Shown here piece by piece: positions 1-64,000 of a stretch of DNA of 64,000 bases; within the stretch, counting starts at the first letter, position 1, and each line of letters opens with the position of its first letter. A program made the position numbers and the translations under genes. Source of the stretch: Methylomusa anaerophila (GTDB lineage Bacteria; Bacillota; Negativicutes; Sporomusales; Sporomusaceae). The notes under the pieces were generated by a model. The model was not told the origin of the DNA. It worked only from the letters and a program-made list of their open reading frames with translations, and did no database searches. Location: NCBI RefSeq assembly GCF_003966895.1, contig NZ_AP018449.1, positions 131,424 to 195,423 of the forward strand, given 5' to 3'.

Positions 1-261
1 CATAGCGGCGTCGTCCAGGTGTTCAAGCCGCCGGTCCTGAAACCTGATACTACCGCCAGTCTGTTTACCATTGGCCGGCAGCAGCCGCAAAATCGCCCGT
101 GCAAGACTGCTCTTGCCGCTGCCGCTCTCGCCGATAACACCTACAAATTCTCCGGGACTAACGGTAAGATTTAGCCGGTTTACGGCAATTACCTGCCTGG
201 CTGCCGTCCGATAGCAAACAGACAGATCATTGACGTTAAGTAATGTACTGCTACTGTACAT
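1..261 (-). CDS. NikD/DppD-like ABC transporter ATPase, partial
   Basis: N-terminal 87 residues of an ABC ATPase that runs off the left edge. The Walker A motif GESGSGKSS is visible near residue 45, preceded by the usual beta-strand region. The ATG overlaps the stop codon of the binding-protein gene by 11 bases, so the two are translationally coupled. It would energise the DppB/DppC-type permeases encoded upstream in the same operon. The family (peptide/nickel uptake, PepT) is clear; the substrate is inferred from context as nickel or a metal chelate. The C-terminal half and the second ATPase normally found in such systems lie outside the window. Confidence 0.85.
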   Translation of the reverse strand, partial: MYSSSTLLNVNDLSVCYRTAARQVIAVNRLNLTVSPGEFVGVIGESGSGKSSLARAILRLLPANGKQTGGSIRFQDRRLEHLDDAAM

Positions 262-1792
262 AGGTTTTCTCTAAAGCCCGGTATAGTTGCCATGTGCCGA
301 CTGAAACTTCAAAACCCATGACATTTTTCTTCATCGCCGCCATATTATTGCGATGGAATAATACGATCACCGGGACCTGTTCGCAAATCAGTTCCTGTAT
401 TTTATGGTGAAGGTTCAAACGTTCCCTGCTGTCGGCGGTGAGAAACAACCGGTCAATTGTTTTGGTTATTTCCGGTGCCGTTAACACGCTATAGGCAGCC
501 TGGGGGTGATAATAACCCTGCAGATAATGGGACGATGGCTCGTCATGGGGAATATAGGACTGACTAACCATGATCAAATCATAGTTTTTATTTTTCAGTG
601 CATCCATTAAGGCTGCCTCTTCCAGCGGCACAAGCACGGCAGCAATACCTGCATCCTTGAGGCCGCTCTGCACCGCACCGGCCAAAAGACTGTCTTCAGC
701 ATTCTTTGCCCCGAATACAATTCGCAGCCGCAGAGGGTTGCCGTCTTTCACCTGCAATCCGTTGGGGCCGGCATGCCAGCCTGCTTCTTTCAGATATTCT
801 TTGGCTTTATTTAAGTCATAAGGCAACACGGCATCCTGGGGCATGACATACTGTCCGTAGACAGGAGAAAAGAAAGTTCGCCCGGGTTCTGCGTTATCGC
901 CTAGCAGTCCCGGTATCATTTCTTTTATATTCAAACTGTGGGCCACAGCCTTTCTTACCGGTAAATCAGTCAGCGCCGGCGAATTTATGTTTAAGAACAT
1001 AATCTCGGACGTTTGCCCCAGGCGTTTTTTAATGCTAAACTTGTTATTTTGGGCTATCCGGGTTGCTGCAGTCAGCGACTGCCGCAGACTGATAAAATCC
1101 ACCGTGCCGGCTTCCAGGGCCATCGCTCTGGCGTCCGGGTCGCGAATTACTTTAAATACCAGTTTTTCTGTTTTAGGTATTCCGCCCCAGTATTTGGTAT
1201 TCCGTTGCATAACAAAATCCTGGTCTTTGTTCCATGATTCCAATACATACGGGCCTGTCCCAATCGCCTTAACAACTTTTCCGGTTGCATCCAAGGCAGC
1301 GGGGCTAATAATTGAGAGAGAAGGAACGGCTAAGTCGGACGCGAAGGTAAAGCATGGATTTTTCATCAGAAAAACGACTGTTGAATCGTCCGGCGCCTTT
1401 ACTTCGGCAACATTATACAGCCATGATTTTGCTGACCCATTTCGCAACATGTCCATGTTTTGTTTTACGATTTGCGCGTTAAGGGGTGTGCCGTCATGAA
1501 AAACAACGCCTTGACGTAGGTAAAATGTCCAGGTCTTGCCATCCGGGGCCATTTCCCATTTCTCGGCCAAAGCCGGCGTCAGTTTGAAATCAGCGTCCAG
1601 TTCAACTAAGGAATTATAAATTAATGTCCGGATAAAAGGCGACATGTCTGTTCCAGGATCATAGCCGCCCAAATCGGTGTTTTCGCCTATTACAATCTGC
1701 TGAACCGTCCGCGGTTCGCTACTGCTGCAGCCTGTAAGAATCATGCTCCCGAATAGAACCACACTCAGAAAACAACATATTGTTTTTTTCAT
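251..1792 (-). CDS. NikA/DppA-like substrate-binding lipoprotein (SBP family 5)
   Basis: A 513-residue extracytoplasmic binding protein of solute-binding family 5. It has a lipoprotein signal peptide with the lipobox LTGC at about residues 20-23, so it is probably anchored to the outer face of the inner membrane. The region FKVIRDPDARAMALEAGTVD is typical of NikA-type and related peptide-binding proteins. It is the third gene of a permease-permease-binding protein-ATPase series and shares overlapping ends with the ATPase gene. Neighbouring TonB-receptor and metal-transporter genes suggest nickel, cobalt or a metallophore as ligand, but a peptide cannot be excluded from sequence alone. Confidence 0.85.
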   Translation of the reverse strand: MKKTICCFLSVVLFGSMILTGCSSSEPRTVQQIVIGENTDLGGYDPGTDMSPFIRTLIYNSLVELDADFKLTPALAEKWEMAPDGKTWTFYLRQGVVFHDGTPLNAQIVKQNMDMLRNGSAKSWLYNVAEVKAPDDSTVVFLMKNPCFTFASDLAVPSLSIISPAALDATGKVVKAIGTGPYVLESWNKDQDFVMQRNTKYWGGIPKTEKLVFKVIRDPDARAMALEAGTVDFISLRQSLTAATRIAQNNKFSIKKRLGQTSEIMFLNINSPALTDLPVRKAVAHSLNIKEMIPGLLGDNAEPGRTFFSPVYGQYVMPQDAVLPYDLNKAKEYLKEAGWHAGPNGLQVKDGNPLRLRIVFGAKNAEDSLLAGAVQSGLKDAGIAAVLVPLEEAALMDALKNKNYDLIMVSQSYIPHDEPSSHYLQGYYHPQAAYSVLTAPEITKTIDRLFLTADSRERLNLHHKIQELICEQVPVIVLFHRNNMAAMKKNVMGFEVSVGTWQLYRALEKTYVQ

Positions 1793-1828
1793 CGCTGTTG
1801 TTAACCCCTTTCTCTCATAAACCGGACC

Positions 1829-2677
1829 TTAACCATTTTTCTCAGTTTGCTGGCCCAGCATTTCGCCGAAAACCTGCAGGCTCAGTACGATCCCCATAAT
1901 TGCCAATCCAGGCCATAACATTAAATGCGGGGCAGTCTGCATATAGGCTTTGCCGTCGCTGAGCATTGCCCCCCATTCCGGCACAGGCGGCTGAGCACCT
2001 AAACCCAGAAAAGACAGTCCGGCGATACTTAAGATAATTCGTCCGTAGTCCAGCGCTGCCAGGACAGCCAAAGTCGGAACAATTGCCGGCAGAATATGGC
2101 GCCTCAGAATAGCCGCCGGTCCTGCTCCTGCCGTATATGCAGCTGCTATATAGGTACGTTCCCGCAGGCTAAAAGTCATATTTCGTGTAATCCGGGCGTA
2201 GCCTACCCAATGCACCAATGTTAAAGCAAATACGGTATTGCCTAGCCCGGGACCGAGCAAACCGGTTATCGCCAGCGCCAGTATTAACCCTGGAAAAGCC
2301 AAGACCCCATCCATTAACCGTTGAAGGATACTATCATACCAGCCGCCGGAAAAGCCGGCCAATAACCCAACAAATGTGCCGGCGGCAACGGTACCGGCTA
2401 AAACTACTCCGGCTGCCGCCAATGTATTTCCCGCACCAAACAACAGCCGCGACAGCAGGCAGCGTCCTAACTGGTCAGTCCCTAACGGGTATGAGGGGGA
2501 AGGTGGTTGCAATCTTTGCGCGATATCAACATAAAGCGGATCATGGGGCGCAAAAAAAGCGGCAAACAGAGCGACCGTCAGATACATTGCCAACACCGAC
2601 AGGCTAATTGCCGGCAAGAGCTTTGGCCGCCTGACCTTTTTCCAAGCTGTCAAGATACCGTTGGTTAGGGAACTCAT
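1829..2677 (-). CDS. NikC/DppC-like ABC permease
   Basis: A 282-residue inner-membrane permease of the binding-protein-dependent transport superfamily. It has an N-terminal OppC-type segment (residues 1-60, including the FFAPHDP stretch seen in DppC/NikC), then about five more membrane segments and the EAA loop around SAGAGPAAILRRHILP. The ATG overlaps the stop of the upstream permease (ATGA) and is preceded by GGGAGGTGATC. It pairs with the adjacent NikB-like permease as the translocation channel of the nickel/peptide-type transporter. Confidence 0.88.
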   Translation of the reverse strand: MSSLTNGILTAWKKVRRPKLLPAISLSVLAMYLTVALFAAFFAPHDPLYVDIAQRLQPPSPSYPLGTDQLGRCLLSRLLFGAGNTLAAAGVVLAGTVAAGTFVGLLAGFSGGWYDSILQRLMDGVLAFPGLILALAITGLLGPGLGNTVFALTLVHWVGYARITRNMTFSLRERTYIAAAYTAGAGPAAILRRHILPAIVPTLAVLAALDYGRIILSIAGLSFLGLGAQPPVPEWGAMLSDGKAYMQTAPHLMLWPGLAIMGIVLSLQVFGEMLGQQTEKNG

Positions 2678-3627
2678 TTCCGGAGATCACCTCCCAGACG
2701 CATCCGGGGATCAAACCAGACGCAAAGCAAATCGATGCCTACATTTACCAGGGTGTATACCATCGCCATCACTAGGATATATCCCTGGATTACGGGATAG
2801 TCCCGGTTGAAGATGGCATCCATTACCATCTTGCCCAACCCGGGCCAGGCGAAAATACTTTCGATTATGACAGTGCCGCCCAGCATGTAACCAAACGTAG
2901 TTCCCAACGAAGTTACCACCGGCGCCAAACTGGGCAAAACCCCGTGATGCAGCAGCGCCTGCCATACGGTCAAGCCTTTGGCTCTGGCATATAACATGAA
3001 TTCCTGGGACAATACTTCCAGTAGACTGTTGCGGAGCAAACGGGCATGAACAGCTGCCGGAGAAAATCCCAGCGTAACCGCCGGCAGGATAAGATTCAAG
3101 AAACCGCCTCGCCCGACGGCAGGCAGCAACTGAAGTTTCACTGCAAAAAAATAAATGAAAAGCAACCCCAGCCAATAGGAGGGCATGGATACGGCCAGCA
3201 GCGCGTAAATCCTGCTGATGAAATCCGGTATTTTATTTTCATATTTAGCCGATAGAAGACCCAAGCCAAAAGCAACTATAAGCGAAAAAAACATAGCCGC
3301 AGCCGTTAGCTCCAGGGTTGCCGGAATATGCTGCAGAATCTCCGTCGCCACTGGCTGGCGGGTATAGAATGAAACCCCCAAGTCACCCTGGCATATCTGC
3401 CACAACCACAGAACGTATCTTTCCCCGAAGGGTCTGTCGAGATGGAGTTCATCCCGGATGACTGCCACCTCTTCCGGTGTCGGATCAAGTCCCCGTTGCT
3501 GCAGCAGCAGTACCGCCGGGTCGCCGGGAGTTAGCTGGATAATGGCAAAACAAGCAAAGGTAACAATAATAGCCGTTGGTGCAAGTCCGGCCAGACGAAC
3601 AAAGACATACCAGCTCATGCCGGCCAC
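2674..3627 (-). CDS. NikB/DppB-like ABC permease
   Basis: A 317-residue permease of the DppB/NikB family, with the characteristic N-terminal LTPGDPAVLLLQQRGLDPT periplasmic segment and C-terminal WFDPRMRLG. The start shown is GTG; an in-frame ATG lies three codons later. A 12-codon frame that begins at an ATG with a Shine-Dalgarno-like AAGGAAGG ends in the GCATGA overlapping that internal ATG. Coupling through such a mini-ORF is possible, and favours the internal ATG, but is not shown. The gene follows the BtuD-like ATPase after 43 bases in the same operon. Confidence 0.86.
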   Translation of the reverse strand: MAGMSWYVFVRLAGLAPTAIIVTFACFAIIQLTPGDPAVLLLQQRGLDPTPEEVAVIRDELHLDRPFGERYVLWLWQICQGDLGVSFYTRQPVATEILQHIPATLELTAAAMFFSLIVAFGLGLLSAKYENKIPDFISRIYALLAVSMPSYWLGLLFIYFFAVKLQLLPAVGRGGFLNLILPAVTLGFSPAAVHARLLRNSLLEVLSQEFMLYARAKGLTVWQALLHHGVLPSLAPVVTSLGTTFGYMLGGTVIIESIFAWPGLGKMVMDAIFNRDYPVIQGYILVMAMVYTLVNVGIDLLCVWFDPRMRLGGDLRK

Positions 3628-3670
3628 ACAGGCTGCAAAAAATTACTGATCATGTCATACCCTTCCTTTT

Positions 3671-4441
3671 TTATACATTAGGCGCCACAAACCGTACCCC
3701 CTGATATTCGATCACATTAACCGCCATCTCATATAGCTCAGCCAGGTTTACCTCATTGATTACCTGATCGGCCGGGCCAAAAGCTTTGATTTCCCCTTTT
3801 TTAACCAGTGCAGCTTTGTCGGAGAACATGAGAGTATGGTTAGGATCATGGAGACTCATAATAACGGCTAATTGTTTATCTTTGGCCAGCCGCCGGACTG
3901 TCTGCAGTGTTTTGATAATATTTTTGAAATCCAGGGGCGCGGTAGGTTCGTCCAGCACCAGCAATCTCGGCTGCTGCACCAGAGCCCGGGCTAGAAGTAC
4001 AAGTTGCCTCTCGCCGCCGGAAAGTTCCGTATAAAGACGATCGGCAAATTGGACAATAGCAAGCTCGGTAAGCACTTCCTCCACAATTGTATTGTCACTT
4101 TTGTCAGGCCCGGAAAGGAAGCCGTCCACATACGGCGCCCGCCCCATAAGGGCAACGTCACGAACTTTATAAGGAAAGAAAGGGGTATGATTTTGAAATA
4201 AGACAGCTGCCAATCGGGCTATTTGGCGCGGCTTCAGCGAAGCCATATCCTGCCCGTTAATGATAATTTTCCCGCCACTGGGCCGTACTGTCCCGGTCAG
4301 GCACTTCAAAAGAGTAGTCTTGCCTGATCCGTTTGGGCCAAGCAAAGTAACCACCTCACCGGCTGCTATGTCCAAAGATACATTATGAAGCACCTGCTGC
4401 CGTCCATAGCTAAAACAGACGTTTTCCGCCCGAATCATCAC
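3671..4441 (-). CDS. FecE/BtuD-like iron-siderophore/cobalamin-type ABC ATPase
   Basis: A 256-residue cytoplasmic ATPase with Walker A GPNGSGKTT (about residues 35-43), signature LSGGERQLVLLARAL (about 140), Walker B LLVLDEPTAPLD and an H-loop histidine in SLHD. Sequence and gene order place it in the FecCDE/BtuCD family. It overlaps the end of the permease gene by 4 bases; GTG and ATG occur consecutively at the start after AGGAGG. Together with the permease and binding protein it forms a type II importer for a chelated metal, heme or corrinoid; substrate unresolved. Confidence 0.88.
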   Translation of the reverse strand: MMIRAENVCFSYGRQQVLHNVSLDIAAGEVVTLLGPNGSGKTTLLKCLTGTVRPSGGKIIINGQDMASLKPRQIARLAAVLFQNHTPFFPYKVRDVALMGRAPYVDGFLSGPDKSDNTIVEEVLTELAIVQFADRLYTELSGGERQLVLLARALVQQPRLLVLDEPTAPLDFKNIIKTLQTVRRLAKDKQLAVIMSLHDPNHTLMFSDKAALVKKGEIKAFGPADQVINEVNLAELYEMAVNVIEYQGVRFVAPNV

Positions 4442-5457
4442 GTCCAGCCTCCTTTGGCCCGGTTTTTCATAAGATAGGCAAAAAAGGGCGCGCCCAGCAC
4501 CGTCGTGACAATTCCCACCGGCAGCTCAAATGTAAACAATCCCCTGGCCAAATCGTCGGCAAGCAGCATAAATGCGGCGCCGCCTATGGCGGTCAGCGGC
4601 AGCAGTTTACGGTGATCGGCGCCGGCAGCCATACGGATAATATGCGGCGCCATCAGTCCCACCCAGCCGATGGCGCCGCTAACCGACACCGCGGCCGAAA
4701 CTCCCAGCGAGACCAAGATAATAAAAACGGCTTTGTTTTTCTCCACATCCAGGCCCAAACTTTTGGCTTCCGCATCGCCCATTGACAGGATATTGAGCCG
4801 CCATCCCAACAGGCTTAAGATTAGCAGAGTAAACATGATCAGCGGGCCTACGACGGCTACGGCTTGCCAGTTCGCCATATTAAGCCCCCCCATCAGCCAA
4901 AAGACGATACCCTGGAGCTTGAGCGGATCTACCATGTATTGAATTATGGCAATGAGAGCGGAAAACAGGGCGGAAACGATAACGCCGGCCAAGATGAGCG
5001 CTACCGCCGGAACTTCGCCGCTCTGTCTGGCTAAACCATAGGCCGCGCCCACAGCCAATAGGCCGAAAATGAAGGCACTGGCGGTAACGTTAAATTCACC
5101 GGGAAAAAAAGCCAAAGCCAAGGCGGCGCCGAAACTCGCCCCGGTTGACAATCCCAAGGTGTATGAATCGGCCAGCGGGTTTCTAAACAGCCCCTGAAAT
5201 ACCGTACCGGCAGCGGATAGGCTGGCCCCTACCAGCATTCCCAGCAGCAGACGGGGCAGGCGGATGTTGATCAGGATGCTGTCGTAAGTTTCCGGCCAGG
5301 GTCCGGGAAAAGCGCCTGGCATAACTTTATGAATCAGGAACTGAACTAAGGACAATGGTTCAATGCCGTAAGAACCTATGAACAAAGACAAACAAAATGC
5401 CGCTGCCAGAAAAAACAGGAATAAAACCAAAACTCCGGTTGCGTTAAATACTGACAT
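4438..5457 (-). CDS. FecCD/BtuC-like ABC permease
   Basis: A 339-residue polytopic permease of the FecCD family, with the family-typical stretches RLPRLLLGMLVGASLSAAG, NPLADSYTLGLSTGASFG and GWVGLMAPHIIRM. About ten membrane segments are expected, and it would function as a homodimer. The start codon lies inside the 3' end of the binding-protein gene (14-base overlap), indicating tight translational coupling. Confidence 0.9.
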   Translation of the reverse strand: MSVFNATGVLVLFLFFLAAAFCLSLFIGSYGIEPLSLVQFLIHKVMPGAFPGPWPETYDSILINIRLPRLLLGMLVGASLSAAGTVFQGLFRNPLADSYTLGLSTGASFGAALALAFFPGEFNVTASAFIFGLLAVGAAYGLARQSGEVPAVALILAGVIVSALFSALIAIIQYMVDPLKLQGIVFWLMGGLNMANWQAVAVVGPLIMFTLLILSLLGWRLNILSMGDAEAKSLGLDVEKNKAVFIILVSLGVSAAVSVSGAIGWVGLMAPHIIRMAAGADHRKLLPLTAIGGAAFMLLADDLARGLFTFELPVGIVTTVLGAPFFAYLMKNRAKGGWT

Positions 5458-6499
5458 TTGCTAATTTCTCCCCCGCCGGACCATAAAGTATTTGAAACAG
5501 GCGCATTTTTTCCAGTTGCAGGTCTACCGGCCATAATTCAGGATGGAGGTAACCAGCGGCAGCTTTCACGCCATAAATATATTTTAATGTCCATAAATCG
5601 CAGGAAAACGCATCCGGCAGCTGATAAACCCGTTTGGATTTTACTGCCGCGATATTTTGCCATTGGCTATCCTGCAAAAATTTGTCCGGGCTGACTGTTG
5701 GCCCGTACCAGCTGATGATAACCGCCGGGTTCCACTTGATTACCTGTTCTACGTTAAGTTTAAGATGCTCCTGCTTATTATCGGCAGTCACGCTCTTTCC
5801 GCCTGCCAGCATAATCAGCTGAGTTCCGGTGCTTGCCCCGCCGGCGGCGTCCAGTTTTGATTCCGCCCAGGAAAAATAACAGGTTGGTTGCTGCTCAGCC
5901 GGCAAATTGCCGACTTTCCGCCGGATGTTGGCCAGTTCCTCTCTGCCGGCGGCAATCAGTTCTGCGGCGCGCGTCTCCTTGCCGGTCAACTTTCCTAAAA
6001 GTTCCATCTCCTTGAATATGTCTCCGAAGCTGTTGAGCTGAACGGCAAATACGTTGATCCCCCGGTCTTTCAGGTTTTTTATAATGGCCGGATATCCCGC
6101 CCACACAATGACCAAATCAGGTTTTAGTGCCGTGATCTTTTCCAGACTGGCCATTTCCCCTTCGCCGACGTCCGGCAGGGATTTTGCGGCAAACCGGGGG
6201 TCAATAGCCTGATAGTAGGGATATATATGGGGCTGATATAGGTAGTTGTTCACAGCAATTACTTTATCTTGCGCTCCCAGCATATAGAGTCCGGCCAAGC
6301 CGCTCTCCAACAGACAGGCGATTTTTTCCGCCGGCTTGTCCAGCGACACCGTCTGGCCGGAAAAATCCGTTACCGTGATAGCCCCCGCCGCAGGAACGGA
6401 AGGGCCGGCAGGAGCCGGTTTAATGAAAGGATATAGATATAAGCCAATGAAGAATACCGCCAGACATATTGCCAAAAAATTAACCAGGCGGGTGTACAA
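5444..6499 (-). CDS. BtuF/FecB-like periplasmic binding protein
   Basis: A binding protein of the TroA/BtuF (Peripla_BP_2) superfamily with an N-terminal membrane segment and no lipobox cysteine, so probably an uncleaved anchor or signal peptide. The mature part begins with the typical ITVTDFSGQTVSLDKPAEKI and contains LEKITALKPDLVIVW. The start chosen is TTG at 6499, because GGGAGGG sits seven bases upstream; a longer frame from GTG at 6526 would translate through the Shine-Dalgarno sequence. It lies between the TonB receptor and its permease, so it likely receives the ligand imported by that receptor. Confidence 0.85.
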   Translation of the reverse strand: MYTRLVNFLAICLAVFFIGLYLYPFIKPAPAGPSVPAAGAITVTDFSGQTVSLDKPAEKIACLLESGLAGLYMLGAQDKVIAVNNYLYQPHIYPYYQAIDPRFAAKSLPDVGEGEMASLEKITALKPDLVIVWAGYPAIIKNLKDRGINVFAVQLNSFGDIFKEMELLGKLTGKETRAAELIAAGREELANIRRKVGNLPAEQQPTCYFSWAESKLDAAGGASTGTQLIMLAGGKSVTADNKQEHLKLNVEQVIKWNPAVIISWYGPTVSPDKFLQDSQWQNIAAVKSKRVYQLPDAFSCDLWTLKYIYGVKAAAGYLHPELWPVDLQLEKMRLFQILYGPAGEKLANVSI

Positions 6500-6604
6500 A
6501 GCCAATCCCTCCCTTAAGAAATCCACATGCTAATATATCAGCGCACAGGAAATGAAACTGCGGCGAACATGTACTACAGAGGCGCAAAGGGGATGGGGAT
6601 GCAA

Positions 6605-8626
6605 CTAAAATTCAAGTATCAGCCTGGCTTGGGCGCTGAAGCCCGGGTCCTGGAACTGCCACGGCATCTTGAATTTTTTGCCGAGGATATTATAGAGGTC
6701 GATTTCGCCTTTTACCGTATGTTTGTCCTGCTTGCTAAGCACTTGCGTATACCTGGCGTTTAAAAGGTGGTAGCTGTCAAATTTGGTACTGCCGTCAAAA
6801 ATTCCGCCGTTGTAATGGTCATAAACGGCCAGGCTGTATCTGTCGGCTTGTTCCCAGGCCAAGCCGATATTGGCCATATTTCTGGGAACAAAAGGAACGA
6901 AGTATCCGTCATCCGTCTGGCCGGGATTGGAGATTTTGGCATGAGTGTAAGTATAATTGGCGAACCAGGAAAATTTGCCGGCTAGTTTTTGCCGGTATTC
7001 AATTTCGGCGCCTTTGGCTGTGGTTTTACCCACATTAAAGGCTTTTGTTTGGGAAGGATCCGAAGATACGGATTTTTCTACAATGGTGTCGAAAACCTGG
7101 TTATAGAAAAGGCGTATTCCTAACTGGCTTTTTTCATTGATACGACAGTCCATGCCCAAATCGGCGGCAATACCGCTTTCCGGCTTAAGATTCGGGTTGG
7201 GCAGTTGTCCGTTGCGCCCGGCTACGCCAAAATCGCTGACAAGCAGTGTCCCGCCAACCTGTTTAGCCGCCGGAGCGACGAAGCTGTTGCCCACGTTGGC
7301 GTACCAGGAAATTTTTTCACTTTGCTTATAACGCATGCCGGTGCTCCAAAGGAATTTTTGCCAGGTTTTGCCGGTTTCACCCGGCACCACGCCGGAAATC
7401 AAATCGTATTTGTTTTCAGTGGTGTTGTATCTGCCGCCAATGCGGAAAGTAACCGGCCCGTTGACTGTTTCCTGTTCGGCAAAAACTCCATAGTTGGTGG
7501 AGCTGGCTTGATTTTGCGTAACCCGGGAAGCGGTCTCGGCATACGTCCGGTATTTGGCGTGCTGGTAATCGGCGCCAAAGGTCAGAGTACTGTTTTTGCC
7601 GTTTTTCAGAGTAAAGGTAAGGTCCGCCGGCAGAATCTGCTGCTCCACGCCATCATGTTCCCTTAAGGCCGGCGAGCCGGGGTAGTTGTCCTCAGCCCAA
7701 CGGCGATGGGAGTCCCGGTAGCCTATCTTAAACTCGGAACTAAGTTTATCGTTAAGCCTGGCTTTGTAATTAAAGTTAATCAGGTCGTAGTTATGGTCAT
7801 AATCCCGGTTTATACGGCCGGCGTCCCCGGTATGGCCGGTATGATTCACAAACAGGGACACGTTGCGGTCAGGACTAATTTCCTGCATCAGCTTGAAATA
7901 GATTTTGGTCTTGTCATATTGGGGATTGTCCAGCATATTCAGCCAGGAAGGATTGGTCCCGTAATTGGTATAGTCCGAACTTTCATGGCTGGCCCCGACA
8001 AAGTAACTGAGCTTTCCGCCGCGGCCCTGGTTGTAGAAGCTGTAGTTTTTGGTATTGTAACTGCCAAAGCCTACACTCATCCGGGTGAACGGACTGTCAA
8101 TTTTACTTTTTAGCCGGAAGTTGGTGGTGCCGGCAAGGGGAGTCTGGTTGCCGTTAAAATCCATGCTCAGGTAGTTGGAATACATTACGGAAGCCGATCC
8201 CCGCTGGGATTCGATTTGTTCCAGAGCGGCCGGATCAAGGGCCATCGAGTCGGCAAATGAGTCAAAAGGAATACCATCCAGCATATATGTATTGTATTTC
8301 GGTCCCAGACCGCCATAAGAACCCCAGTTGGCGTCATTGCGCGACAGAGCGCTAACCGATACGCCAGGCTGGTAAACCAGCAGTTCAGAAAGATTCCGGT
8401 TGCCGGAAATTTGCTTTTCCAGGTCTTTTTTGGTAATAACAGTTACCTTTTGCGTGACTTCATCCGCCGGCCGCTCGGTCTTCGTGGCGGTAACTATAAC
8501 CGGCGGGAGCTCGGCGCTGGATTCAGGTTCCTGGTTTGACGCCTCTTCTGCAAAAACCGTAACAGCATAAAGGGCGGTAGACAGAGTCAATGCAAGCGCA
8601 ATCCTTTTGGCCAATGGGCAGTACAT
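6605..8626 (-). CDS. TonB-dependent outer-membrane receptor
   Basis: A TonB-dependent receptor of about 673 residues with a signal peptide (ending near VTVFAEE), a plug domain starting at PPVIVTATKTERPADEVTQK (TonB box region around PVIVTATK) and a beta barrel ending in the aromatic residue of ARLILEF. The ATG at 8626 follows GGAGGG at a proper distance; a TTG six codons earlier would include the ribosome-binding site. It is the first gene of the long operon that continues with BtuFCD-like and NikABCD-like transporters. This establishes a diderm envelope. The ligand could be a corrinoid, a nickel/cobalt chelate or a siderophore; nothing in the sequence fixes it. Confidence 0.9.
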   Translation of the reverse strand: MYCPLAKRIALALTLSTALYAVTVFAEEASNQEPESSAELPPVIVTATKTERPADEVTQKVTVITKKDLEKQISGNRNLSELLVYQPGVSVSALSRNDANWGSYGGLGPKYNTYMLDGIPFDSFADSMALDPAALEQIESQRGSASVMYSNYLSMDFNGNQTPLAGTTNFRLKSKIDSPFTRMSVGFGSYNTKNYSFYNQGRGGKLSYFVGASHESSDYTNYGTNPSWLNMLDNPQYDKTKIYFKLMQEISPDRNVSLFVNHTGHTGDAGRINRDYDHNYDLINFNYKARLNDKLSSEFKIGYRDSHRRWAEDNYPGSPALREHDGVEQQILPADLTFTLKNGKNSTLTFGADYQHAKYRTYAETASRVTQNQASSTNYGVFAEQETVNGPVTFRIGGRYNTTENKYDLISGVVPGETGKTWQKFLWSTGMRYKQSEKISWYANVGNSFVAPAAKQVGGTLLVSDFGVAGRNGQLPNPNLKPESGIAADLGMDCRINEKSQLGIRLFYNQVFDTIVEKSVSSDPSQTKAFNVGKTTAKGAEIEYRQKLAGKFSWFANYTYTHAKISNPGQTDDGYFVPFVPRNMANIGLAWEQADRYSLAVYDHYNGGIFDGSTKFDSYHLLNARYTQVLSKQDKHTVKGEIDLYNILGKKFKMPWQFQDPGFSAQARLILEF

Positions 8627-8704
8627 AATCGGTTTTCCCTCCAAATAATTAATGTTATAAGACCGTATCCGCTGCCCCCAGGTAGTAGTCTATTGTCTAT
8701 TGGC

Positions 8705-8770
8705 AGGAAAATATAAATAAAGCCATGAAGGCAGACTACACCCACAGGGAGTAATGAAACCTTCATGGCT
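8705..8770 (-). terminator. Leader hairpin with U-rich tail upstream of the TonB-receptor operon
   Basis: An 11-bp perfect stem (AGCCATGAAGG with CCTTCATGGCT) encloses a 28-base loop and is followed on the minus strand by a T-rich run. It sits about 80-145 bases upstream of the receptor start, in its leader, so it is placed to act as a transcription attenuator rather than as an end-of-gene terminator. The 5' arm and following bases share the 12-mer CCATGAAGGTTT with the leader of the divergent cbiM-type gene. Confidence 0.55.
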
Positions 8771-9158
8771 TCCAACCGACTTAATGTTGTTATCAACAAT
8801 TACCGCTCGCCGCATTCATGCAGCCTCTTCTATTGCATGATTATGTCATATTTTTCATATTGCTGTCAATATTCATATTGCTGTTAATAATCAATAATTA
8901 ATTTACTTAATTTACTAATGAAAAACATAAATAAGGCTGCCGCTTATCTGCACAAAAGATTATACCGGCAGTGGCAAGATTATTGAAAAAAAATTCGACC
9001 ATTAGCAGGATAACACACCATTGTGTCGAAATTAAACTACATATGGAAATGATTCACAAGCTACCAAACCATGAAGGTTTGGAGTGAAGTGATGTTTCAA
9101 GATGGATTTATGCATTAAGTTATTTTCCTCAAGAAGTGAATATCAAATGAAACCTAAT

Positions 9159-9214
9159 GGCTACGAAGGTCATATCCCATCTATTCGGATGGGATTACTT
9201 GCGTAGCCTTTTTG
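9159..9214 (+). terminator. Leader terminator/attenuator upstream of the ECF Ni/Co transporter
   Basis: A compound hairpin: outer stem GGCTACG (9159-9165) with CGTAGCC (9202-9208), inner stem ATCCCATC with GATGGGAT, followed directly by T5. It lies 155 bases upstream of the transporter ATG, on the gene's strand, so it probably controls read-through into that operon. The aptamer or factor that would control it is not evident. Confidence 0.6.
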
Positions 9215-9369
9215 GTTTTTGCTTTTCACTTGTTTGGAGGTACTGCTTGTCTTATGTTTGAAAGGAGGATAAATACGGCTAAGTTATTATTTTGCGATAC
9301 TGTGGATGTATTTTTAATATCTATACTTAATAGTTTATAATTTTAATTATTTTAAGGAGTGGGTTTTTC

Positions 9370-10419
9370 ATGCATATGGCAGATGCTCTAATTTCCCCTG
9401 CTGTCGGCGGCGCTATGTGGGCAGCGACTGCAGGCATGGCTGCATACGCAGCCAAAAAAGTTCAGACCGATATTGATGAAAAGAAAGTTCCCCTTATGGG
9501 AGTATTGGGCGCTTTTGTTTTTGCCGCTCAAATGATTAACTTTACCATCCCCGGAACCGGGTCCAGCGGCCATATAGGCGGCGGCGTCATCCTTGCCCTG
9601 CTGCTCGGGCCCCACGCCGCCTTCCTGACGATTGCGTCCATTTTGACCATTCAGGCTTTATTTTTTGCTGACGGCGGCCTGTTAGCCCTTGGCTGCAATA
9701 TCTTTAATATGGGTTTTTTCCCTTGTTACCTTGCCTACCCGCTAATTTACAAGCCCCTGACCGGGAATAATCCTACCCAGGGACGCATCATGCTGGCTTC
9801 TGTCCTGACCGCCGTTGTCGGTCTGCAGCTGGGCGCTTTCGGCGTTGTTTTGGAAACGCTGTTCTCCGGCATTTCCGAGTTGCCGTTCACTACTTTTGTG
9901 CTTCTCATGCAGCCCATTCACCTGGCTATCGGCCTGGTGGAAGGCTTGATTACCGCGGCTGTAGTTGGCTTCATTTATAAGGAATCCCCTGATATTCTCA
10001 AAAAAGCCGCTGAAAGCGTGCGCCTGGAAAGTACTCCGACCAAGAGAGTATTCGTCGGCTTGCTAATCCTGGCAGTTGTAACAGCCGGCGCCTTCTCCTG
10101 GTTTGCTTCCAGCAATCCCGACGGCCTGGAATGGGCAATTTTTAATACAAGCGGCGAAGAAGAATTGGCGGCGCCGGCAGGAATTCACAAGGTGCTTGCC
10201 GAATTGCAGGAAAAAATAGCTTTCTTGCCTGATTACAATTTCAAACAGAGTGAACCTCCGTCTTCCCAGCCGGCTTCAGCCGAGGCAAAGAACGAAGCAG
10301 AGCCGGCCTGGCCGGCGGTTGACACCGGAACATCGGTAGCCGGCATCATCGGCGCGCTTCTGACACTGCTGCTGGCCTACTTCGTAGGCAAAGGACTGCA
10401 GTGTTTGGCAAAACGCTAA
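9370..10419 (+). CDS. ECF-type Ni/Co transporter S component, fused CbiM/NikM-NikN
   Basis: A 349-residue membrane protein. It starts with MHMADALISP, the N-terminal metal-binding loop family of CbiM/NikM in which the N-terminal Met-His-Met group ligates the metal ion. The first roughly 215 residues are the CbiM core. After a linker the second part contains PDGLEWAI, the hallmark of CbiN/NikN, and a final membrane segment, so M and N are fused. AAGGAG precedes the ATG. With the downstream Q and O genes it forms a complete ECF importer for nickel or cobalt; the sequence does not separate the two with certainty. Confidence 0.88.
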   Translation: MHMADALISPAVGGAMWAATAGMAAYAAKKVQTDIDEKKVPLMGVLGAFVFAAQMINFTIPGTGSSGHIGGGVILALLLGPHAAFLTIASILTIQALFFADGGLLALGCNIFNMGFFPCYLAYPLIYKPLTGNNPTQGRIMLASVLTAVVGLQLGAFGVVLETLFSGISELPFTTFVLLMQPIHLAIGLVEGLITAAVVGFIYKESPDILKKAAESVRLESTPTKRVFVGLLILAVVTAGAFSWFASSNPDGLEWAIFNTSGEEELAAPAGIHKVLAELQEKIAFLPDYNFKQSEPPSSQPASAEAKNEAEPAWPAVDTGTSVAGIIGALLTLLLAYFVGKGLQCLAKR

Positions 10420-10440
10420 AACGCTAGTGATAAATTTGTA

Positions 10441-10538
10441 ACGGGATAGGCATATAGCGTATCCCGTTATATTATTGCAACCACTCAGGTATTTAAGAAT
10501 TCTGACTCCGAGTAACTATTCAAGTACCTGAATAGTTA
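10441..10538 (+). repeat. Two inverted repeats between the M and Q genes
   Basis: The 143-base gap contains ACGGGATA/TATCCCGT (10441-10467) and the palindrome-like TAACTATTCA-agtacc-TGAATAGTTA (10513-10538). Neither has a clear T-run. The second resembles 47318-47343 (21 of 26 bases identical), suggesting a dispersed short repeat. They may lower expression of Q and O relative to M. Confidence 0.45.
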
Positions 10539-10562
10539 TATATTATCATAGTGAGGACCATT

Positions 10563-11375
10563 ATGCTAAAAATTGAGTCCAACTGGCTGGATTTAAGACT
10601 CCTTGACGACCTTGCCGCCCAAGATACCGTCATCCACCGTTTAGACCCCGGAACAAAGCTGTTGACCACGCTTATCTTTATTATAATTGTCTCATCTTTT
10701 CCCAAGTATGAGATAACCGGCCTGGTTCCGCTTTTTTTCTATCCTTTTGCTTTGATTTCATTGGGCAATCTGCCGTCCGCCCACTTGCTGAAACGTTTGC
10801 TGCTGGTATCGCCTTTCGTTATTTTTGTGGGAATTCTAAATCCCATTTTCGATCAAACGCCGGTTGCCAAAATCGGCTCGGTGCTGATCTCCGGCGGCTG
10901 GATATCGTTTATAGCAATTACTGTCAAATTGTCTCTGACGGTAACGGCTGCTTTGATTTTAGTGGCGACAACAGGGATGAATGCCATCTGCTCGGCTCTC
11001 CTGCGGGTTGGGGTTCCGAAAGCAATTGTTGTTCAACTGCTGTTTATGTACCGCTATCTCCATGTTCTGATAGAAGAGTTCGCCCGTACAGTACAGGCCT
11101 ATAGCCTGCGTTCTTTTCACGGCGGGGGCATTCATTTTAAGGCCTGGGGATCACTGTTAGGCCAGTTGCTTTTACGGACTATAGAACGGGCGCAGCGTAT
11201 TTATCAGTCCATGCTGTGCCGGGGATTCGACGGCGACGTCCGCATCGTGCGCAGCAGCCAAATCCGGAGTTTCGACCTTCTTTATGTGCTGGGCTGGACT
11301 GGTTTTATTCTTTTGGCCCGCTTTTTTAATATCCCGCAATATTTGGGCAAACTACTGACGGGGGTTTTCTCATGA
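10563..11375 (+). CDS. cbiQ: ECF transporter T component, CbiQ-like
   Basis: A transmembrane coupling protein of about 270 residues in the CbiQ/EcfT family. It has RLDPGTKLL near residue 30, the conserved leader of this family, and a cytoplasmic region (AYSLRSFHGGG and QSMLCRGFDGDV) with the Ala-Arg-Gly-type coupling motif RGF. The ATG at 10563 is preferred because the GTG at 10551 is itself part of GTGAGG, a suitable ribosome-binding site. The stop overlaps the ATG of the ATPase gene by 4 bases. Confidence 0.87.
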   Translation: MLKIESNWLDLRLLDDLAAQDTVIHRLDPGTKLLTTLIFIIIVSSFPKYEITGLVPLFFYPFALISLGNLPSAHLLKRLLLVSPFVIFVGILNPIFDQTPVAKIGSVLISGGWISFIAITVKLSLTVTAALILVATTGMNAICSALLRVGVPKAIVVQLLFMYRYLHVLIEEFARTVQAYSLRSFHGGGIHFKAWGSLLGQLLLRTIERAQRIYQSMLCRGFDGDVRIVRSSQIRSFDLLYVLGWTGFILLARFFNIPQYLGKLLTGVFS

Positions 11376-12139
11376 GCCATCACACCATTGATTTTATAGA
11401 TGTACAATATTCCTACCCCGATGGGACCGAGGCGCTAAGAAATCTGGGCCTGCATATCGGTCACGGCGAATCGGTGGCTATCGTGGGCGCAAACGGGTCC
11501 GGCAAGACTACCCTGTTATCTCATTTGATCGGTATCTTATTTCCAACAACGGGTACCGTCAATATCGGCGGTTTTCCTGTTTCCAATAAGACATTGCCCC
11601 ATATCCGGCAAACTGTCGGCATGGTTTTTCAAAACCCGGACGACCAGCTATTCATGCCGACGGTATTTGATGATGTGGCTTTCGGTCCGCTCAATTTGGG
11701 ATTTGAGGCTGCCGAAGTGGAATCCCGGGTTATTGCCGCTCTGAAAACAGTCGGCGCTCTTGATCTTAAGGACCGTCCGCCGTACAGGCTTTCCGGCGGC
11801 CAAAAACGGGCTGTAGCCATTGCCACCGTATTGGCTATGGAGCCTTCGATCCTGGTCATGGATGAACCGACGGCCGCCCTTGACCCCCTGGCTCGCCGCC
11901 AACTGATCAATCTCCTAGAAACATTTTCCCACACCAAAATCATTGCCACCCACGACCTGGACATGGTGCTGGATCTCTGTGAAAGAACAATTGTTTTAAA
12001 GAACGGGTCGGTTCTCGCCGACGGCCCGACCGGCGAGATTTTCGGGGACGAAGCGCTGCTGGCAAAGGCGCATTTGGAAAAGCCCCTGTCCATGCAGGGC
12101 TGTCCTATTTGTTCGCCAAAGAAAAGCATTATACCGTAA
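11372..12139 (+). CDS. cbiO: ECF transporter ATPase, CbiO-like
   Basis: A 255-residue ATPase with Walker A GANGSGKTT (about residues 36-44), Q-loop VFQNPDDQLFMPTV typical of ECF ATPases, signature LSGGQKRAVAIATVLAM and Walker B ILVMDEPTAALDP. It completes the MN-Q-O operon and is followed within 3 bases by a strong bidirectional terminator. It would drive nickel/cobalt import as a homodimer. Confidence 0.92.
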   Translation: MSHHTIDFIDVQYSYPDGTEALRNLGLHIGHGESVAIVGANGSGKTTLLSHLIGILFPTTGTVNIGGFPVSNKTLPHIRQTVGMVFQNPDDQLFMPTVFDDVAFGPLNLGFEAAEVESRVIAALKTVGALDLKDRPPYRLSGGQKRAVAIATVLAMEPSILVMDEPTAALDPLARRQLINLLETFSHTKIIATHDLDMVLDLCERTIVLKNGSVLADGPTGEIFGDEALLAKAHLEKPLSMQGCPICSPKKSIIP

Positions 12140-12141
12140 GT

Positions 12142-12185
12142 AAAAAACGACTGTTCCAGGTTCACCCTGGAACAGTCGTTTTTTC
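12142..12185. terminator. Bidirectional intrinsic terminator
   Basis: A near-perfect 19-bp stem (AAAAAACGACTGTTCCAGG with its complement, loop TTCAC) has A-run and T-run flanks. It separates the convergent ECF ATPase gene and feoB and can serve both. Confidence 0.93.
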
Positions 12186-12200
12186 TTTTACTCTTTTTCG

Positions 12201-14576
12201 TTAATAGCCAAGCAGCCTGCCGATTTGATATACGCCAAAGGTCATCAGCCAAGCCAGCGCCGTGGAATATACGGAGCTGAAAAGCGGCCATTTCCAGGAA
12301 TTCGTTTCCCGTTTGATGATGGCTATTGTTGCCAGGCAGGGCGAGTAAATCAAAACAAATACCATTAACGCGTAAGCGCTTAACGGGGTAAAGGATCCAT
12401 CGGCGGCCAAGGCCTGCTGCAGGTCCGTGGAGGTTTCATCCACTTCCCCGACATTATAAATTGTACCTAAAGTACTAACCAGAACTTCCTTGGCGGTAAA
12501 GGCAGCAATCAGGCCGATTCCGCTCCGCCAATCAAAGCCCAGCGGCTCGATAGCCGGTTCAATGAAGTGTCCCAACTGCCCGGCATAGCTTTGCGCCAGC
12601 TTTTCGCCGGCCTGTTCTTTCGCAAGGGTGTCGTTTTGCTCATCAAACTGGTTTTTCAATTCCACATAGCGGGAGGCAAAAACATACAATGCCGGATTTG
12701 CCCCTTCGATTTCCTTCATTTTAGCTTCTTTATCAGCTTCTAATGCATTCAGGTCTTCACTACCCGCAGCCAGGCCTTCCGACTGTTCCGCAAATTCTTT
12801 GTCCACATCGGTTAAATCAGTAATCATGGCTTTTAATTCGGTATTATCTTCCACGGCGGCTATATGCAAAGGCTGGCTTATTTCTTTTTCAACCTGTTGG
12901 CTATAAGCTGTTTGGGCCTGAGCCGATAAGGCCTCATAGTTTTGGGAATAGGAAACGTCACTGGGATAGTTGATAAGAAACCAGACTAAAATGGATACAG
13001 CCAGAATGATGGTGCCGGCTTTTCTCAGGTATATCATACTGCGCTCACACATGTGAATAACAATAGTCTGCAAAGTCGGCAACCGGTACTGAGGCAGTTC
13101 CATAACAAAGGGTTCTCTTTCCCCTGCAAGCAAAACGCTGCGGAAAATGCGGGCCATGACGATAGCCAGTACAATACCTATCAAATAAATGGAGAATAAT
13201 ACCGTTCCGGCGACAGCTTCATGAAAAAATGCGCCAATTAGTATGGTATATACCGGTAAGCGGGCGCTGCAACTCATTAATGGCGTAACCAGAATGGTTA
13301 CCAGCCGGTCCTTGGGGTTTTCCAGCGTACGAGTCCCCATGATAGCCGGAAGACTGCAGCCAAAACCTAATAACAATGGAATGAAGGACTTGCCGTGTAA
13401 ACCGACCGCGTGCATGATCCGATCCATAATGAAAGCGGCGCGCGCCATATAACCGGTATCTTCCAACAGGGAAATGCCAAAAAACAATATCAAAACTTGC
13501 GGTAAAAATACAATAACTCCACCAACACCGCCGATGATGCCATCCACAATCAATGATTTCAGATCTCCATCCGGCAAGTAGGAACTGGCGAAATTTCCCA
13601 GGATACCCATACCATTCTCAATCCATCCCTGCGGAAAGGCGCCCAGAGTAAACACCAAATTGAACATCAGCCACATCAAGCCAAGGAAAATGGGCAGGCC
13701 AAGCAGCCGGTGCGTAAGAACTTGGTCAATATTATCCGATACAGTCAATACGGATTCCCGTTTGGCAATAATGACTTCCCGGGAGAGACGGCCAACATAC
13801 TCATAGCGATAATTGGCGATAGCTAATTCCGGTTCCATATTTAAGGCTTCTTGCAAAATTTGGCGGGCGTCGGTAGCAGCGGCAACAACGGCTGCACCTT
13901 CAGGCAGTCCGGCGATCAGCTTGATTATTTCCTGATCGTTTTCCAAAAGCTTTAAGGCAACCCAGCGCCCGGGAAACCGTAAATCGTACCGTACTTTAGT
14001 CAGCAATTCTTCCAGTGATGCAATTTTTTCTTCTAAATCGGCGCCATAGTCGATGCGCAAAGGCTCACGCACTTTATTACCGGATTCATTGACCACGGCC
14101 GTCAACAACTCATCCACGCCGGTACGGCGGTTACCGACAGTGCCGACTACCGGCACACCCAGTTTTTCGGCTAAAGCGTTAAGGTCAATTTTGGTCCCCA
14201 TATTTTTGGCCACATCCACCATGTTAAGGGCCAAAACCATTGGTCTTTCCAATTCCAGCAACTGCACGGCCAGATACAGGTTGCGTTCCAGATTGCTGGC
14301 GTCCAGGATGTCAACAACCACATCCGGTTTATCCTGAATAATAAAGTTTCTGGCAATCAATTCGTCCAGGGCGTGAGCCGTCAGGCTATAAGTACCGGGT
14401 AAATCAACCAGCAATAAATCTTTATTTTGGTAACGGCGGAAACCCTCCCGTTTTTCTACCGTTACGCCGGGATAGTTGCCCACATGTTGCTTGGCGCCGG
14501 TAATGCTGTTGAAAAGCGTTGTTTTTCCCGAATTGGGATTACCGGTCAACGCTACAGCAATTTTGCCATTTCCCAT
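12201..14576 (-). CDS. feoB: Ferrous iron transporter FeoB
   Basis: A 791-residue FeoB: N-terminal G domain with G1 GNPNSGKTT (residues 10-18), G3 DLPG and G4 NMVD, then a helical GDI region, then a C-terminal membrane part with two Gate repeats and the cysteine-containing segment MSCSARLPVYTILIG. Between two late membrane segments (about residues 550-680) there is a long charged, coiled-coil-like insertion rich in Glu, Ala and Gln. It lies last in the feoA-feoA-feoB series. Ferrous iron uptake in an anaerobe is the expected role. Confidence 0.95.
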   Translation of the reverse strand: MGNGKIAVALTGNPNSGKTTLFNSITGAKQHVGNYPGVTVEKREGFRRYQNKDLLLVDLPGTYSLTAHALDELIARNFIIQDKPDVVVDILDASNLERNLYLAVQLLELERPMVLALNMVDVAKNMGTKIDLNALAEKLGVPVVGTVGNRRTGVDELLTAVVNESGNKVREPLRIDYGADLEEKIASLEELLTKVRYDLRFPGRWVALKLLENDQEIIKLIAGLPEGAAVVAAATDARQILQEALNMEPELAIANYRYEYVGRLSREVIIAKRESVLTVSDNIDQVLTHRLLGLPIFLGLMWLMFNLVFTLGAFPQGWIENGMGILGNFASSYLPDGDLKSLIVDGIIGGVGGVIVFLPQVLILFFGISLLEDTGYMARAAFIMDRIMHAVGLHGKSFIPLLLGFGCSLPAIMGTRTLENPKDRLVTILVTPLMSCSARLPVYTILIGAFFHEAVAGTVLFSIYLIGIVLAIVMARIFRSVLLAGEREPFVMELPQYRLPTLQTIVIHMCERSMIYLRKAGTIILAVSILVWFLINYPSDVSYSQNYEALSAQAQTAYSQQVEKEISQPLHIAAVEDNTELKAMITDLTDVDKEFAEQSEGLAAGSEDLNALEADKEAKMKEIEGANPALYVFASRYVELKNQFDEQNDTLAKEQAGEKLAQSYAGQLGHFIEPAIEPLGFDWRSGIGLIAAFTAKEVLVSTLGTIYNVGEVDETSTDLQQALAADGSFTPLSAYALMVFVLIYSPCLATIAIIKRETNSWKWPLFSSVYSTALAWLMTFGVYQIGRLLGY

Positions 14577-14615
14577 AGCAGCAGTCCTCCTTGTTTTTCA
14601 TATTTCTTAGTTTTC

Positions 14616-14828
14616 TTAGGCCACATGAATGTGGCGGGCCATGGAATGGTTCAGCATAATCCGGCTGCCGCGCACACTGATGACAAGCGCTGTGGGATGG
14701 CAACTCACCACGTACACCGGTGTTCCTGGAATAAATCCAAGATCACTCAAACGGGACCGCTCCTCGCGGGAGCCGCCCAAATCAGTTACAATCCACTTCC
14801 GGTTCCTATTGGCCAGATGTATCGGCAT
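14616..14828 (-). CDS. feoA: FeoA-domain protein (second copy)
   Basis: A 70-residue SH3-like FeoA protein, with LSDLGFIPGTPVYVVSCHP followed by VISVRGSRIMLNHSMARHI. FeoA is a small cytosolic partner that modulates FeoB. It starts 18 bases after the first feoA and 40 bases before feoB, with GGGGGG before the ATG. Two consecutive feoA genes are common in Firmicutes. Confidence 0.92.
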   Translation of the reverse strand: MPIHLANRNRKWIVTDLGGSREERSRLSDLGFIPGTPVYVVSCHPTALVISVRGSRIMLNHSMARHIHVA

Positions 14829-14846
14829 AGTATCGTCCCCCCTATC

Positions 14847-15077
14847 TTAAGTCAGCTCAATTTCAATGTTTTTGGCCTCATCCTTACGCAATGAAAGATT
14901 AAATCCCTTTACCTTAATCTCCATCGGATCGCCCAGCGGCGCGTACTTTCGCACTTCTACCTTCGTCCCTACAACCACTCCCATATCCATGATACGGCGT
15001 TGGATCGGGCCTTTGCCGCAGATTCTTGCAACATGGCCGGTTTGCCCCGGCGTTAACTCGCTTAACAATTTAAACAT
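14847..15077 (-). CDS. feoA: FeoA-domain protein (first copy)
   Basis: A 76-residue FeoA-family protein (LTPGQTGHVARICGKGPIQR, MDMGVVVGTKVEV, FNLSLRKDEAKNIEI). AAGGAGG precedes the ATG. It lies 43 bases downstream of the diguanylate cyclase gene, so the four genes likely form one transcript. Confidence 0.92.
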   Translation of the reverse strand: MFKLLSELTPGQTGHVARICGKGPIQRRIMDMGVVVGTKVEVRKYAPLGDPMEIKVKGFNLSLRKDEAKNIEIELT

Positions 15078-15120
15078 TACTTTTTCCTCCTTGTGTTTGT
15101 TTCCCGCTTTTTGCAGGTTC

Positions 15121-16125
15121 TTATGATGCGCTTATTTTTTGTTCTGACACGGGTTGGACTCCTGATTCCAGATCGTAATAGCAGACCCGGTTGCGTCCTG
15201 CTTCTTTGGCCGCATATAACGCCCGGTCGGCATAACGGTATAGCAATTCTGGCTCGGCTGCCGCCGGCCGCCGGTCATGGACCATTCCCATTGAACAAGT
15301 TATCTGCAATACATTACCATCACAATCATGGAAAACATGGTTACGAATTGTTTCTTGCATGCGTAGGGCGACAGCCAAGGTTTCTTCCCAACCCGTGTCC
15401 GACAATAACAGGCAAAATTCTTCCCCGCCGATACGGGCTGCCAGGTCGCTGAGCCGCAAACCCTGTTGCAAAACCGCAGCAAGCTCTATCAAAACCGAAT
15501 CACCTACCTGATGCCCATAACAGTCATTAACCCGCTTAAAATGATCCACATCGATGATAATCAGCGAAATGGACCTGATATTCCGGTTGCGCCGGCACAT
15601 CTCCCGTTCCAAATGATCAAAAAAGTGGCGCCGGTTGGGGAGCTTGGTCATCCAGTCAGTCATAGCCATTTGCAGCAAGCTGGTGTTCGCCGCCTCTAAA
15701 GCTTGTTTTTGCTCCAAAAGTTCCGAACGGGTTGAAGTAAGGTCGTTAATTGTAGTTTCCAGCTGTTGTTCCCTGCATTTAATCTGGTGCGCCATCCAGT
15801 TCATGTCCCGCATAAGAGAAATAAATTCATTTTCAGCGTCGCTGTCCGCTTCCTCGTTAGGCAGCCCGTCAAATCCGTCATACTTATTTTGTTTCACTTG
15901 CCGGCAAAAATCTTTGATTTTGGCCAGTGATCCGGTTACCAGCCAGCGCTCAACCAGTTTAGGCCCTAATAGTCCCAATAAGATAGCTGTTACCATTCCT
16001 ATTGCAGCCGCTCGGTCAAAATTATAATTCCGTGCTAATTCCGTACGCCCTACCACTATTACAACAAACAGAGGCAATATAGCCGACAGCAGCATAATAC
16101 TTTTTAGTTTGGTATTGATTTTCAC
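15121..16125 (-). CDS. Membrane-bound diguanylate cyclase (GGDEF)
   Basis: Two N-terminal membrane segments, a HAMP-like and coiled-coil stretch (residues 60-160) and a C-terminal GGDEF domain. The active site reads GGEEF, and RLSD five residues upstream fits the RxxD inhibitory site, so a catalytically active, product-inhibited cyclase is expected. The start is taken as GTG at 16125 with GGGAGG seven bases before; a longer frame would translate that Shine-Dalgarno. It sits immediately upstream of feoA with a Fur-like box about 95-110 bases before its start, suggesting iron-controlled c-di-GMP synthesis. Confidence 0.88.
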   Translation of the reverse strand: MKINTKLKSIMLLSAILPLFVVIVVGRTELARNYNFDRAAAIGMVTAILLGLLGPKLVERWLVTGSLAKIKDFCRQVKQNKYDGFDGLPNEEADSDAENEFISLMRDMNWMAHQIKCREQQLETTINDLTSTRSELLEQKQALEAANTSLLQMAMTDWMTKLPNRRHFFDHLEREMCRRNRNIRSISLIIIDVDHFKRVNDCYGHQVGDSVLIELAAVLQQGLRLSDLAARIGGEEFCLLLSDTGWEETLAVALRMQETIRNHVFHDCDGNVLQITCSMGMVHDRRPAAAEPELLYRYADRALYAAKEAGRNRVCYYDLESGVQPVSEQKISAS

Positions 16126-16218
16126 GATTATCCTCCCGCTATGGCATTTCCCTAATGCCATAGCTAAACCGCAGCATACGGATGGAATTACCCCCTCTTA
16201 TTGGGTCAAATAATAATT

Positions 16219-16237
16219 GATAAAAGTAATCATTATC
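16219..16237 (-). promoter_or_regulatory. Fur-box-like site upstream of the GGDEF-feoAAB operon
   Basis: On the minus strand the 19-mer matches the classical Fur box GATAATGATAATCATTATC at 15 of 19 positions, with the first nine bases identical. It lies in the intergenic region upstream of the cyclase gene. Iron-responsive repression of the whole iron operon is the straightforward inference. Confidence 0.65.
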
Positions 16238-16263
16238 AATTTTAAAATAATTTTTTCCCCTAT

Positions 16264-16770
16264 TTAATTGCCTCCGGCTTTATTACTGATGTAAGCTCCC
16301 CACTTTTCAGCAGCTTTATTGCCCAGAGAATGATACGTCCTGGCAGGCAGCGGTTTATCCATAACATTAGCCGCAGACCTGGCTTTTCTTTGTTCCGCCG
16401 CCGTCGCTCCCAGCACCTCATCAACCACCGATAATAGCTTCTCTTCGGTAAAGGGCTTAAAAACATAAGCTTTTGCACCGTGTTGCAGAGTCTCAAAAAC
16501 TTTGTGTTTCTTTCTAAGAGCGCTGACCACGATTATATTGGCGCTTGCGTCAGTGTTAATAATCTTGTCTAAGGCTTTAATACCATCCATTCCCCGCAGC
16601 GTTATATCCATTGTGACGATATCGGGACGGTGCAGGTTATATGCCAGAACGGCCTGCACCCCGTTCGCTGCCTCGCCGACCACAACATGACCGGCTTTGA
16701 GCAAAAAAGCACCGATAGTCTTGCGCATCATTAAGGCCTCATCCACAACTAATACACGCGCCATATCCAT
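16264..16770 (-). CDS. Stand-alone CheY-like response regulator
   Basis: A 168-residue protein: one receiver domain (VLVVDE acidic pocket, phospho-acceptor Asp in VTMDITLRGMDG at about residue 56, Ser in VVSALR, Lys in VFKPF), followed by a 45-residue tail without a recognised output domain. Starts at residue 1 or 3 are both possible after GAGGGAG. No histidine kinase is nearby. Its promoter region carries a near-perfect Fur palindrome, so it may connect iron status to signalling with the adjacent cyclase. Confidence 0.85.
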   Translation of the reverse strand: MDMARVLVVDEALMMRKTIGAFLLKAGHVVVGEAANGVQAVLAYNLHRPDIVTMDITLRGMDGIKALDKIINTDASANIIVVSALRKKHKVFETLQHGAKAYVFKPFTEEKLLSVVDEVLGATAAEQRKARSAANVMDKPLPARTYHSLGNKAAEKWGAYISNKAGGN

Positions 16771-16907
16771 CTCTCCCTCAAATTACTTACGTTTGAGCAG
16801 CAACAAACGGGCCCTGTTCAACCCAACACCAATTCCCTGTACTTCTTGCCGGTAGTTTGCCAATTCGCAATTATGTAGGACGCCTGTTATCCCTTTTTAA
16901 ACGACTT

Positions 16908-16930
16908 AAATTGATAACAATTATCAATTT
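16908..16930. promoter_or_regulatory. Fur-box palindrome upstream of the receiver gene
   Basis: Perfect 10-3-10 inverted repeat AAATTGATAA-CAA-TTATCAATTT. Its core TGATAACAATTATCA fits the 7-1-7 Fur consensus with one mismatch. A further Fur-like stretch (CAATTATCAATATCAATTATT) follows at about 16964-16984. It is about 140 bases upstream of the receiver gene. Confidence 0.7.
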
Positions 16931-16992
16931 CATCTATATTGTAGCATCCAATCTTATTGATGTCAATTATCAATATCAATTATTCAATATAC

Positions 16993-17036
16993 AAAATCCG
17001 GCTGTCAAAGCCTTTACAGGGCTAAGAACAGCCGGT
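16993..17036 (-). terminator. Terminator-like hairpin after the barrel-protein gene
   Basis: The minus strand folds CCGGCTGT...ACAGCCGG over a long loop with an internal pairing, followed by ATTTTGT. It lies just downstream of the stop of the outer-membrane barrel gene. Confidence 0.55.
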
Positions 17037-17054
17037 TCTTGTATTTGCAACATT

Positions 17055-17963
17055 TTAGAAAGCAAAATTATATTCAAGGGTTGTCGTTTTTTCCTTTGAG
17101 CTTACGTCATCATATTTTAGCGTTAATACACCGGCTTGCCCAAAGGAGTGTTCCCAGGCTAATTCCGTTCCCTTCTCATTATGGTACCCGGCCAAATCAT
17201 CAAAGTCAGGGGCAGCATAAGCTTTAATATTACGATGAGTCAGACTGAAAGTATCCATATCTGTAGGGCTGTAGCTTATTCCGTAGACCGTACCGTTTTT
17301 GTCGCTGCTGGCGCTTGACCATATATATTCGGCGCTCAAATCGGCTTTCCCGAACTTGTTGGTTATGTACAATCCATAATAGCTGTCAGCGGATTCTAAC
17401 CCGGAGATGTGCAGGTGTTCGCCGCCAAGGGTGGTGTTTTCCCAGGTCTTGTTGATTTCGCCGCCATAGGCGCTTTTATCGGAATCACTATCAAACAGTC
17501 TTTTGTCAATTTTCCCTGCAAACAGGTGGTAGACGATATCTTTTTCTTGATGCTGTAAATCCACGCCTTTGAGCATGGCATTGCCCACATTATCGGTAAG
17601 ATCCAAAAGAGTGCCGAACGGCCCGAGGATGGTATCCTGCACCCCAAATACCACTTTGGTATTCTCGCCTTTTTCGTAAACAAAGCCGTACTGATCAAGC
17701 TTGGACACTTCCGGCGTGTCATCATCGCCGCCAAAATGACGGTACCCGTAACGGACAAACGCTTTCCAGTTCTCTCCCAGACTGGTTTGGGCCTTTAACC
17801 TAAAAGTTGTTTCCCAGTTATTTTCTCTGTCACCGTCCTGAATTTTGACGTCGTCATGCTTAAGGTTAATGTCGCCGCTAAATTCAACCGGACTGGCATA
17901 ACCCCATGAGTTTACAGACGCAGCCATACATAGAGCCAGCATGATGGTTTCTAGTTTTTTCAA
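17055..17963 (-). CDS. Putative outer-membrane porin-like beta-barrel protein
   Basis: About 302 residues: a signal peptide (KKLETIMLALCMAASVNSWG-YA) followed by alternating amphipathic strands and a final aromatic residue in LEYNFAF, as in outer-membrane barrels. It resembles the porin-like proteins common in Negativicutes rather than a classical trimeric porin. The start is TTG at 17961-17963, with GGGAGG upstream; an ATG at 18008 would place that Shine-Dalgarno inside the protein. A Fur-like box lies about 80 bases upstream, so iron-dependent expression is likely. Substrate unknown. Confidence 0.7.
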   Translation of the reverse strand: MKKLETIMLALCMAASVNSWGYASPVEFSGDINLKHDDVKIQDGDRENNWETTFRLKAQTSLGENWKAFVRYGYRHFGGDDDTPEVSKLDQYGFVYEKGENTKVVFGVQDTILGPFGTLLDLTDNVGNAMLKGVDLQHQEKDIVYHLFAGKIDKRLFDSDSDKSAYGGEINKTWENTTLGGEHLHISGLESADSYYGLYITNKFGKADLSAEYIWSSASSDKNGTVYGISYSPTDMDTFSLTHRNIKAYAAPDFDDLAGYHNEKGTELAWEHSFGQAGVLTLKYDDVSSKEKTTTLEYNFAF

Positions 17964-18043
17964 TGTTTGTCTACCTCCCGGAAAAATTATTTTATAAGGT
18001 ACGTCCAAATTGTAACATTCCGGGTTATATTAGTCAATGATAT

Positions 18044-18058
18044 TGATAATTATTTTCA
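18044..18058 (-). promoter_or_regulatory. Fur-box-like site upstream of the barrel-protein gene
   Basis: TGATAAT-T-ATTTTCA fits the 7-1-7 Fur core with one mismatch, 81 bases upstream of the TTG start. It is the third such site in 2 kb. Confidence 0.6.
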
Positions 18059-18210
18059 TTTATTCTCAGTAAAAAAGGTATGAAACCTGGGACTTTTATT
18101 TGACCCAAACGGTTTCATACCCACATTTGTCTAAAATACTGGTATAACCTGAATGACATAAACATAAAAACATGACATCTGTCATATCAGAGAATTTTGC
18201 CGCTGTCCGG

Positions 18211-19137
18211 TTAGTGATTTTTATCTGCTTTCTGATTCAATTGTTCGATGGCATCCTTAACATGTTGAACATAAATTTCTTGTATTCCAGGATTTTCGCC
18301 TAATCCATGAACATATGCCTCAACTTTAAATCCGGCAGCGGTCAGTATGCTTTTCGCCGAATCTTTTTCATCGCCGGCCATATCATTGGTGGCATGATCC
18401 CCGGCAACCAGCATAAGCGGCATCAGGGTGACTTTTTTAATTTTGTTGGCTTTCAACTGTCCAATTATATCTTCTAACGCCGGGCATCCTTCAACCGTAT
18501 ACACAAAAACATTGTTTACGCCTGCCTGACTGAGTTTATATTGCAGCGCGGCATAAGCGGCACTGCCGGGATGAACTCCGCCATGACCCATGAGCACTAC
18601 CGCTTCCTGATTTTTTAATTGCGGAAATTGAGTTTTGACGGCTTGGAAGGCCTTCATATAATCATCCGGTTTATCTCCCTGCCCCAGATAGTACAAAATG
18701 GGCCTGCCCAAAACTATATTATCAAAAGCTTTTGCCTTTTGGTATGTTTGCACTGCTTCCTTGACCATGTCAAACTCTTCCCCTGGGGAAATATGCAGCG
18801 GCTGCACTATGACTTCCTTGTAACCTTCAGCCTGCAACCGGTCCAGCGCCTGTTTCTCGTTTTCAACTTTGATACCATCCCGTTCCGCGAGCGTTTTGAT
18901 AATAATGCGGGAGGTAAAAGCCCGCCGGACTTCGTAGTCCGGAAATGCTTGCTGAATTTTCTTTTCCACTGCTTCAATCGTCAGTTTTCTGGTTTCCGGG
19001 AAAGTAGTACCGAAACTTACAACTAAAATTGCTTTTTTAGTCGGCTGTGGCGCCGCCTGAACGGAACTCATCAGGCCAAAAAGTCCAAACGTCGTAAGGG
19101 TGATCAATAAAATTGCACTGAACAGCTTAGTTTTCAT
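18211..19137 (-). CDS. cbiK: Exported sirohydrochlorin cobaltochelatase CbiK
   Basis: A class II chelatase inserting Co2+ into sirohydrochlorin for anaerobic cobalamin synthesis. It begins at ATG 19137 (AAGGAG upstream) with a clear signal peptide of about 28 residues ending SSVQA-APQ. The chelatase core starts AILVVSFGTTFPETR. The two metal-site histidine regions are visible as MGHGGVHPGS and AGDHATND. A longer frame upstream is not supported by a ribosome-binding site. Export is unusual for a biosynthetic chelatase but known for CbiK-P of Desulfovibrio. A cobalamin riboswitch lies upstream. Confidence 0.9.
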   Translation of the reverse strand: MKTKLFSAILLITLTTFGLFGLMSSVQAAPQPTKKAILVVSFGTTFPETRKLTIEAVEKKIQQAFPDYEVRRAFTSRIIIKTLAERDGIKVENEKQALDRLQAEGYKEVIVQPLHISPGEEFDMVKEAVQTYQKAKAFDNIVLGRPILYYLGQGDKPDDYMKAFQAVKTQFPQLKNQEAVVLMGHGGVHPGSAAYAALQYKLSQAGVNNVFVYTVEGCPALEDIIGQLKANKIKKVTLMPLMLVAGDHATNDMAGDEKDSAKSILTAAGFKVEAYVHGLGENPGIQEIYVQHVKDAIEQLNQKADKNH

Positions 19138-19381
19138 GATTTTAGTCTCCTTTTTTGTTTTGTATGGTAAAGCAAAAGAATTAAGCCAGTCCGGTTTCAC
19201 CTCCCAACAAAGATATATATGAATATGGAATAATTGTAAAAGGGAAAGGTCCGTCAAAGGACCTGTGCGCTATACGCGCAACAGAATTATAATTAATATT
19301 CTCAAAGAGAAGGGAGAACGGAATCAAACAGAGAAAAATCCCGGCTTGCTGCGGGAGAAAAGATAACAGCGCAAAGCTAAT

Positions 19382-19408
19382 AAAAAATCCTGGACCCATA
19401 GGCCAGGA
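19382..19408 (-). terminator. Second leader terminator upstream of cbiK
   Basis: TCCTGG-CCTATGGG-TCCAGGA-type hairpin followed by T6 on the minus strand, between the cobalamin riboswitch and cbiK. Candidate expression platform. Confidence 0.7.
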
Positions 19409-19437
19409 GTGATCAGCGTATAAAGCCGGCTTTAAGC

Positions 19438-19466
19438 AAAAATCCCGGAACACCAGGTGCTCCGGG
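19438..19466 (-). terminator. First leader terminator upstream of cbiK
   Basis: CCCGGA-GCACCTGGTGT-TCCGGG hairpin followed by T5 on the minus strand, 58 bases after the riboswitch. Two consecutive terminators suggest tight shut-off when cobalamin is present. Confidence 0.75.
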
Positions 19467-19523
19467 AAGAAAAACAGCAGCTTTATGCCGTAATCCCCTC
19501 CCCATACCTCGTGGGTAAATAAT

Positions 19524-19690
19524 GGTGATTGTCAGACAGGCAGTTCTCCTGACTCTGGATCATGGCTTACTTAAACCTTCCCAAGACTTACGTCTCAGTG
19601 GCATATCTTAAGCTTGCTCCCCATTACAGTGGCGGGACCGCACCGGCTTTTAACCGGACTTCCCTATTAAGCCCATTGGGCACCTGTCTC
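19524..19690 (-). promoter_or_regulatory. Cobalamin riboswitch
   Basis: On the minus strand the classic elements appear in order: AATAGGGAAG, the paired CCGGTTAAAAGCCGG arm, GCGGTCCCGCCACTGT (the B12 box GCCACTGT at 19626-19633), then GAGTCAGGAGAACTGCCTGTC, closed by GGTG/CACC pairing of P1. It leads into cbiK about 390 bases downstream through two terminators, so adenosylcobalamin should repress the chelatase. Confidence 0.95.
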
Positions 19691-19859
19691 ATGTATATGA
19701 AGTTAGTGAACTCTTATAATTCAGTTTATAAGACAATCAGCTGCTTGTCAATACTTTGATAATAAGATTTGTTACTATTGCAAATATTTACTGGTTATAA
19801 TCCCCCGGCCCATAGTCAGGCTGTACGAATATACTGCCGGCGTCTTTGTCAACACTTTT

Positions 19860-20150
19860 TTAAGGAGTTATTTGAATATGGTGAGTTGGGTCTGCAACCA
19901 TCTCACCGATAACGGCCGCTACCGGGACCCGGGCCTGTTCTGCAGAAATTCCAGGTTTTTGACTCCCACTTCTACCATCACCTCGGCGGCAGTCTTGTTT
20001 AAGGTGCCCATAACTTCAACCGCCTGGTCGATCGTCTCCTGAGACACGGCGCCGCGCTTAATAGCGGTAGTGATGATCCCGATGCCTAAAGGCTTAGTCA
20101 GAACCAGGACATCTCCCGGTTTAGCCGCTGAATTGATGACTACTTTTTAT
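19860..20150 (-). pseudogene. selD-like (AIR-synthase superfamily) relic
   Basis: Conceptual translation on the minus strand gives KPGDVLVLTKPLGIGIITTA, then AIKRGAVSQETIDQAVEVM and TLNKTAAEVMVEVG, a clear fragment of selenophosphate synthetase. The frame then shifts and continues as KPGISAEQARVPVAAVIG and EMVADPTHHIQITP to a stop; I could not assign this tail. There is no start codon or N-terminal part (the preceding reading frame has a stop), so it is a remnant. It lies directly downstream of the aspartate decarboxylase gene. Confidence 0.75.
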
Positions 20151-20218
20151 TGTTGCCGGCAGCTTGCGAGTTTATGGACTATTTGCGTGGAGGAAACACC
20201 GCCTGGCACCGTGACTTC

Positions 20219-21856
20219 TTACAAACTAACCTCTGATTCCTTCCATTCGACTACGTATTGTTCCAATACCTTGCGCAATTCATGCCCGATCTTGGCATAG
20301 GCATCATCATCCAGGTTGGCCAGTGATACTCTGACGGACCAGGTCGGCCCGTGAAAGCCGCCGCCATGCAACAATACAATGGAAGAATTTTGGGCTAAGC
20401 GAAAAAGGATGTCAACAGGTTCATATCTTCGCTGTAAGAAATCCGTAAATTCCCTGCCGTAGTTATGATTAGACCACTCCTCCAAATCAAATTGAGTATA
20501 ATAATCCGCATTATACGGCAGATTGGGCTGCGGCAATCCCAGACCTTCATACAAAAGCTTAATACGGCGATGGCAGATGTCCTTTGTCTGTTGCTTATAT
20601 CTATTCCCTTTATCGAGTAGTGCAAAGGCAGCCAGCAGCATCATTTGCACTTGTTGCGGCGTTGATAAACCGGCGGTGTGATTTAGCGCCACCTGGCGGC
20701 TGTCGGCCACCATCCGATCGATGAAGCGAACATTCTCAGGCTGCTGTGAAAGGGATGAATACCGGTTTTGCAGAATCTTTGCCCGCTCTTGCGGTAATTG
20801 CTTTATTAGCTGATCAAAAACATTGTCTTGGTGAACAGCGACAACGCCCAACCGCCACCCTGTCACCCCAAAGTACTTTGAGAATGAGTACACACCGATT
20901 GTATTAAAGGACAAATCGGCCATCAATGAACGATAGCCGTCAACAAAAGTTCCATATACATCATCAGATATAATCATCAAATCGGGGTTGTGATTTTTCA
21001 CGATCCCGATTAGCTGTTTGATCGATTCAGGTTGAATGGCCACAGAGGGTGGATTACTCGGGTTGACCAGAAACAGTGCTTTAATGCTTGGATCGCAAAG
21101 CTTGTCGATCTCCGCCGGGGGGTACTGCCAGGTATGTTTTCCTTGATTGTCTACGCCTTTGGCCTTGATTTCAACGACATCAAAATTATAGCGGGCTAAG
21201 CGCGGAATCTCAACATAAGGCGGAAATATGGGGACCATAATGGCAATTTTGTCCCCACGCGACAGTAAATAGTTTTCATACAAAGAATCAAAGACATAGC
21301 ACATAGCGGCGGTTGCCCCTTCAACAGCAAACAGGTCATATCTTTCGCAGGCTGAATCGCGGCTGCACATTTCTTGAATCAGGAAATCATGAACAATCGC
21401 TTCTACGTGCACAAGCATCCGGTCTGGCATCGGATAGTTATCACCGATAATTCCGTCCACCAGTTCATAGATCCACTCTTCGGCGTCAAACCCATGAGCA
21501 GTTATACCATAATCAATAACATCCTTAAGCAATTTCACACCAGGAGTGAATTCATTATTTTGGCAATAAGTTTTAAAACGTCCTTCTATTCCTTTTCTTC
21601 TTGGCTGGCCCGCAAGGTCTTGCGCGTTCCAGGCCTGACGACTTTCCTGCACGGCAAATTGTCCCAGAACGAAAAAGGCTTCCCGTGGTGTTGCCGCAAT
21701 CCAGTTCGGATTCCCCCGGCCGGCATTAAGCAAGACACGCGTGCTCTTCTTCTGTCCTTCAGCCAGACTAATTAGCTTGTTGTTGAATTCAAAGGGGCTA
21801 AGCTCCCTATAAGAATAATTCATTTTCTGATGTTGATCATCATTATGCTCCACCAC
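20219..21856 (-). CDS. aspD: Bifunctional aspartate aminotransferase / aspartate 4-decarboxylase
   Basis: A 545-residue PLP enzyme of fold type I that releases CO2 from the beta-carboxyl of aspartate to give alanine. The length and the N-terminal region (LLNAGRGNPNWIAATPREAF) match the aspartate 4-decarboxylase family rather than ordinary 400-residue aminotransferases. The PLP lysine lies in YSFSKYFGVTGWRLG, with NPSNPP upstream. The start is GTG at 21856 after AGGAGG and an 8-base spacer; a second GTG follows at once. Monocistronic, followed by the selD relic. Confidence 0.9.
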   Translation of the reverse strand: MVEHNDDQHQKMNYSYRELSPFEFNNKLISLAEGQKKSTRVLLNAGRGNPNWIAATPREAFFVLGQFAVQESRQAWNAQDLAGQPRRKGIEGRFKTYCQNNEFTPGVKLLKDVIDYGITAHGFDAEEWIYELVDGIIGDNYPMPDRMLVHVEAIVHDFLIQEMCSRDSACERYDLFAVEGATAAMCYVFDSLYENYLLSRGDKIAIMVPIFPPYVEIPRLARYNFDVVEIKAKGVDNQGKHTWQYPPAEIDKLCDPSIKALFLVNPSNPPSVAIQPESIKQLIGIVKNHNPDLMIISDDVYGTFVDGYRSLMADLSFNTIGVYSFSKYFGVTGWRLGVVAVHQDNVFDQLIKQLPQERAKILQNRYSSLSQQPENVRFIDRMVADSRQVALNHTAGLSTPQQVQMMLLAAFALLDKGNRYKQQTKDICHRRIKLLYEGLGLPQPNLPYNADYYTQFDLEEWSNHNYGREFTDFLQRRYEPVDILFRLAQNSSIVLLHGGGFHGPTWSVRVSLANLDDDAYAKIGHELRKVLEQYVVEWKESEVSL

Positions 21857-22021
21857 GCACTGTTCCTCCTCTAGCCTCAGTAAGACAAAATTGTATATTA
21901 CCTTATATTGCGCCTGCCGGCATGCTGCTCCTAATATTATTTGCTTTCTATATTTTATTAAAACTCGTCTATCTCATCTATATGGAACGCACTAAACAAT
22001 TAAAGCTGCTTAAGAATGCAA

Positions 22022-22066
22022 AGACCCTGCAATACACTTCATCCAATGTATTGCAAGGTCTTTTTT
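22022..22066. terminator. Terminator between the acetyltransferase and aspD
   Basis: A 15-bp stem (AGACCCTGCAATACA with TGTATTGCAAGGTCT) is followed by T6 on the plus strand and by a weaker T-rich tail on the minus strand. It lies downstream of the acetyltransferase gene. Confidence 0.75.
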
Positions 22067-22097
22067 ACTTTGACTTATCTTCACCATCTTAAACCCG

Positions 22098-22610
22098 TTA
22101 TTCCTCTAAAGGTATATCGGGTCCCCGGAGTTCGTATTGATAAAAACTTAGGTCAAGCCATTTGCCAAATTTATAGCCGGCTTTTTGAATGGTGCCGGAA
22201 TAGCGAAACCCCAATTTCTCATGCATGAACCTGCTGCCTTCATTGCTGGCGTCAATCCCGGCAACCAGCGTAGCAAAGCCTCTTTCGTCAGCAATCTTAA
22301 TAAGCTCTCGCATCAGTTTGGTTCCGATATGTTTTCCTCTGTGGTTTTTATGAACATAAACGGAATGCTCTATTGTGTATTTGTATGCGGGCCAGGCCCT
22401 AAACGGCCCGTATGTTGCAAACCCGACAACAAGATTGTTTTCTTCGAATACCAGGACAGGAAATCCATCGCGGACCTTTTGCTCATACCAGGAGATCCTG
22501 TCTTCAATTGTTTGAGGTTTATAATGATAGACTGCTGTCGTATTGACTATCGCGTCATTATATATTTCCATAATAGTGTGTAAATCATCGTGCCGGGCAT
22601 AACGTATCAT
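22098..22610 (-). CDS. GNAT N-acetyltransferase, phosphinothricin acetyltransferase-like
   Basis: A 170-residue GNAT protein of the Pat/YwnH type (IRYARHDDLHTIMEIYNDAI start, acetyl-CoA loop HRGKHIGTKLM, ASNEGSRFMHEKLGFRYSG near the C-terminus). Family members acetylate methionine sulfoximine, methionine sulfone or phosphinothricin; the substrate here is unproven. AGAGGTG precedes the ATG. Confidence 0.88.
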   Translation of the reverse strand: MIRYARHDDLHTIMEIYNDAIVNTTAVYHYKPQTIEDRISWYEQKVRDGFPVLVFEENNLVVGFATYGPFRAWPAYKYTIEHSVYVHKNHRGKHIGTKLMRELIKIADERGFATLVAGIDASNEGSRFMHEKLGFRYSGTIQKAGYKFGKWLDLSFYQYELRGPDIPLEE

Positions 22611-22620
22611 AGTGCACCTC

Positions 22621-22818
22621 TTACTCCAACGCGACTTTGTTAAGATCAGCGATTAATACATCAATGTCGATACCATGGGCCACTGCGCCTTGTTCAATGT
22701 TTTCAAAGCTAGCGGCAAAACAGCCAAAGCACTTCATGCCATAATTGCGAAATACTTCTACTGTATTGGGATATTTTGCAACAATTTCGCCAATACCCAT
22801 GTCCTTGGTAATTGCCAT
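22621..22818 (-). CDS. DUF1858-domain small protein
   Basis: A 65-residue protein with KDMGIGEIVAKYPNTVEVF followed by a CFGC pair, the pattern of the DUF1858 (hybrid-cluster-associated) family. Start at ATG 22818 after AAAGGAGGG. It follows the ABC ATPase gene after 64 bases and may be the last gene of that operon. Function unknown; the two cysteines could bind metal or sulfur species. Confidence 0.85.
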   Translation of the reverse strand: MAITKDMGIGEIVAKYPNTVEVFRNYGMKCFGCFAASFENIEQGAVAHGIDIDVLIADLNKVALE

Positions 22819-22882
22819 GATTTTCCCTCCTTTCTGTTTTCTTATACGAAAAAAGCCATTAGCAAAATGCATTACATTCAAA

Positions 22883-23548
22883 TTAGCAAATGGCAGAATG
22901 CAACTTTCCTTCTTCCAGGCGGAAAATTTGATCAGCTTGCGACGCCAAACCGGCGTCATGGGTAACAATAACCACACCGGTTCCACTTGCCCGGGCTGTA
23001 AGCAGGCACTCGGCAACCTCGCCGGCTAAAACCGGATCAAGATCATTGGTGGGTTCATCAGCCAATAAAATTGGCGGCTTGAGTAGTAAGGCCCGGGCGA
23101 GAGAAACCCGCCGCAACTGTCCAAGACTTAGTTGCTGCGGTTTATGGTGCAGACGGTGGGACATACCGAAACGTTCCAGCAGGTCCCTGGCCTGTTGCTC
23201 CACGTTTTCCCCGTTGCGGATGAACCAGGCAGGCGCCATCACATTCTCTAAGGCTGTGAGCGAATTAATTAACCGGGCTCTCTGAAAAACAAAGCCCAGG
23301 TACTGCCCCCGCAGTTTAGCCAGCTTATTGGAATTCAATCTATCAATATCAAGGCCATCCACCAGCACTTTGCCGGAAGTTGCCCGCTGCAGCAGTCCCA
23401 TAATGGATAACAGCGTGGTTTTTCCGCCGCCGGAATGCCCGCTAATTGCTACCGCTGTCCCTCTATCCAGCGTAAACGAGATATCTGACAAAATAACATC
23501 TTCCCCGTAATTCTTGCCAATGTTGCTCAGTTCCAGCAGATTGCCCAT
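22883..23548 (-). CDS. LolD/MacB-type ABC ATPase
   Basis: About 221 residues with Walker A GHSGGGKTT, signature LSLGQLRRVSLARAL and Walker B ILLADEPTNDLDP, typical of the LolD/MacB/FtsE group that partners with FtsX-like permeases. The start at ATG 23548 follows GGGAGGG. It is 15 bases downstream of the FtsX-like permease. Confidence 0.88.
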   Translation of the reverse strand: MGNLLELSNIGKNYGEDVILSDISFTLDRGTAVAISGHSGGGKTTLLSIMGLLQRATSGKVLVDGLDIDRLNSNKLAKLRGQYLGFVFQRARLINSLTALENVMAPAWFIRNGENVEQQARDLLERFGMSHRLHHKPQQLSLGQLRRVSLARALLLKPPILLADEPTNDLDPVLAGEVAECLLTARASGTGVVIVTHDAGLASQADQIFRLEEGKLHSAIC

Positions 23549-23563
23549 ATTTCTCCCTCCCAA

Positions 23564-24763
23564 TCAGTCAAACTCGCCCCGTGTCATAATAGTGCTGGGA
23601 TCAATACGACTGCCCCGGTATGCGGGCAGCCAGGCAGCTAAAGCTCCTAACCCGGTAAACAGCACCGTAATTCCAATCGCAATACCGGCAATAAAAGCCC
23701 AGGACGGCTGTATAAAAGGAAAAGATTGATAGGCTTCCAGCAGTTTCAAGCCCCCTTTATACAACCCGCCGCCCAGCAACAAACCGGCAACAGACCCGGC
23801 GAGCGATACCGCCGCCGCTTCACCGACAATAACGGCGCCAATATCCCGGCGGGAAGCGCCAAAAGCCAGGTAAAGCCCCCACTCCGCTTGCCGCTCCCAC
23901 GTCAATGCATAAAACCGGGAAAAAAGATGCAGCAGGGATGTTAATATAGTCAATACACCAATACCGCCGATTAACAAGGCAAATACCGTGAATTGGTCGG
24001 CAATCCGTTTTTTTACTTCGGCTGCCACAATGGGCTTCATTAACCCAACATTTTGGATATCGCTTACAACCTTATTAATATCCGCACCTTCATCAACCTG
24101 CACCAAAATAGTTGAAATAAGCTCAGACGGCTGCCCCATCTTCCCCCACACCTGCTTTAGCGCTACATCCTTGCCAACTACCCGCCTGGCCTCATCCATG
24201 CTGACCAGCAGGGAATAATCGAGGGTCGTGCCGGTTTCTTCCGCTACGGAAACAATATTGTACCATTTGCCTAAAACCGATATTTTATTTTCGGTCCAAG
24301 TTGGCACCTTCGCCCCCAGAATGACTTCGTCGTCCTTAAGTTCGGTTTTGTGCACTTTCTTAAGCCAGGGGGCGATGATCCAGTCACTGGTCGGGTCATA
24401 ACCAATCATACGGTTTTGGGTCCCAATATCATGGCAATCTGCTGTCAGAGAATGGGTAAAAAACTGTGGTGTAACCCTTTGAACTCCCTGAACAGCCCGC
24501 ACGCCCTCCACCAGATCTTTCGGCATATAAGAATTGGCTGTCGCCCCGCCGAATAAGAGCAGGCTGGGTTCCAGCGTCACATCGAAGGGCACAATAACAA
24601 TATCCGCTCCCATACGCTGTTTGGAAAGTTCCAAGCCTGAAGCAACCCCTTTGTAAATAGCCGCGATGCCAAAAACAATGGCTGCGCCAACCGCAATGGA
24701 CACAATGATAGCTATGCTTTGCAGCCGGCGATGCAGCAGGCTTTTCCAAATAAGAAATAGCAT
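23564..24763 (-). CDS. FtsX-like ABC permease
   Basis: A 399-residue MacB/FtsX-type permease: an N-terminal membrane helix (residues 15-40), a large extracytoplasmic domain (about 45-250) and three C-terminal membrane segments. AGAGGAG precedes the ATG. Such permeases work as mechanotransmitters or lipoprotein/peptide exporters with a LolD-like ATPase; the role is not predictable here. The operon leader carries three tandem copies of the AGGC leader element. Confidence 0.85.
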   Translation of the reverse strand: MLFLIWKSLLHRRLQSIAIIVSIAVGAAIVFGIAAIYKGVASGLELSKQRMGADIVIVPFDVTLEPSLLLFGGATANSYMPKDLVEGVRAVQGVQRVTPQFFTHSLTADCHDIGTQNRMIGYDPTSDWIIAPWLKKVHKTELKDDEVILGAKVPTWTENKISVLGKWYNIVSVAEETGTTLDYSLLVSMDEARRVVGKDVALKQVWGKMGQPSELISTILVQVDEGADINKVVSDIQNVGLMKPIVAAEVKKRIADQFTVFALLIGGIGVLTILTSLLHLFSRFYALTWERQAEWGLYLAFGASRRDIGAVIVGEAAAVSLAGSVAGLLLGGGLYKGGLKLLEAYQSFPFIQPSWAFIAGIAIGITVLFTGLGALAAWLPAYRGSRIDPSTIMTRGEFD

Positions 24764-24813
24764 GGTATCTTCTCCTCTGTGATATCCTGACTTTAACTAT
24801 GGATGCGACATAT

Positions 24814-25213
24814 TCAGTCGTCCTTACTTTTCCATGTTAGCCCCACAATCCCGGCTCCTGCCAAAGCCAGCAAGCCGCCGCCAATAGTAGCGAAAAAGGT
24901 AGTTTTCCCGCAGGCTCCGGCTTCGCAGATACCGATGGCCCATGGCTGGGGTAAAACGATGACAATGATTCCAAGTAAAAATACAATAAATCCGGTCAAC
25001 AAACGTGCTTCATTGGTGCGCAGCACCAACAGGGCCGCGGACAGAATTACCGCCAGCAGCGTAATAATAAACTCTGCCTGATAAGCATAATGACACTTCA
25101 TCGGACCGCCATTTTTCATAAGCCCGTTGCAAATAGGAAAAATTCTGGGTAAAACCAGCAGCACGACACTGATAAAGACAGCACTCCAGGAGAATAGTTT
25201 ATATTTTGTCATC
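24814..25213 (-). CDS. DUF4418 family membrane protein
   Basis: About 132 residues with four predicted membrane segments and conserved Cys positions (IFPICNGLMKNGGPMKCHYA). This pattern is DUF4418, often encoded beside FtsX/LolD-type transporters. Start at ATG 25213 with AAGGAG 9 bases upstream; a longer frame would include the ribosome-binding site. Function unknown. Confidence 0.8.
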
Positions 25214-25236
25214 CATATCCACTCCTTTTTTCCCAC

Positions 25237-25443
25237 TTATTTAAGCCCATCAGTACGGTCAGGCAATGCAACCGCCGCATTCAGGCTGCTGCCGGTTGCC
25301 GCGGCGGCAAACGTCAGCGAAGACTTGTGCATTTCATGATTGCCGCCATGCCGGAACGGCACCCTATTGACTCCGGCGTACAACACGCCAATCCCCAGCA
25401 AGAATACCAACAAAGCAATCACTAAAAATCTCTGCAACGTCAT
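25237..25443 (-). CDS. Small single-pass membrane protein, first gene of the FtsX operon
   Basis: A 68-residue protein: N-terminal membrane helix (residues 5-25), then a hydrophilic tail. GGAGG precedes the ATG. I do not recognise a family. It lies 23 bases upstream of the DUF4418 gene and follows directly on the triple leader element, so it is the first cistron of the operon. Confidence 0.65.
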   Translation of the reverse strand: MTLQRFLVIALLVFLLGIGVLYAGVNRVPFRHGGNHEMHKSSLTFAAAATGSSLNAAVALPDRTDGLK

Positions 25444-25474
25444 GTTTACCCTCCTGTTTTGCGTTTTTTAATAT

Positions 25475-25528
25475 AAAAGGCCTGGAATGCCTGTAAAGCA
25501 ATCCCGGCCTTTAGTCATTCTAATCAGC
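25475..25528 (-). promoter_or_regulatory. AGGC leader element, copy 1 (FtsX operon, proximal)
   Basis: Minus strand: CTGA-TTAG-AATGA-CTAA-AGGC, then a hairpin closed by GGCC with a U-rich tail. Hairpin arms TTAG/CTAA. Third in order of transcription of three tandem copies upstream of the small membrane protein gene. Confidence 0.75.
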
Positions 25529-25562
25529 CTGGAAATAATACTGCATCACAAATGCTACAATG

Positions 25563-25629
25563 AAAAAGCTTGGTTTTACACTCATTTCAGCAATAAGTGC
25601 AAAACCAAGCCTCCAGTATTTCTGGTCAA
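25563..25629 (-). promoter_or_regulatory. AGGC leader element, copy 2 (FtsX operon, middle)
   Basis: Minus strand: TTGA-CCAG-AAATA-CTGG-AGGC, then the long stem CTTGGTTTTGCAC / GTGTAAAACCAAG with T5. Hairpin arms CCAG/CTGG. Confidence 0.75.
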
Positions 25630-25666
25630 CTTTGAATAGCGTCAAATATTCGTTTGCAAAAATAAT

Positions 25667-25723
25667 AAAAGCTATATCCCATAACTACACGGGATGCAGC
25701 CTCTAGTTCTTCCGACCAGTCAG
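25667..25723 (-). promoter_or_regulatory. AGGC leader element, copy 3 (FtsX operon, distal)
   Basis: Minus strand: CTGA-CTGG-TCGGAAGAA-CTAG-AGGC, then stem with CATCCC/GGGATA and a T-rich tail. Arms CTGG/CTAG pair through one G-U. First to be transcribed from the promoter at 25760-25788. Confidence 0.72.
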
Positions 25724-25759
25724 CAATGCCTCTTTACATTCTAAACCAGTTTTATGCTT

Positions 25760-25788
25760 ATTGTACATCTGCGCCCTCTAATTGTCAA
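25760..25788 (-). promoter_or_regulatory. Promoter of the FtsX operon
   Basis: Minus strand TTGACA, 17-base spacer, TACAAT. It lies about 35 bases upstream of the first of three tandem leader elements. Confidence 0.75.
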
Positions 25789-25957
25789 TATATATCCGCA
25801 CAAAATTGTGTTTAATGCGTGATTATGTTGAAGAGGGTCCCGCCAGTTATTAAGTGGTGGTATTTTCTTCATCCGACCTATTTTCGGCTATATCTTTAAT
25901 TTTATTAAGTACAGCCCTATTTTCCCTTTTATCAACGGCAGTTGGTTTTTTAAAACA

Positions 25958-26003
25958 AAAACAAGGGATAGGTTCAACCCTTGAGTAGAAAACCTATCCC
26001 TCT
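25958..26003 (-). terminator. Terminator after the nitroreductase gene
   Basis: Minus strand stem AGGGATAGGTT...AACCTATCCCT followed by TGTTTTTGTTTT, just past the nitroreductase stop. The interval 25789-25957 shows no gene. Confidence 0.8.
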
Positions 26004-26009
26004 CATTTT

Positions 26010-26528
26010 TTAATAGCTCTCCCAAACCACAATTTCGTTCAACGGCTTGCGGGCTTCATTATGCCTGTCCGGCGACTTGGCCTCCCCGGCGGCATAGCCG
26101 ACACCCAGTATATTAATTGGTTCGATATGGGCCGGCAGATTGAATTCCTGCCGAATAACCACCGGATCGAAATAGCACACCCACAGCGTTCCCAGCCCCA
26201 GTTCAGTCGCCGCCAGGATGATATGGTCGGCAACAATGCTGGCATCAATATCCACGCTGTTCTTATTGTCATATGGCCGTACCCAGGCGGCTTGATGATC
26301 GCCGGCCACAATAATCGCCAGCGGCGCGCCATACACATTAGCCCCTTTTTTGAGTTTTGCCAAACTCTCCTTCTCCCGCACAACAATCAACCGGCTTGGC
26401 TGATTGTTCTTGGCTGAGGGCGCTACCCGCCCAGCTTCCAGTATCTTTTGAAGTTTTTCTTCCTCCACCGGTCTCTCTTCATATTGGCGCACCGAATAAC
26501 GCTTCTTTACCAATTCTAAAGCACTCAC
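26010..26528 (-). CDS. Nitroreductase family protein
   Basis: A 172-residue FMN-dependent nitroreductase-type protein: the N-terminal KKRYSVRQYEERPVEEEKL and RVAPSAKNNQPSRLIVV bind FMN in this family, and the C-terminal half has GLGTLWVCYFDP. GTG at 26528 after GGGGGG is the start; a longer frame would run into the leader RNA element. Substrate unknown. The leader element suggests it belongs to the same regulon as cysK and metQ. Confidence 0.88.
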   Translation of the reverse strand: MSALELVKKRYSVRQYEERPVEEEKLQKILEAGRVAPSAKNNQPSRLIVVREKESLAKLKKGANVYGAPLAIIVAGDHQAAWVRPYDNKNSVDIDASIVADHIILAATELGLGTLWVCYFDPVVIRQEFNLPAHIEPINILGVGYAAGEAKSPDRHNEARKPLNEIVVWESY

Positions 26529-26582
26529 GGCAATCCCCCCACTATTTTTGTTATGGTATTGAAACTTACCCCTGGCTAACAT

Positions 26583-26637
26583 AAAAGGCGCGGATCTCAT
26601 ACAAAAAGATCAGCGCCTCTAGTCTTTATCTAGTCGG
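26583..26637 (-). promoter_or_regulatory. AGGC leader element, copy 4 (nitroreductase)
   Basis: Minus strand: CCGA-CTAG-ATAAAGA-CTAG-AGGC, then stem GGCGCTGATC / GATCCGCGCC and a T-rich tail. Arms CTAG/CTAG. About 55 bases upstream of the GTG start. Confidence 0.75.
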
Positions 26638-26643
26638 ACACAC

Positions 26644-26808
26644 CTAGTACCTCATCTGCATTAAAATCTCTGCTAATTTAGCGGTCTTTTTCCGCCCTGC
26701 TTCGTTGTCGTCACCTTGCAGATTCCCGATATGCGCGGCTCCTCCGCCTCGCAGGCCAAAAAAATCCTCGCTAAATTAGCTATCGTTTTAACACAGATGA
26801 GGTACTAG
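26644..26808. repeat. 165-bp palindromic MITE-like element
   Basis: Perfect 15-bp terminal inverted repeat CTAGTACCTCATCTG / CAGATGAGGTACTAG, plus inner matched arms TTAAAA/TTTTAA and GCTAATTTAGCG / CGCTAAATTAGC (perfect). The central about 85 bases are unmatched. No coding potential. It sits between the nitroreductase promoter and the leader element, so it is transcribed as part of that leader. Confidence 0.8.
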
Positions 26809-26837
26809 TCAAAATAAATTTGATTCCTTTACAGATA

Positions 26838-26866
26838 ATTGTACTGGAATTATTTAGTGGTGTCAA
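26838..26866 (-). promoter_or_regulatory. Promoter of the nitroreductase gene
   Basis: Minus strand TTGACA, 17-base spacer, TACAAT; upstream of the palindromic element and the leader element. Confidence 0.72.
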
Positions 26867-26983
26867 CATGATTATCAGAGCCGGCAGAACTGTTAGCCTG
26901 CAGGGCTATACCGCATAGCTTTCCAGTAGCACCGTTAGCCCATAATAAGATAAGATAGGATGTATGCGACACAGGCGCCAGGA

Positions 26984-27817
26984 TTACGCTTCTTTTTCAG
27001 CGATATACTTTGCAACAGCATCCGAGTTATTATCGCCAATGACCCCGGTTGCCTTTTCTTTGATCACATGAAGGGCATTCGCCACTGCGTAGAATTCGTC
27101 ACAGGCGTTTAACAGGGGCAGGTCATTGATGTTATCACCAAAACCGATAATCCGGTTAAAACCGCAATAATCACGGATATAATTTACCGCATTGTATTTT
27201 GAAGCATTCGGACCATATATCTCAAGAAACCATAGATTTTCCACATATACGTCATGAGAAAGCACCATATCAATGCCCTGCAGTTTTTTTATGTCACCGA
27301 CCATGTTCGCCAGCCGTTCCTGCGTATCCATTAAAGTAAAGTAGACGATCTCGTTGTCTGTTATCTTACTGGAAAAGCAGTCAACCTGCTCAAATGGCTT
27401 GGCATATTGGGTTACGCGTTCGTCATAATAGTCCCGTAAGGCAGGGGTATTCAAAAGTTCGTAATACGCATGCAGTTTATTATCAGATATGGCATACATA
27501 AAGCCGGTAATTTGATGTTTTCTGATTACTTGAAGAATTGCGTCAGCAATCTCCGGGGGTATTGTTTCGGTCTTTATGTATTTCCCGGCAGCAATATCAT
27601 AGATTGCCGCCCCGTTCATCAAGATAATAGGTATATTAATGTGCAAGCCCGCCAGCATTTTTGTTGATGACACGGCCGTCCTCGCTGTCGCTACCGAAAA
27701 ATACACGCCGTTTTCAATCAATCTATTAATTGTTTTCCTTGCATAACCGCTGATTTCTTTGCTGCTGTTTAGCAGCGTGCCATCTAAATCCGATATATAT
27801 AAAGATTTTATTGCCAC
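26984..27817 (-). CDS. HAD-superfamily Cof-type sugar phosphatase
   Basis: A 277-residue Cof/YidA-type HAD hydrolase with motif I SDLDGTLLN at residues 9-17, motif II around SVATART, a type IIB cap domain in the middle, and motif IV GFGDNINDLPLL. Start is GTG after GGGAGA. Substrates in this family are small phosphorylated metabolites. It ends 28 bases after the following upstream gene, so co-transcription is possible. Confidence 0.9.
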   Translation of the reverse strand: MAIKSLYISDLDGTLLNSSKEISGYARKTINRLIENGVYFSVATARTAVSSTKMLAGLHINIPIILMNGAAIYDIAAGKYIKTETIPPEIADAILQVIRKHQITGFMYAISDNKLHAYYELLNTPALRDYYDERVTQYAKPFEQVDCFSSKITDNEIVYFTLMDTQERLANMVGDIKKLQGIDMVLSHDVYVENLWFLEIYGPNASKYNAVNYIRDYCGFNRIIGFGDNINDLPLLNACDEFYAVANALHVIKEKATGVIGDNNSDAVAKYIAEKEA

Positions 27818-27845
27818 AAACCGGTTCTCCCTCCCATTTTCCTGT

Positions 27846-28217
27846 TCATATTAGCGCCAGATCCTTCTTTTGTATCAATATACCTTTCATGTACTGACTT
27901 TCATTATGAAAACGATAAATAGAAGCCTTTTCCTCGTCGGTGCAACCTAATAGCAGCTTGATTTCAGAGTCCTTCTTAAGTAAGTCTACGGTGCAAATCA
28001 CCGCATCAACCGTCCGTGCTTCATTGCTCCCGCTCCATACATCAACACCGCCACCATCCATGGATGTAGTGCTGCCTTTCAAATACCCGTAGTCTACTTG
28101 ATATCTAATATGGGAATATCCCGGGTGATAGCTTCCTTTTGGCCGGTCAATCACCAATTCTGATTCTTCCACCAGTTTATCCAGGGCCTGCCAGAAGGCT
28201 ATATCATTTGTATCCAT
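27846..28217 (-). CDS. Inorganic-pyrophosphatase-like small protein
   Basis: A 123-residue protein with VIDRPKGSYHPGYSHIRYQV and DYGYLKG, reminiscent of soluble inorganic pyrophosphatase active-site strands, but shorter (about 175 residues is usual) and with the acidic metal-binding cluster reduced to GGGVDVWSG. It may be a divergent hydrolase; activity uncertain. GAGGAG precedes the ATG. Confidence 0.65.
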   Translation of the reverse strand: MDTNDIAFWQALDKLVEESELVIDRPKGSYHPGYSHIRYQVDYGYLKGSTTSMDGGGVDVWSGSNEARTVDAVICTVDLLKKDSEIKLLLGCTDEEKASIYRFHNESQYMKGILIQKKDLALI

Positions 28218-28291
28218 TTTCTTTAATTCTCCTCATGATTGTAACTTTCACTTATTACCTTATCTGTGTCACTAACTAAACATATTGGAAC

Positions 28292-28720
28292 TTATTTTTT
28301 ATCCCAGAACTGGATCATACCATGACCAAAATTTTCATTAGGTCTTTTCCAAAAACCAAATTTTTCATAAAAATCTTCTTTCCCTTTTGCGGCCATTAAT
28401 CCGACAATAGCCCCCGAACAGGCATTTTTGCTAATATAATTCATGATTCTCTTCATCACGGCCGTACCAATACCCATTTTTTGGTGTCCGGGTTTTACAA
28501 TAACATCCTGTATATAAAAACATGTACTCCCGTCGCCCACTATCCTGGCAGTTCCAATTACTTCCTCGTCCAATAACACAAAAACCGCATACAGAGAGCT
28601 GGCCAAGCCTTTTTCCATGCTTTCCTGATCTACATCTCCCCAGCCTACTAAGTTGCGCAGTTTGACTATTTCTTTTGCTGCCGGCAGGCCTTCAATAATT
28701 TCATATTTACCTTTATCCAT
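28292..28720 (-). CDS. GNAT family N-acetyltransferase
   Basis: A 142-residue GNAT domain (acetyl-CoA binding segment QDVIVKPGHQKMGIGTAVMK, then YEKFGFWKRPNENFG at the C-terminus). AAAGGA precedes the ATG. Substrate unknown. Confidence 0.85.
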   Translation of the reverse strand: MDKGKYEIIEGLPAAKEIVKLRNLVGWGDVDQESMEKGLASSLYAVFVLLDEEVIGTARIVGDGSTCFYIQDVIVKPGHQKMGIGTAVMKRIMNYISKNACSGAIVGLMAAKGKEDFYEKFGFWKRPNENFGHGMIQFWDKK

Positions 28721-28797
28721 AGTGCTAATCCTTTCTCAAAGATTCTTGGGTGATGATAACGAAGCATTGTGGAAAAAGACCGCAAATGCATCAACGA

Positions 28798-29613
28798 TTA
28801 ATTATTTTTTAATAAAGGCGGCTTTACTGCCAACCACTGTTGTTGTTGCTGACCTTTGGGGAGCATATGGGCATCAAACCACATGTAATAGAATTTTTCC
28901 ACCGGATTAACAACATAACCGTCTTGCAAATGATCTGCGGTGTCATAAGAGTCTGCCAAAATCAAAATATCGTCTGCCACTGTATCCGTTCCCATAGTGT
29001 CGTAACCGATTATTGCCCGCCAATGTCCACCCCAGTCAATATTTTCGACCAATATGGGGGTATTATCTTTCAAATTTGCTATTGTAAAATCTCTGAAGTC
29101 TTTAACTGTTGCAAATGTAATGCCGTCTTTATTAGCGGCAGCCAGACTTGATTTAACATCCCAGCCAATCAGTTTAAAGAACTTGACCATTCCGTTTGTA
29201 TCTGTACCTGTTCCTGGTTTCGTACCCATTATTTTGGCTACTTTGCGTTCATCCCAGCTTGTATTGCCAAAATGAACAAGTACGGTTAGAGCAGCAGCAG
29301 GACCGCAGGTTATTTCCGTCGTCTGTTGATAAGTTTTATATTCAGAAAGAATAGTTAAGGTATCTGTTGATTGCAGATTATAAAAATCCAGGAAAGAATA
29401 ATAGGGAGAACTTTTAACATTTCCTATACCGTTATAGGAAGAAGCACCTTCACTAGTGAGGTCATAACCGGCGGGATAAGGAATTACGCGGCTTTCCTCC
29501 GTATTATCGGCAGCGTAACCTATAGTATCTGCGTTATTTGCGGCAACAACATCCGCAGTGCTGAAACTAATTCCCAGAATTACACAAATAAATAATAAAT
29601 AAATCTTTTTCAC
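28798..29613 (-). CDS. Secreted C39-like (papain-fold) peptidase
   Basis: A 271-residue exported protein: signal peptide at residues 1-24, then a papain-like fold. The nucleophile cysteine lies in EITCGPAAALTVL and the catalytic histidine in WGGHWRAIIGYD, followed by DDILILADSYD. This is the C39-like/BtrH-N type often seen in stand-alone secreted peptidases. Start is GTG after AGGAAG. No bacteriocin transporter is nearby, so leader-peptide processing is not implied. Confidence 0.8.
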   Translation of the reverse strand: MKKIYLLFICVILGISFSTADVVAANNADTIGYAADNTEESRVIPYPAGYDLTSEGASSYNGIGNVKSSPYYSFLDFYNLQSTDTLTILSEYKTYQQTTEITCGPAAALTVLVHFGNTSWDERKVAKIMGTKPGTGTDTNGMVKFFKLIGWDVKSSLAAANKDGITFATVKDFRDFTIANLKDNTPILVENIDWGGHWRAIIGYDTMGTDTVADDILILADSYDTADHLQDGYVVNPVEKFYYMWFDAHMLPKGQQQQQWLAVKPPLLKNN

Positions 29614-29657
29614 AGTATCACTTCTTCCTGTTTTATTCTTCAGTTTCCATGGCTTTA

Positions 29658-30683
29658 CTAACCTATGCTTTTACGATGCTGTTCAAAAAGGTCATAGTTG
29701 TTTTTCAATATCTCCGGAATAGGAAGCTCATACGGGCAACGCTCAATGCAGGTTTTACAGTCAGTACATTGGGGGACAGTCTCCATAGCCGCTTTGGCAA
29801 AGTTTACTGATATCTGTGGAGACATTCTCTTGACCAGAATCGGATATCCCATAGCCGGCGTAATCTTTACGCCGTTGGGACAAGGCTGGCAATATTCGCA
29901 ACGGCGGCAAAACTGCTTCCCTAATTCGTTCCGGTATTTATCCATCAGGCCAATATCTTCTTCTGTGACAACATTTGACTGTTCATACAAAGCTGCTACT
30001 TCATCAACGGAAGCGATAGAGTCGTAGCCGGGGATGGGTATAAAATCCGGATATTGGCGCAAAAATTTAAAGGCAAGGGAAGCATTGGCAAGCGCGCCGC
30101 CGGCAAAAGGCTTCATTGCAATAAGACCTAAATTCATTGTTCGGGCAGTTGTGTGCAACTCGTCTTTGGGTTCATCTTCGATAAAGTTAAACGGGAATTG
30201 AATGGTATCAAACAGGTCGGTTTTAATTAATTTAACCGCCATCGGCAGGCTGTGAGAAGTGATGCCTATGTATCTAATTTTCCCTGCTTCCTTGGCCTTG
30301 ACCAGCGCTCCCAAGGCTCCCTCCGGACCGGTTAGCTGCTGCCAGTCTTGCTCCCGCGACACTTGGTGCAGCTGATAAAGATCGATATAATCAGTCTGCA
30401 GCATTTTTAAGCTGTTTTCCAAGTGTTCCAAAGCCCCGTCTGCATCCCGCTTTCCCGTTTTAGTGGCAATAACCACCTTATGCCGGATATCGCTAAAGGC
30501 TTTGCCAATCTTACATTCACTGTCCCTATACGCATTAGCAGTATCATAAAATGTGATTCCTTTGTCAAAAGAATAACGCAAGATTTGAACAGCTTCGTCA
30601 GTCGGCAGTCGCAGGATCGGAATACCGCCAAAACCAACTTCAGAAACTTCCAGCCCGGTTCTCCCCAAAATCCGATATTTCAC
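29658..30683 (-). CDS. Aldo/keto reductase with C-terminal 4Fe-4S domain
   Basis: About 341 residues: an aldo/keto reductase barrel (catalytic Tyr in DTANAYRDSE, Lys in VVIATKTG, His in LYQLHQV) followed by a cysteine-rich domain with CRRCEYCQPCPNG and CTDCKTCIERCPYELP that can bind one or two iron-sulfur clusters. The GTG at 30683 is preferred; the GTG at 30695 is part of the Shine-Dalgarno AAGGAGTG. The AGGC leader element lies about 85 bases upstream. Confidence 0.9.
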   Translation of the reverse strand: MKYRILGRTGLEVSEVGFGGIPILRLPTDEAVQILRYSFDKGITFYDTANAYRDSECKIGKAFSDIRHKVVIATKTGKRDADGALEHLENSLKMLQTDYIDLYQLHQVSREQDWQQLTGPEGALGALVKAKEAGKIRYIGITSHSLPMAVKLIKTDLFDTIQFPFNFIEDEPKDELHTTARTMNLGLIAMKPFAGGALANASLAFKFLRQYPDFIPIPGYDSIASVDEVAALYEQSNVVTEEDIGLMDKYRNELGKQFCRRCEYCQPCPNGVKITPAMGYPILVKRMSPQISVNFAKAAMETVPQCTDCKTCIERCPYELPIPEILKNNYDLFEQHRKSIG

Positions 30684-30768
30684 GTTGAAGTTCACTCCTT
30701 CTGATTGGATATTGTTGACCCAATTCTTTACTCTTGCTGCCTGATTTTTAAAGATAAACAGATAAGCT

Positions 30769-30820
30769 CAGAGGCTGCATTCCAAAATGGAATACAGCCT
30801 CTAATTTATTGACTAGTCAG
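30769..30820 (-). promoter_or_regulatory. AGGC leader element, copy 5 (aldo/keto reductase)
   Basis: Minus strand: CTGA-CTAG-TCAATAAA-TTAG-AGGC, then stem GAGGCTG-TATTCC / GGAATGCAGCCTC. Arms CTAG/TTAG pair through a terminal G-U. The U-run after the hairpin is poor in this copy. Confidence 0.65.
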
Positions 30821-30954
30821 TCGTAACTCTAATTTAATTTTATTATAGATTGTAATCTTTTGTCAATATGATCTCTTCCATATATTTCAAAACATTTCAG
30901 GGATTAATCTGCCGGCGGCTAAGACGTATAGGAAAAAACGCATATGAAAAAATC

Positions 30955-30984
30955 TTGACAAGAAATATAGGGCGAGACTATAAT
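30955..30984 (+). promoter_or_regulatory. Promoter of the TrpE(G) T-box operon
   Basis: Exact TTGACA and TATAAT hexamers with an 18-base spacer. The T-box leader begins within about 15 bases downstream. Confidence 0.88.
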
Positions 30985-30991
30985 ACAATCA

Positions 30992-31304
30992 ATATAATTT
31001 TTGCGAAAAAGCTGTGAGCAGTAAGAGTAGTCATGTAAACTTTAGCTCAGCGAGCCGGTGACCGTTTATCGGAGGTGTGATGACCGGCCTAAAGCGCATG
31101 GTGAATGGTCCTGTGAGCTGTCCACCGAACGTTTTTTCAACCAGTAGGCTGGGCCGGTTGCCACCGTTAAGAGGATAAGGTATCGAATATATATTCTGTT
31201 ATATATTCCGTACTTGAAGGAGATAGGAAATTTTTTTATTTTCCTAACTAGGGTGGTACCGCGGAACCATTTCGCCCCTGTGTATGGGGTGAAATGGTTT
31301 TTTT
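30992..31304 (+). promoter_or_regulatory. T-box leader, probably tryptophan-responsive
   Basis: The T-box sequence AGGGTGGTACCGCGG is at 31250-31264. It is followed by terminator stem AACCATTTCGCCCC / GGGGTGAAATGGTT (31265-31299) and a T7 run. Upstream, Stem I contains GCTCAGCGAGCCGGTGACCG, typical of the distal Stem I region. A TGG triplet in GAATGG at 31106-31108 fits the specifier position; with the downstream gene this indicates tRNA-Trp. Uncharged tRNA-Trp would allow read-through. Confidence 0.93.
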
Positions 31305-31395
31305 ATTTCTGAAAATCGGGTGATATCCGGTTAAGCATAGGTGGACAGGAACGGGCAAACGTGGATCGAATAACATGAAAAGGAGTGTTTTATCT

Positions 31396-33576
31396 ATGAA
31401 TTTTTTATCAAATTTTTTAGTTACCCCTGTTGACGAGGAATTCAGAACAAACGGGGAAATTATAATTACACGTTCTGTCCAAAAAACCGCTATCATGTCT
31501 GCAACTGATGGTATTCTGCAGAAAATTAATACCCAAAAAGGCGCCCTTTTTTCCAGCAGTTACGAATATCCTAACAGATACTCAAGGTGGGATATTGGTT
31601 TTATAAACCCCTGTATGGAAATAAGAACATTGGGGAAAAATTTTGAAATCAAGGCACTAAATAAACGCGGGGAGATACTAATTGAACCCATTTTAAAAAA
31701 ATTAGAAAACTGCCCGGAAGTTTTGGAAGTTTTGGCAATAAATTATTCATATAATTGTTTACAGGGAACCGTCAAAGAGAGTACCGGCTCTTTTCCGGAA
31801 GAGCAACGCAGCAAGCAACCAACCGTTTTTTCCGTTTTGCGGGCCGTAAAAGAGCTTTTTTATTTGCCAAATGAAAACTTTTTAGGGCTTTACGGCGCAT
31901 TTGGCTATGACCTTGTCTTTCAGTTTGAGCCTATGGACTTTAAGCATAAACGGGATGATGACCAACCCGATTTAGTATTATACCTGCCGGATGATTTGGT
32001 GGTAGTAGATCATCAATTATCTGTAGCATATAACGTTACTTATGAATTTAGTTTTCACGGTAAAAGCACCATAGGACTTGAACGTTCGGGAGAATTTACC
32101 GGCCACAATAATAAAACAGACGACAAAAAATTGCCGGATCATACTATTGGTAAATATGCTGATTTAGTCAGAGAAGCTGTAAAATCTTTCAATAGAGGTG
32201 ATTTATTTGAAGTCGTTGCTTCACAAACCCTTTATAAACATTGCCCATCCAGTCCTTCCGAAATTTTTTTGCGATTAAAAAGAATAAATCCAAGCCCGTA
32301 CGGGTTCATAATTAATTTGGGTAATGAGTTTTTAATTGGCGCTTCACCGGAAATGTTTTTAAGGGTTGAAGGAAACCGAATTGAAACTTGCCCTATTTCC
32401 GGGACGATAAAACGTGGTAAGGATGCCATTGAAGATTCCATTCAGATTAAAAAGCTGCTAAATTCATACAAAGACGAATCGGAATTAACCATGTGTACCG
32501 ATGTGGACAGAAATGATAAATCGAGGGTATGTATTCCGGGGTCTGTTAAAATATTAGGGCGAAGGCAGATTGAAATGTATTCCCATTTAATCCACACCGT
32601 CGACCATGTGGAAGGGATATTAAGGGATGAGTTTGATTCGTTAGATGCGTTTTTGACACACATGTGGGCTGTTACCGTTACCGGCGCGCCTAAACGCGCA
32701 GCTATCAGATGGCTGGAAATTCGCGAAGAATATCCAAGAAAATGGTACGGCGGGGCTATAGGCTTTATGAATTTTAACGGTAATATGAATACCGGGCTTA
32801 CACTCCGCACTGTAAGGCTAAAAAACGGGGTAGCCGAGATAAGGGTCGGGGCCACTTTGCTGTATGACTCAATACCGGAGGAAGAAGAAAATGAAACATA
32901 TTTGAAAGCCGGCGCTATATTAAAATCTATTAATGCTGATTGTAAGCCGGAAGAAGAAATGGACTTTATGGATAGTTTTAATAAGGCGGGTAAGGGAAAA
33001 AGAATATTGTTAGTCGATCATGAAGATTCCTTCGTTCATACACTGGCGAATTATTTTAAACAAACAGGGGCTGAAGTTATGGTTCTGAGAGCTCCTTTAG
33101 CCCGAAAAATGCTTGGTGATGATGAATTATTTAATTTGGTATTGCTTTCTCCAGGACCGGGAAGGCCATGTGAATTTGATCTTAATGAAACAATTGATTT
33201 ATGTATACGAAAACAGATACCAATATTTGGCGTCTGTTTGGGTCTGCAGGGAATTGTTGAATATTTTGGCGGCGAGCTTGGACAATTATCTTATCCGCAG
33301 CATGGTAAATCCTCCTTGGTGAAAATATGCCATGCCAGCCATTTGTGGCATGGTTTGCCCGGTGAATTTAAGGTTGGACGCTATCACTCCCTATATGCTT
33401 TGAATGTTCCTGCCAGCCTTAATGTCACAGCCGTTGATAATGACGGTATTGTTATGGCGATAGAACACAAAGATCTGCCAATCACTGCCGTACAATTTCA
33501 TCCGGAATCGATTTTAACATTAGAGGATAATATTGGATTTAAAATTGTTGAGAATATTGTAACTTTATTGTCATAA
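31396..33576 (+). CDS. Fused anthranilate synthase TrpE(G)
   Basis: About 726 residues. The N-terminal TrpE-type chorismate-binding domain (residues 1-510) includes the FVASPE-equivalent FEVVASQTLY, ISGTIKRG and AVTVTGAPKRAA. The C-terminal class I glutamine amidotransferase (about 530-726) has LLSPGPGRP, the nucleophile in FGVCLGLQG and the His/Glu pair in VQFHPES. The fused order resembles the TrpE(G) enzymes of some alphaproteobacteria. Start at ATG 31396 after AGGAGTG. It is alone behind the T-box with no other trp genes in the window, so it could also serve a secondary pathway from chorismate. Confidence 0.9.
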   Translation: MNFLSNFLVTPVDEEFRTNGEIIITRSVQKTAIMSATDGILQKINTQKGALFSSSYEYPNRYSRWDIGFINPCMEIRTLGKNFEIKALNKRGEILIEPILKKLENCPEVLEVLAINYSYNCLQGTVKESTGSFPEEQRSKQPTVFSVLRAVKELFYLPNENFLGLYGAFGYDLVFQFEPMDFKHKRDDDQPDLVLYLPDDLVVVDHQLSVAYNVTYEFSFHGKSTIGLERSGEFTGHNNKTDDKKLPDHTIGKYADLVREAVKSFNRGDLFEVVASQTLYKHCPSSPSEIFLRLKRINPSPYGFIINLGNEFLIGASPEMFLRVEGNRIETCPISGTIKRGKDAIEDSIQIKKLLNSYKDESELTMCTDVDRNDKSRVCIPGSVKILGRRQIEMYSHLIHTVDHVEGILRDEFDSLDAFLTHMWAVTVTGAPKRAAIRWLEIREEYPRKWYGGAIGFMNFNGNMNTGLTLRTVRLKNGVAEIRVGATLLYDSIPEEEENETYLKAGAILKSINADCKPEEEMDFMDSFNKAGKGKRILLVDHEDSFVHTLANYFKQTGAEVMVLRAPLARKMLGDDELFNLVLLSPGPGRPCEFDLNETIDLCIRKQIPIFGVCLGLQGIVEYFGGELGQLSYPQHGKSSLVKICHASHLWHGLPGEFKVGRYHSLYALNVPASLNVTAVDNDGIVMAIEHKDLPITAVQFHPESILTLEDNIGFKIVENIVTLLS

Positions 33577-33592
33577 AAGTTATTAAAAAAAT

Positions 33593-35320
33593 TCAAGCTT
33601 GTTTTTGAACAGCCTGGGATTTGTCAGTATTCTCATAGACCAGTTTACCATCAAAAAAGGTCATCACAACCTTAACCTTGTCAATATCCACCGGATTTAT
33701 TGTCAATAAATTTTGATCAAGCACCGCCAAATCGGCTAGCTTACCCGCTTCGATGGAACCTGTCTCATGGTCTATAAACATGGTATAGGCGCCGTTTATC
33801 GTAAAGCTTTTAATCATTTGCCGGATAGTGGCCCGTTCCTTTTTATTTAGCAGACACAGGTCATCGTCCATATCCGTTATATCCTCAATTTCATATGAGC
33901 TGCCATTGTCTATGTTGCGGGTAACACCGATATCTATCCCTGTAAGCGGATAAGGCACCCGGGTTATGGGATGGTCGGAAGAAGACGTGACAGTTACACC
34001 GTTGGCAAAAAAAGTCCCCAGCGGGTATTCTTCCTCCGCCCGCTCTCCTAAGATCCGGTAATCCACATCCTGCCACCAATGAGGACTTTTGAAGTGCCAG
34101 TACGGCTGCACGCAGGCAATTACATTCAGTTCTTTAAACCGCGGTATGTCTGTCTTGCCGACAAGCTGCAAGTGAGTAATAGTATTCCGGTAGTCCCCTG
34201 GGGGAGCCTTCGACTGGACATATTCCAAAGCATCCAAAATGTTTCGGGTAGCCGCATCCCCGATAGAGTGAACATGAATCTGCAGTCCCAGCGAGTTTGC
34301 CACACAAAAAGCCTGTTTGATTTCTTCCATATCCCATAAAAAGTCACCATAGTAATTTGGCCCTTTGCCGGCCGCAAGCGTATAGGGCTTTAGCAAACAG
34401 GCGGTTCCACCCTCAACGACGCCATCGGCAAAAAATTTGGCTGTTGTCACTCTTAATAATGGCGAATCATATTGTTGCCGCAGTTCGTTAATCGCCGCAA
34501 ACTGCCGGGACAAATCATCCTGGGGATTGACCGTAGTGGCACAGCGGATACGGAGCGCCAGCTCTCCCCGTTTCTCCAGTTGGTCACATGCCTGCAGTAT
34601 AATTTTTATATACTGACCCGTAATACAAAGCGTACCGGTAATGCCAAAGCTATGCATCTTTTTCTGAAATGCATTCATGGCATCTGTGTACTGGTCCAAA
34701 CTGTACTGGGGCTGAGCGGCAAGGGACATGGCCCCTTCTTTCAGAGTCCCCCATAACTCACCGCTGACAGCATCCTTTTCTATGACCACGCCTGCAGGGA
34801 CTTCTGTCTCGCAGGTTATACCGTTCACTTCCAGTGCTTTGGAGTTAACCCATAAACTGTGTCCGTCCATAGCCCGGAGCGCCACGGGAATATCCGGGGC
34901 AATAGCGTCAAGGTGCTCCTTACGGGGTCCTTTCGTCAGTTCATCGCCGGTAAATGCGCTCCACAGCCAACCCCGGCCATAAACTGCCGTAGCATTGGGG
35001 TGTTGATCAATATATTTTTTTACCGCTTCAATATACCCCTCCAGGCTCCTTATACCAAACAACTGTACTTCGTAAAGCTCTGATAAGGACAAACCGGGCG
35101 GATGAATATGCGTATCAATAAGACCGGGAATTACCATTTTCCCTTGCAGATCGATTACTTTCGTATTCTTATTTATGTAATTCGCAACTTCAGCATCACT
35201 GCCAACAAATATAATTCTGTTGCCTTTGATAGCTACGGCTTCATAAATGGTATCCCGGTTATCGGCACTGTAGACGACCCCACTAGTCAATGCCAGGTCA
35301 GCAAAAACCTTATCGCCCAT
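33593..35320 (-). CDS. YtcJ-type amidohydrolase
   Basis: A 575-residue amidohydrolase of the Amidohydro_3/YtcJ family. The metal-binding HIHPPG occurs at about residue 71, with IHVHSIGDAATR (about 345) and SSDHPI near residue 455. The substrate may be an exocyclic amide or carbamate; none is predictable. AGGTGATATC precedes the ATG. It converges on the TrpE(G) gene with only 16 bases between the stops. Confidence 0.88.
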   Translation of the reverse strand: MGDKVFADLALTSGVVYSADNRDTIYEAVAIKGNRIIFVGSDAEVANYINKNTKVIDLQGKMVIPGLIDTHIHPPGLSLSELYEVQLFGIRSLEGYIEAVKKYIDQHPNATAVYGRGWLWSAFTGDELTKGPRKEHLDAIAPDIPVALRAMDGHSLWVNSKALEVNGITCETEVPAGVVIEKDAVSGELWGTLKEGAMSLAAQPQYSLDQYTDAMNAFQKKMHSFGITGTLCITGQYIKIILQACDQLEKRGELALRIRCATTVNPQDDLSRQFAAINELRQQYDSPLLRVTTAKFFADGVVEGGTACLLKPYTLAAGKGPNYYGDFLWDMEEIKQAFCVANSLGLQIHVHSIGDAATRNILDALEYVQSKAPPGDYRNTITHLQLVGKTDIPRFKELNVIACVQPYWHFKSPHWWQDVDYRILGERAEEEYPLGTFFANGVTVTSSSDHPITRVPYPLTGIDIGVTRNIDNGSSYEIEDITDMDDDLCLLNKKERATIRQMIKSFTINGAYTMFIDHETGSIEAGKLADLAVLDQNLLTINPVDIDKVKVVMTFFDGKLVYENTDKSQAVQKQA

Positions 35321-35335
35321 TTGATATCACCTGCC

Positions 35336-35695
35336 TTATTCCTCCCGTTTTTTTCCGAATTCTTCCCGTGCATAGCGTTTGGCTTCGTCAAGTTCCTGCT
35401 GGGTAAGCAGTGAATTGCGCAGGTTACTGACTTTTTTGCCTATATGCTCATCAAGGAAGCGAAAAGTGGCGGACTTTTCCTCCAGTTCGGCCTTCATGAA
35501 ACGGATGCAGCCATGACATTCAGGATTGCGCACCTTATGTTTTCGTGCGTCGATCCTATGCCACCAGGCCAGGCTGCGCATACCGAAGAGCAGCGGCTCC
35601 CGAATCAGCCGGAACCACCAGTGCCGTTCATAGCACCACTTGGCGAGGCGGGACGCACAATTCTTGCAAACGACGGGGGATACCTCCTGCGTCAT
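35336..35695 (-). CDS. Conserved small cysteine-containing protein
   Basis: A 119-residue basic protein with CKNC near the N-terminus and CHGCIRF in the middle, suggesting a structural metal site, then a charged helical C-terminus. Start at ATG 35695 after AAAGGAG. It lies 15 bases upstream of the YtcJ-type gene and is probably co-transcribed. I do not recognise the family. Confidence 0.7.
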   Translation of the reverse strand: MTQEVSPVVCKNCASRLAKWCYERHWWFRLIREPLLFGMRSLAWWHRIDARKHKVRNPECHGCIRFMKAELEEKSATFRFLDEHIGKKVSNLRNSLLTQQELDEAKRYAREEFGKKREE

Positions 35696-35875
35696 AGACA
35701 AATTCTCCTTTCTCAAGCATTTTTCAGCCTAATGCATTAACATGCTGGTTTCATGCTTTTCCATCACCTTCTGTCAGAAAAGGCTGGGAAAAGATGTCAT
35801 TCTTTAATGCGCTATAATTGCAATATAATATAATAATATAATATAGAAACAAAAGCTCCTCTATCACCTAAAGAA

Positions 35876-35908
35876 ATGCAACAAGGGTGCATTTTCCCCT
35901 TGTTGCAT
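35876..35908 (-). terminator. Terminator after the sulfhydrylase gene
   Basis: Minus strand stem ATGCAACAAGG/CCTTGTTGCAT followed by TTCTTT. The rest of the 326-base gap (35696-36021) holds an AT-rich run (35823-35848) and no gene. Confidence 0.75.
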
Positions 35909-36021
35909 CAGTTATAATGTTTAATTTGCTAATATACTATCACTATTGGTAAACAGTGTCAATAATAAAATAACCTTCTTCCCGAAACCATCATAAACAT
36001 CCTATGGCCCTCACCCCCAGG

Positions 36022-37323
<1,302 letters not shown>

Positions 37324-37343
37324 TCATCTCTCCTTTTTAAAAT

Positions 37344-37404
37344 AAAAAAGAAGACCAGCGCAGACTCTAACTCTGCCCGGCCTTCAGTAAGGTTACTGAT
37401 CAGC
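37344..37404 (-). promoter_or_regulatory. AGGC leader element, copy 6 (metY, proximal)
   Basis: Minus strand: CTGA-TCAG-TAACCTTA-CTGA-AGGC, then stem GGCCGGGCAGA / TCTGCGCTGGTC and T6. It ends about 24 bases before the metY start, close to the ribosome-binding site. Confidence 0.77.
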
Positions 37405-37607
37405 TCGTTTATCAATTATCTATTAAATTTGGTCACTAACCATCCTATCCCTTTACGTACTTGCGCCGGAAAAATAAGAAAAACGCTAACCGCATCCTTT
37501 TTGACGACCGGCAGGCAAAGGATAGCCTTATTATAAGAGAGGTTAAGCGATAGATGTCGAAGCGTTAATAAGGCTGTCCTGCGCCGTCCTAAACATCTAT
37601 ACTATAC

Positions 37608-37650
37608 AAAAAGGCTAGGGCACTCCCTAGCCTTCAGTCTCTCTGATCAG
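37608..37650 (-). promoter_or_regulatory. AGGC leader element, copy 7 (metY, distal)
   Basis: Minus strand: CTGA-TCAG-AGAGA-CTGA-AGGC, then the perfect stem AGGCTAGGG / CCCTAGCCT with T5. The clearest copy of the family. Confidence 0.8.
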
Positions 37651-37671
37651 CAATGGTAAATAATTCACTTT

Positions 37672-37701
37672 ATTTTATCATAATTAGTGATATAATGTCA
37701 A
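37672..37701 (-). promoter_or_regulatory. Promoter of metY
   Basis: Minus strand TTGACA, 18-base spacer, TAAAAT, about 20 bases upstream of the distal leader element. Confidence 0.75.
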
Positions 37702-37862
37702 TCTTTCTGATATTTGGTGGCTTCACTGACAACCCAATGGCTTAAAAACGACGCTGTTGATATCAAAAATTTTTCAACATCACTTTGCTCAAGTTATCAA
37801 AAACCGAGGCTTTACGTTTTCTAACAAGTTGGCCTGGAAACTTCTAATCCAATTTGATTTCT

Positions 37863-37952
37863 TAAATTAATCCGGCTTAGCAATATCTCTGGGAGTAGCA
37901 GAATAGTTGGCTAATCCCTCTTTCAATCTAATCAAGCTGTCGGCTTCTAAAG
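37863..37952 (-). pseudogene. metQ relic
   Basis: About 80 bases nearly identical to an internal part of the intact metQ gene (45034-45107), joined directly to TTAAATTAATCCGGCTT, which in the intact locus lies beyond the metQ stop (44690-44705). It is therefore the remains of a second metQ copy with an internal deletion. No reading frame survives. Confidence 0.75.
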
Positions 37953-38029
37953 AACAGTTGACTTGGTTGACAAAATTATGGCAAAATAGTAACCAACCGA
38001 TAGATATGGAATGGTAGGGAAGTGAAGTT

Positions 38030-38620
38030 ATGACAAAAAGTAATATTACTATTGCCGCATTGCGGCTATTTTTGTTGCGAGGCTATAAATATGTTTCCCT
38101 GGTGGAAGTTGGCAAAGAGGCGGGCGTTACCAAAGGCGGCATATACCATTATTTTGCCGATAAAAAAGACTTACTCAATGCCGCCGTCCAATGCTTGTTT
38201 GATCACATAACGGCTACCATTCTTTCCCTGATTAGCGAGGAAAAGAGCATTCAGGAAATATTAACAGCGCTTATCGTCGACCAGGCTGTCGAAGTACATA
38301 TTGTTAAAACATTTGGGATTGAACAGGAAACTTTTCAAATTAATCATATAAACTTTATGTTTGAAGTGACGACGCACTTTCCCCAGTTCTTTAAGCGGGT
38401 TGAGGGCGATATGCTGACCACCTGCGAGGCAATAAGCTTAAGATTGCAAAAAGCCGTGGCCGACGGGGAAATTAGAGCTGATCTCGATATCAATGCGCTG
38501 ACAACCATCATTTTTACCCTTCTCCAGGGTCAACGGGTGATAGCATTCCGCTATGCCGACCGCAGCACAAGGGAGCAAATCGTGGCCAATATTTGCAGGT
38601 TGCTTGGTATGCAACCTTAA
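38030..38620 (+). CDS. TetR/AcrR-family transcriptional regulator
   Basis: A 196-residue repressor with an N-terminal TetR helix-turn-helix (ALRLFLLRGYKYVSLVEVGK, then GVTKGGIYHYFADKKDLL) and a variable ligand-binding C-terminus. It lies 250 bases upstream of the RND genes on the same strand; a palindrome in that gap is its likely operator. Confidence 0.9.
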   Translation: MTKSNITIAALRLFLLRGYKYVSLVEVGKEAGVTKGGIYHYFADKKDLLNAAVQCLFDHITATILSLISEEKSIQEILTALIVDQAVEVHIVKTFGIEQETFQINHINFMFEVTTHFPQFFKRVEGDMLTTCEAISLRLQKAVADGEIRADLDINALTTIIFTLLQGQRVIAFRYADRSTREQIVANICRLLGMQP

Positions 38621-38704
38621 CGCCTTTGTTTCTAAAATAACAAGAAACTGTAACAAAAATGTAACAGAAGGGTAAAAGGTTTGTGTTAAACTGTTAATAA
38701 TAGC

Positions 38705-38722
38705 ATACCGACCGGTAGGTAT
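38705..38722. promoter_or_regulatory. TetR-type operator upstream of the RND pump
   Basis: Palindrome ATACCGACCGGTAGGTAT (ATACCnaCCGGTnGGTAT symmetry), matching the ACCGACCGGT-type operators common for AcrR-like repressors. It overlaps the probable promoter region of the pump operon (about 150 bases before the GTG). Confidence 0.7.
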
Positions 38723-38873
38723 AGGGGTGTACTCCCCCTCAATAATACTGGATTTTTCCAAAAAGGATTATATCCAGGCTTATACGGCTACAACACCAAC
38801 TAAACCCAGCTAGAGATGGGCCATCGGCCAGCCAGTGAAATAACCAGTATCCGTATTTCAAGGAGGAAGAACT

Positions 38874-40040
38874 GTGACTATCAAGCCGTCGAAAAGGCTA
38901 TCCGTTGGACTGATCGTCCTTATTGGCCTAATCGGTTTTACCGTTTTCCGCAGCGGCGTTTTGACCAAACCGCAAACGGAAACGCCCCAGGCCGTGGACG
39001 TAAAAGTCGTGCAGGTAGTGCAGCGTGATACCCCGATTACCTATGAATTCGTCGGGAAAGTAAGCTCAAAAAATGAAATAAAAATCATGTCCAAGGTATC
39101 GGGCAACATTGTGGCCAAAATGGTCGAAGGCGGCGATACCGTTTATCAAGGCCAGCCCCTGTTTCAAATCGACAACAAGCAGTACCGCTCGGCGGTAAAC
39201 GCCGCAGCGGCAACGCTGGCCAAATCCCAGGCGACCCTTCGCAATACCCAGAGAGATGTTGATCGCTACAAAAAACTGGCGGCCATCCAGGGAGTTAGCC
39301 AGCAAACGCTTGACAGCTACATCGCCCAGGCCGAGGAGGAAGCGGCTACGGTTGCGGCCAACGAGGCCAGTCTGCAGCAAGCGCGCGAGGACGAGCAGGA
39401 TACGCTGATTGTTGCCCCGGTTGACGGCCGCCTGGACATCAATGATTTAAGCCTTGGCTACTATGTGACCGCCGGGTCGACTACGCTGGCTACCGTGTCG
39501 TCGCTTGATCCGATCTGGGTGCAATTTACCATGAGCGAAAACGAATACTTAAACCTTGTTCAGGCGGGAAATGGTACAATGCCGGAAGCTTTCAAGAATA
39601 ACCTCAAACTTGTGCTCAGCAATGGCACGGAATATTCCCTGCGCGGCCAAATCGAGCAAATTGATAAAGGCATGAGCGATACTACCGGCACGATTACCAT
39701 GAAGGCTTCCTTCAGCAATCCGCAAAAGATGTTGATTCCGGGCATGTTTGCCAAAATTGTCGCCACCGGCGAAGTACGCAAAGGGGCGCTGTCAATTCCG
39801 CAGCGGGCAGTGAAAGAACTACTCGACAGTACAATTGTTACCCTTGTAAAAGAAGATAATACGGCGGAAAACCGCGCGGTGACAATGGGCGAGAAGGTCG
39901 GCAACACATGGATTGTCGAGTCTGGACTCAACGTGGGCGACAAGGTTGTCGTTGATGGAATCGATAAAGTCCAACAGGGAACAACGCTGAACGTGGTCAT
40001 AGTGCAAGCGGACGACTTGCCGGCATCGACGCAGCAGTAG
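38874..40040 (+). CDS. RND efflux pump periplasmic adaptor (MFP)
   Basis: A 388-residue HlyD/AcrA-type adaptor: an N-terminal membrane anchor without lipobox, barrel-sandwich halves (KIMSKVSGNIVAKMVEGGDT and LIVAPVDGRLDINDLSLGYY), an alpha-hairpin between them and a C-terminal beta barrel. Start GTG after AAGGAGG. It links the inner-membrane pump encoded next to an outer-membrane channel that is not encoded here. Confidence 0.92.
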   Translation: MTIKPSKRLSVGLIVLIGLIGFTVFRSGVLTKPQTETPQAVDVKVVQVVQRDTPITYEFVGKVSSKNEIKIMSKVSGNIVAKMVEGGDTVYQGQPLFQIDNKQYRSAVNAAAATLAKSQATLRNTQRDVDRYKKLAAIQGVSQQTLDSYIAQAEEEAATVAANEASLQQAREDEQDTLIVAPVDGRLDINDLSLGYYVTAGSTTLATVSSLDPIWVQFTMSENEYLNLVQAGNGTMPEAFKNNLKLVLSNGTEYSLRGQIEQIDKGMSDTTGTITMKASFSNPQKMLIPGMFAKIVATGEVRKGALSIPQRAVKELLDSTIVTLVKEDNTAENRAVTMGEKVGNTWIVESGLNVGDKVVVDGIDKVQQGTTLNVVIVQADDLPASTQQ

Positions 40041-40051
40041 GAGGAATTTTT

Positions 40052-43000
40052 GTGGCTAATTTTTTTATCAACCGGCCGATATTTGCCATCGTTGTGTCCA
40101 TTGTCATCACGCTGCTGGGTACCACCGCCGCTTTTACCCTGCCGGTTGCTCAGTACCCGCAGATTTCGCCGCCGACCATCTCAGTGAGCGCCAGTTATCC
40201 GGGCGCGAACGCCAATGTTGTCAATCAAACGGTCGCCCAGATTATTGAAGATAAGGTCAACGGGGTCGAAAACATGGTGTCCATGTCTTCGAGCAGCACC
40301 GATTCAGGTTCCTACTCGTTGAGCATTCAGTTTGACTCGGCCAAAGACCCGGATACTGCCGCTGTCCAAGCCCAGAACCGGGTTTCCGAAGCCAATGCAG
40401 GACTTCCCACCGCCGTTCAGACATCGGGCATCACCACGCGCAAAGCGTCGCAGGACATGGCGTTGATTTTTAATCTCTGGTCGCCGGATGAACTATATTC
40501 CGAAAACTTCCTGAAAAACTACGCCAGTATGTATCTGATTGACGATATCAAGCGGGTCAAAGGGGTCGGCGATGTAACGTCGTTCGGCTCCGACTACAGC
40601 ATGCGAATCTGGCTGCAGCCGGAGAAAATGGCACAGTTGGGAATATCGGTGGGCGAAGTGACGTCCGCTATCGAAGCGCAGAATATCCAGGCGCCCGCCG
40701 GCGCCCTGGGGACAATGCCTACTGATTCCAAACAGCAGTTTCAGTATACCGCGAACGTGAAAGGGCGCCTTACCGATGTAAAAGAATTTGAAAACATTAT
40801 TATCAGTGGGCAGTCGGACGGCTCGTTTATCCGCTTGAAAGATATTGCCCGGATCGAACTGGGCAGCCAGCAATATAGTTTTAACAGTCGGATCAATGGC
40901 CACCGCGGCGCGGGTATTGCTGTCAAGCTGACCAGTGACGCCAATGCGCTTGAGACCATCGGCAATGTAAAAGACGTTTTGGCGGCGGCGGCGAAAAACT
41001 TCCCGGCGGGGATGGAATATCGGATTGTTGTCGACAACACCAAATTTGTGCGCGAATCGATGATTGAGGTTGCCAAAACCTTTGCCGAAGCCCTTCTCCT
41101 GGTGATGATTGTCGTCTTCATCTTTCTGCAAAGCTGGCGGACCACCTTAATTCCGCTGCTGGCCATCCCGGTGTCGTTACTGGGAACCTTTGGCGCGTTC
41201 AGTCTTTTGGGCTTTACCATCAACACCCTCACATTGTTCGCGATGGTGCTGGCGATCGGTCTGGTTGTCGATGACGCCATAGTAGTCATTGAGGCGGTAG
41301 AACATCATATGCGTTACAACGGCCTCAGCCCACGGGACGCCACCATACGGGCGATGAGAGAGGTCTCCGGTCCGGTTGTCGCTATTGCCTTTGTACTGGC
41401 GTCGGTATTCCTGCCGGTGGCATTTTTGGAGGGAATGACAGGGATATTATACAAACAATTTGCCCTGACGATTGCCGTATCCATGGCCTTGTCGGCAATT
41501 GTTGCTTTGTCGCTAACCCCGGCCCTTTGCACCTTGTTACTAAAACCATATGATCCCAATGCTCACACAGGCAGGGTAGGCCGCTTTTTTACCGCCTTCA
41601 ATGCCTGGTTTGATCGCAGCGTTGAACACTATGCCGCCGGGCTGACAAAGGCTATGGGGAAAATCCGTTTGTGCCTGGCCCTGTTTGCCGTTGTGGTAAT
41701 TTTACTTGGCGGCTTGTATAAACTGGTCCCGTCGTCTTTCATCCCGGAAGAGGATCAGGGATATTATATTACCTCGGTTTCTTTGCCCGAGGCGTCCAGC
41801 CTAAATCGCACGATAGAGGTAATGAAAAATTTTTCCGAGACAGTAAAAGCTCAGCCCGGCGTAGCAGATGTCATGGCCTTATCCGGCATGGACATATTAA
41901 GCGGCGGGTCTAAACCAAACGCCGGCGTCATGTTCGTCTCCCTGGCGCCGTGGGCTGAGCGACAAGCAACACAGCTACAAGTAAAGGGCCAAGTCGCTCA
42001 AACCTTTGCCAACGGAATGCATTTGCCTGAAGGATCGGTGATCGCTTTTGCTCCCGCCGCCCTTCCCGGCCTCGGAACAGTGGGCGGATTCACGTTGATG
42101 CTGGAAGACCGGGGCGGAGGATCACTGACCGAGCTTGACAATATCGCCCAGAAATTTGTCGCCGCGGCGAAGGAGCGACCGGAAATTGCCTCGATCACGT
42201 CGAACTTTAAAGCTAATACCCCAGGCTACGACTTTGAGGTTGACCGGGAGAAAGCGGAAAAAATGGGCGTGGCGGTTAGTGATGTGTTTACCGCCTTGCA
42301 GGTCTTTCTCGGTGGTACGCAGGTCAATGATTTTAATAAATTCGACCGCAATTACAAGGTCGTCGTGCAGGCGGAAACACCGTTTCGCAGCGACATTAAT
42401 GCCACGCGCTATCTGTTTGTAAAAAGCTCCAATAACACCATGGTGCCGCTCAATACACTGATAACTCCGAAAAAAAACAGTGCCCCTTCGGTTATAACGC
42501 GCTATAACGGCGTAAAAGCCGTGCAAATCAGCGGCAACAATGCTTCCGGTTATAGTTCGGGACAGGCGATGACGGCACTGGAGGAAGTAGCAGCACAGAC
42601 TTTGCCGACTGGTTATTCCTATGAATGGTCCGGGCAGAGCCGCGAGGAAAAAATATCCGGCAGCCGGGCGCCGATTGTCTTTGGCATGGCGATCGTATTT
42701 GTCTTCTTATGTTTAGCTGCGCTGTATGAAAGCTGGAGTGTCCCGTTTGCCGTTTTGTTAGGCGTTCCCCTGGGAATATTCGGCGCTTTCCTGTTTCAGT
42801 ATATGACTAGCCTGGAAAATAGCGTCTATATGCAAATCGGCCTAGTTATGCTCATTGGCTTGGCGGCCAAGAACGCTATCCTCATCGTCGAGTTTGCCAA
42901 AGTCAGGGTTGACAAAGGCATGGCGCCGGTGCAGGCGGCCATTGAAGCGGCCAAGCTGCGTCTGCGGCCGATTCTTATGACATCGCTCGCTTTTATCATC

Positions 43001-43204
43001 GGCTGTATTCCCCTGGCGATTGCTACCGGTGCAGGCGCCGGCGCCAGAAATTCCATGGGAACGGCGGTGGTGGGCGGCATGCTTACGGCCACGTCGTTCG
43101 GCATATTCCTGATACCTATTTTCTTTGTCATGGTGGAAATGATTACGGCAAAGATAAAGCTGTGGCGTAAAATTGAGAACAGGTCTGGTTCCTTGCCTCA
43201 ATGA
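40052..43204 (+). CDS. RND multidrug efflux transporter (HAE1 family)
   Basis: A 1050-residue AcrB-type proton antiporter with the duplicated 12-helix layout. The proton-relay aspartates are in LVVDDAIVVIEAVEHH (fourth transmembrane helix), and GFTLMLEDRGGG and SYEWSGQSREE mark the porter and docking domains. GTG start 11 bases after the adaptor stop. It exports hydrophobic or amphipathic compounds in complex with the adaptor; no TolC homologue is in the window. Confidence 0.95.
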   Translation: MANFFINRPIFAIVVSIVITLLGTTAAFTLPVAQYPQISPPTISVSASYPGANANVVNQTVAQIIEDKVNGVENMVSMSSSSTDSGSYSLSIQFDSAKDPDTAAVQAQNRVSEANAGLPTAVQTSGITTRKASQDMALIFNLWSPDELYSENFLKNYASMYLIDDIKRVKGVGDVTSFGSDYSMRIWLQPEKMAQLGISVGEVTSAIEAQNIQAPAGALGTMPTDSKQQFQYTANVKGRLTDVKEFENIIISGQSDGSFIRLKDIARIELGSQQYSFNSRINGHRGAGIAVKLTSDANALETIGNVKDVLAAAAKNFPAGMEYRIVVDNTKFVRESMIEVAKTFAEALLLVMIVVFIFLQSWRTTLIPLLAIPVSLLGTFGAFSLLGFTINTLTLFAMVLAIGLVVDDAIVVIEAVEHHMRYNGLSPRDATIRAMREVSGPVVAIAFVLASVFLPVAFLEGMTGILYKQFALTIAVSMALSAIVALSLTPALCTLLLKPYDPNAHTGRVGRFFTAFNAWFDRSVEHYAAGLTKAMGKIRLCLALFAVVVILLGGLYKLVPSSFIPEEDQGYYITSVSLPEASSLNRTIEVMKNFSETVKAQPGVADVMALSGMDILSGGSKPNAGVMFVSLAPWAERQATQLQVKGQVAQTFANGMHLPEGSVIAFAPAALPGLGTVGGFTLMLEDRGGGSLTELDNIAQKFVAAAKERPEIASITSNFKANTPGYDFEVDREKAEKMGVAVSDVFTALQVFLGGTQVNDFNKFDRNYKVVVQAETPFRSDINATRYLFVKSSNNTMVPLNTLITPKKNSAPSVITRYNGVKAVQISGNNASGYSSGQAMTALEEVAAQTLPTGYSYEWSGQSREEKISGSRAPIVFGMAIVFVFLCLAALYESWSVPFAVLLGVPLGIFGAFLFQYMTSLENSVYMQIGLVMLIGLAAKNAILIVEFAKVRVDKGMAPVQAAIEAAKLRLRPILMTSLAFIIGCIPLAIATGAGAGARNSMGTAVVGGMLTATSFGIFLIPIFFVMVEMITAKIKLWRKIENRSGSLPQ

Positions 43205-43419
43205 ATTCCAGCAAATTCTGCGCCTCAGCGTCTTTCAGCGGCCACGAGGAGCCAACTGGTCAAGACCAAACTGTTTTTCGGAAAGTTGTTCCTTCGCCAC
43301 GGGAGATAAGCAAATTGCGCCGGACAGACTGCTAGTGTAGTGACATATTGATATTTAAACAAGAGTGCTAGCTTATAATCCCGCTTTATGTTACGCTAAA
43401 AGAAAACGGCGGTGAAACT

Positions 43420-43887
43420 ATGGCTAGACCTAAAAAATATATTGTTATCCTGACGGATTCTGAATTAAAGGAGTTACAATCACTCCTTCGAAAGAAAAAT
43501 ACCTCTCATACTATTCGCTCTAGATGTCAAATTCTCATTGATCTGGATGAAGCTCATGGCAAAGTTCTGACCCATGAACAGTGTGCAAAATCCAATGGTG
43601 TCTGTATCGCAACCGTTCATAATACACTAAAAACATATGCTTCCGGTGGCATCCCTGCTATTGTGAAGTTGAAGAGAAATGTAAATTCCGATCAGGCCAG
43701 ACGCCTTGTAGACGGACGCGCAGAAGCAAAAATCATTGAACTTGCCTGTGGGCCTGCACCGGACGGACATGTGCGCTGGACTCTCCGTCTGCTCGAAGAA
43801 AAATCACGAGTTGTGCTTGATACACCTGTAAGCCGGGAAGCCATCCGTCGCACTTTAAAAAAACGAACTTCAGCCTCACCTCAATGA
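43420..43887 (+). CDS. IS630 transposase, N-terminal part (orfA)
   Basis: 155 residues with the helix-turn-helix DNA-binding region (LTHEQCAKSNGVCIATVHNT) of IS630 transposases. The frame ends shortly after an A7 run (TTTAAAAAAACGAAC). Dropping one A would join it in frame to the second part. Confidence 0.85.
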   Translation: MARPKKYIVILTDSELKELQSLLRKKNTSHTIRSRCQILIDLDEAHGKVLTHEQCAKSNGVCIATVHNTLKTYASGGIPAIVKLKRNVNSDQARRLVDGRAEAKIIELACGPAPDGHVRWTLRLLEEKSRVVLDTPVSREAIRRTLKKRTSASPQ

Positions 43888-44569
43888 GTACTGGTGTATC
43901 CCACCAAAAGAAAACGCCGAATTCGTAGCCTGCATGGAAGACATTCTAGAGGTATATGAAACACCCTATAATCCAATGCGTCCCGTTGTCTGCATGGATG
44001 AAAAACCTTACCAGCTTCTGGGAGATGAACGAAAACCGCTGCCAATGCGTCCCGGTGCTTCTCAAAAGATAGATTCGGAATACGTAAGGGAAGGAACCTG
44101 CAGTATATTTGTCTTCACGGAACCTCTTAGTGGTACAAGACATGTCAGTGTACGCGAACGGCGTACTGCTGCAGACTGGGCGGAAGAAATCAAATATCTT
44201 GTGGATGTCATGTATCCCGATATGGATAAAATCGTTCTGGTAATGGACAACCTGAACACACATAGGCCAGCGTCCCTTTATAAAGTCTTTGCGCCGCAAG
44301 AAGCTCGAAGAATTATAAAACGCTTAGAACTGCATTACACACCCAAACATGGAAGCTGGCTTAACATAGCAGAAATTGAGCTGAATGTTATGACCAGACA
44401 GTGCCTTTCCCGGAGGATTGATACTATATCCCGTTTAAAGGAAGAGTTGCAGTGCTGGAAAAATGAACGCAACCAGAAAGTATCGAGAGTTAACTGGCAT
44501 TTTAGACTGGATAATGCCAGAATAAAACTTATATCTTTGTATCCCAAATTTGAGATCCAACAACAGTAA
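43866..44569 (+). CDS. IS630 transposase, catalytic part (orfB)
   Basis: The DDE domain continues in the +1 frame from the A7 run (NELQPHLNEYWCIPPKENA) and includes VCMDEKPYQLLG (first Asp), VLVMDNLNTH (second Asp) and WLNIAEIELNV (Glu). The first ATG is at 43934. Expression as a fusion would need a +1 (or -2) ribosomal shift or transcript slippage at the A-run; otherwise the element is inactive. Confidence 0.82.
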
Positions 44570-44652
44570 TATTACGTTACCCTCGTTGATGTTTACTATA
44601 AATATCAACGTGTCGATACACTAGTCAAAATTATTGTTCTTCATGAAAAATC

Positions 44653-44689
44653 AAAAGACCAAGTTCCGCTAAGAGAAACTTGGTCTTTT
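44653..44689 (-). terminator. Terminator after metQ
   Basis: Stem AAAAGACCAAGTT / AACTTGGTCTTTT with T-rich flank on both strands, downstream of the metQ stop. Confidence 0.85.
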
Positions 44690-44733
44690 AAATTAATCCG
44701 GCTTCAGTTGCCCGATTCTACGGAAACTTACGA

Positions 44734-45597
44734 TTAGAATGCGGGAACAACCGCGACTCCGTACTTATCCCCGAGGAATTTCTTAACATCCGGAGAGGTT
44801 AGATACTCAGCTATTTTCTTAATCTCCGGACGGGTTTCATCTCCTTTTCTGACAACTAAATCATTGGCATAAGGAGAATTTGCGTCTTCCCTGAACAAGG
44901 CGGTTTTGGGGTCGATCTTGGCCTCTAAGACAAAGTTTGTATTAATTACTGCGCCGTCGACATCGGGTAAAGCCCTAGTAAGCTGGGCGGCTTCCACTTC
45001 AACAAATTTGAGATTTTTGGGATTCTCGGCAATATCTCTGGGAGTAGCAGAATAGTTGGCTATTCCCTCTTTCAATTTAATCAAGCCGTTGGCTTGCAAA
45101 AGCGCCAGAGACCTGTATTCGTTGGAAGGATTGTTGGGGATAGCAATCTTAGCGCCTTCTTTCAGTTCATCCTTTGATTTTATTTTTTGGGAATAGAAAC
45201 CAATAGGTTCAACATGTACCTTGGCGGCAACAACAAAGTCATAGCCCTTTTCTTTTGCCACTGAATTGAGGTAGGGAACGTGCTGAAAATAGTTTGCGTC
45301 GATTTGTTTCGTTTGCAGTGCGGGATTTAATTGTCCCTCGTCATCCAACACAACCACTTCAAGGTTTATTCCTTCTTGCTTGAGCTTGGGCTTAATGAAG
45401 TTCAGTATTTCAGCGTGAGGTACCGCAGCAGCCCCTACTTTAACAGTTACTTCTCGTTTCCCATTGGTTTCCGGTTTTGCATTGGTTTGAGCGTTTTGTT
45501 TTTTATCCGAAGAGCAGCCGGCAAATAAAGCTGCGATCATTATAATGACAATGGAAATTATTATTGCAGTTTTAATGGATACGCCTTTCTTAAACAC
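44734..45597 (-). CDS. metQ: Methionine-type ABC transporter binding lipoprotein MetQ
   Basis: An NlpA/MetQ family lipoprotein of about 287 residues: signal peptide with lipobox LFAGC, then VTVKVGAAAVPHAEILNFI and the family-typical DDEGQLNPALQTKQIDANYF and HVPYLN. The GTG at 45597 is preferred (AAAGGA 8 bases before); ATG 45606 and TTG 45615 are less well placed. The MetN and MetI partners are not in the window. An AGGC leader element lies 80-130 bases upstream. Confidence 0.9.
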   Translation of the reverse strand: MFKKGVSIKTAIIISIVIIMIAALFAGCSSDKKQNAQTNAKPETNGKREVTVKVGAAAVPHAEILNFIKPKLKQEGINLEVVVLDDEGQLNPALQTKQIDANYFQHVPYLNSVAKEKGYDFVVAAKVHVEPIGFYSQKIKSKDELKEGAKIAIPNNPSNEYRSLALLQANGLIKLKEGIANYSATPRDIAENPKNLKFVEVEAAQLTRALPDVDGAVINTNFVLEAKIDPKTALFREDANSPYANDLVVRKGDETRPEIKKIAEYLTSPDVKKFLGDKYGVAVVPAF

Positions 45598-45677
45598 CTG
45601 AATCATCCTTTCCAAACAGTTTTATGTAAGCCAAATTCATAATGTTTCCTAATATCCTAACCAACCTTATTTTTGCC

Positions 45678-45730
45678 AAAAAGGCCAAGCTCCCGCCAAC
45701 GGGAACCTGGCCTCTAGTCTTTCTAGTCGG
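45678..45730 (-). promoter_or_regulatory. AGGC leader element, copy 8 (metQ)
   Basis: Minus strand: CCGA-CTAG-AAAGA-CTAG-AGGC, then stem AGGCCAGGTTCCCG / CGGGAGCTTGGCCT with T5. Arms CTAG/CTAG. Confidence 0.78.
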
Positions 45731-45873
45731 ACAGTTACAAGAGCGTGTTTATAACACGCAACTATAGATCAAATCTACACGATGATCTACTAAACAGGGC
45801 CGGGATTACTACTCAAATCGGTAAGTGAGCGTCCCGCAGGAGCAACGATGCAGATGGGCGTTTTTAACCAGCC

Positions 45874-46803
45874 TTAATTGTCCTGAAACAGGACGGTGCT
45901 GATATACCGCTCGCCTGTATCCGGCAATATCGCCACAACCAATTTCCCCTCATTTTCCCGGCGTTTGGCAAGCTGCAGCGCCGCAAATGCAGCAGCCCCG
46001 GAAGAAATTCCGACCAGTATGCCTTCTTCTCTTGCCAACCGGCGCGCAGTCTCTACCGCTTCCTCATTTTTTACTTTGTAAATTTCATCCACAATGTTGA
46101 GATTTAACACGTTAGGCACAAAGCCGGCGCCAATCCCCTGAATCTTATGGGGCCCAGGCTTTCCGCCGGAAAGGACCGGGGAATCAAACGGCTCAACAGC
46201 TATTACTTTGATTTCTGGATTACGTTTCTTAAGCACTTCGCCAACACCGGTAATTGTACCGCCTGTACCAACGCCGCCGACAATAATGCCAACCTTGCCG
46301 TCCGTGTCCGTCCATATTTCCGCCGCCGTTGTGGCCCGGTGAATTTCCGGGTTAGCCGGGTTATTGAACTGCTGGGGAATAAAAGAATTGGGAGTTTGGG
46401 CTGCCAATTCCTCGGCTTTACGCACCGCGCCGGGCATCCCTTCGGCGCCGGGTGTTAGAACCAGTTCCGCGCCATACCCCTTCAGTAAACTGCGTCGTTC
46501 AACACTCATCGTCTCCGGCATTGTAAGTATCAGCCGGTATCCTCTTGCCGCGGCGATAAACGCCAAAGCAATCCCGGTATTACCGCTTGTCGGTTCGATA
46601 ATCACAGTGTCTTTATTAATAAGTCCTTTTTCTTCAGCGTCCTTAAGCATACTGAAGCCGATGCGGTCTTTGACGCTGCCGCCGGGATTGAACAACTCCA
46701 ATTTCACCGCAACTTCGGCATTGGCTCCATCTGTCACCCGGTTGAGCTTTAATAGCGGCGTACCACCGATTAAATCTGTTACACTATTGGCAATTCTGGA
46801 CAT
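45874..46803 (-). CDS. cysK: Cysteine synthase A
   Basis: A 309-residue O-acetylserine sulfhydrylase. The PLP lysine is in [27 protein letters not shown] forms the substrate loop, and [16 protein letters not shown] the phosphate-binding loop. Start at ATG 46803 after GAGGAGTG; a frame nine codons longer would translate the ribosome-binding site. A leader of about 470 bases contains an AGGC element, so expression is likely attenuated. Confidence 0.95.
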
Positions 46804-47090
46804 AACTATCACTCCTCGTAACCTATTCACATTAAGTTGGGAATTGCTGCGTTGCTGCCATCTGCGACAAGTTAACTCGCGCTGATAACACTTACGAAAT
46901 CAGAATCGTCGTCGCGCCCGGCCGGACTGCGTTTGTCAACGCGCCTAGCATTGCTGTTTGCTCATATCATATATACCTCCCCTCAAGTATAATATCAAAT
47001 CTGCCCAATTCAACCTTTCAGGATCGATAGGATATTTCCCAAACTTTCTTGCCGCCGGAAGGATGGCCTGAATGTTTTTAGTTGTTAATA

Positions 47091-47157
47091 AAAAAAGGCA
47101 AAGACAGATTCCTGTTAAGGGAATCCTTCTTTGCCTTCAGTATTTACTACCGATCAG
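47091..47157 (-). promoter_or_regulatory. AGGC leader element, copy 9 (cysK)
   Basis: Minus strand: CTGA-TCGG-TAGTAAATA-CTGA-AGGC, then stem AGGCAAAGAAGGATTCCC / GGAATCTGTCTTTGCCT and T6. Arms TCGG/CTGA pair through one G-U. About 290 bases upstream of the cysK start. Confidence 0.77.
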
Positions 47158-47278
47158 TCAAATCCGCTATGCAGTTGCTGCCTGCCGTATCTGCAGCCCT
47201 CGGGATTTCAATACCCGCCAGGTCCACACGGATAAAAATTCACAATTTCGAAGCCGGAGGCGTAACATCTTGCCCTTT

Positions 47279-47306
47279 ATTATACCGCTTAATACCAATT
47301 TGTCAA
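47279..47306 (-). promoter_or_regulatory. Promoter of cysK
   Basis: Minus strand TTGACA, 16-base spacer, TATAAT. The transcript starts about 115 bases before the leader element. The remainder of the 611-base gap holds no gene; a short dispersed repeat lies just upstream (47318-47343). Confidence 0.82.
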
Positions 47307-47317
47307 TATACATTTAG

Positions 47318-47343
47318 TAACTACTCGGTTACCTGAATAGCTA
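47318..47343. repeat. Short dispersed repeat
   Basis: TAACTACTCGGTTACCTGAA-TAGCTA matches 10513-10538 at 21 of 26 positions; both keep TACCTGAATAG. Probably a fragment of a small repeat family. Confidence 0.35.
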
Positions 47344-47414
47344 CAGAAGTCTGAATGAGAGCCGGCTTCAAGCATATTCTGAATATTGAATTCTGAGTAC
47401 TTGAATAAAATCAA

Positions 47415-48020
47415 TCATATTGCAAAAGGTCTGATTCTAAAATCCACACCGATTCCCTGGGCAATTGCCTGGCAAGTTTGGATGTCTTCCCGTGATATGA
47501 CATCCACTACAGACAATACCACATTGGGAACATGTTTTTTACATTTGGCCGCAAAGTCCAATATGGCGTCATAGGCTTTTTCGCCATATTCAGATCGACA
47601 TATTTTTTGGTAATTTTCCCCATTCGCCGCGTTTAGACTGATAGAAATAGAATCCACCAATCCTTTTAACTGTGGCGTGATGTCCCTGCCGCAAATCAGA
47701 TTGGCATGACCGTTGGTATTAATGCGAATGGGGATGTCATATTTTTCTTTCAGTCTTTTACATATTTCAATTGTATCATATGGGCGCATCATGGGTTCGC
47801 CATAGCCGCAAAATACGAATTCCTTATACTTGGCAACCTGACGTTTTTGGATATCTTCAATGACTTCATCAATAGTAGGTTCCCGTTCCAGCCAAAGATC
47901 AATCCCGCTCGCAACACCGTCCGGGTTGTTTCTTACACAAAAAGAACAGTGATTGGTACAATGGTTAGTAATATTAATATATAAAGAACTTCCCAGTTCG
48001 TAAGTGATGGTCATTGACAT
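47415..48020 (-). CDS. TatD-linked radical SAM protein
   Basis: About 201 residues. The radical SAM cluster motif CTNHCSFC lies near residue 20 after YELGSSLYINIT, followed by FCGYGEPMMRPYDTI (GGE-equivalent motif) and RINTNGHANL. The opening matches the TatD-associated radical SAM family; tatD itself is not in the window. Start at ATG 48020 after AAAGGAGGGG. The AGGC leader element ends only 20 bases upstream, next to the Shine-Dalgarno. Confidence 0.85.
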   Translation of the reverse strand: MSMTITYELGSSLYINITNHCTNHCSFCVRNNPDGVASGIDLWLEREPTIDEVIEDIQKRQVAKYKEFVFCGYGEPMMRPYDTIEICKRLKEKYDIPIRINTNGHANLICGRDITPQLKGLVDSISISLNAANGENYQKICRSEYGEKAYDAILDFAAKCKKHVPNVVLSVVDVISREDIQTCQAIAQGIGVDFRIRPFAI

Positions 48021-48039
48021 GGCGGCCCCTCCTTTAAGC

Positions 48040-48104
48040 AAAAAGGCAAAGACCCATCCCTTTATCAGGAACCTTCTTTGCCTTCAGTATGTGCGACTGA
48101 TCAG
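48040..48104 (-). promoter_or_regulatory. AGGC leader element, copy 10 (TatD-linked radical SAM)
   Basis: Minus strand: CTGA-TCAG-TCGCACATA-CTGA-AGGC, then stem AGGCAAAGAAGG / GGTCTTTGCCT with T5, directly followed by the ribosome-binding site AAAGGAGG. Confidence 0.8.
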
Positions 48105-48133
48105 TCAAATATGAAATTCATATATTATATACT

Positions 48134-48161
48134 ATTATACTTTCTTACACCTGTTTGTCAA
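48134..48161 (-). promoter_or_regulatory. Promoter of the TatD-linked radical SAM gene
   Basis: Minus strand TTGACA, 16-base spacer, TATAAT. It places the transcript start about 25 bases before the leader element. Confidence 0.85.
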
Positions 48162-48190
48162 GAATTTTAGGTAATATCTCGTTTCCCATC

Positions 48191-49123
48191 TCAACCATTT
48201 TCTTTTAAATTAAGACTAGATTTAGGCAGGGACGTCATTAAAATTGATGCAATAATAAACATAATCCCCATTGCATGTGACAACGTAAATTTTTCGGTTA
48301 AAAATACAACTGATAGTATTGCGGCACTCATAGGAATAATGGCTGTAAACACGCTCGCTGTGCTGCCAGTAACTTTTTTTACTCCTCGAAACCAGAATAT
48401 ATATGCTACCACTGTATAAATTGCGCCGAAGTATAATATGTAAAGCCAATCATACAGTGACACTTGTTCAAAAGGGAAGGAAATACTTTCATATAGGGAA
48501 AAAGGTAAAAACATTAGCACGCCTAATAAACTCAGAATTCCTGTGGTGGATAAATCAGAAACTGGTGAAGTTAGTTTCTTTGCCAAAAGAAGGAATACGG
48601 CTTCTCCCACAACCGCGCCGCCGATGAGAAGGTTGCCGAGGATATGTTTGTTTTGTATATCGCTTTGATCATAGGGCTGTAGAACTCCATTGATAACAAG
48701 TACCCCTAATGTTGCAAGGACGACTCCGATAACTTGCCTTGAATTTAAATGCTCCTTTAAAACCAGAAATGAGACAACGGCCATAAAAGCAGGTGTAGTA
48801 CTGGTTATAATACCGGCTTCCATTGCTTGTGTATATTTTAGTCCTACAAGCATCAAAACTGTAAAAATAAATTGTCCGCAAAATGCCATTAAAAAAAAAG
48901 GGATCCAATCTCTTTTGGTAATTTTGGGAAACCCCTTTTCTTTAATTAGGATGATCGGACATATGATTGCGGACGCAATGGCAAACCGTAAACCAGAAGC
49001 TAAAAATACAGGGAATTTCATTATTATCATTTTCCCAAAAACAACAGAACTACCCACGATAATCATTGCCAATGATAAACTTATGTACGCATCCAGCTTC
49101 TCTTTCAAATAATCTAGTTGCAT
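48191..49123 (-). CDS. DMT-family (EamA) transporter
   Basis: A 310-residue inner-membrane protein with ten predicted helices in two EamA repeats (e.g. SSVVFGKMIIMKFP and ILSVVFLTEKFTLSHAMG). GGAGGTG precedes the ATG. Family members export amino acids or metabolites. It is the last gene of the minus-strand group headed by the AraC regulator and could export its product. Confidence 0.88.
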   Translation of the reverse strand: MQLDYLKEKLDAYISLSLAMIIVGSSVVFGKMIIMKFPVFLASGLRFAIASAIICPIILIKEKGFPKITKRDWIPFFLMAFCGQFIFTVLMLVGLKYTQAMEAGIITSTTPAFMAVVSFLVLKEHLNSRQVIGVVLATLGVLVINGVLQPYDQSDIQNKHILGNLLIGGAVVGEAVFLLLAKKLTSPVSDLSTTGILSLLGVLMFLPFSLYESISFPFEQVSLYDWLYILYFGAIYTVVAYIFWFRGVKKVTGSTASVFTAIIPMSAAILSVVFLTEKFTLSHAMGIMFIIASILMTSLPKSSLNLKENG

Positions 49124-49169
49124 TGGTCACCTCCACAGTAAGTATTATTAGTAAAATATTTAGTATGCA

Positions 49170-50135
49170 TCATTCGACTTCATAATTGGAAAAACCGTAA
49201 TCAGTCCAATTCGATAACACCTTTTCCTGGATTTCTTTTGGCCACAACGAGTCAAATGAACCTTTTTGGGGAATATAATCATTGTTCCAATCACTGGGCC
49301 AAGTACAATCAAAAATTACCGTTGTACACTTCCGGTTCTTTTTTTCCTCAGGATAAAGATATGGCGAAAGCGGGAAAACCACAGTTGACGGGAAAAAAAC
49401 CACCCCTTTCTGGGGATGACATTTCGTGGCGAAACTCCATAAAACCTTGTTCGTATCGGTGGGATCAATATCACTGTCGACTACTAAAATTTTCGGCAGA
49501 AGTGTACCTATCTTGGTAGACCAAATTGTCTGCCCAATATCTTGAATGATATCATTCCCCTGATAGGCCTTTTTGTCAACGGCGATAATAAGTAAATGAA
49601 GAGCGGCAATTGGCGGGATATAGGTCATAATCACAGGGATATTATTTTGCCGTAAAACACATAAAGCATCTGCGGCCAGAGAGACACTCATGCAAAGATG
49701 GTCATCAACTGGTTCTCCAGGACAAACTACCGTCAATATCGGATCGTCCCTATGGGTAAGAGCTGATACATGAAAAACAGGCTGTTCTTTCCTGGTTGAA
49801 GTCATATAACCAGTATATTCACCAAAGGGCCCTTCGGAGCGTGTTTGATCAATGTCAACCGTCCCTTCAATAACAATTTCTGCATTATGAGGTACGAATA
49901 AATCTACAGTCTCGCCTTTAACAACTTCCAGAGGTTTACCCCGCAATCCACCTATAACATCGGCTTCGTTTATTCCTGCTGGAATTGCCATAGAGGCAAC
50001 GAGCGGTATTAATGGGTCGGTTCCAATCGCAATTGCAAACGGCATTGGCTTCCCAATTTCTTTCCATTGGGCAAAATGCATGCCAATGTGCTGAGTAGGT
50101 ACTATTAATCCGCCTAAGGTTAGGCTATCATGCAA
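49170..50135 (-). pseudogene. UbiD-family decarboxylase, N-terminally truncated
   Basis: About 320 residues matching the C-terminal two thirds of UbiD-like prenyl-FMN decarboxylases (GKPMPFAIAIGTDPLIPL, EGPFGEYTGYMT, PGEPVDDHLCMSVSLA). The N-terminal part of about 150 residues, including the NVGxYR metal/prFMN-binding segment, is missing. Frame similarity begins at the exact point where the aminotransferase frame stops (about 50130). Without that part catalysis is not expected. Confidence 0.8.
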
Positions 50136-50997
50136 CCTTTGTTAATATATTTTCACTTATAAAAACATCTAAAACGCCAATTCCTGCGGCACAGGCCAAA
50201 GGGTTGCCACAAAATGTTCCACCGTGAAGATCCTCAGGAAAATCAATTAGTCTTGTAAACATTCCTCCCGCTGGAATCCCGCCACAGATTGTCTTCGAGG
50301 CTACCAGAATATCTGGTGTTATTTCAAATTTCTGAAACGCAAAATAATTTCCCGTTCGTCCAAAACCGCACTGGCATTCATCAAAAACCAGCATAATCCC
50401 TTTCTTGCTCGCAATATCTCTCAAACTTTTTAAAAACTTATAAGGAAAAATAATAACTCCACCAGCCCCTTGAATTGGTTCAATAATTATTGCCGCCGTA
50501 TTTGAGGATATATTCTCCTGTACAGATTCAATTGTAGGTTCACAAATTGTGAAATCCGGAACAAGAGGATAAAAGGGAGCCCGAATTTTTTGGCCATCTG
50601 TTGCCGAAAGAGCACCCATGGAACGACCATGAAATCCGTTACTAAATGATAAGATTTCCGTTCGCCCGGTATGTAGCCGGGAAATTTTAATAGCTGCTTC
50701 AATAGTTTCTGCTCCTGAGTTAGTTAAAAATACGGTATCAAATTCGGGTAGTATTTCGCCCAATCTGTTTACATATTCTTCCTGGATCGGCATACGTATC
50801 TCATTAGTAAAATGGATCATTCTTGAAGCTTGCTGCTGGATGGCTTTCACAATAATCGGATGGCAATGACCTAAGTTTGCAGTACCCCGTCCACAAATAA
50901 AATCAATGTATTTTTTCCCACTATCGTCAAAAAGAAGTGAACCTTCCGCCCTGATAACACATAACTCTAGTTTAGGATTTGTATTGGTAAAATGCAT
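50128..50997 (-). pseudogene. Class III aminotransferase, C-terminally truncated
   Basis: About 289 residues of an ArgD/GabT-type PLP aminotransferase (LTNSGAETIEAAIKISR, FHGRSMGALSATDG, IIIEPIQGAGGV, LVFDECQCGFGRTG, PLP lysine in VASKTICGG). The family is usually about 400-450 residues; the frame stops after GNPLACAAGIGVLDVF, so the C-terminal domain is lost. The stop coincides with the start of UbiD similarity, suggesting one deletion removed the end of this gene and the start of the next. Start at ATG 50997. Confidence 0.8.
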
Positions 50998-51144
50998 CTT
51001 TTCCACCCTTCCGATCATGATTCCGTTATCGCCCTTTTTATTTTTAGTGTGAAAAAAGCGATCTTGTATTACAGAGCTATATCGAAATATCTCTAATGTT
51101 TGGGTTTGGGTTTAGGTATTGAGATATGCGGAAAAATTTATTGA

Positions 51145-52031
51145 TTAAAAACAGATTTCTTCCGGCATTATTTTCCGATTAACCGGTTTTTCCTTAGCCG
51201 ACATTCGTCTTTTCATAGCCTCTTTATAATTTTCTAAATCAATGAATGTCTGGGTATCCTGAAGTTTTTGTATTAAATTATGTAAATCATTAATATTTCC
51301 AATGGCTGTAGTTCGATCTGCTGAAAAAAATGGTAACACATCGCCATCACTATTAATATGTAAGGCAAATCCTTCATTATTATTTAATTGGATTCTTTCA
51401 AATTTTAAATCACTTTCATTAACAGTAACATTATCGATAATTGATATATTTTCATATCTACATTGTGCATCGGAAATAACGGTCCTTAAATATTCTTTCT
51501 CCTTTTCCCCAAGTAACTCCATGGAATTATCAAACGCTCGCCCGGAAAGTACTAAAGGATTAAGAGTGAATGTATAATAGGACGAATAGTAGGAATATGC
51601 TTTTTTGAAACAACTATAATCAATTCCGGCAAGATCTTATACTCAGCCAGTAAATACAATCCATTCAAAGTGGCTTCAAATTCATTCTTTTCATTAATTG
51701 TGTGAAGAGTAACAAACAATTGCAATCCAATATATTCTTGCAACCTTTTTACAATTTGGCGATCTAAAAGACTTGCATTGGTAAATATCCCGGTAGTCAT
51801 TCCTTTCCTTGCTGCATACTCGATAATTGAGAATATTTCGTTGCCATATATAAAAGGCTCTCCGCCATCCAAGCGAATTGCTTCAAGAGCGTATTCGCTA
51901 AAATTTTCAAGAATTATTCTTACTTCTTCAAAAGGAATCTTTTTTCGTTCTCCCGGATTTCCTCTACAGTATTTGCAAGTAAAATTACAAAGCGTAGTCA
52001 GAGCAATATCTAACCGTTTAATTTTTATCAT
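51145..52031 (-). pseudogene. Radical SAM protein, frameshifted
   Basis: The first 150 residues (from ATG 52031) contain the radical SAM motif CNFTCKYC and RLDGGEPFIYG, then end at a stop (51552). The second part continues in another frame (FTLNPLVLSGRAFDNS, then MELLGEKEKEYL to IMPEEICF, stop at 51145). A single-base indel near 51570-51590 would restore about 295 residues. The C-terminal region (HINSDGDVLPFF) resembles the post-core region of peptide- or amino-acid-modifying radical SAM enzymes but lacks SPASM cysteines. Confidence 0.75.
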
Positions 52032-52148
52032 ATTAGCTCCTTTCGTTTATTATTTAACCCAAAGTGTAACGGAAATTTTAGTGGAGAAATAACGCATTAC
52101 GGATTACATATTAGAAATCAGACCCATTCCAGTTGAGAAGATGTCTTT

Positions 52149-52823
52149 TTAACTGTAAACCTTTTGTAGTTCCATTTCTGCATCAGGAGCAACTAGTTTG
52201 ACATAAGAGTGTATGTCGGATAAATGGTTAATAACCAACCCATGGGAAATACCTGGTGGCGCATAAACTATAAAAACAGCTTTTTGAGTGCCGGGCACGA
52301 TTCGGGTACGTAAATCAGGACCGTGTATAATGCTGGAGATAATCCCGTCTGTATCGGCAATCATCATATCACCGGGTTTCACAATTTGCTCTTTTTGGTT
52401 AATTAAAATATATTTTTCCTCACCCGCGGCTACATCAAGTTTTAAAGGGAGTTTAAGCGCGTCATAATCATGCCCCGCGGTTAATAGACAATTTTTTAAT
52501 TCCGCCATAAACATAGCTTCAACCAGTCCCGCGACGCGAGGAATGCCTTTACCTTTAAAAATAACCGATTCTAGTTGTTGCAGTACGTGGTAAGTTTTAG
52601 TGTACCGCTTATAATAATCGCTGTACGCCTTGATTGGAGTATGTCTGGATAATTCTTCTCTACTGGAAAATCTTGTCCGCAACTCGCTTTCTAACTCTCT
52701 CTTACTACTCTCCAATACTTCCGATACTTCCGATTGCCCTGGATTAAGGACATTGCGCAGAACCATACAGCCTACACTGGCCTCGGGATATGTCTCTTTC
52801 CACATCTCCGTCGCGTGCAACAT
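52149..52823 (-). CDS. B3/B4 tRNA-binding-domain protein
   Basis: A 224-residue stand-alone B3/B4 domain as found in the beta subunit of phenylalanyl-tRNA synthetase, where it edits misacylated tRNA (ALKLPLKLDVAAGEEKYILI and IADTDGIISSIIHGPD are recognisable). Free-standing versions are often found beside AraC regulators and EamA transporters. GGAGTG precedes the ATG. Possible role: quality control of, or resistance to, a non-canonical aromatic amino acid, which would fit the adjacent TrpB2-like gene. Confidence 0.82.
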   Translation of the reverse strand: MLHATEMWKETYPEASVGCMVLRNVLNPGQSEVSEVLESSKRELESELRTRFSSREELSRHTPIKAYSDYYKRYTKTYHVLQQLESVIFKGKGIPRVAGLVEAMFMAELKNCLLTAGHDYDALKLPLKLDVAAGEEKYILINQKEQIVKPGDMMIADTDGIISSIIHGPDLRTRIVPGTQKAVFIVYAPPGISHGLVINHLSDIHSYVKLVAPDAEMELQKVYS

Positions 52824-53073
52824 ATTAACACTCCTTTCCGTATAATTGTGTGAGGTATACCTGCTCCTAAAGGGTTAGAATCTATATACACTATTTTCAT
52901 TTTAAAACCCACCAGAAAAAAATCTTGTACAAAATTGCTATTTGTTATTTTCTGGTATGATGAATCCTTTTCATAGAGCATTTCGTTTCTCACTGAGTCA
53001 ACTGAGAAATAAAAATACCTCTAAATCATAAAAAAGCTGATTTAGAGGTATTGGATCTACAAAACATCACTAT

Positions 53074-54426
53074 CTATATTTCAGGCAAACTGATCATGTT
53101 GGCTTGAAGCGGCTGTTCATCGCCAGGTACTTCCATTTTACCGCTGATATAATTATCATAAGCCGTCATATCGAAATGACCATGACCGGATAAGCAGAAC
53201 AAAATAGTTTTACTCCGTCCTTCCTCTTTAGCTTTAAGCGCTTCAACAATTGCTCCTTTGATAGCATGAGACGATTCCGGCGCTGGAATAATCCCCTCGG
53301 ATTTGGCAAACAGTACCGCTGCTTCGAATACTTCAGTTTGATGATATGCCTGGGCTTCAATAAATCCGTTGTGATACAACTGGCTGACTAATGGTGACTC
53401 TCCATGGTAGCGTAGTCCGCCGGCGTGAATACCGGGCGGCATAAAATTATGGCCCAGTGTATACATTTTAGTAATAGGCGTTAATTTACCAAGATCGCCA
53501 TAATCATAAGCAAATACACCGCGTGTCAGCGTTGGACAGGCTGTTGGCTCAACTGCTACAGCGCGAATATTTGTGCCAGTAAATTTATCTTTAAGAAATG
53601 GGAAAGCAAGGCCCGCGAAATTACTGCCGCCACCGCAACAACCGACTACTACGTCTGGATATTCTCCTACTTTCTCAAGCTGTTTTTGGGTCTCCAAACC
53701 AATAACTGTCTGATGAAGTATGACATGGTTCAGAACACTGCCCAACGCATAATTGGTATCCGGTCGGCTGCTCGCGTCCTCAACTGCTTCGGAAATAGCT
53801 AAGCCTAGGCTGCCCAGTGAATCTGGGTCAAGGGCTAGCATGTCACGACCAGCCTGAGTGCGGTCTGACGGACTGGCGATAACTTCAGCTCCGTAAATTT
53901 GCATGAACGAACGACGATATGGCTTCTGATTATAACTAATTTTTACCATATAAACTGTGCATTCCATATCATAAAAACTGCAAGCCAGGCTTAGAGCGCT
54001 CCCCCACTGTCCGGCTCCTGTTTCAGTCGCTAATCGTTTTATACCGGCAGTCTTGTTATAATATGCCTGCGGCACGGAGGTATTGGCCTTATGACTGCCT
54101 GCCGGACTAGCACCTTCGTATTTATAGTAAATTTTAGCCGGTGTGTCTAAAGCCTTTTCTAGTTCATAGGCTCTAATAACCGGGGTTGGCCGCCAGATAC
54201 GATATTTGTCGATAATCTCTTGGGGAATATCAATCCAGCGTTCCACACTAGCCTCTTGTTTAATCAGTTCCAGCGGGAAAATCGGCGATAGATCCTCTGG
54301 TGTCACAGGTCGTTTGGTCGTAGGATGGAGTGGCGGTTCCAGCTTACAAGGCATATCAGCCTGAATATTATACCATTGGCGGGGGATTTCCGATTCGCTG
54401 AGTACAATCTTTTTGTCTGATTTCAT
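53074..54426 (-). CDS. TrpB2-type tryptophan synthase beta-like protein
   Basis: A 450-residue PLP protein of the TrpB2 subgroup, longer than TrpB1, with the PLP lysine in [27 protein letters not shown] and the phosphate loop [10 protein letters not shown]. No trpA is nearby, so it may condense indole with serine as a stand-alone or salvage enzyme, or act on another substrate. Start at ATG 54426 after GAGGAGG; a longer frame is unsupported. The AraC gene upstream is on the same strand. Confidence 0.9.
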
Positions 54427-54495
54427 GTATATCCTCCTCGTATTCATCCAAATCAAGTTCTGTGTAAAAGTATACCTGTTCCAAATGTGCAAGGT

Positions 54496-55365
54496 CTAAA
54501 TATACATTTTCAACTTGGTCGAAGACAATTCTTGTGTAAATTTCCTATATTTATTAGGTGTAATCCCGATAATCTCTTTAAAATGTTTAGAAAAGTGGCT
54601 TTGATCTACAAATCCCACTTCATGAGCAACAAAGGCAGGGGAAAAACCTCGAACAAGAAGCTTCTTAGCTCGATTAATTCGAACTTGTTTAAGGTAGAGA
54701 TGCGGCGGAACTCCAACACATTCCCGAAAAACCCGTATTAGATGAAAAGGACTAAGACCGCAAAGCTTAGCTAAAATCTGAATAGAAATATTTTGGGTAT
54801 AATTATCTTCAATATATTCCCGCACCCGGTTAACTGCCTGATTCTCTTTACCTAAACGCCGCATGCTTAAAGAATCGTTGGCATGACGCAAAATACACAT
54901 AACAAGCATTATTAAAAGATGTGATTCCTGCTCAATTAATGGTATGTCAGGTTTCTCTAATAACAGATGAAGATTCCTTATTACACCGGCCAGATAAGCA
55001 TCTTTTATAACGCCGGCGCTAAAAAACGGAACTCCTTTTGTACTGCCGGAAATCTCAAACGCAGCTTGTTCCAGTAACTTCGGTTCAAGATAAAACATCC
55101 GGTAGGACCAGCCTGTGTCCGATGCAGCATGCCCATCGTGAGCTTCACCCGGAATAACCAAGTTGATATACCCGGAAGGAGCAATCAGCTTTTCCCTCCG
55201 GTAGAAAAATTCAAGCGCGCCACGCTCAATGACACCAATTCCAAAACCCTCATGAATGTGTTTGGAAAAGGAATGCCTGATATATGTCGCGCATAGTAAT
55301 TCCAGGTTATTTAAATGCGGCATTACCCAGAACTTTACTGTTTCTTGCGGTTTAGCACTACACAT
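54496..55365 (-). CDS. AraC-family regulator with N-terminal cupin domain
   Basis: About 289 residues: an N-terminal AraC-type ligand-binding cupin (HIHEGFGIGVIERGALEFFY), then two helix-turn-helix motifs at the C-terminus (ISIQILAKLCGLSPFHLIRV and AHEVGFVDQSHFSKHFKEI). Start at ATG 55365 with GGAG. Expected to activate the downstream cluster in response to a small ligand such as an amino acid. Confidence 0.9.
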   Translation of the reverse strand: MCSAKPQETVKFWVMPHLNNLELLCATYIRHSFSKHIHEGFGIGVIERGALEFFYRREKLIAPSGYINLVIPGEAHDGHAASDTGWSYRMFYLEPKLLEQAAFEISGSTKGVPFFSAGVIKDAYLAGVIRNLHLLLEKPDIPLIEQESHLLIMLVMCILRHANDSLSMRRLGKENQAVNRVREYIEDNYTQNISIQILAKLCGLSPFHLIRVFRECVGVPPHLYLKQVRINRAKKLLVRGFSPAFVAHEVGFVDQSHFSKHFKEIIGITPNKYRKFTQELSSTKLKMYI

Positions 55366-55547
55366 TTGAATCTCCTTTATAATCAATATTACATTCAGTG
55401 AATTCGTTATGGATTGAAATTTCTTCCTGTCAGATATCTTCCTAATAAATATTCTCGTTTGTCAGTTAATTTATAATCCATTTGTTTCCAAATATCTCGA
55501 TATTAAGATAGCACAGAACACCATTTTAATCAACTATTAAGTTTATA

Positions 55548-55576
55548 TCGACAAACGCCGAAGATCTTGCTATAAT
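55548..55576 (+). promoter_or_regulatory. Promoter of the alpha/beta hydrolase gene
   Basis: TCGACA, 17-base spacer, TATAAT; about 30 bases upstream of the plus-strand AGGC leader element. Confidence 0.72.
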
Positions 55577-55606
55577 TAGTTTATTAGCAAAATTAAATAG
55601 TCTAGG

Positions 55607-55659
55607 CTAATTAGAAAACTAAAGGCCAAAAAGCGACTTAAGTCGTTTTTTGGCCTTTT
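55607..55659 (+). promoter_or_regulatory. AGGC leader element, copy 11 (alpha/beta hydrolase, plus strand)
   Basis: Plus strand: CTAA-TTAG-AAAA-CTAA-AGGC, then stem AAAGGCCAAAAAGCGACTT / AAGTCGTTTTTTGGCCTTTT. The only good copy on the plus strand, in front of a plus-strand gene, so element and gene orientation go together. Confidence 0.77.
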
Positions 55660-55694
55660 AAGTTTATTTCGCTATTTTAAGGAGGAATAAGGAT

Positions 55695-56495
55695 ATGAAA
55701 CATCATGAATGGATAATCAGCCAGAATCGCAAACTATCCGCCATGATTCATGTGAATACTTTCACGGTACGGCAGACGCCTCTGGTCATCTGCTGCCATG
55801 GTTTTACCAGCGAAAAAGTCGGCACCAATCAGTTAATGCTTCATCTGGCAAATGCAATTGAAGCTGCCGGATTGCTGGCTGTCCGCTTTGACTTTGCCGG
55901 TTCCGGCGAAAGCGACGGCGATTTTGTCGCCGATACAACGATAAAAAGCTGGCGGGAAGATTTGCGCAATGTTGTTGATTGGGTAAAAAGCCGTCCGGCA
56001 TTTGACAGCCTGCCGCTCTATTTGCTGGGCCATAGCCTGGGCGGTTTAATTGCGCTCAGTCATGAAGATGACGGCATTGCCGGCCGGATTGCATTAGCGC
56101 CGGTGACTCACCCTGTTGAAAACTTTCAAAACATTATATTGGGACCTGACTTATGGCAGCGTTCTTTTAATGGCCACACAGTCGCCAATTTTTTAAGCAA
56201 AGGATTTAGCATCGGTCCAAACTTTGTCAATGATTTAGCTGAAAACCGCTACGATCTATCAGCGCAAGCCTGCTCTCACCATTCACCTCTGCTTATTGTC
56301 CACGGCAGCCAAGACGCCGTAGTGCCGCCATCAGGCTCAGAAATTTTTTATGAAAGATACCACGGTGAAAAAGAACTGACCCTTATGGAAGCAGACCATG
56401 TGTTTACTGGAAAGCATGAAGAGCTTACAGCTTTAGTAACCGGGTGGTTAGCAAAACAAAAGAACAAAGTGGGCACTTTATGCAGAACACACTAA
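55695..56495 (+). CDS. Alpha/beta hydrolase
   Basis: A 266-residue serine hydrolase: oxyanion region CCHGFTSEKVG, nucleophile in LLGHSLGGLIAL, acid in VHGSQDAVVPP and histidine in MEADHVFTG. Similar to esterases/acylaminoacyl-peptidase-like proteins. AAGGAGG precedes the ATG. The leader element suggests it belongs with the sulfur-linked genes; a thioester- or cinnamoyl-ester-type substrate is conceivable but unproven. Confidence 0.88.
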   Translation: MKHHEWIISQNRKLSAMIHVNTFTVRQTPLVICCHGFTSEKVGTNQLMLHLANAIEAAGLLAVRFDFAGSGESDGDFVADTTIKSWREDLRNVVDWVKSRPAFDSLPLYLLGHSLGGLIALSHEDDGIAGRIALAPVTHPVENFQNIILGPDLWQRSFNGHTVANFLSKGFSIGPNFVNDLAENRYDLSAQACSHHSPLLIVHGSQDAVVPPSGSEIFYERYHGEKELTLMEADHVFTGKHEELTALVTGWLAKQKNKVGTLCRTH

Positions 56496-56511
56496 TTTAA
56501 AACCAAAAAAC

Positions 56512-56556
56512 AAAAATGGAGAACTTACCAATTGGTTTGGCAAGCTCTCCATTTTT
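56512..56556. terminator. Bidirectional terminator
   Basis: AAAAATGGAGA...TCTCCATTTTT stem with an inner pairing; between the convergent hydrolase and binding-protein genes. Confidence 0.88.
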
Positions 56557-56575
56557 ATTTTTTGGTGTTGTCAAT

Positions 56576-57625
56576 TTACAATGTCTTGCCGGCATTGACG
56601 GCACTGGAAATGACAAGATCTGAAGGTTTGACTTTTCCTTTGGGAATCACATTGGAATTTTCCAGATCTTTAATCCAGGGAACAATCAGGGACTCATCGA
56701 TTTCAGTACCAGCTGCAAAGTAGTGGGTGGCGTTAACCGGCACCCCAATCCAATCCTCAGTAATTTTCCGGGCCTCTTCCGGATGCTCATTCGCCCATTT
56801 TTGCGCCTTGACAATTGCCCGCGAGAATTTTTTGACAGTCTCAGGGTTTTTGGCGATAAAATCCTCGTTAAAAACATAGTAGGTTATGCCGCCGGCAACC
56901 GTAATTTTGGCGTCCAGACTATCGGCAATTTTGACCATACCGGCTTCTTCCATCGACTTATAAAACGGCGGATGCACGCCGGCTACGGCCACCAGTCCCT
57001 GTTTCAAAGCTTGAACAGCCTGAATGTCCGGCATGGTAACCCATTCAATTTTATCTCTGGCTACCCCTTGATTATCGGCGATATTATTTGCCAGGAAATC
57101 GGCGCAAATATTAGTAGTTATGGTAGAAAACTTCAACTGCCCCGGTAGTTTGTTCAGGTCGGCAAAAGAATGAATATCCGGATTATTTTTGGGATTTACA
57201 TACCAATTCATATGGCGCAGCTTGGGATCCTGATCCGGCAACGGATCAATCCCGCCTGTAACCACCCCTTTGATCTTGGCGCCGCCGGCTATTGCCACTG
57301 CCATCTGGTTGGGATGAAAGCCACCGCCGATATCATTGTTGCCGTTGAGAACCGACGGAATCTGTTGAGCTGGCTGCGTATCCCCCGTAAAAACGATCTC
57401 CAGTCCTTCTTCTTTGAAAAACCCTTGCGTCACACCCACAGCAAACGGTGTGGAGCCGCAATCCTTTCGCGTCCAGGTTTTAAGGGGAATCAGCCCCTTA
57501 TCTTTAGCGGTTGCATCACTGACAGTCTGTCTATTGCCAAGATTGGCGCCATAGGCAACAGCGCCTAAAATGGCCACACTAACCAGACCTATTATAATTT
57601 TCTTCACAGTTTTTTTATCAGCCAT
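56576..57625 (-). CDS. ABC transporter binding protein, SsuA/TauA-like (set 1)
   Basis: A 349-residue periplasmic binding protein of the sulfonate/nitrate/NMT1 superfamily with an N-terminal hydrophobic signal anchor (residues 8-28). Typical regions: VGVTQGFFKEEGLEIVFTGD, IPSVLNGNNDIGGG and INDFIAKNPETVKKF-type FIAKNPETVKKFSRAIVKAQ. AAGGAGC precedes the ATG. It is the third gene of a permease-permease-binding protein operon. An alkanesulfonate or other organosulfur ligand is inferred from family and regulon, not shown. Confidence 0.82.
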   Translation of the reverse strand: MADKKTVKKIIIGLVSVAILGAVAYGANLGNRQTVSDATAKDKGLIPLKTWTRKDCGSTPFAVGVTQGFFKEEGLEIVFTGDTQPAQQIPSVLNGNNDIGGGFHPNQMAVAIAGGAKIKGVVTGGIDPLPDQDPKLRHMNWYVNPKNNPDIHSFADLNKLPGQLKFSTITTNICADFLANNIADNQGVARDKIEWVTMPDIQAVQALKQGLVAVAGVHPPFYKSMEEAGMVKIADSLDAKITVAGGITYYVFNEDFIAKNPETVKKFSRAIVKAQKWANEHPEEARKITEDWIGVPVNATHYFAAGTEIDESLIVPWIKDLENSNVIPKGKVKPSDLVISSAVNAGKTL

Positions 57626-57644
57626 ACTACTCTAGCTCCTTATT

Positions 57645-58415
57645 TTAATATTCAGGTGTATTTTCTTTCCAATTGATTAATCTGCGTTCCAGCTTGCTAA
57701 ACACGAAATTGAGTAACAAGCCTAATGTGGATATGGTGACGGTCGCCGCAAACAGCCTGGGAATTTGATAATTATTTTGGGCATTCCATACCAGCCAACC
57801 CAAACCGCTGCTGGCGCCAATCATCTCGGCGGCGATGAGCATAAAGAAAGCCACGCCTGAGCTCATTTTTATGCCGTGGAAAATACCGGGTAACGCAGCC
57901 GGAAAAATGACCTTAGTAAATAAGGCTGGGCCGCTTACTCCCATGGAACGGGCCGACTTGAGCAGCAACGGTTCCACCCCTTTTATGCCGGTAACGGTGT
58001 TGAGCAGAATGGGCCACAGGCAAACCCAAAAAATCATGGCGACTTTGGATACTTCGCCAATACCGAATAATAAGATGAAGACAGGAAATAAAGCAAAGGG
58101 GTTTACTTCTCCCAGCAGCCGTAAGACCGGGGTAACAATACGTTCAAACAACTTAAATGAGCCTCCCAGCAGGAAACCCAGAGGAACCCCAATGATAACC
58201 GCCAGTAAGAAACCAAAGAGCGCCCGGCCTAAACTAACTCCAATGTGTTTGGTTAATACCCCGCTGAGCAGAAGTTCCCAAACAGTGCTCAGCACCTCCG
58301 ACGGCGGCGATATAAATGTATGCGGGACCCAGCCGGCACGAGGAGCGATTTCCCAAATAATCACAAACACGATAATGGATATGCCGTTTGTCAGCCCATT
58401 TGTCAGCCAGGACAA
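57645..58415 (-). CDS. ABC transporter permease, SsuC/TauC-like (set 1, second)
   Basis: A 256-residue permease (IGVSLGRALFGFLLAVIIGV, EAA loop KSARSMGVSGPALFTKVIFP). The TTG at 58415 has no convincing Shine-Dalgarno. In frame, 25 codons upstream, an ATA codon (58488-58490) sits 7 bases after a strong AAAGGGGGG, so initiation may occur at a non-standard ATA, or an ATG has mutated. The extension adds a basic cytoplasmic N-terminus. Confidence 0.8.
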   Translation of the reverse strand: MSWLTNGLTNGISIIVFVIIWEIAPRAGWVPHTFISPPSEVLSTVWELLLSGVLTKHIGVSLGRALFGFLLAVIIGVPLGFLLGGSFKLFERIVTPVLRLLGEVNPFALFPVFILLFGIGEVSKVAMIFWVCLWPILLNTVTGIKGVEPLLLKSARSMGVSGPALFTKVIFPAALPGIFHGIKMSSGVAFFMLIAAEMIGASSGLGWLVWNAQNNYQIPRLFAATVTISTLGLLLNFVFSKLERRLINWKENTPEY

Positions 58416-58559
58416 AATTTTTCCCGGCCATTTTTGTCTTTTTGAAGTGTTTACAACGTCTGCCGATGATTTTTTTAATGCCGCTTCTATGTTTTATCCC
58501 CCCTTTCCAAGCAGTTGACCTGCTTTTATAAATTACTGATTTAAGTAGTTCCGCTAATT

Positions 58560-59345
58560 TCAGGTGCTGGTTTCAGAATCCTGCCGCCAATCCACAACAC
58601 TCTCTTCCAGCCAGTGCAGCAGGTAGTTTATTGCCATTCCCAAAAGAGCAATGGTGATGGTTGCCGCAAATAAGCGGGGAATTATATTATTCATGGCCGA
58701 ATTGTGAATCACCCAGCCTAAGCCAGCGCTGGCGCCAATCATTTCCGCGGCGATGAGCATAAGGAAAGCATGGGAAGCACCAGTACGTACCCCGGTAAAA
58801 ATAACCGGCGCCGTACCCGGCAAAATGACCTTGCGGAAAATGGTCATCCGGTCCGCCCCCATGGACCTGGCGCTTTTAATATACAGCGGATCTACCTGTT
58901 GAATCCCGGCAATGGTAGTAAAAAGCACCGGCCAAATGCTGGACCAGAAAATAATGCTTACTTTGGCAACTTCGCCTATACCGAAAAATAAGATAAAGAT
59001 GGGAAACAGGGAAAAAGCGTTCACTTGCCCGAGCAAGCGCAACAAGGGCTGCATATGGCGGCCCAATGCCGGAAAAACTCCCCCCAGCAGAAAACCGAGC
59101 GGTACCGCCAGCGCGACAGCCAGCGCCAAGCCGATAAAAGTCCGCTGCAAGCTGGCTGCTATATGGATGAATAAATCCCCATTAGCCGCCAATTTTCCTG
59201 CAGCCAGCAGCACTTCCGACAAAGGCGGGATAAATTGTGCGTCAACCAAACCGATACGGGGAGCGATTTCCCACAAAAGGAAAAAAGCAATAATCCCGGA
59301 CACATCAATCAACCACTCGATGAAACTATTTTGTGACTCTTTCAT
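58560..59345 (-). CDS. ABC transporter permease, SsuC/TauC-like (set 1, first)
   Basis: A 261-residue permease of the same family (IHIAASLQRTFIGLALAVAL, KSARSMGADRMTIFRKVILP). GAGGGGGAG precedes the ATG. First gene of the operon behind an AGGC leader element. The pair of different permeases may form a heterodimer. No ATPase gene lies in this operon. Confidence 0.88.
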   Translation of the reverse strand: MKESQNSFIEWLIDVSGIIAFFLLWEIAPRIGLVDAQFIPPLSEVLLAAGKLAANGDLFIHIAASLQRTFIGLALAVALAVPLGFLLGGVFPALGRHMQPLLRLLGQVNAFSLFPIFILFFGIGEVAKVSIIFWSSIWPVLFTTIAGIQQVDPLYIKSARSMGADRMTIFRKVILPGTAPVIFTGVRTGASHAFLMLIAAEMIGASAGLGWVIHNSAMNNIIPRLFAATITIALLGMAINYLLHWLEESVVDWRQDSETST

Positions 59346-59375
59346 TAAACTCCCCCTCTAAGTATTTATAAAAAC

Positions 59376-59439
59376 AAAAAAGGCCGGAAAGATATTCTCA
59401 AAGAGATACCTTACCAGCCTTTAGTTTTTAACTAATCAG
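59376..59439 (-). promoter_or_regulatory. AGGC leader element, copy 12 (ABC set 1)
   Basis: Minus strand: CTGA-TTAG-TTAAAAA-CTAA-AGGC (arms extend to TTAGTT/AACTAA), then stem AGGCTGGTAAGGTATCTC / GATATCTTTCCGGCCT with T6. Upstream the bases TATTATTTCCAGG are shared with copy 1. A TTGACA-type promoter lies at about 59490-59515. Confidence 0.77.
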
Positions 59440-59696
59440 CCTGGAAATAATAGATTATTAATCTCTTTTTAAATTACAATATCTTTGCAGAATTGTCAAT
59501 AGGGTATTGTAAGTACTAGACAAAGCATACCAACAATACCAACAAAGTTTTTATTGACAAAACCATTATTGCAGGCTTACATTAAAATTATCTTAACATC
59601 CGCAAATACGCCGAGGCTGAACAGGTAAAATGACAGTCTGATTTTAGAGAAATATCTCTTTTCTATGACGATCCTGAGCCAAGAGAGGAAATATTG

Positions 59697-60335
59697 ATGA
59701 CAATTAAGGTGTTGGTGGTTGATGACCATTTTTTGTCGCGCAAAGGCATAACCAGTATGCTTTCAGCCCATTCCATGTTTGAAATAGCCGGCGAAGCAAC
59801 TAACGGTCAGGAAGCTTTGGAAAAGGCCAAGGCTTTGATGCCGGACCTTATTTTGATGGATATCCGGATGCCGGGCGGCAGTGGCTTGGAAGCTACCCGT
59901 CTGATCAAAGAAGCAATGCCGTATGTAAAGATTGTTATTCTCAGTGTATCTGATGATGTGCAGGATTTTTTTGAAGCAATAAAAAAAGGGGCTCAGGGTT
60001 ATTTATTGAAAAACATGGAACCGGAATACTGGTTAGACTACATTATCAGTATTGTCCAGGGGGAAGCGCCCATTTCCCGGATGATAGCCGCAAAAATTCT
60101 GCAGGAGTTTTCCGTCCAAAAAGTCGATTTAGCCGGCTATAAGTTATCTGAGCGGGAAAATGAGGTACTCCAGCTGGTTAGCCAGGGACTGGGCAACAAA
60201 GAAATCGGCGAAAAGCTTTATATCAGTGAAAGTACTGTTAAAAACCATTTACGCAATATTTTAGCCAAGCTCCATCTGCAAAACCGCATGCAACTCATCT
60301 CTTTTGCTTATAAAAACGGCCTTATTAACGATTAG
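59697..60335 (+). CDS. NarL/FixJ-type response regulator
   Basis: A 212-residue two-domain regulator: receiver (VVDDHF, phospho-Asp in DLILMDIRMPGGSG, Thr/Ser switch ILSVSD, Lys in YLLKNM) and a LuxR-type helix-turn-helix (LSERENEVLQLVSQGLGNKE, then STVKNHLRNI). ATG 59697 is preferred over the TTG one codon earlier. No sensor kinase is nearby. It lies antisense between two leader elements, splitting two otherwise parallel ABC operons. Confidence 0.9.
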   Translation: MTIKVLVVDDHFLSRKGITSMLSAHSMFEIAGEATNGQEALEKAKALMPDLILMDIRMPGGSGLEATRLIKEAMPYVKIVILSVSDDVQDFFEAIKKGAQGYLLKNMEPEYWLDYIISIVQGEAPISRMIAAKILQEFSVQKVDLAGYKLSERENEVLQLVSQGLGNKEIGEKLYISESTVKNHLRNILAKLHLQNRMQLISFAYKNGLIND

Positions 60336-60386
60336 GGTGATGCCCAATATATTGGCATGGAGGTCTGCTTGTGTTTTTAAACAGAG

Positions 60387-60443
60387 AAAAAAGCAAAGGC
60401 GCCGCTAAGCAGAACCTTTGCCTTGAGTATTTTCTCTGATCAG
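60387..60443 (-). promoter_or_regulatory. AGGC leader element, copy 13 (orphan)
   Basis: Minus strand: CTGA-TCAG-AGAAAATA-CTCA-AGGC, then stem AGGCAAAGG / CCTTTGCTTTTTT. It lies downstream of the set 2 binding-protein gene, and the next feature on the minus strand is the antisense of the regulator gene, so it no longer precedes a gene directly. Its first hairpin has the only mispair of the family (C-C), consistent with relaxed selection. It may now serve as the terminator of set 2. Confidence 0.65.
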
Positions 60444-60521
60444 ACTAGAATATCAAAAATTATTGACAGGCTGATTGCAGATTGGGCTTTATTGTTTAAT
60501 TCACAGATGTCCCGGCTTCCC

Positions 60522-61559
60522 TTATTGGACTGCTACATTTTCAAATTCACGAGTGATAAGATCCGAAGGTTTTAACTGCCCCGGGGTAAGTCCTCCACTA
60601 TTCTCCAGATCCTTAATCCATGGAGTCAGATCGCTTTCTTTTATTTCGGATGTAGTCGCAAAATAATGCACCCCTGTAACCGGCACGTTGATCCAATCCG
60701 CAGTCAGTTTCACTGCTTCCTGGGGATTTTCGTCGCTCCATTTCTGAGCGGCCACTATCGCTCTGACAAACTTTTTAACCGTTTCGGGATTGTTCTTGAT
60801 AAAGTCATCTTTGAAATAGTACAGGCTGGACCCGGCTGATTCACCCAGTCCGGTATCGGTTGAATCGGCAATTAATACCAGTCCCGCGTCTTCTGCCGAT
60901 TTGTAGTAAGGCGGGTGTACCTGGGCCACATCGAGAATACCCTGGCTGGTAGACTGAATGACTGCTATATCATTGGTAAAGGTAACCCATTCAAACCGGT
61001 CCCTGGGTACCCCTGCTTTATCCAGCAAAGTATTGAAAAGAAATTGGTTGCAGCTATTGGTAGTTCCGTCGGTTTTTATTTGTTGACCCGGTTTATAGTT
61101 TTTCAGATCGGCAATTGACTTAATACCGGATGCCGGGTTAGCATAAAATCTCATATGGCGAAATACGGGGTCCACATTAGCAGGAGGCTCAATCTGCTGC
61201 CTGGCGACTGCAGTTACGGCTGCTCCGCCTGCTTTGGCAATAGCCAGCATATTGGGCTGAGCTGTGCCGATGTCATTATTCCCGTTTAATACGGAAGGAA
61301 GAATCTGAGTTGCAATCAGTTCGCCGGTATATACAAGTTTTAGTCCTTCTTTTTCCAGGAATCCTTTTTTGTCAGCAACGACCCAGGCAGTTGAAGCGCA
61401 TGTTTTGTAAGTTGGAACCCTGATTTCGATCAAGTCCTTCTTATCCGAACTGCTTAGCTGTACGGTTCCCTTCCGGGCGCCAAAACCTACGGCCACCAGC
61501 ACGGCCAGAACCACCACGCCGACGATTGCCAATTTAATATTTCTCTTTTTGTCCGTCAA
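60522..61559 (-). CDS. ABC transporter binding protein, SsuA/TauA-like (set 2)
   Basis: A 345-residue paralogue of the set 1 binding protein (VADKKGFLEKEGLKLVYTGE, LPSVLNGNNDIGTA, FIKNNPETVKKFVRAIVAAQ), with a signal anchor. TTG start after AAAGGAGAGG. The different ligand-site surroundings (AQPNMLAIAKAGG versus GFHPNQMAVAIAGG in set 1) suggest related but distinct substrates. Confidence 0.82.
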   Translation of the reverse strand: MTDKKRNIKLAIVGVVVLAVLVAVGFGARKGTVQLSSSDKKDLIEIRVPTYKTCASTAWVVADKKGFLEKEGLKLVYTGELIATQILPSVLNGNNDIGTAQPNMLAIAKAGGAAVTAVARQQIEPPANVDPVFRHMRFYANPASGIKSIADLKNYKPGQQIKTDGTTNSCNQFLFNTLLDKAGVPRDRFEWVTFTNDIAVIQSTSQGILDVAQVHPPYYKSAEDAGLVLIADSTDTGLGESAGSSLYYFKDDFIKNNPETVKKFVRAIVAAQKWSDENPQEAVKLTADWINVPVTGVHYFATTSEIKESDLTPWIKDLENSGGLTPGQLKPSDLITREFENVAVQ

Positions 61560-61590
61560 AATTATCCTCTCCTTTTACTTTATAAATTTA

Positions 61591-62397
61591 TTAATTTTTA
61601 TTTCCCTCAAAGGCATTTTCCCGCCAAACCAGCAATCTCGCTTCCAGCAACCGGAATACCTTATTAATAATAAGGCCGATAATGGCGATAAGCATCGTAG
61701 CTCCGAAAAGCTGCGTTATCTTGTAAGTTTCCTGGGCATTTCTTGTCAACCATCCCATCCCGCTGCTCGACCCCAGCATTTCGGCAGCTATAACCATGAT
61801 AAACGCTAACTGAGCCCCAATTTTCAGTCCGTTAAAAATACCGGGCATCGCCGCCGGCAGGATAACCTTGAAAAAAAGGGTTTGTTTACTTGCGCCCATG
61901 GAACGGCCTGTCTTTAGCAATAAAGGATCAACCCCCTTGATACCCATAATGGTATTAAAAATAATCGGCCATTGGCAGACCCAATAGATCATCGAGACTT
62001 TACTCAATTCACCAATTCCGAGAATAAGAATGAATACAGGAAATATAGCAAAGGGATTTACTTTTTCCAGCAGCCGGAAAAAGGGCAAAAATAATTTTTC
62101 TAGGGTTCTAAACATCCCACCCAGCAAAAAGCCTGCCGCTATGCCTACTGCCGCAGCTAAAAACAGGCCAATCGCCGCTCGCTGAAGACTGATTGCCATA
62201 TGCTTGGATAACTCACCTTGTATAGCCAACAAATATAGTTTTTCAACTACCGAAAAAAATGTGGGAATAATTGTTTTATCCAACACGCCGTATCTCGGCA
62301 GCACTTCCCAAGCGACAAAAAACAATATCACCGGTAAGTTGCTGCCAAAGATAAAGTTTCTGATTTGGACTAACGCCTTTACCAATCCATTACTCAT
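61591..62397 (-). CDS. ABC transporter permease, SsuC/TauC-like (set 2, second)
   Basis: A permease of about 268 residues (MAISLQRAAIGLFLAAAVGI, KTGRSMGASKQTLFFKVILP). ATG 62397 is preferred; the TTG at 62430 has no Shine-Dalgarno. Paralogue of the set 1 second permease. Confidence 0.86.
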   Translation of the reverse strand: MSNGLVKALVQIRNFIFGSNLPVILFFVAWEVLPRYGVLDKTIIPTFFSVVEKLYLLAIQGELSKHMAISLQRAAIGLFLAAAVGIAAGFLLGGMFRTLEKLFLPFFRLLEKVNPFAIFPVFILILGIGELSKVSMIYWVCQWPIIFNTIMGIKGVDPLLLKTGRSMGASKQTLFFKVILPAAMPGIFNGLKIGAQLAFIMVIAAEMLGSSSGMGWLTRNAQETYKITQLFGATMLIAIIGLIINKVFRLLEARLLVWRENAFEGNKN

Positions 62398-62432
62398 ATT
62401 TTCACCCACTAAATAATAAAACTCAAACAAGT

Positions 62433-63221
62433 TTAATTGGTCGATTCCGGTTCAGTTTCCCGCCAGGTAATGAGAGTATTCTCAAGCCATACCAGAAAAT
62501 AATTGATAATAAGGCCAATAACGGCTATGGCGAGGATTCCCAAATAAAGCCTGGGTATCTGCCAGTTATCCTCTGAATTCCGGATCAGCCAGCCCAGACC
62601 CATATTGGCGCCAAGCCATTCAGCCCCAATCAACAGCATAAACGCCATCGTGGTCCCGGTTCTGATACCTGTAAAAATTTGCATAGCCGCTCCCGGAAGA
62701 AAAACCTTGAAGAACATGGAGAATCCGTTTACCCCCATGGCCTTGGCACATTTAATCACCAGCGGATCAACCTGCTTTACCCCCTCCATAGTAGTGAATA
62801 AAATCGGCCAAAAGGAAGCCCAGAATATGATGCTGTATTTTCCCCCCTCCCCCACTCCGAACAAAATAAGAAATAGCGGCAAAAGGGTCATGGTGTTGAT
62901 TTGGGCACATAGATTCATGAACGGCTCAAAATATTTGGCAACCTTGGGCAGCCACCCCCCTAAGATAAAACCCAAGGGAAGTCCAATGATAATTGATATG
63001 AATAAACCGATAAAGACTCTTTCCAGGCTCACCGCTATGTGCACATACATGTCGCCATTTTTCACCAGTACCCACCCTGCTTCCAGCACTTTGGAAACCG
63101 GCGGAATAAATTTGGGATTGGCCCAACCGATAACGGGTGCTACCTGCCATAATAGAAAGAACAAAACAATAAGATAGTAACTGATAAATTGGTCGTTTAT
63201 TTTACGCACCCAATTGAGCAT
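62433..63221 (-). CDS. ABC transporter permease, SsuC/TauC-like (set 2, first)
   Basis: A permease of about 262 residues (VHIAVSLERVFIGLFISIII, KCAKAMGVNGFSMFFKVFLP). ATG 63221 follows GAAGGAAGG. First gene of the second ABC operon behind an AGGC leader element. Confidence 0.87.
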   Translation of the reverse strand: MLNWVRKINDQFISYYLIVLFFLLWQVAPVIGWANPKFIPPVSKVLEAGWVLVKNGDMYVHIAVSLERVFIGLFISIIIGLPLGFILGGWLPKVAKYFEPFMNLCAQINTMTLLPLFLILFGVGEGGKYSIIFWASFWPILFTTMEGVKQVDPLVIKCAKAMGVNGFSMFFKVFLPGAAMQIFTGIRTGTTMAFMLLIGAEWLGANMGLGWLIRNSEDNWQIPRLYLGILAIAVIGLIINYFLVWLENTLITWRETEPESTN

Positions 63222-63282
63222 GAATTTCAACCTTCCTTCTGACAATTCCCGGCCTAAACAATATCACTTCCTTCCAAACAGC

Positions 63283-63347
63283 AAAAAGAGACCAAGGCTG
63301 TTTTCCAAAAAAACAGTTCCTTAGCCTCCAGTGTGATAACCGGTCAG
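63283..63347 (-). promoter_or_regulatory. AGGC leader element, copy 14 (ABC set 2)
   Basis: Minus strand: CTGA-CCGG-TTATCACA-CTGG-AGGC, then stem AGGCTAAGGAACTGTTTT / AAAACAGCCTTGGTCT and T5. Arms CCGG/CTGG pair through one G-U. Confidence 0.76.
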
Positions 63348-63397
63348 CATCCGTTATTAATTTAACGATTCAATAACTATAATAAAAGCTTAGTTGT

Positions 63398-63426
63398 ATT
63401 ATAAATCATACAAATTTTCTTGTAAA
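63398..63426 (-). promoter_or_regulatory. Promoter of ABC set 2
   Basis: Minus strand TTTACA, 17-base spacer, TATAAT, about 50 bases upstream of the leader element. Confidence 0.75.
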
Positions 63427-63514
63427 GCATTTATCAAACCACAGTTTTTGTCCTTGGAGCAGCGCTTTTTTCTCAATTTTCCCGGAATACGTAAAATACC
63501 GGTCCCGCAGGATA

Positions 63515-63543
63515 TTGACAAGACATTAGATATCATATATTCT
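63515..63543 (+). promoter_or_regulatory. Candidate promoter of the nitrogenase-like gene
   Basis: Plus strand TTGACA, 17-base spacer, TATTCT. It would give a leader of about 250 bases before the GTG at 63805. Confidence 0.5.
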
Positions 63544-63629
63544 ATTAACTGTAGGAATTATTACTAAATTATAAAAATAAGCTTTTTGCACATTGTTACC
63601 CGCTACGTGAATAACTGCATAAAACTTAA

Positions 63630-63684
63630 CTGACTTAAGAAATGAAGAGGTTAAGCCACAATAGGGTGGTTTAGCCTCTTTTCT
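63630..63684 (+). promoter_or_regulatory. Leader hairpin, possibly a divergent AGGC element
   Basis: Plus strand: CTGA-CTT-AAGAAATG-AAG-AGG, followed by stem AGAGGTTAAGCCAC / GTGGTTTAGCCTCT and TTTCTTT. The order CTGA, small hairpin, AGG at the base of a terminator is the same as in the other copies, but the hairpin sequence and the C of AGGC are not conserved. Placed in front of the nitrogenase-like gene. Confidence 0.4.
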
Positions 63685-63804
63685 TTATTGTAACAAGCAA
63701 AATTAGCATTGCCCCTGTCCTGCAAACTGCCAATTCATTATTTATTTTTCCTGGTTCATTTGGGTCTGAGTCTTAAAAAACCATCACAATTAGGAGGTTA
63801 TCAA

Positions 63805-64000
63805 GTGACTACTTTCATCGAACGCGCGAAATCCACCTGCGCTCTTGGCGGTGCAATTGTTACCGTATCGGCCCTGCCGAAAGCAATTCCCATCGTTCAT
63901 GGCTCGGGAGGTTGCGCGACCATGTTGTCAGGTACGTATAACTCGGCAAGCGGCTACAAGGGTTCCGGGTATTGCAGCGGCCATATGACACCCACCTCGA
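63805..64000 (+). CDS. Nitrogenase-like component 1 subunit, partial
   Basis: The first 65 residues of a NifD/NifK/NifE-superfamily protein, cut by the window edge. STCALGGAI and HGSGGCATMLSG correspond to the two N-terminal cysteine segments that hold the P-cluster or its equivalent. GTG start after AGGAGG and a 7-base spacer. The N-terminus is very short, as in group IV/nitrogenase-like proteins. Adjacent sulfur-type ABC transporters make a methylthio-alkane-reductase-like or other organosulfur reductase role plausible; nitrogen fixation or F430/chlorophyll-type reduction cannot be ruled out from this fragment. Confidence 0.8.
   Translation, partial: MTTFIERAKSTCALGGAIVTVSALPKAIPIVHGSGGCATMLSGTYNSASGYKGSGYCSGHMTPTS

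Follow-up and report, generated by a model that had tools for sequence, protein, structure and literature searches.

A tandem array of hairpin-terminator leaders in Methylomusa anaerophila and its probable control by the sulfur-starvation protein family DUF2292 (YezD/OscA)

The window analysed here is a stretch of 64,000 nucleotides from the genome of Methylomusa anaerophila (NZ_AP018449.1, positions 131,424 to 195,423 of the forward strand), in which an operon on the minus strand is headed by a leader built of three tandem copies of one RNA element. The preliminary description of this DNA had placed three complete elements, each with its own terminator, behind a TTGACA-17-TACAAT promoter, and this arrangement is borne out by covariance model R1 and by the predicted folds, a terminator hairpin followed by a T-run being found in every copy. 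Its account of the operon likewise holds, as DUF4418, FtsX/MacB_PCD, ABC_tran and DUF1858 are all matched by Pfam. In the order of transcription, the features are:

25760 to 25788, minus strand: sigma-70-type promoter of the tandem leader, TTGACA-17-TACAAT, 11 of 12 consensus matches
25661 to 25733, minus strand: leader copy 1, hairpin P0-P1 at 25699-25724, terminator hairpin at 25670-25701, then a T-run
25558 to 25639, minus strand: leader copy 2, hairpin P0-P1 at 25609-25630, terminator hairpin at 25567-25611, then a T-run
25470 to 25537, minus strand: leader copy 3, hairpin P0-P1 at 25507-25528, terminator hairpin at 25479-25509, then a T-run
25237 to 25443, minus strand: small membrane-type ORF of 68 aa, first gene of the operon, no Pfam family
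24814 to 25236, minus strand: DUF4418 protein (PF14387, Pfam)
23564 to 24763, minus strand: FtsX/MacB-like permease (PF02687, PF12704, Pfam)
22883 to 23563, minus strand: LolD/MacB-like ABC ATPase (Pfam/NCBIfam scan)
22621 to 23016, minus strand: protein with a DUF1858 / prismane-associated redox-disulfide domain, true start probably internal, at about residue 66

Read from the 5' strand of stem P0 through GA, P1, loop, P1' and A to the start of the terminator, copy 1 runs GCT GA CTGG tcggaagaa CTAG A GGC, copy 2 GTT GA CCAG aaata CTGG A GGC, and copy 3 GCT GA TTAG aatga CTAA A GGC. Copies 1, 2 and 3 score 47.8, 50.9 and 59.5 bits with R1 (E = 7e-10, 1e-10 and 4e-13), values that are partly true by construction because the three belong to the 18 seeds, all from this genome, on which the model was built. 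Among the elements found in this genome, the array is the sole three-copy one at a spacing of about 100 nt; other same-strand neighbours within 400 nt form pairs, plus one looser run of three elements separated by 133 and 370 nt. Another family of the class has, in genome G031 (L065), a homologue of this 68-aa/DUF4418/FtsX locus, with a single element copy upstream. Copy 2 agrees at 34 of 35 nt with the second member of an element pair at 2815.7 kb of the contig (L057:7690-8090, G000:C1), a member that stands ahead of an ABC ATPase gene, and it thus seems that the elements spread by copying.

The array belongs to a family that recurs throughout the window. The motif alone, with up to two mismatches, occurs six times, where 100 shuffles average 0.65, and a structural scan requiring P1 pairs, the A, GGY, a terminator and a T-run returns 12 elements against 0-2 per shuffle (10 in sum over 30 dinucleotide shuffles). 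The covariance model adds two, at 30764-30830 and 60383-60453, bringing the window to 14 copies. Besides the array, these are as follows, found by both scan and covariance model unless stated:

26578 to 26647, minus strand: element before nitroreductase gene 26010-26600
30764 to 30830, minus strand: element before aldo/keto reductase gene 29658-30695 (covariance model)
37604 to 37660, minus strand: first of a pair before metY-like gene 36022-37320
37344 to 37413, minus strand: second of the pair before metY-like gene 36022-37320
45674 to 45740, minus strand: element before metQ/nlpA-like gene 44734-45615
47088 to 47167, minus strand: element before cysK 45874-46830
48036 to 48114, minus strand: element before radical SAM gene 47415-48041
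55597 to 55664, plus strand: element before alpha/beta hydrolase gene 55695-56495
59373 to 59449, minus strand: element before ABC permease gene 58560-59345, in a sulfonate-type cluster
60383 to 60453, minus strand: element-like, with a P1 mismatch, behind gene 60522-61559 (covariance model)
63281 to 63357, minus strand: element before ABC permease gene 62433-63245

A weak match (E = 3e-5) also lies on the plus strand at 63620-63685, close to the window end. The family is unlisted in Rfam: no riboswitch model matches any element, either across the whole window at the gathering threshold or in the triple leader at a permissive one. At gathering thresholds, Rfam does recognize a cobalamin riboswitch at 19522-19702 (minus strand) and a T-box leader at 31005-31282 (plus strand). 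Two ORFs at 43420-44569 (plus strand), lying between elements of the sulfur cluster, resemble by eye the halves of an IS630-type transposase.

In the whole genome, R1 yields at least 67 matches at E ≤ 10 and at least 48 at E ≤ 0.001, with 150 of 1384 candidates scored and a few of the 67 being the reverse strand of another match. The structural scan of stretches fetched from the same genome gives 52 hits, of which 49 were kept after those at 156072, 211269 and 1995065 were dropped as coding or lacking GA, and the family numbers about 50 in the genome. The 49 elements lead to 40 different downstream ORFs, 36 of which were scanned with Pfam or NCBIfam. Among these are two Cys/Met PLP enzymes, two cysteine synthases, MetQ, an ABC ATPase, a sulfate-binding-type protein, six ABC permease/NMT1 components, ThiF, a rhodanese, flavin and FMN reductases, two nitrogenase-component-1-like proteins (PF00148), a NifH-like protein, a NifB-like radical SAM protein, two URO-D-type proteins, a glycyl-radical enzyme, a TonB receptor, an MFS transporter, a CRP-like protein and others; metY and cysK are each preceded by the element twice, and a DUF2292 gene is itself one of the 40. 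The nitrogenase-like set presumably resembles methylthio-alkane reductase systems, which serve sulfur salvage. Although not every ORF encodes a sulfur function, the downstream genes are plainly weighted to sulfur, and the FtsX/LolD/DUF4418 operon thus joins a sulfur regulon; the sulfur role that had been predicted for it from its leader gains support from the same element standing before metY, cysK, metQ, the sulfate-binding protein and sulfonate-type ABC genes. A single chromosomal region of 250 kb (G000:C1:156-410 kb, window included), a supercluster of sulfur genes, holds most of the element copies. In Bacilli, unnamed attenuators have been predicted ahead of two ABC operons, one for alkanesulfonate and one for sulfonate, and of an unknown gene, and the passage describing them names no trans-acting protein (Naville and Gautheret 2010, PMC2965389); these sulfonate-transporter attenuators are possibly the present element.

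What is conserved in the element is confined to a hairpin of 22-26 nt with the layout NYY-GA-P1-loop-P1'-A-GGY, in which NYY can pair as stem P0 with a GGY that is also the beginning of the terminator. The sequence of P1 and the loop are free, loops being mostly of 4-9 nt with no fixed letters, and the conserved unpaired positions are limited to the GA and the A of the internal loop. In alignment A8, which holds the best 150 of 170 matches as distinct elements from many genomes and was fitted to P1 and the terminator, not to P0, pairing holds in 99.5% of the P1 cells and in 97.1% of those of the terminator; two-sided changes are many and occur at each of the four pairs in P1 and at eight of the nine in the terminator. 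GA is found in 138 of the 150 rows (AA in 9, GG in 3) and the A before GGY in all 150, both being favoured by the search itself. P0, which is absent from model R2, keeps all three pairs in 13 of 13 rows with a changed GGC (GGT, GAC or GCC; for example ACU/GGU, GUU/GAC and GGU/GCC), and in 10 rows an A at position 10 comes with U rather than C (Fisher 3e-8). With three pairs, one of them G-U, and an outer pair that is non-standard in 19 of 150 rows, mostly as A-C, P0 looks real but short.

Given the shared GGY and the compensatory changes in P1, the terminator and P0, the P0-P1 hairpin and the terminator are mutually exclusive. In the three array copies, the hairpin alone reaches -2.6 to -7.0 kcal/mol against -21 to -34 kcal/mol with the terminator; being so much weaker, it implies that termination is the default and that an outside stabiliser of P0-P1 is needed. 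Antiterminators of the BglG/SacY/LicT family act on just such a balance, as the RAT is a small internal-loop hairpin overlapping the 5' strand of a terminator, and protein binding to it leads to readthrough. The element shares this property, since its hairpin too excludes the terminator through a common 5' strand, and the RAT/LicT class may be regarded as its closest mechanistic parallel. It differs from the RAT, as generally described, in the sequence and shape of the hairpin, and the candidate partner discussed below is unrelated and not a CAT_RBD protein, serves sulfur rather than sugars and would have about 50 targets in one genome. Antitermination by ANTAR/EutV proteins also offers hairpins adjoining terminators and a regulon of many leaders, but it relies on two hexaloop hairpins, whereas each terminator here has a single hairpin with a variable loop and no hexaloop signature (a comparison made on the leader side). 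Readings as an ANTAR dual hexaloop, a kink-turn or a T-box, judged by the defining features commonly given for them, were set aside, as the loops and flanks do not fit.

The protein that tracks this RNA is DUF2292 (PF10055), a 40-55-aa alpha-beta-beta domain also known as YezD or OscA. One such protein is matched by NCBIfam NF033785, 'sulfur starvation response protein OscA', at E = 1e-6, below the curated cut-off, and in Pseudomonas oscA is cited as lying upstream of a sulfate-binding gene and being co-transcribed with it (PMC3596284, with Viti 2009 as the primary source). A link to sulfur starvation is thus already recorded; the open PMC papers searched for YezD, DUF2292, OscA or this leader report no molecular function or RNA partner for the protein and name no RNA role. 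A DUF2292 model (pLDDT 74) finds no convincing known fold (best Foldseek E 0.12, best VIA-align Z 3.9, both regarded as uninformative), and a sequence search of the PDB with one DUF2292 protein returned nothing below E 0.15.

Among 60 relatives, element and DUF2292 occur together in 42, the element alone in 2, DUF2292 alone in 1 and neither in 15 (p = 4e-11, uncorrected for shared ancestry beyond the switches within genus g6), so that DUF2292 is present in 42 of 44 element-bearing relatives versus 1 of 16 without the element, and the two element-only relatives are incomplete genomes (58% and 77%). In genus g6 the two are jointly present or absent in five of five genomes. Across the phylum, 68 of 398 genomes have DUF2292, and among those with an element match the figure is 28 of 33 at E ≤ 1e-5 and 38 of 58 at E ≤ 1e-3, where chance matches are more frequent. 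Genomes picked by the RNA pattern alone carry DUF2292 in 10 of 10 cases; they derive from 11 pattern loci, with L099 left out, and include Bacilli (Niallia, Caryophanon, Bacillus) and a MAG labelled Deltaproteobacteria. The element-only genomes at E ≤ 1e-5 are G145, G244, G271, G313 and G350, of which G244 has a weak DUF2292-like ORF directly upstream of its element, G271 and G313 are cut by contig ends, and G350 is 61% complete; G145, with a CCGG-type element and no DUF2292 within 4.7 kb upstream, remains an exception. Conversely, good DUF2292 matches but no element were found in G155, G190, G246 and G450 (one genus), G351, G389 and G054, and in the four genomes of one genus the hairpin may have diverged. 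When 22 DUF2292-only genomes were searched again, 8 gave matches at E ≤ 0.01, of which those of G071 and G206 lack the hairpin by eye.

These distributions bear on the view, taken in the preliminary description, that the leader is a ligand-sensing riboswitch, which in its stated form is left unsupported. A metabolite riboswitch would make of the hairpin and adjacent terminator a very small aptamer for a sulfur compound, with DUF2292 merely a frequent member of the regulon, and it would account for the sulfur regulon, the terminator switch and the placement of the element before DUF2292 itself. However, a sulfate-binding protein, likewise a regulon gene, shows no association with the element when used as a control among the relatives (both 10, element only 34, protein only 2, neither 14; p = 0.49), whereas DUF2292 does, and the few conserved unpaired positions, GA and A, with P1 and loop free, make the hairpin look too small for an aptamer. 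We consider the riboswitch unlikely. Because conservation is confined to a small hairpin and DUF2292 both tracks and adjoins the element, a protein-binding antiterminator fits better.

In 16 of 41 genomes, no more than 300 nt separate an element from a DUF2292 ORF, and in 16 of 16 the element is downstream on the same strand; in the other 25 the nearest element found is more than 300 nt away (weak DUF2292 matches were left out of this comparison by hand). In Cytobacillus spongiae the order is SAM riboswitch, yezD, an element overlapping the yezD stop codon, and then a cysH/sat/cysC operon, and at 11 of 37 DUF2292 loci scanned, the gene has a same-strand SAM riboswitch upstream. Since S-box leaders are ON when SAM is low, DUF2292 behind them should rise in sulfur starvation, and with acquisition genes as targets, it should be a positive regulator, that is, act by antitermination. 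The S-box regulon (RF00162) is itself a sulfur regulon run by transcription attenuation, but its RNA is a different one, and here it sits one tier above, before DUF2292. M. anaerophila has two DUF2292 genes, both without a SAM riboswitch next to them, and at least one has the element in front, which would constitute positive feedback.

Whether DUF2292 might instead favour termination or block translation, sulfur starvation then removing it, has to be weighed here, as direction is not written in the sequence. In another phylum, nine loci picked by the protein were inspected: three (L239, L242, L244) have the hairpin and a clear terminator downstream, four (L238, L240, L241, L243) have two hairpins near the next start codon and no clear terminator, which would suit such a reverse action, and two (L245, L246) have no element-type hairpin near DUF2292. 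By eye, the tandem hairpins of element shape in L238, L240, L241 and L243 (about 1600-1720 in L243) lie between DUF2292 and a porin-like gene, and in L243 a GGAGG in the hairpin adjoins the start codon, which suggests a translational variant. With DUF2292 standing behind riboswitches that are ON at low SAM and its targets being acquisition genes, the reverse action appears quite improbable.

A second setting is provided by phages. Some genomes with no DUF2292 match carry CCGG-type elements, and these pointed to viral contigs, in which DUF2292-like ORFs were then found. Among 11 viral contigs fetched by DUF2292 protein, an R2 match lies 46-1210 nt downstream on the same strand in nine, and a tenth has the element by regex; five of the 11 had also been picked by RNA, and L217 and L218 are near-identical. 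In the six outside the RNA-picked set, the element is present in five, in one by regex only. Of eight viral contigs picked by RNA, a DUF2292-like ORF is found in five within the stretch covered and, through L217 on the same contig, in a sixth (L209); L211 gives a weak match only, and L208 offers too little upstream sequence. At L205-L223 and L231, a divergent DUF2292 gene is followed by an element copy, mostly CCGG-type, before late or packaging-like genes, and in L214 and L220 the element stands ahead of small regulator-like and terminase-like genes, named by eye. Phage-type proteins pass the PF10055 gathering cut-off of 22 bits in four of five tested, with 46.9, 42.3 and 26.6 bits on viral contigs and 23.1 bits in genome G244, which is not a viral contig; that of L221 has no PF10055 match. 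PHROGs offers no convincing family for the phage DUF2292 proteins, tblastn of DUF2292 against INPHARED phages found none, and the CCGG-type phage element has one partial match there.

No sulfur genes were seen around the phage pairs in the stretches read, which argues against a sulfur-compound aptamer, and all that the sulfur and phage settings were seen to share is the RNA and the protein; the phage protein being encoded ahead of late genes speaks against a DUF2292 that favours termination. A phage element at the start of packaging or late genes, behind the gene of its presumed protein, recalls lambda-type Q and the put hairpins of HK022, but the present element would act at one terminator through an exclusive hairpin, with no sign of a processive mechanism. 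Another trans-acting protein, whether ANTAR, BglG/LicT-type or a core factor, might read the hairpin and be modulated by DUF2292, given that proteins antiterminating at RNA hairpins are known in Firmicutes and that G145 has an element without a nearby DUF2292. DUF2292, the candidate whose distribution was followed, is nevertheless singled out by its closeness to the element and its joint occurrence with it, in bacteria as well as in phages and a second phylum, and we regard such a third party as highly improbable.

Taken together, each copy is probably a protein-dependent antiterminator/terminator switch of a sulfur-starvation regulon, worked by DUF2292 (YezD/OscA). By default, the nascent RNA would fold P1 and the terminator, and transcription would stop. 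Sulfur starvation would release the SAM riboswitch, or elsewhere act through an element before the DUF2292 gene, so that DUF2292 is made under sulfur control; we infer that the protein then binds the P0-P1 hairpin directly, with its conserved GA/A internal loop, and stabilises it. The stabilised hairpin would occupy the GGY that starts the terminator stem, allowing the polymerase to read through. The three copies before the FtsX operon may serve as gates in series, readthrough being the product of three probabilities, which would keep leakage low in the OFF state and make the operon respond steeply to DUF2292.

On balance, we favour a wider reading with somewhat less assurance, namely that DUF2292/YezD/OscA proteins are a new family of miniature sequence-specific antiterminators with a hairpin code of their own (NYY-GA-stem-A-GGY), serving bacteria as the tier below the SAM riboswitch in a cascade that turns on a sulfur-scavenging regulon of about 50 leaders, and phages as an antitermination switch for late genes. 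As both the hairpin and the protein are tiny, the claim is open to direct testing. If it is true, a widespread and uncharacterised protein family, known only from sulfur starvation, would gain a molecular function, and sulfur regulons across many Bacillota could be mapped by means of a leader family unlisted in Rfam, with nitrogenase-like genes and the FtsX/LolD/DUF4418 operon among their members. A nutrient circuit of bacteria would also be connected with a switch of phages.

Follow-up and report, generated by a model that had tools for sequence, protein, structure and literature searches.

The window analysed here, a stretch of 64,000 nucleotides (C1:131424-195423) from the 4.78 Mb single-contig genome of Methylomusa anaerophila, ends inside a forward-strand gene (gene calls were made with a simple script). 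Its last 196 bases (window 63805-64000) had been read in the initial annotation as the N terminus of a nitrogenase component 1-like protein with both expected cysteine segments and a very short N-terminal region, and the complete K-type gene (C1:195228-196568, 446 amino acids) agrees with this reading: the start codon is a GTG at window 63805 with a ribosome-binding site AGGAGG at 63792-63797, the segments STCALGG (C12) and GSGGC (C37) are in place, a third one, VSGC (C102), follows in the full protein, and the N-terminal region is indeed very short. The best PDB match of the K protein is MarK (E 7e-73), and many component-1 families are also matched far beyond chance. Past position 64,000, where partner subunits and a NifH-like reductase had been anticipated, a D-type partner lies 3′ of the K gene (C1:196585-198156, 523 amino acids; best PDB match MarD, E 1e-58), whereas no NifH-like gene adjoins the two, the genome having two shared ones elsewhere. 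We call these K and D subunits pair A; the closest named relatives are from Sporomusa sp. KB1 (85%) and Pelosinus (72-81%).

The plus-strand leader of pair A contains a match to a sigma-70-like promoter, TTGACA-17-TATTCT (63515-63543), by consensus only, and a strong intrinsic terminator of 16 pairs (63644-63681) fused to the AGG of a divergent copy of a sulfur leader element (CTGACTT...AAGAGG with a 3-bp stem, 63625-63659, 11.4 bits). Such a divergent copy had been suspected in the initial annotation; it reaches E 0.004 within a 321-base stretch and would be inconspicuous in a search of the whole window. The 85% identical ortholog at locus L040 has a full leader copy (30.4 bits, L040:8516-8551), 94 nt before the K gene. 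The two SsuA/SsuC-type operons described earlier as lying under this element are both found on the minus strand. One copy (59409-59444, 33.2 bits) precedes an SsuC-like ABC permease (58560-59345), then SsuC (57645-58415) and SsuA (56576-57625); the other (63316-63352, 27.7 bits) precedes an SsuC-SsuC-SsuA operon made of two SsuC-like ABC permeases (62433-63221 and 61591-62397), which cluster with other permeases, and an SsuA-like substrate-binding protein (60522-61559). Further minus-strand copies stand before metY (36022-37320; two in tandem within 37372-37655, at 37622-37655 and 37372-37408), before cysK (45874-46803; 47125-47162), before a TIGR04100 radical SAM gene (48072-48109) and, as three tandem elements (25499-25728), before a DUF4418/MacB-like operon. 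In relatives, genes similar to this operon are again neighbours of nitrogenase-like ones. Rfam places a Cobalamin riboswitch at window 19522-19702 (minus strand) and a T-box leader at 31005-31282 (plus strand).

The leader is 36 nt long and consists of CUGA, a hairpin of 4-6 pairs and AGGC; in most cases an intrinsic terminator is joined directly to it. Our initial loose descriptor gave 168 hits against 110 in shuffles and was replaced by an anchored test and the models R1 and R2. In the anchored test, 35 CTGA-N10-18-AGGC anchors close with at least 4 stem pairs where chance would give about 1, and the covariance model finds about 60 copies in the genome at E below 0.4, with sulfur genes downstream, so that the sulfur-linked element of the initial annotation is real. 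The covariation test used copies found by a sequence-only model in which pairing is ignored; 51 cells were changed on both sides of the hairpin against 19.6 in shuffles, and the outermost hairpin pair is standard in all 104 leader copies. Terminator fusion (42 of 59 copies checked), together with the simple antiterminator pairing of the element's 5′ flank with the terminator arm that was tested and not found, would fit a stereotyped terminator of the upstream genes and not a regulator. We consider this highly improbable: all 36 first copies are intergenic, in sense orientation and before a same-strand gene, mostly within 350 nt; the downstream genes are largely of one functional class, here and in other genomes; the hairpin and the CUGA/AGGC ends are kept beyond the needs of a terminator, with compensatory changes; and tandem copies occur.

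The genes downstream of the leader, in this genome and in relatives, are ssuABC, nitrogenase-like pairs, the nifH and nifB of those pairs, cysK, metY, metZ and metNIQ, and further UroD, sulfite reductase, a DUF2292/OscA-like gene and a (2S)-3-sulfopropanediol dehydratase (1534 bits, cut-off 1000); some of the metabolic genes were recognised by eye from sequence and not by family search, as was an apparent cystine symporter in relatives. The dehydratase is one of two glycyl radical enzymes that, with an activase, follow a leader at C1:1997869-2006700 (L179), where another copy precedes SsuCBA. At C1:199380-204739, 727749-732176 and 1785444-1788700, the leader stands before loci that combine SsuA/SsuC-like genes with 2-hydroxyacyl-CoA dehydratase-like/double-cubane-type proteins and BadF-type ATPases; here the genome may have another ATP-driven system that reduces sulfur compounds. 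Leader hits are present in 52 of 60 relatives, while most other genomes of the phylum have few; the range covers the class throughout and loci of Geobacter/Geomonas. Copy number tracks the number of component-1 genes over 60 genomes (Spearman 0.77, uncorrected for shared ancestry and genome size). Please note that the loci L040-L119 were chosen by a nitrogenase-like query, and leader associations there are therefore biased, unlike those of the genome-wide search.

In about 345 kb searched, dozens of copies included, the leader reaches no gathering score of Rfam 15, and at permissive thresholds it gives chance matches only; matches elsewhere in the same sequence are limited to Cobalamin, T-box and one SAM riboswitch. 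It resembles the SAM riboswitch and the Cys T-box in having a 5′ structure joined to a terminator, sulfur genes downstream and tandem copies, but its CUGA-hairpin-AGGC architecture matches none of the Rfam 15 families. A 2010 attenuator survey mentions an element, left without a name, that precedes a sulfonate transporter (PMC2965389). The leader marks a sulfur regulon; no published description was found in the literature searched, and it may be a new RNA class.

Component-1 genes are abundant in this genome (32 by Pfam PF00148). The alpha subunits of Mo (C1:2962947), V (509147) and Fe (723189) nitrogenases pass the NCBIfam cut-offs, in loci at C1:2961965-2969591, 504493-512201 and 721375-725640, respectively; the remaining genes form two NifEN-like pairs and eleven nitrogenase-like pairs, A to K, located in this order at 195, 213, 225, 275, 312, 320, 325, 403, 487, 1605 and 4415 kb. 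Most of the eleven lie under the leader. Only two extra NifH genes are present, one (294437) beside NifB (293082) and one (322854) beside pair F. Among relatives of the same family, component-1 genes reach 26 or more per genome, and it was noted before that group IV genomes can hold several copies (PMC9147875). Pair I (C1:487037-489750, L021) is very divergent and component-1-like, without most cluster cysteines, and its neighbours are apparent TonB/ExbBD-type and periplasmic binding protein genes. ATP sulfurylase (PF01747) was not found in the genome by family search; a description of the genome as one without sulfate assimilation was dropped in view of a strong PF01507 match, possibly CysD or CysH.

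Pair A scores far below the NCBIfam cut-offs for NifD, NifK (92 of 427 bits), VnfD, AnfD and NifEN, and likewise for CfbD, BchN/ChlN and BchY/Z, and no tetrapyrrole genes are among its neighbours in the neighbourhoods examined; a grouping with NifD/NifK, CfbD, BchN or ChlN, followed along the DNA by nif or tetrapyrrole genes, the outcome that the initial annotation had set against its own proposal, did not occur. The superfamily tree proposed there as a check was built from the D subunit only (76 rows, by a quick tree search, with MarD as the Mar reference) and puts pair A in the superclade of Mar, the methylthio-alkane reductase. One clade of 40 rows holds pairs A, D and K with 37 relatives (SH-aLRT 96), another of 28 rows holds pairs B, C, E, H and J with MarD (SH-aLRT 99), and pairs F, G and I are on long branches. 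Pair A is thus placed by this tree in a sister clade of Mar, not in Mar itself.

The MarD positions were read across 96 relatives and our own sequences. Pair A has all of the ligands C66, C91, C158, C270 and H429, and so do practically all of the 74 further members of the two clades that were surveyed, with a single gap at C66. The six P-cluster cysteines of pair A are the equivalents of C66, C91 and C158 in D and C12, C37 and C102 in K, and the [Fe8S9C] ligands Cys270 and His429 of D are found in 25 of 25 relatives. The pocket is different: every protein on the Mar side (the B, C, E, H and J types) has Arg428, Trp195 and His375, whereas the position of Arg428 is deleted throughout the A, D and K type proteins, and residues 195 and 375 are Val and Asn in all 25 relatives of pair A. 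Arg428-His429 has been considered a possible Mar hallmark (PMC12552129). With the metal ligands kept and the pocket residues changed, pair A combines the predicted metal sites of Mar with another pocket, and V195, N375 and the loss of R428 could mean chemistry other than C-S cleavage. We hold it unlikely that pair A is Mar in the strict sense, with methylthio compounds as substrates and methanethiol as the product: MarD and MarK are the closest solved relatives and all cluster ligands are in common, but pair A is outside the MarD-containing clade, the three pocket residues are changed and fixed, its relatives adjoin cysK and not metY, and pairs B, C, E, H and J fit Mar far better.

The predicted P-cluster and [Fe8S9C]-type cluster would also suit a nitrogenase of group IV (Nfa-like) or a reserve enzyme for nitrogen fixation, and a nitrogen-fixing role has been proposed for the Nfa-type group IV proteins of Endomicrobium and Heliophilum (PMC9147875). 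We see very little room for this, as Mo, V and Fe nitrogenases are already in the genome and the relatives of pair A have cysK and genes for sulfur transporters, not nitrogen genes, as their neighbours. In 23 of 26 relatives, which come from Bacillota and from MAGs of termite-gut Deltaproteobacteria, cysK is directly 3′ of D (of the three exceptions, one is cut off by the end of its contig), and SsuABC, nifX-like, nifH and nifB genes recur nearby. This arrangement points to sulfide for CysK as the likely product, and the likely metabolic partner of pair A would be cysteine synthase, not methionine synthesis. Two observations speak against our reading of pair A: cysK does not adjoin it in the window's own genome, where two cysK genes carry the leader, and its own leader copy is weak. 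The adjoining transporters may also serve other systems. Several Mar-side pairs are accompanied by metY or MetNIQ, and we infer that the enzymes may be split by likely product, i.e., sulfide for cysteine and methanethiol for methionine. Relatives of pair K carry a UroD methyltransferase, a corrinoid protein and cysK, reminiscent of the group IV genes that neighbour mlp methyltransferase clusters of type I (PMC10418091), whereas pair A is without methyltransferase and corrinoid partners. The pair K locus itself (C1:4411832-4420374, L027) contains UroD methyltransferase, DUF1638, corrinoid protein and cysK genes, and a SAM riboswitch adjoins it (L027:15183-15279).

An Isr-type isethionate/sulfonate reductase releasing sulfite was also considered, since pair A has SsuABC neighbours and isrBHDK is accompanied by ssuCAB in Rhodobacter capsulatus (PMC11423573), likewise a nitrogenase-like enzyme in sulfur scavenging. 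Of the P-cluster cysteines, however, IsrD has the Cys88 equivalent alone, and it is devoid of cofactor ligands, with no equivalents of Cys275 and His442 (PMC11423573), whereas pair A keeps the full ligand set, and no IsrB-type radical SAM protein adjoins pair A. Pair F (C1:320067-323729, L018) fits Isr instead: it has its own NifH and lies in one gene run with SsuBCA (317313-320036) and a radical SAM gene (316025), and its ligand positions read D66, C91, P158, N270 and N429. This matches the published degenerate ligand set of IsrD, so the Isr label was removed from pair A, for which we now hold it unlikely; by the published features of IsrD/IsrK, pair F is likely the isethionate reductase of this genome. 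It is possible that pair A is a different, cofactor-type sulfonate reductase. If its product were sulfite, as proposed for Isr, CysK would first need a sulfite reductase, and sulfite-reductase-like genes exist in this genome.

We return to our preferred reading, to which we assign a probability of roughly 0.7: pair A would be a nitrogenase-like reductase, driven by ATP and belonging to a cysK-linked clade sister to Mar, most likely cleaving C-S bonds to harvest sulfur rather than fixing N2, and working as follows. Under sulfur shortage, transcription would run through the leader terminators, and SsuABC-type transporters would bring in an organosulfur anion. NifB (C1:293082) would supply an [Fe8S9C] cluster, which the shared NifH-like protein (C1:294437) would charge with electrons via the P-cluster; the D subunit would then reductively cleave a C-S bond, and the freed inorganic sulfur, most likely sulfide, would be fixed by cysteine synthase. 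We lean slightly toward sulfide as the product. The family, ligands, clade, neighbourhood and shared leader of pair A are read from sequence, while its reaction, cofactor, product and direction of regulation are what we infer. The presence of the leader on the nitrogenase-like nifH/nifB as well as on transporters, cysK and metY was counted for a sulfur role of pair A. The family within the Mar superclade, the cysK/SsuABC neighbours and the leader-marked regulon support the organosulfur-scavenging system that the initial annotation had proposed after methylthio-alkane reductases; the kind of system stands, with the refinement that pair A belongs to a sister clade in place of Mar itself. We give even odds to the wider proposal that the leader is an undescribed regulatory RNA, either a riboswitch or a protein-read attenuator, responding to sulfur status and acting on about 45 operons including most nitrogenase-like pairs and NifH/NifB, and that the pair A clade is a new enzyme family supplying cysteine synthase with sulfide from organosulfur compounds.

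Compared with MarHDK of Rhodospirillum rubrum (PDB 9FMG), pair A is alike in fold family, P-cluster cysteines, Cys270/His429 ligands, NifB and NifH partners and, by inference, C-S chemistry; it differs in belonging to the sister clade, in lacking Arg428 and carrying V195 and N375, in its K-D gene order, in having cysK instead of metY, and in a reductase that is shared and non-adjacent. To our knowledge, functions are known for only a few nitrogenase-like C-S reductases, and pair A is predicted to be one unlike Mar and Isr as described so far. With eleven pairs, only two extra reductases, and cysteine- and methionine-linked branches, told apart by gene neighbourhood, that have different fixed active-site residues, this genome offers a useful set for studies of the adaptation of a single nitrogenase scaffold to different sulfur substrates. 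That these enzymes serve sulfur, not nitrogen, nutrition is independently indicated by their common leader, which may itself be a new RNA regulator across this class of anaerobes and relatives of Geobacter.
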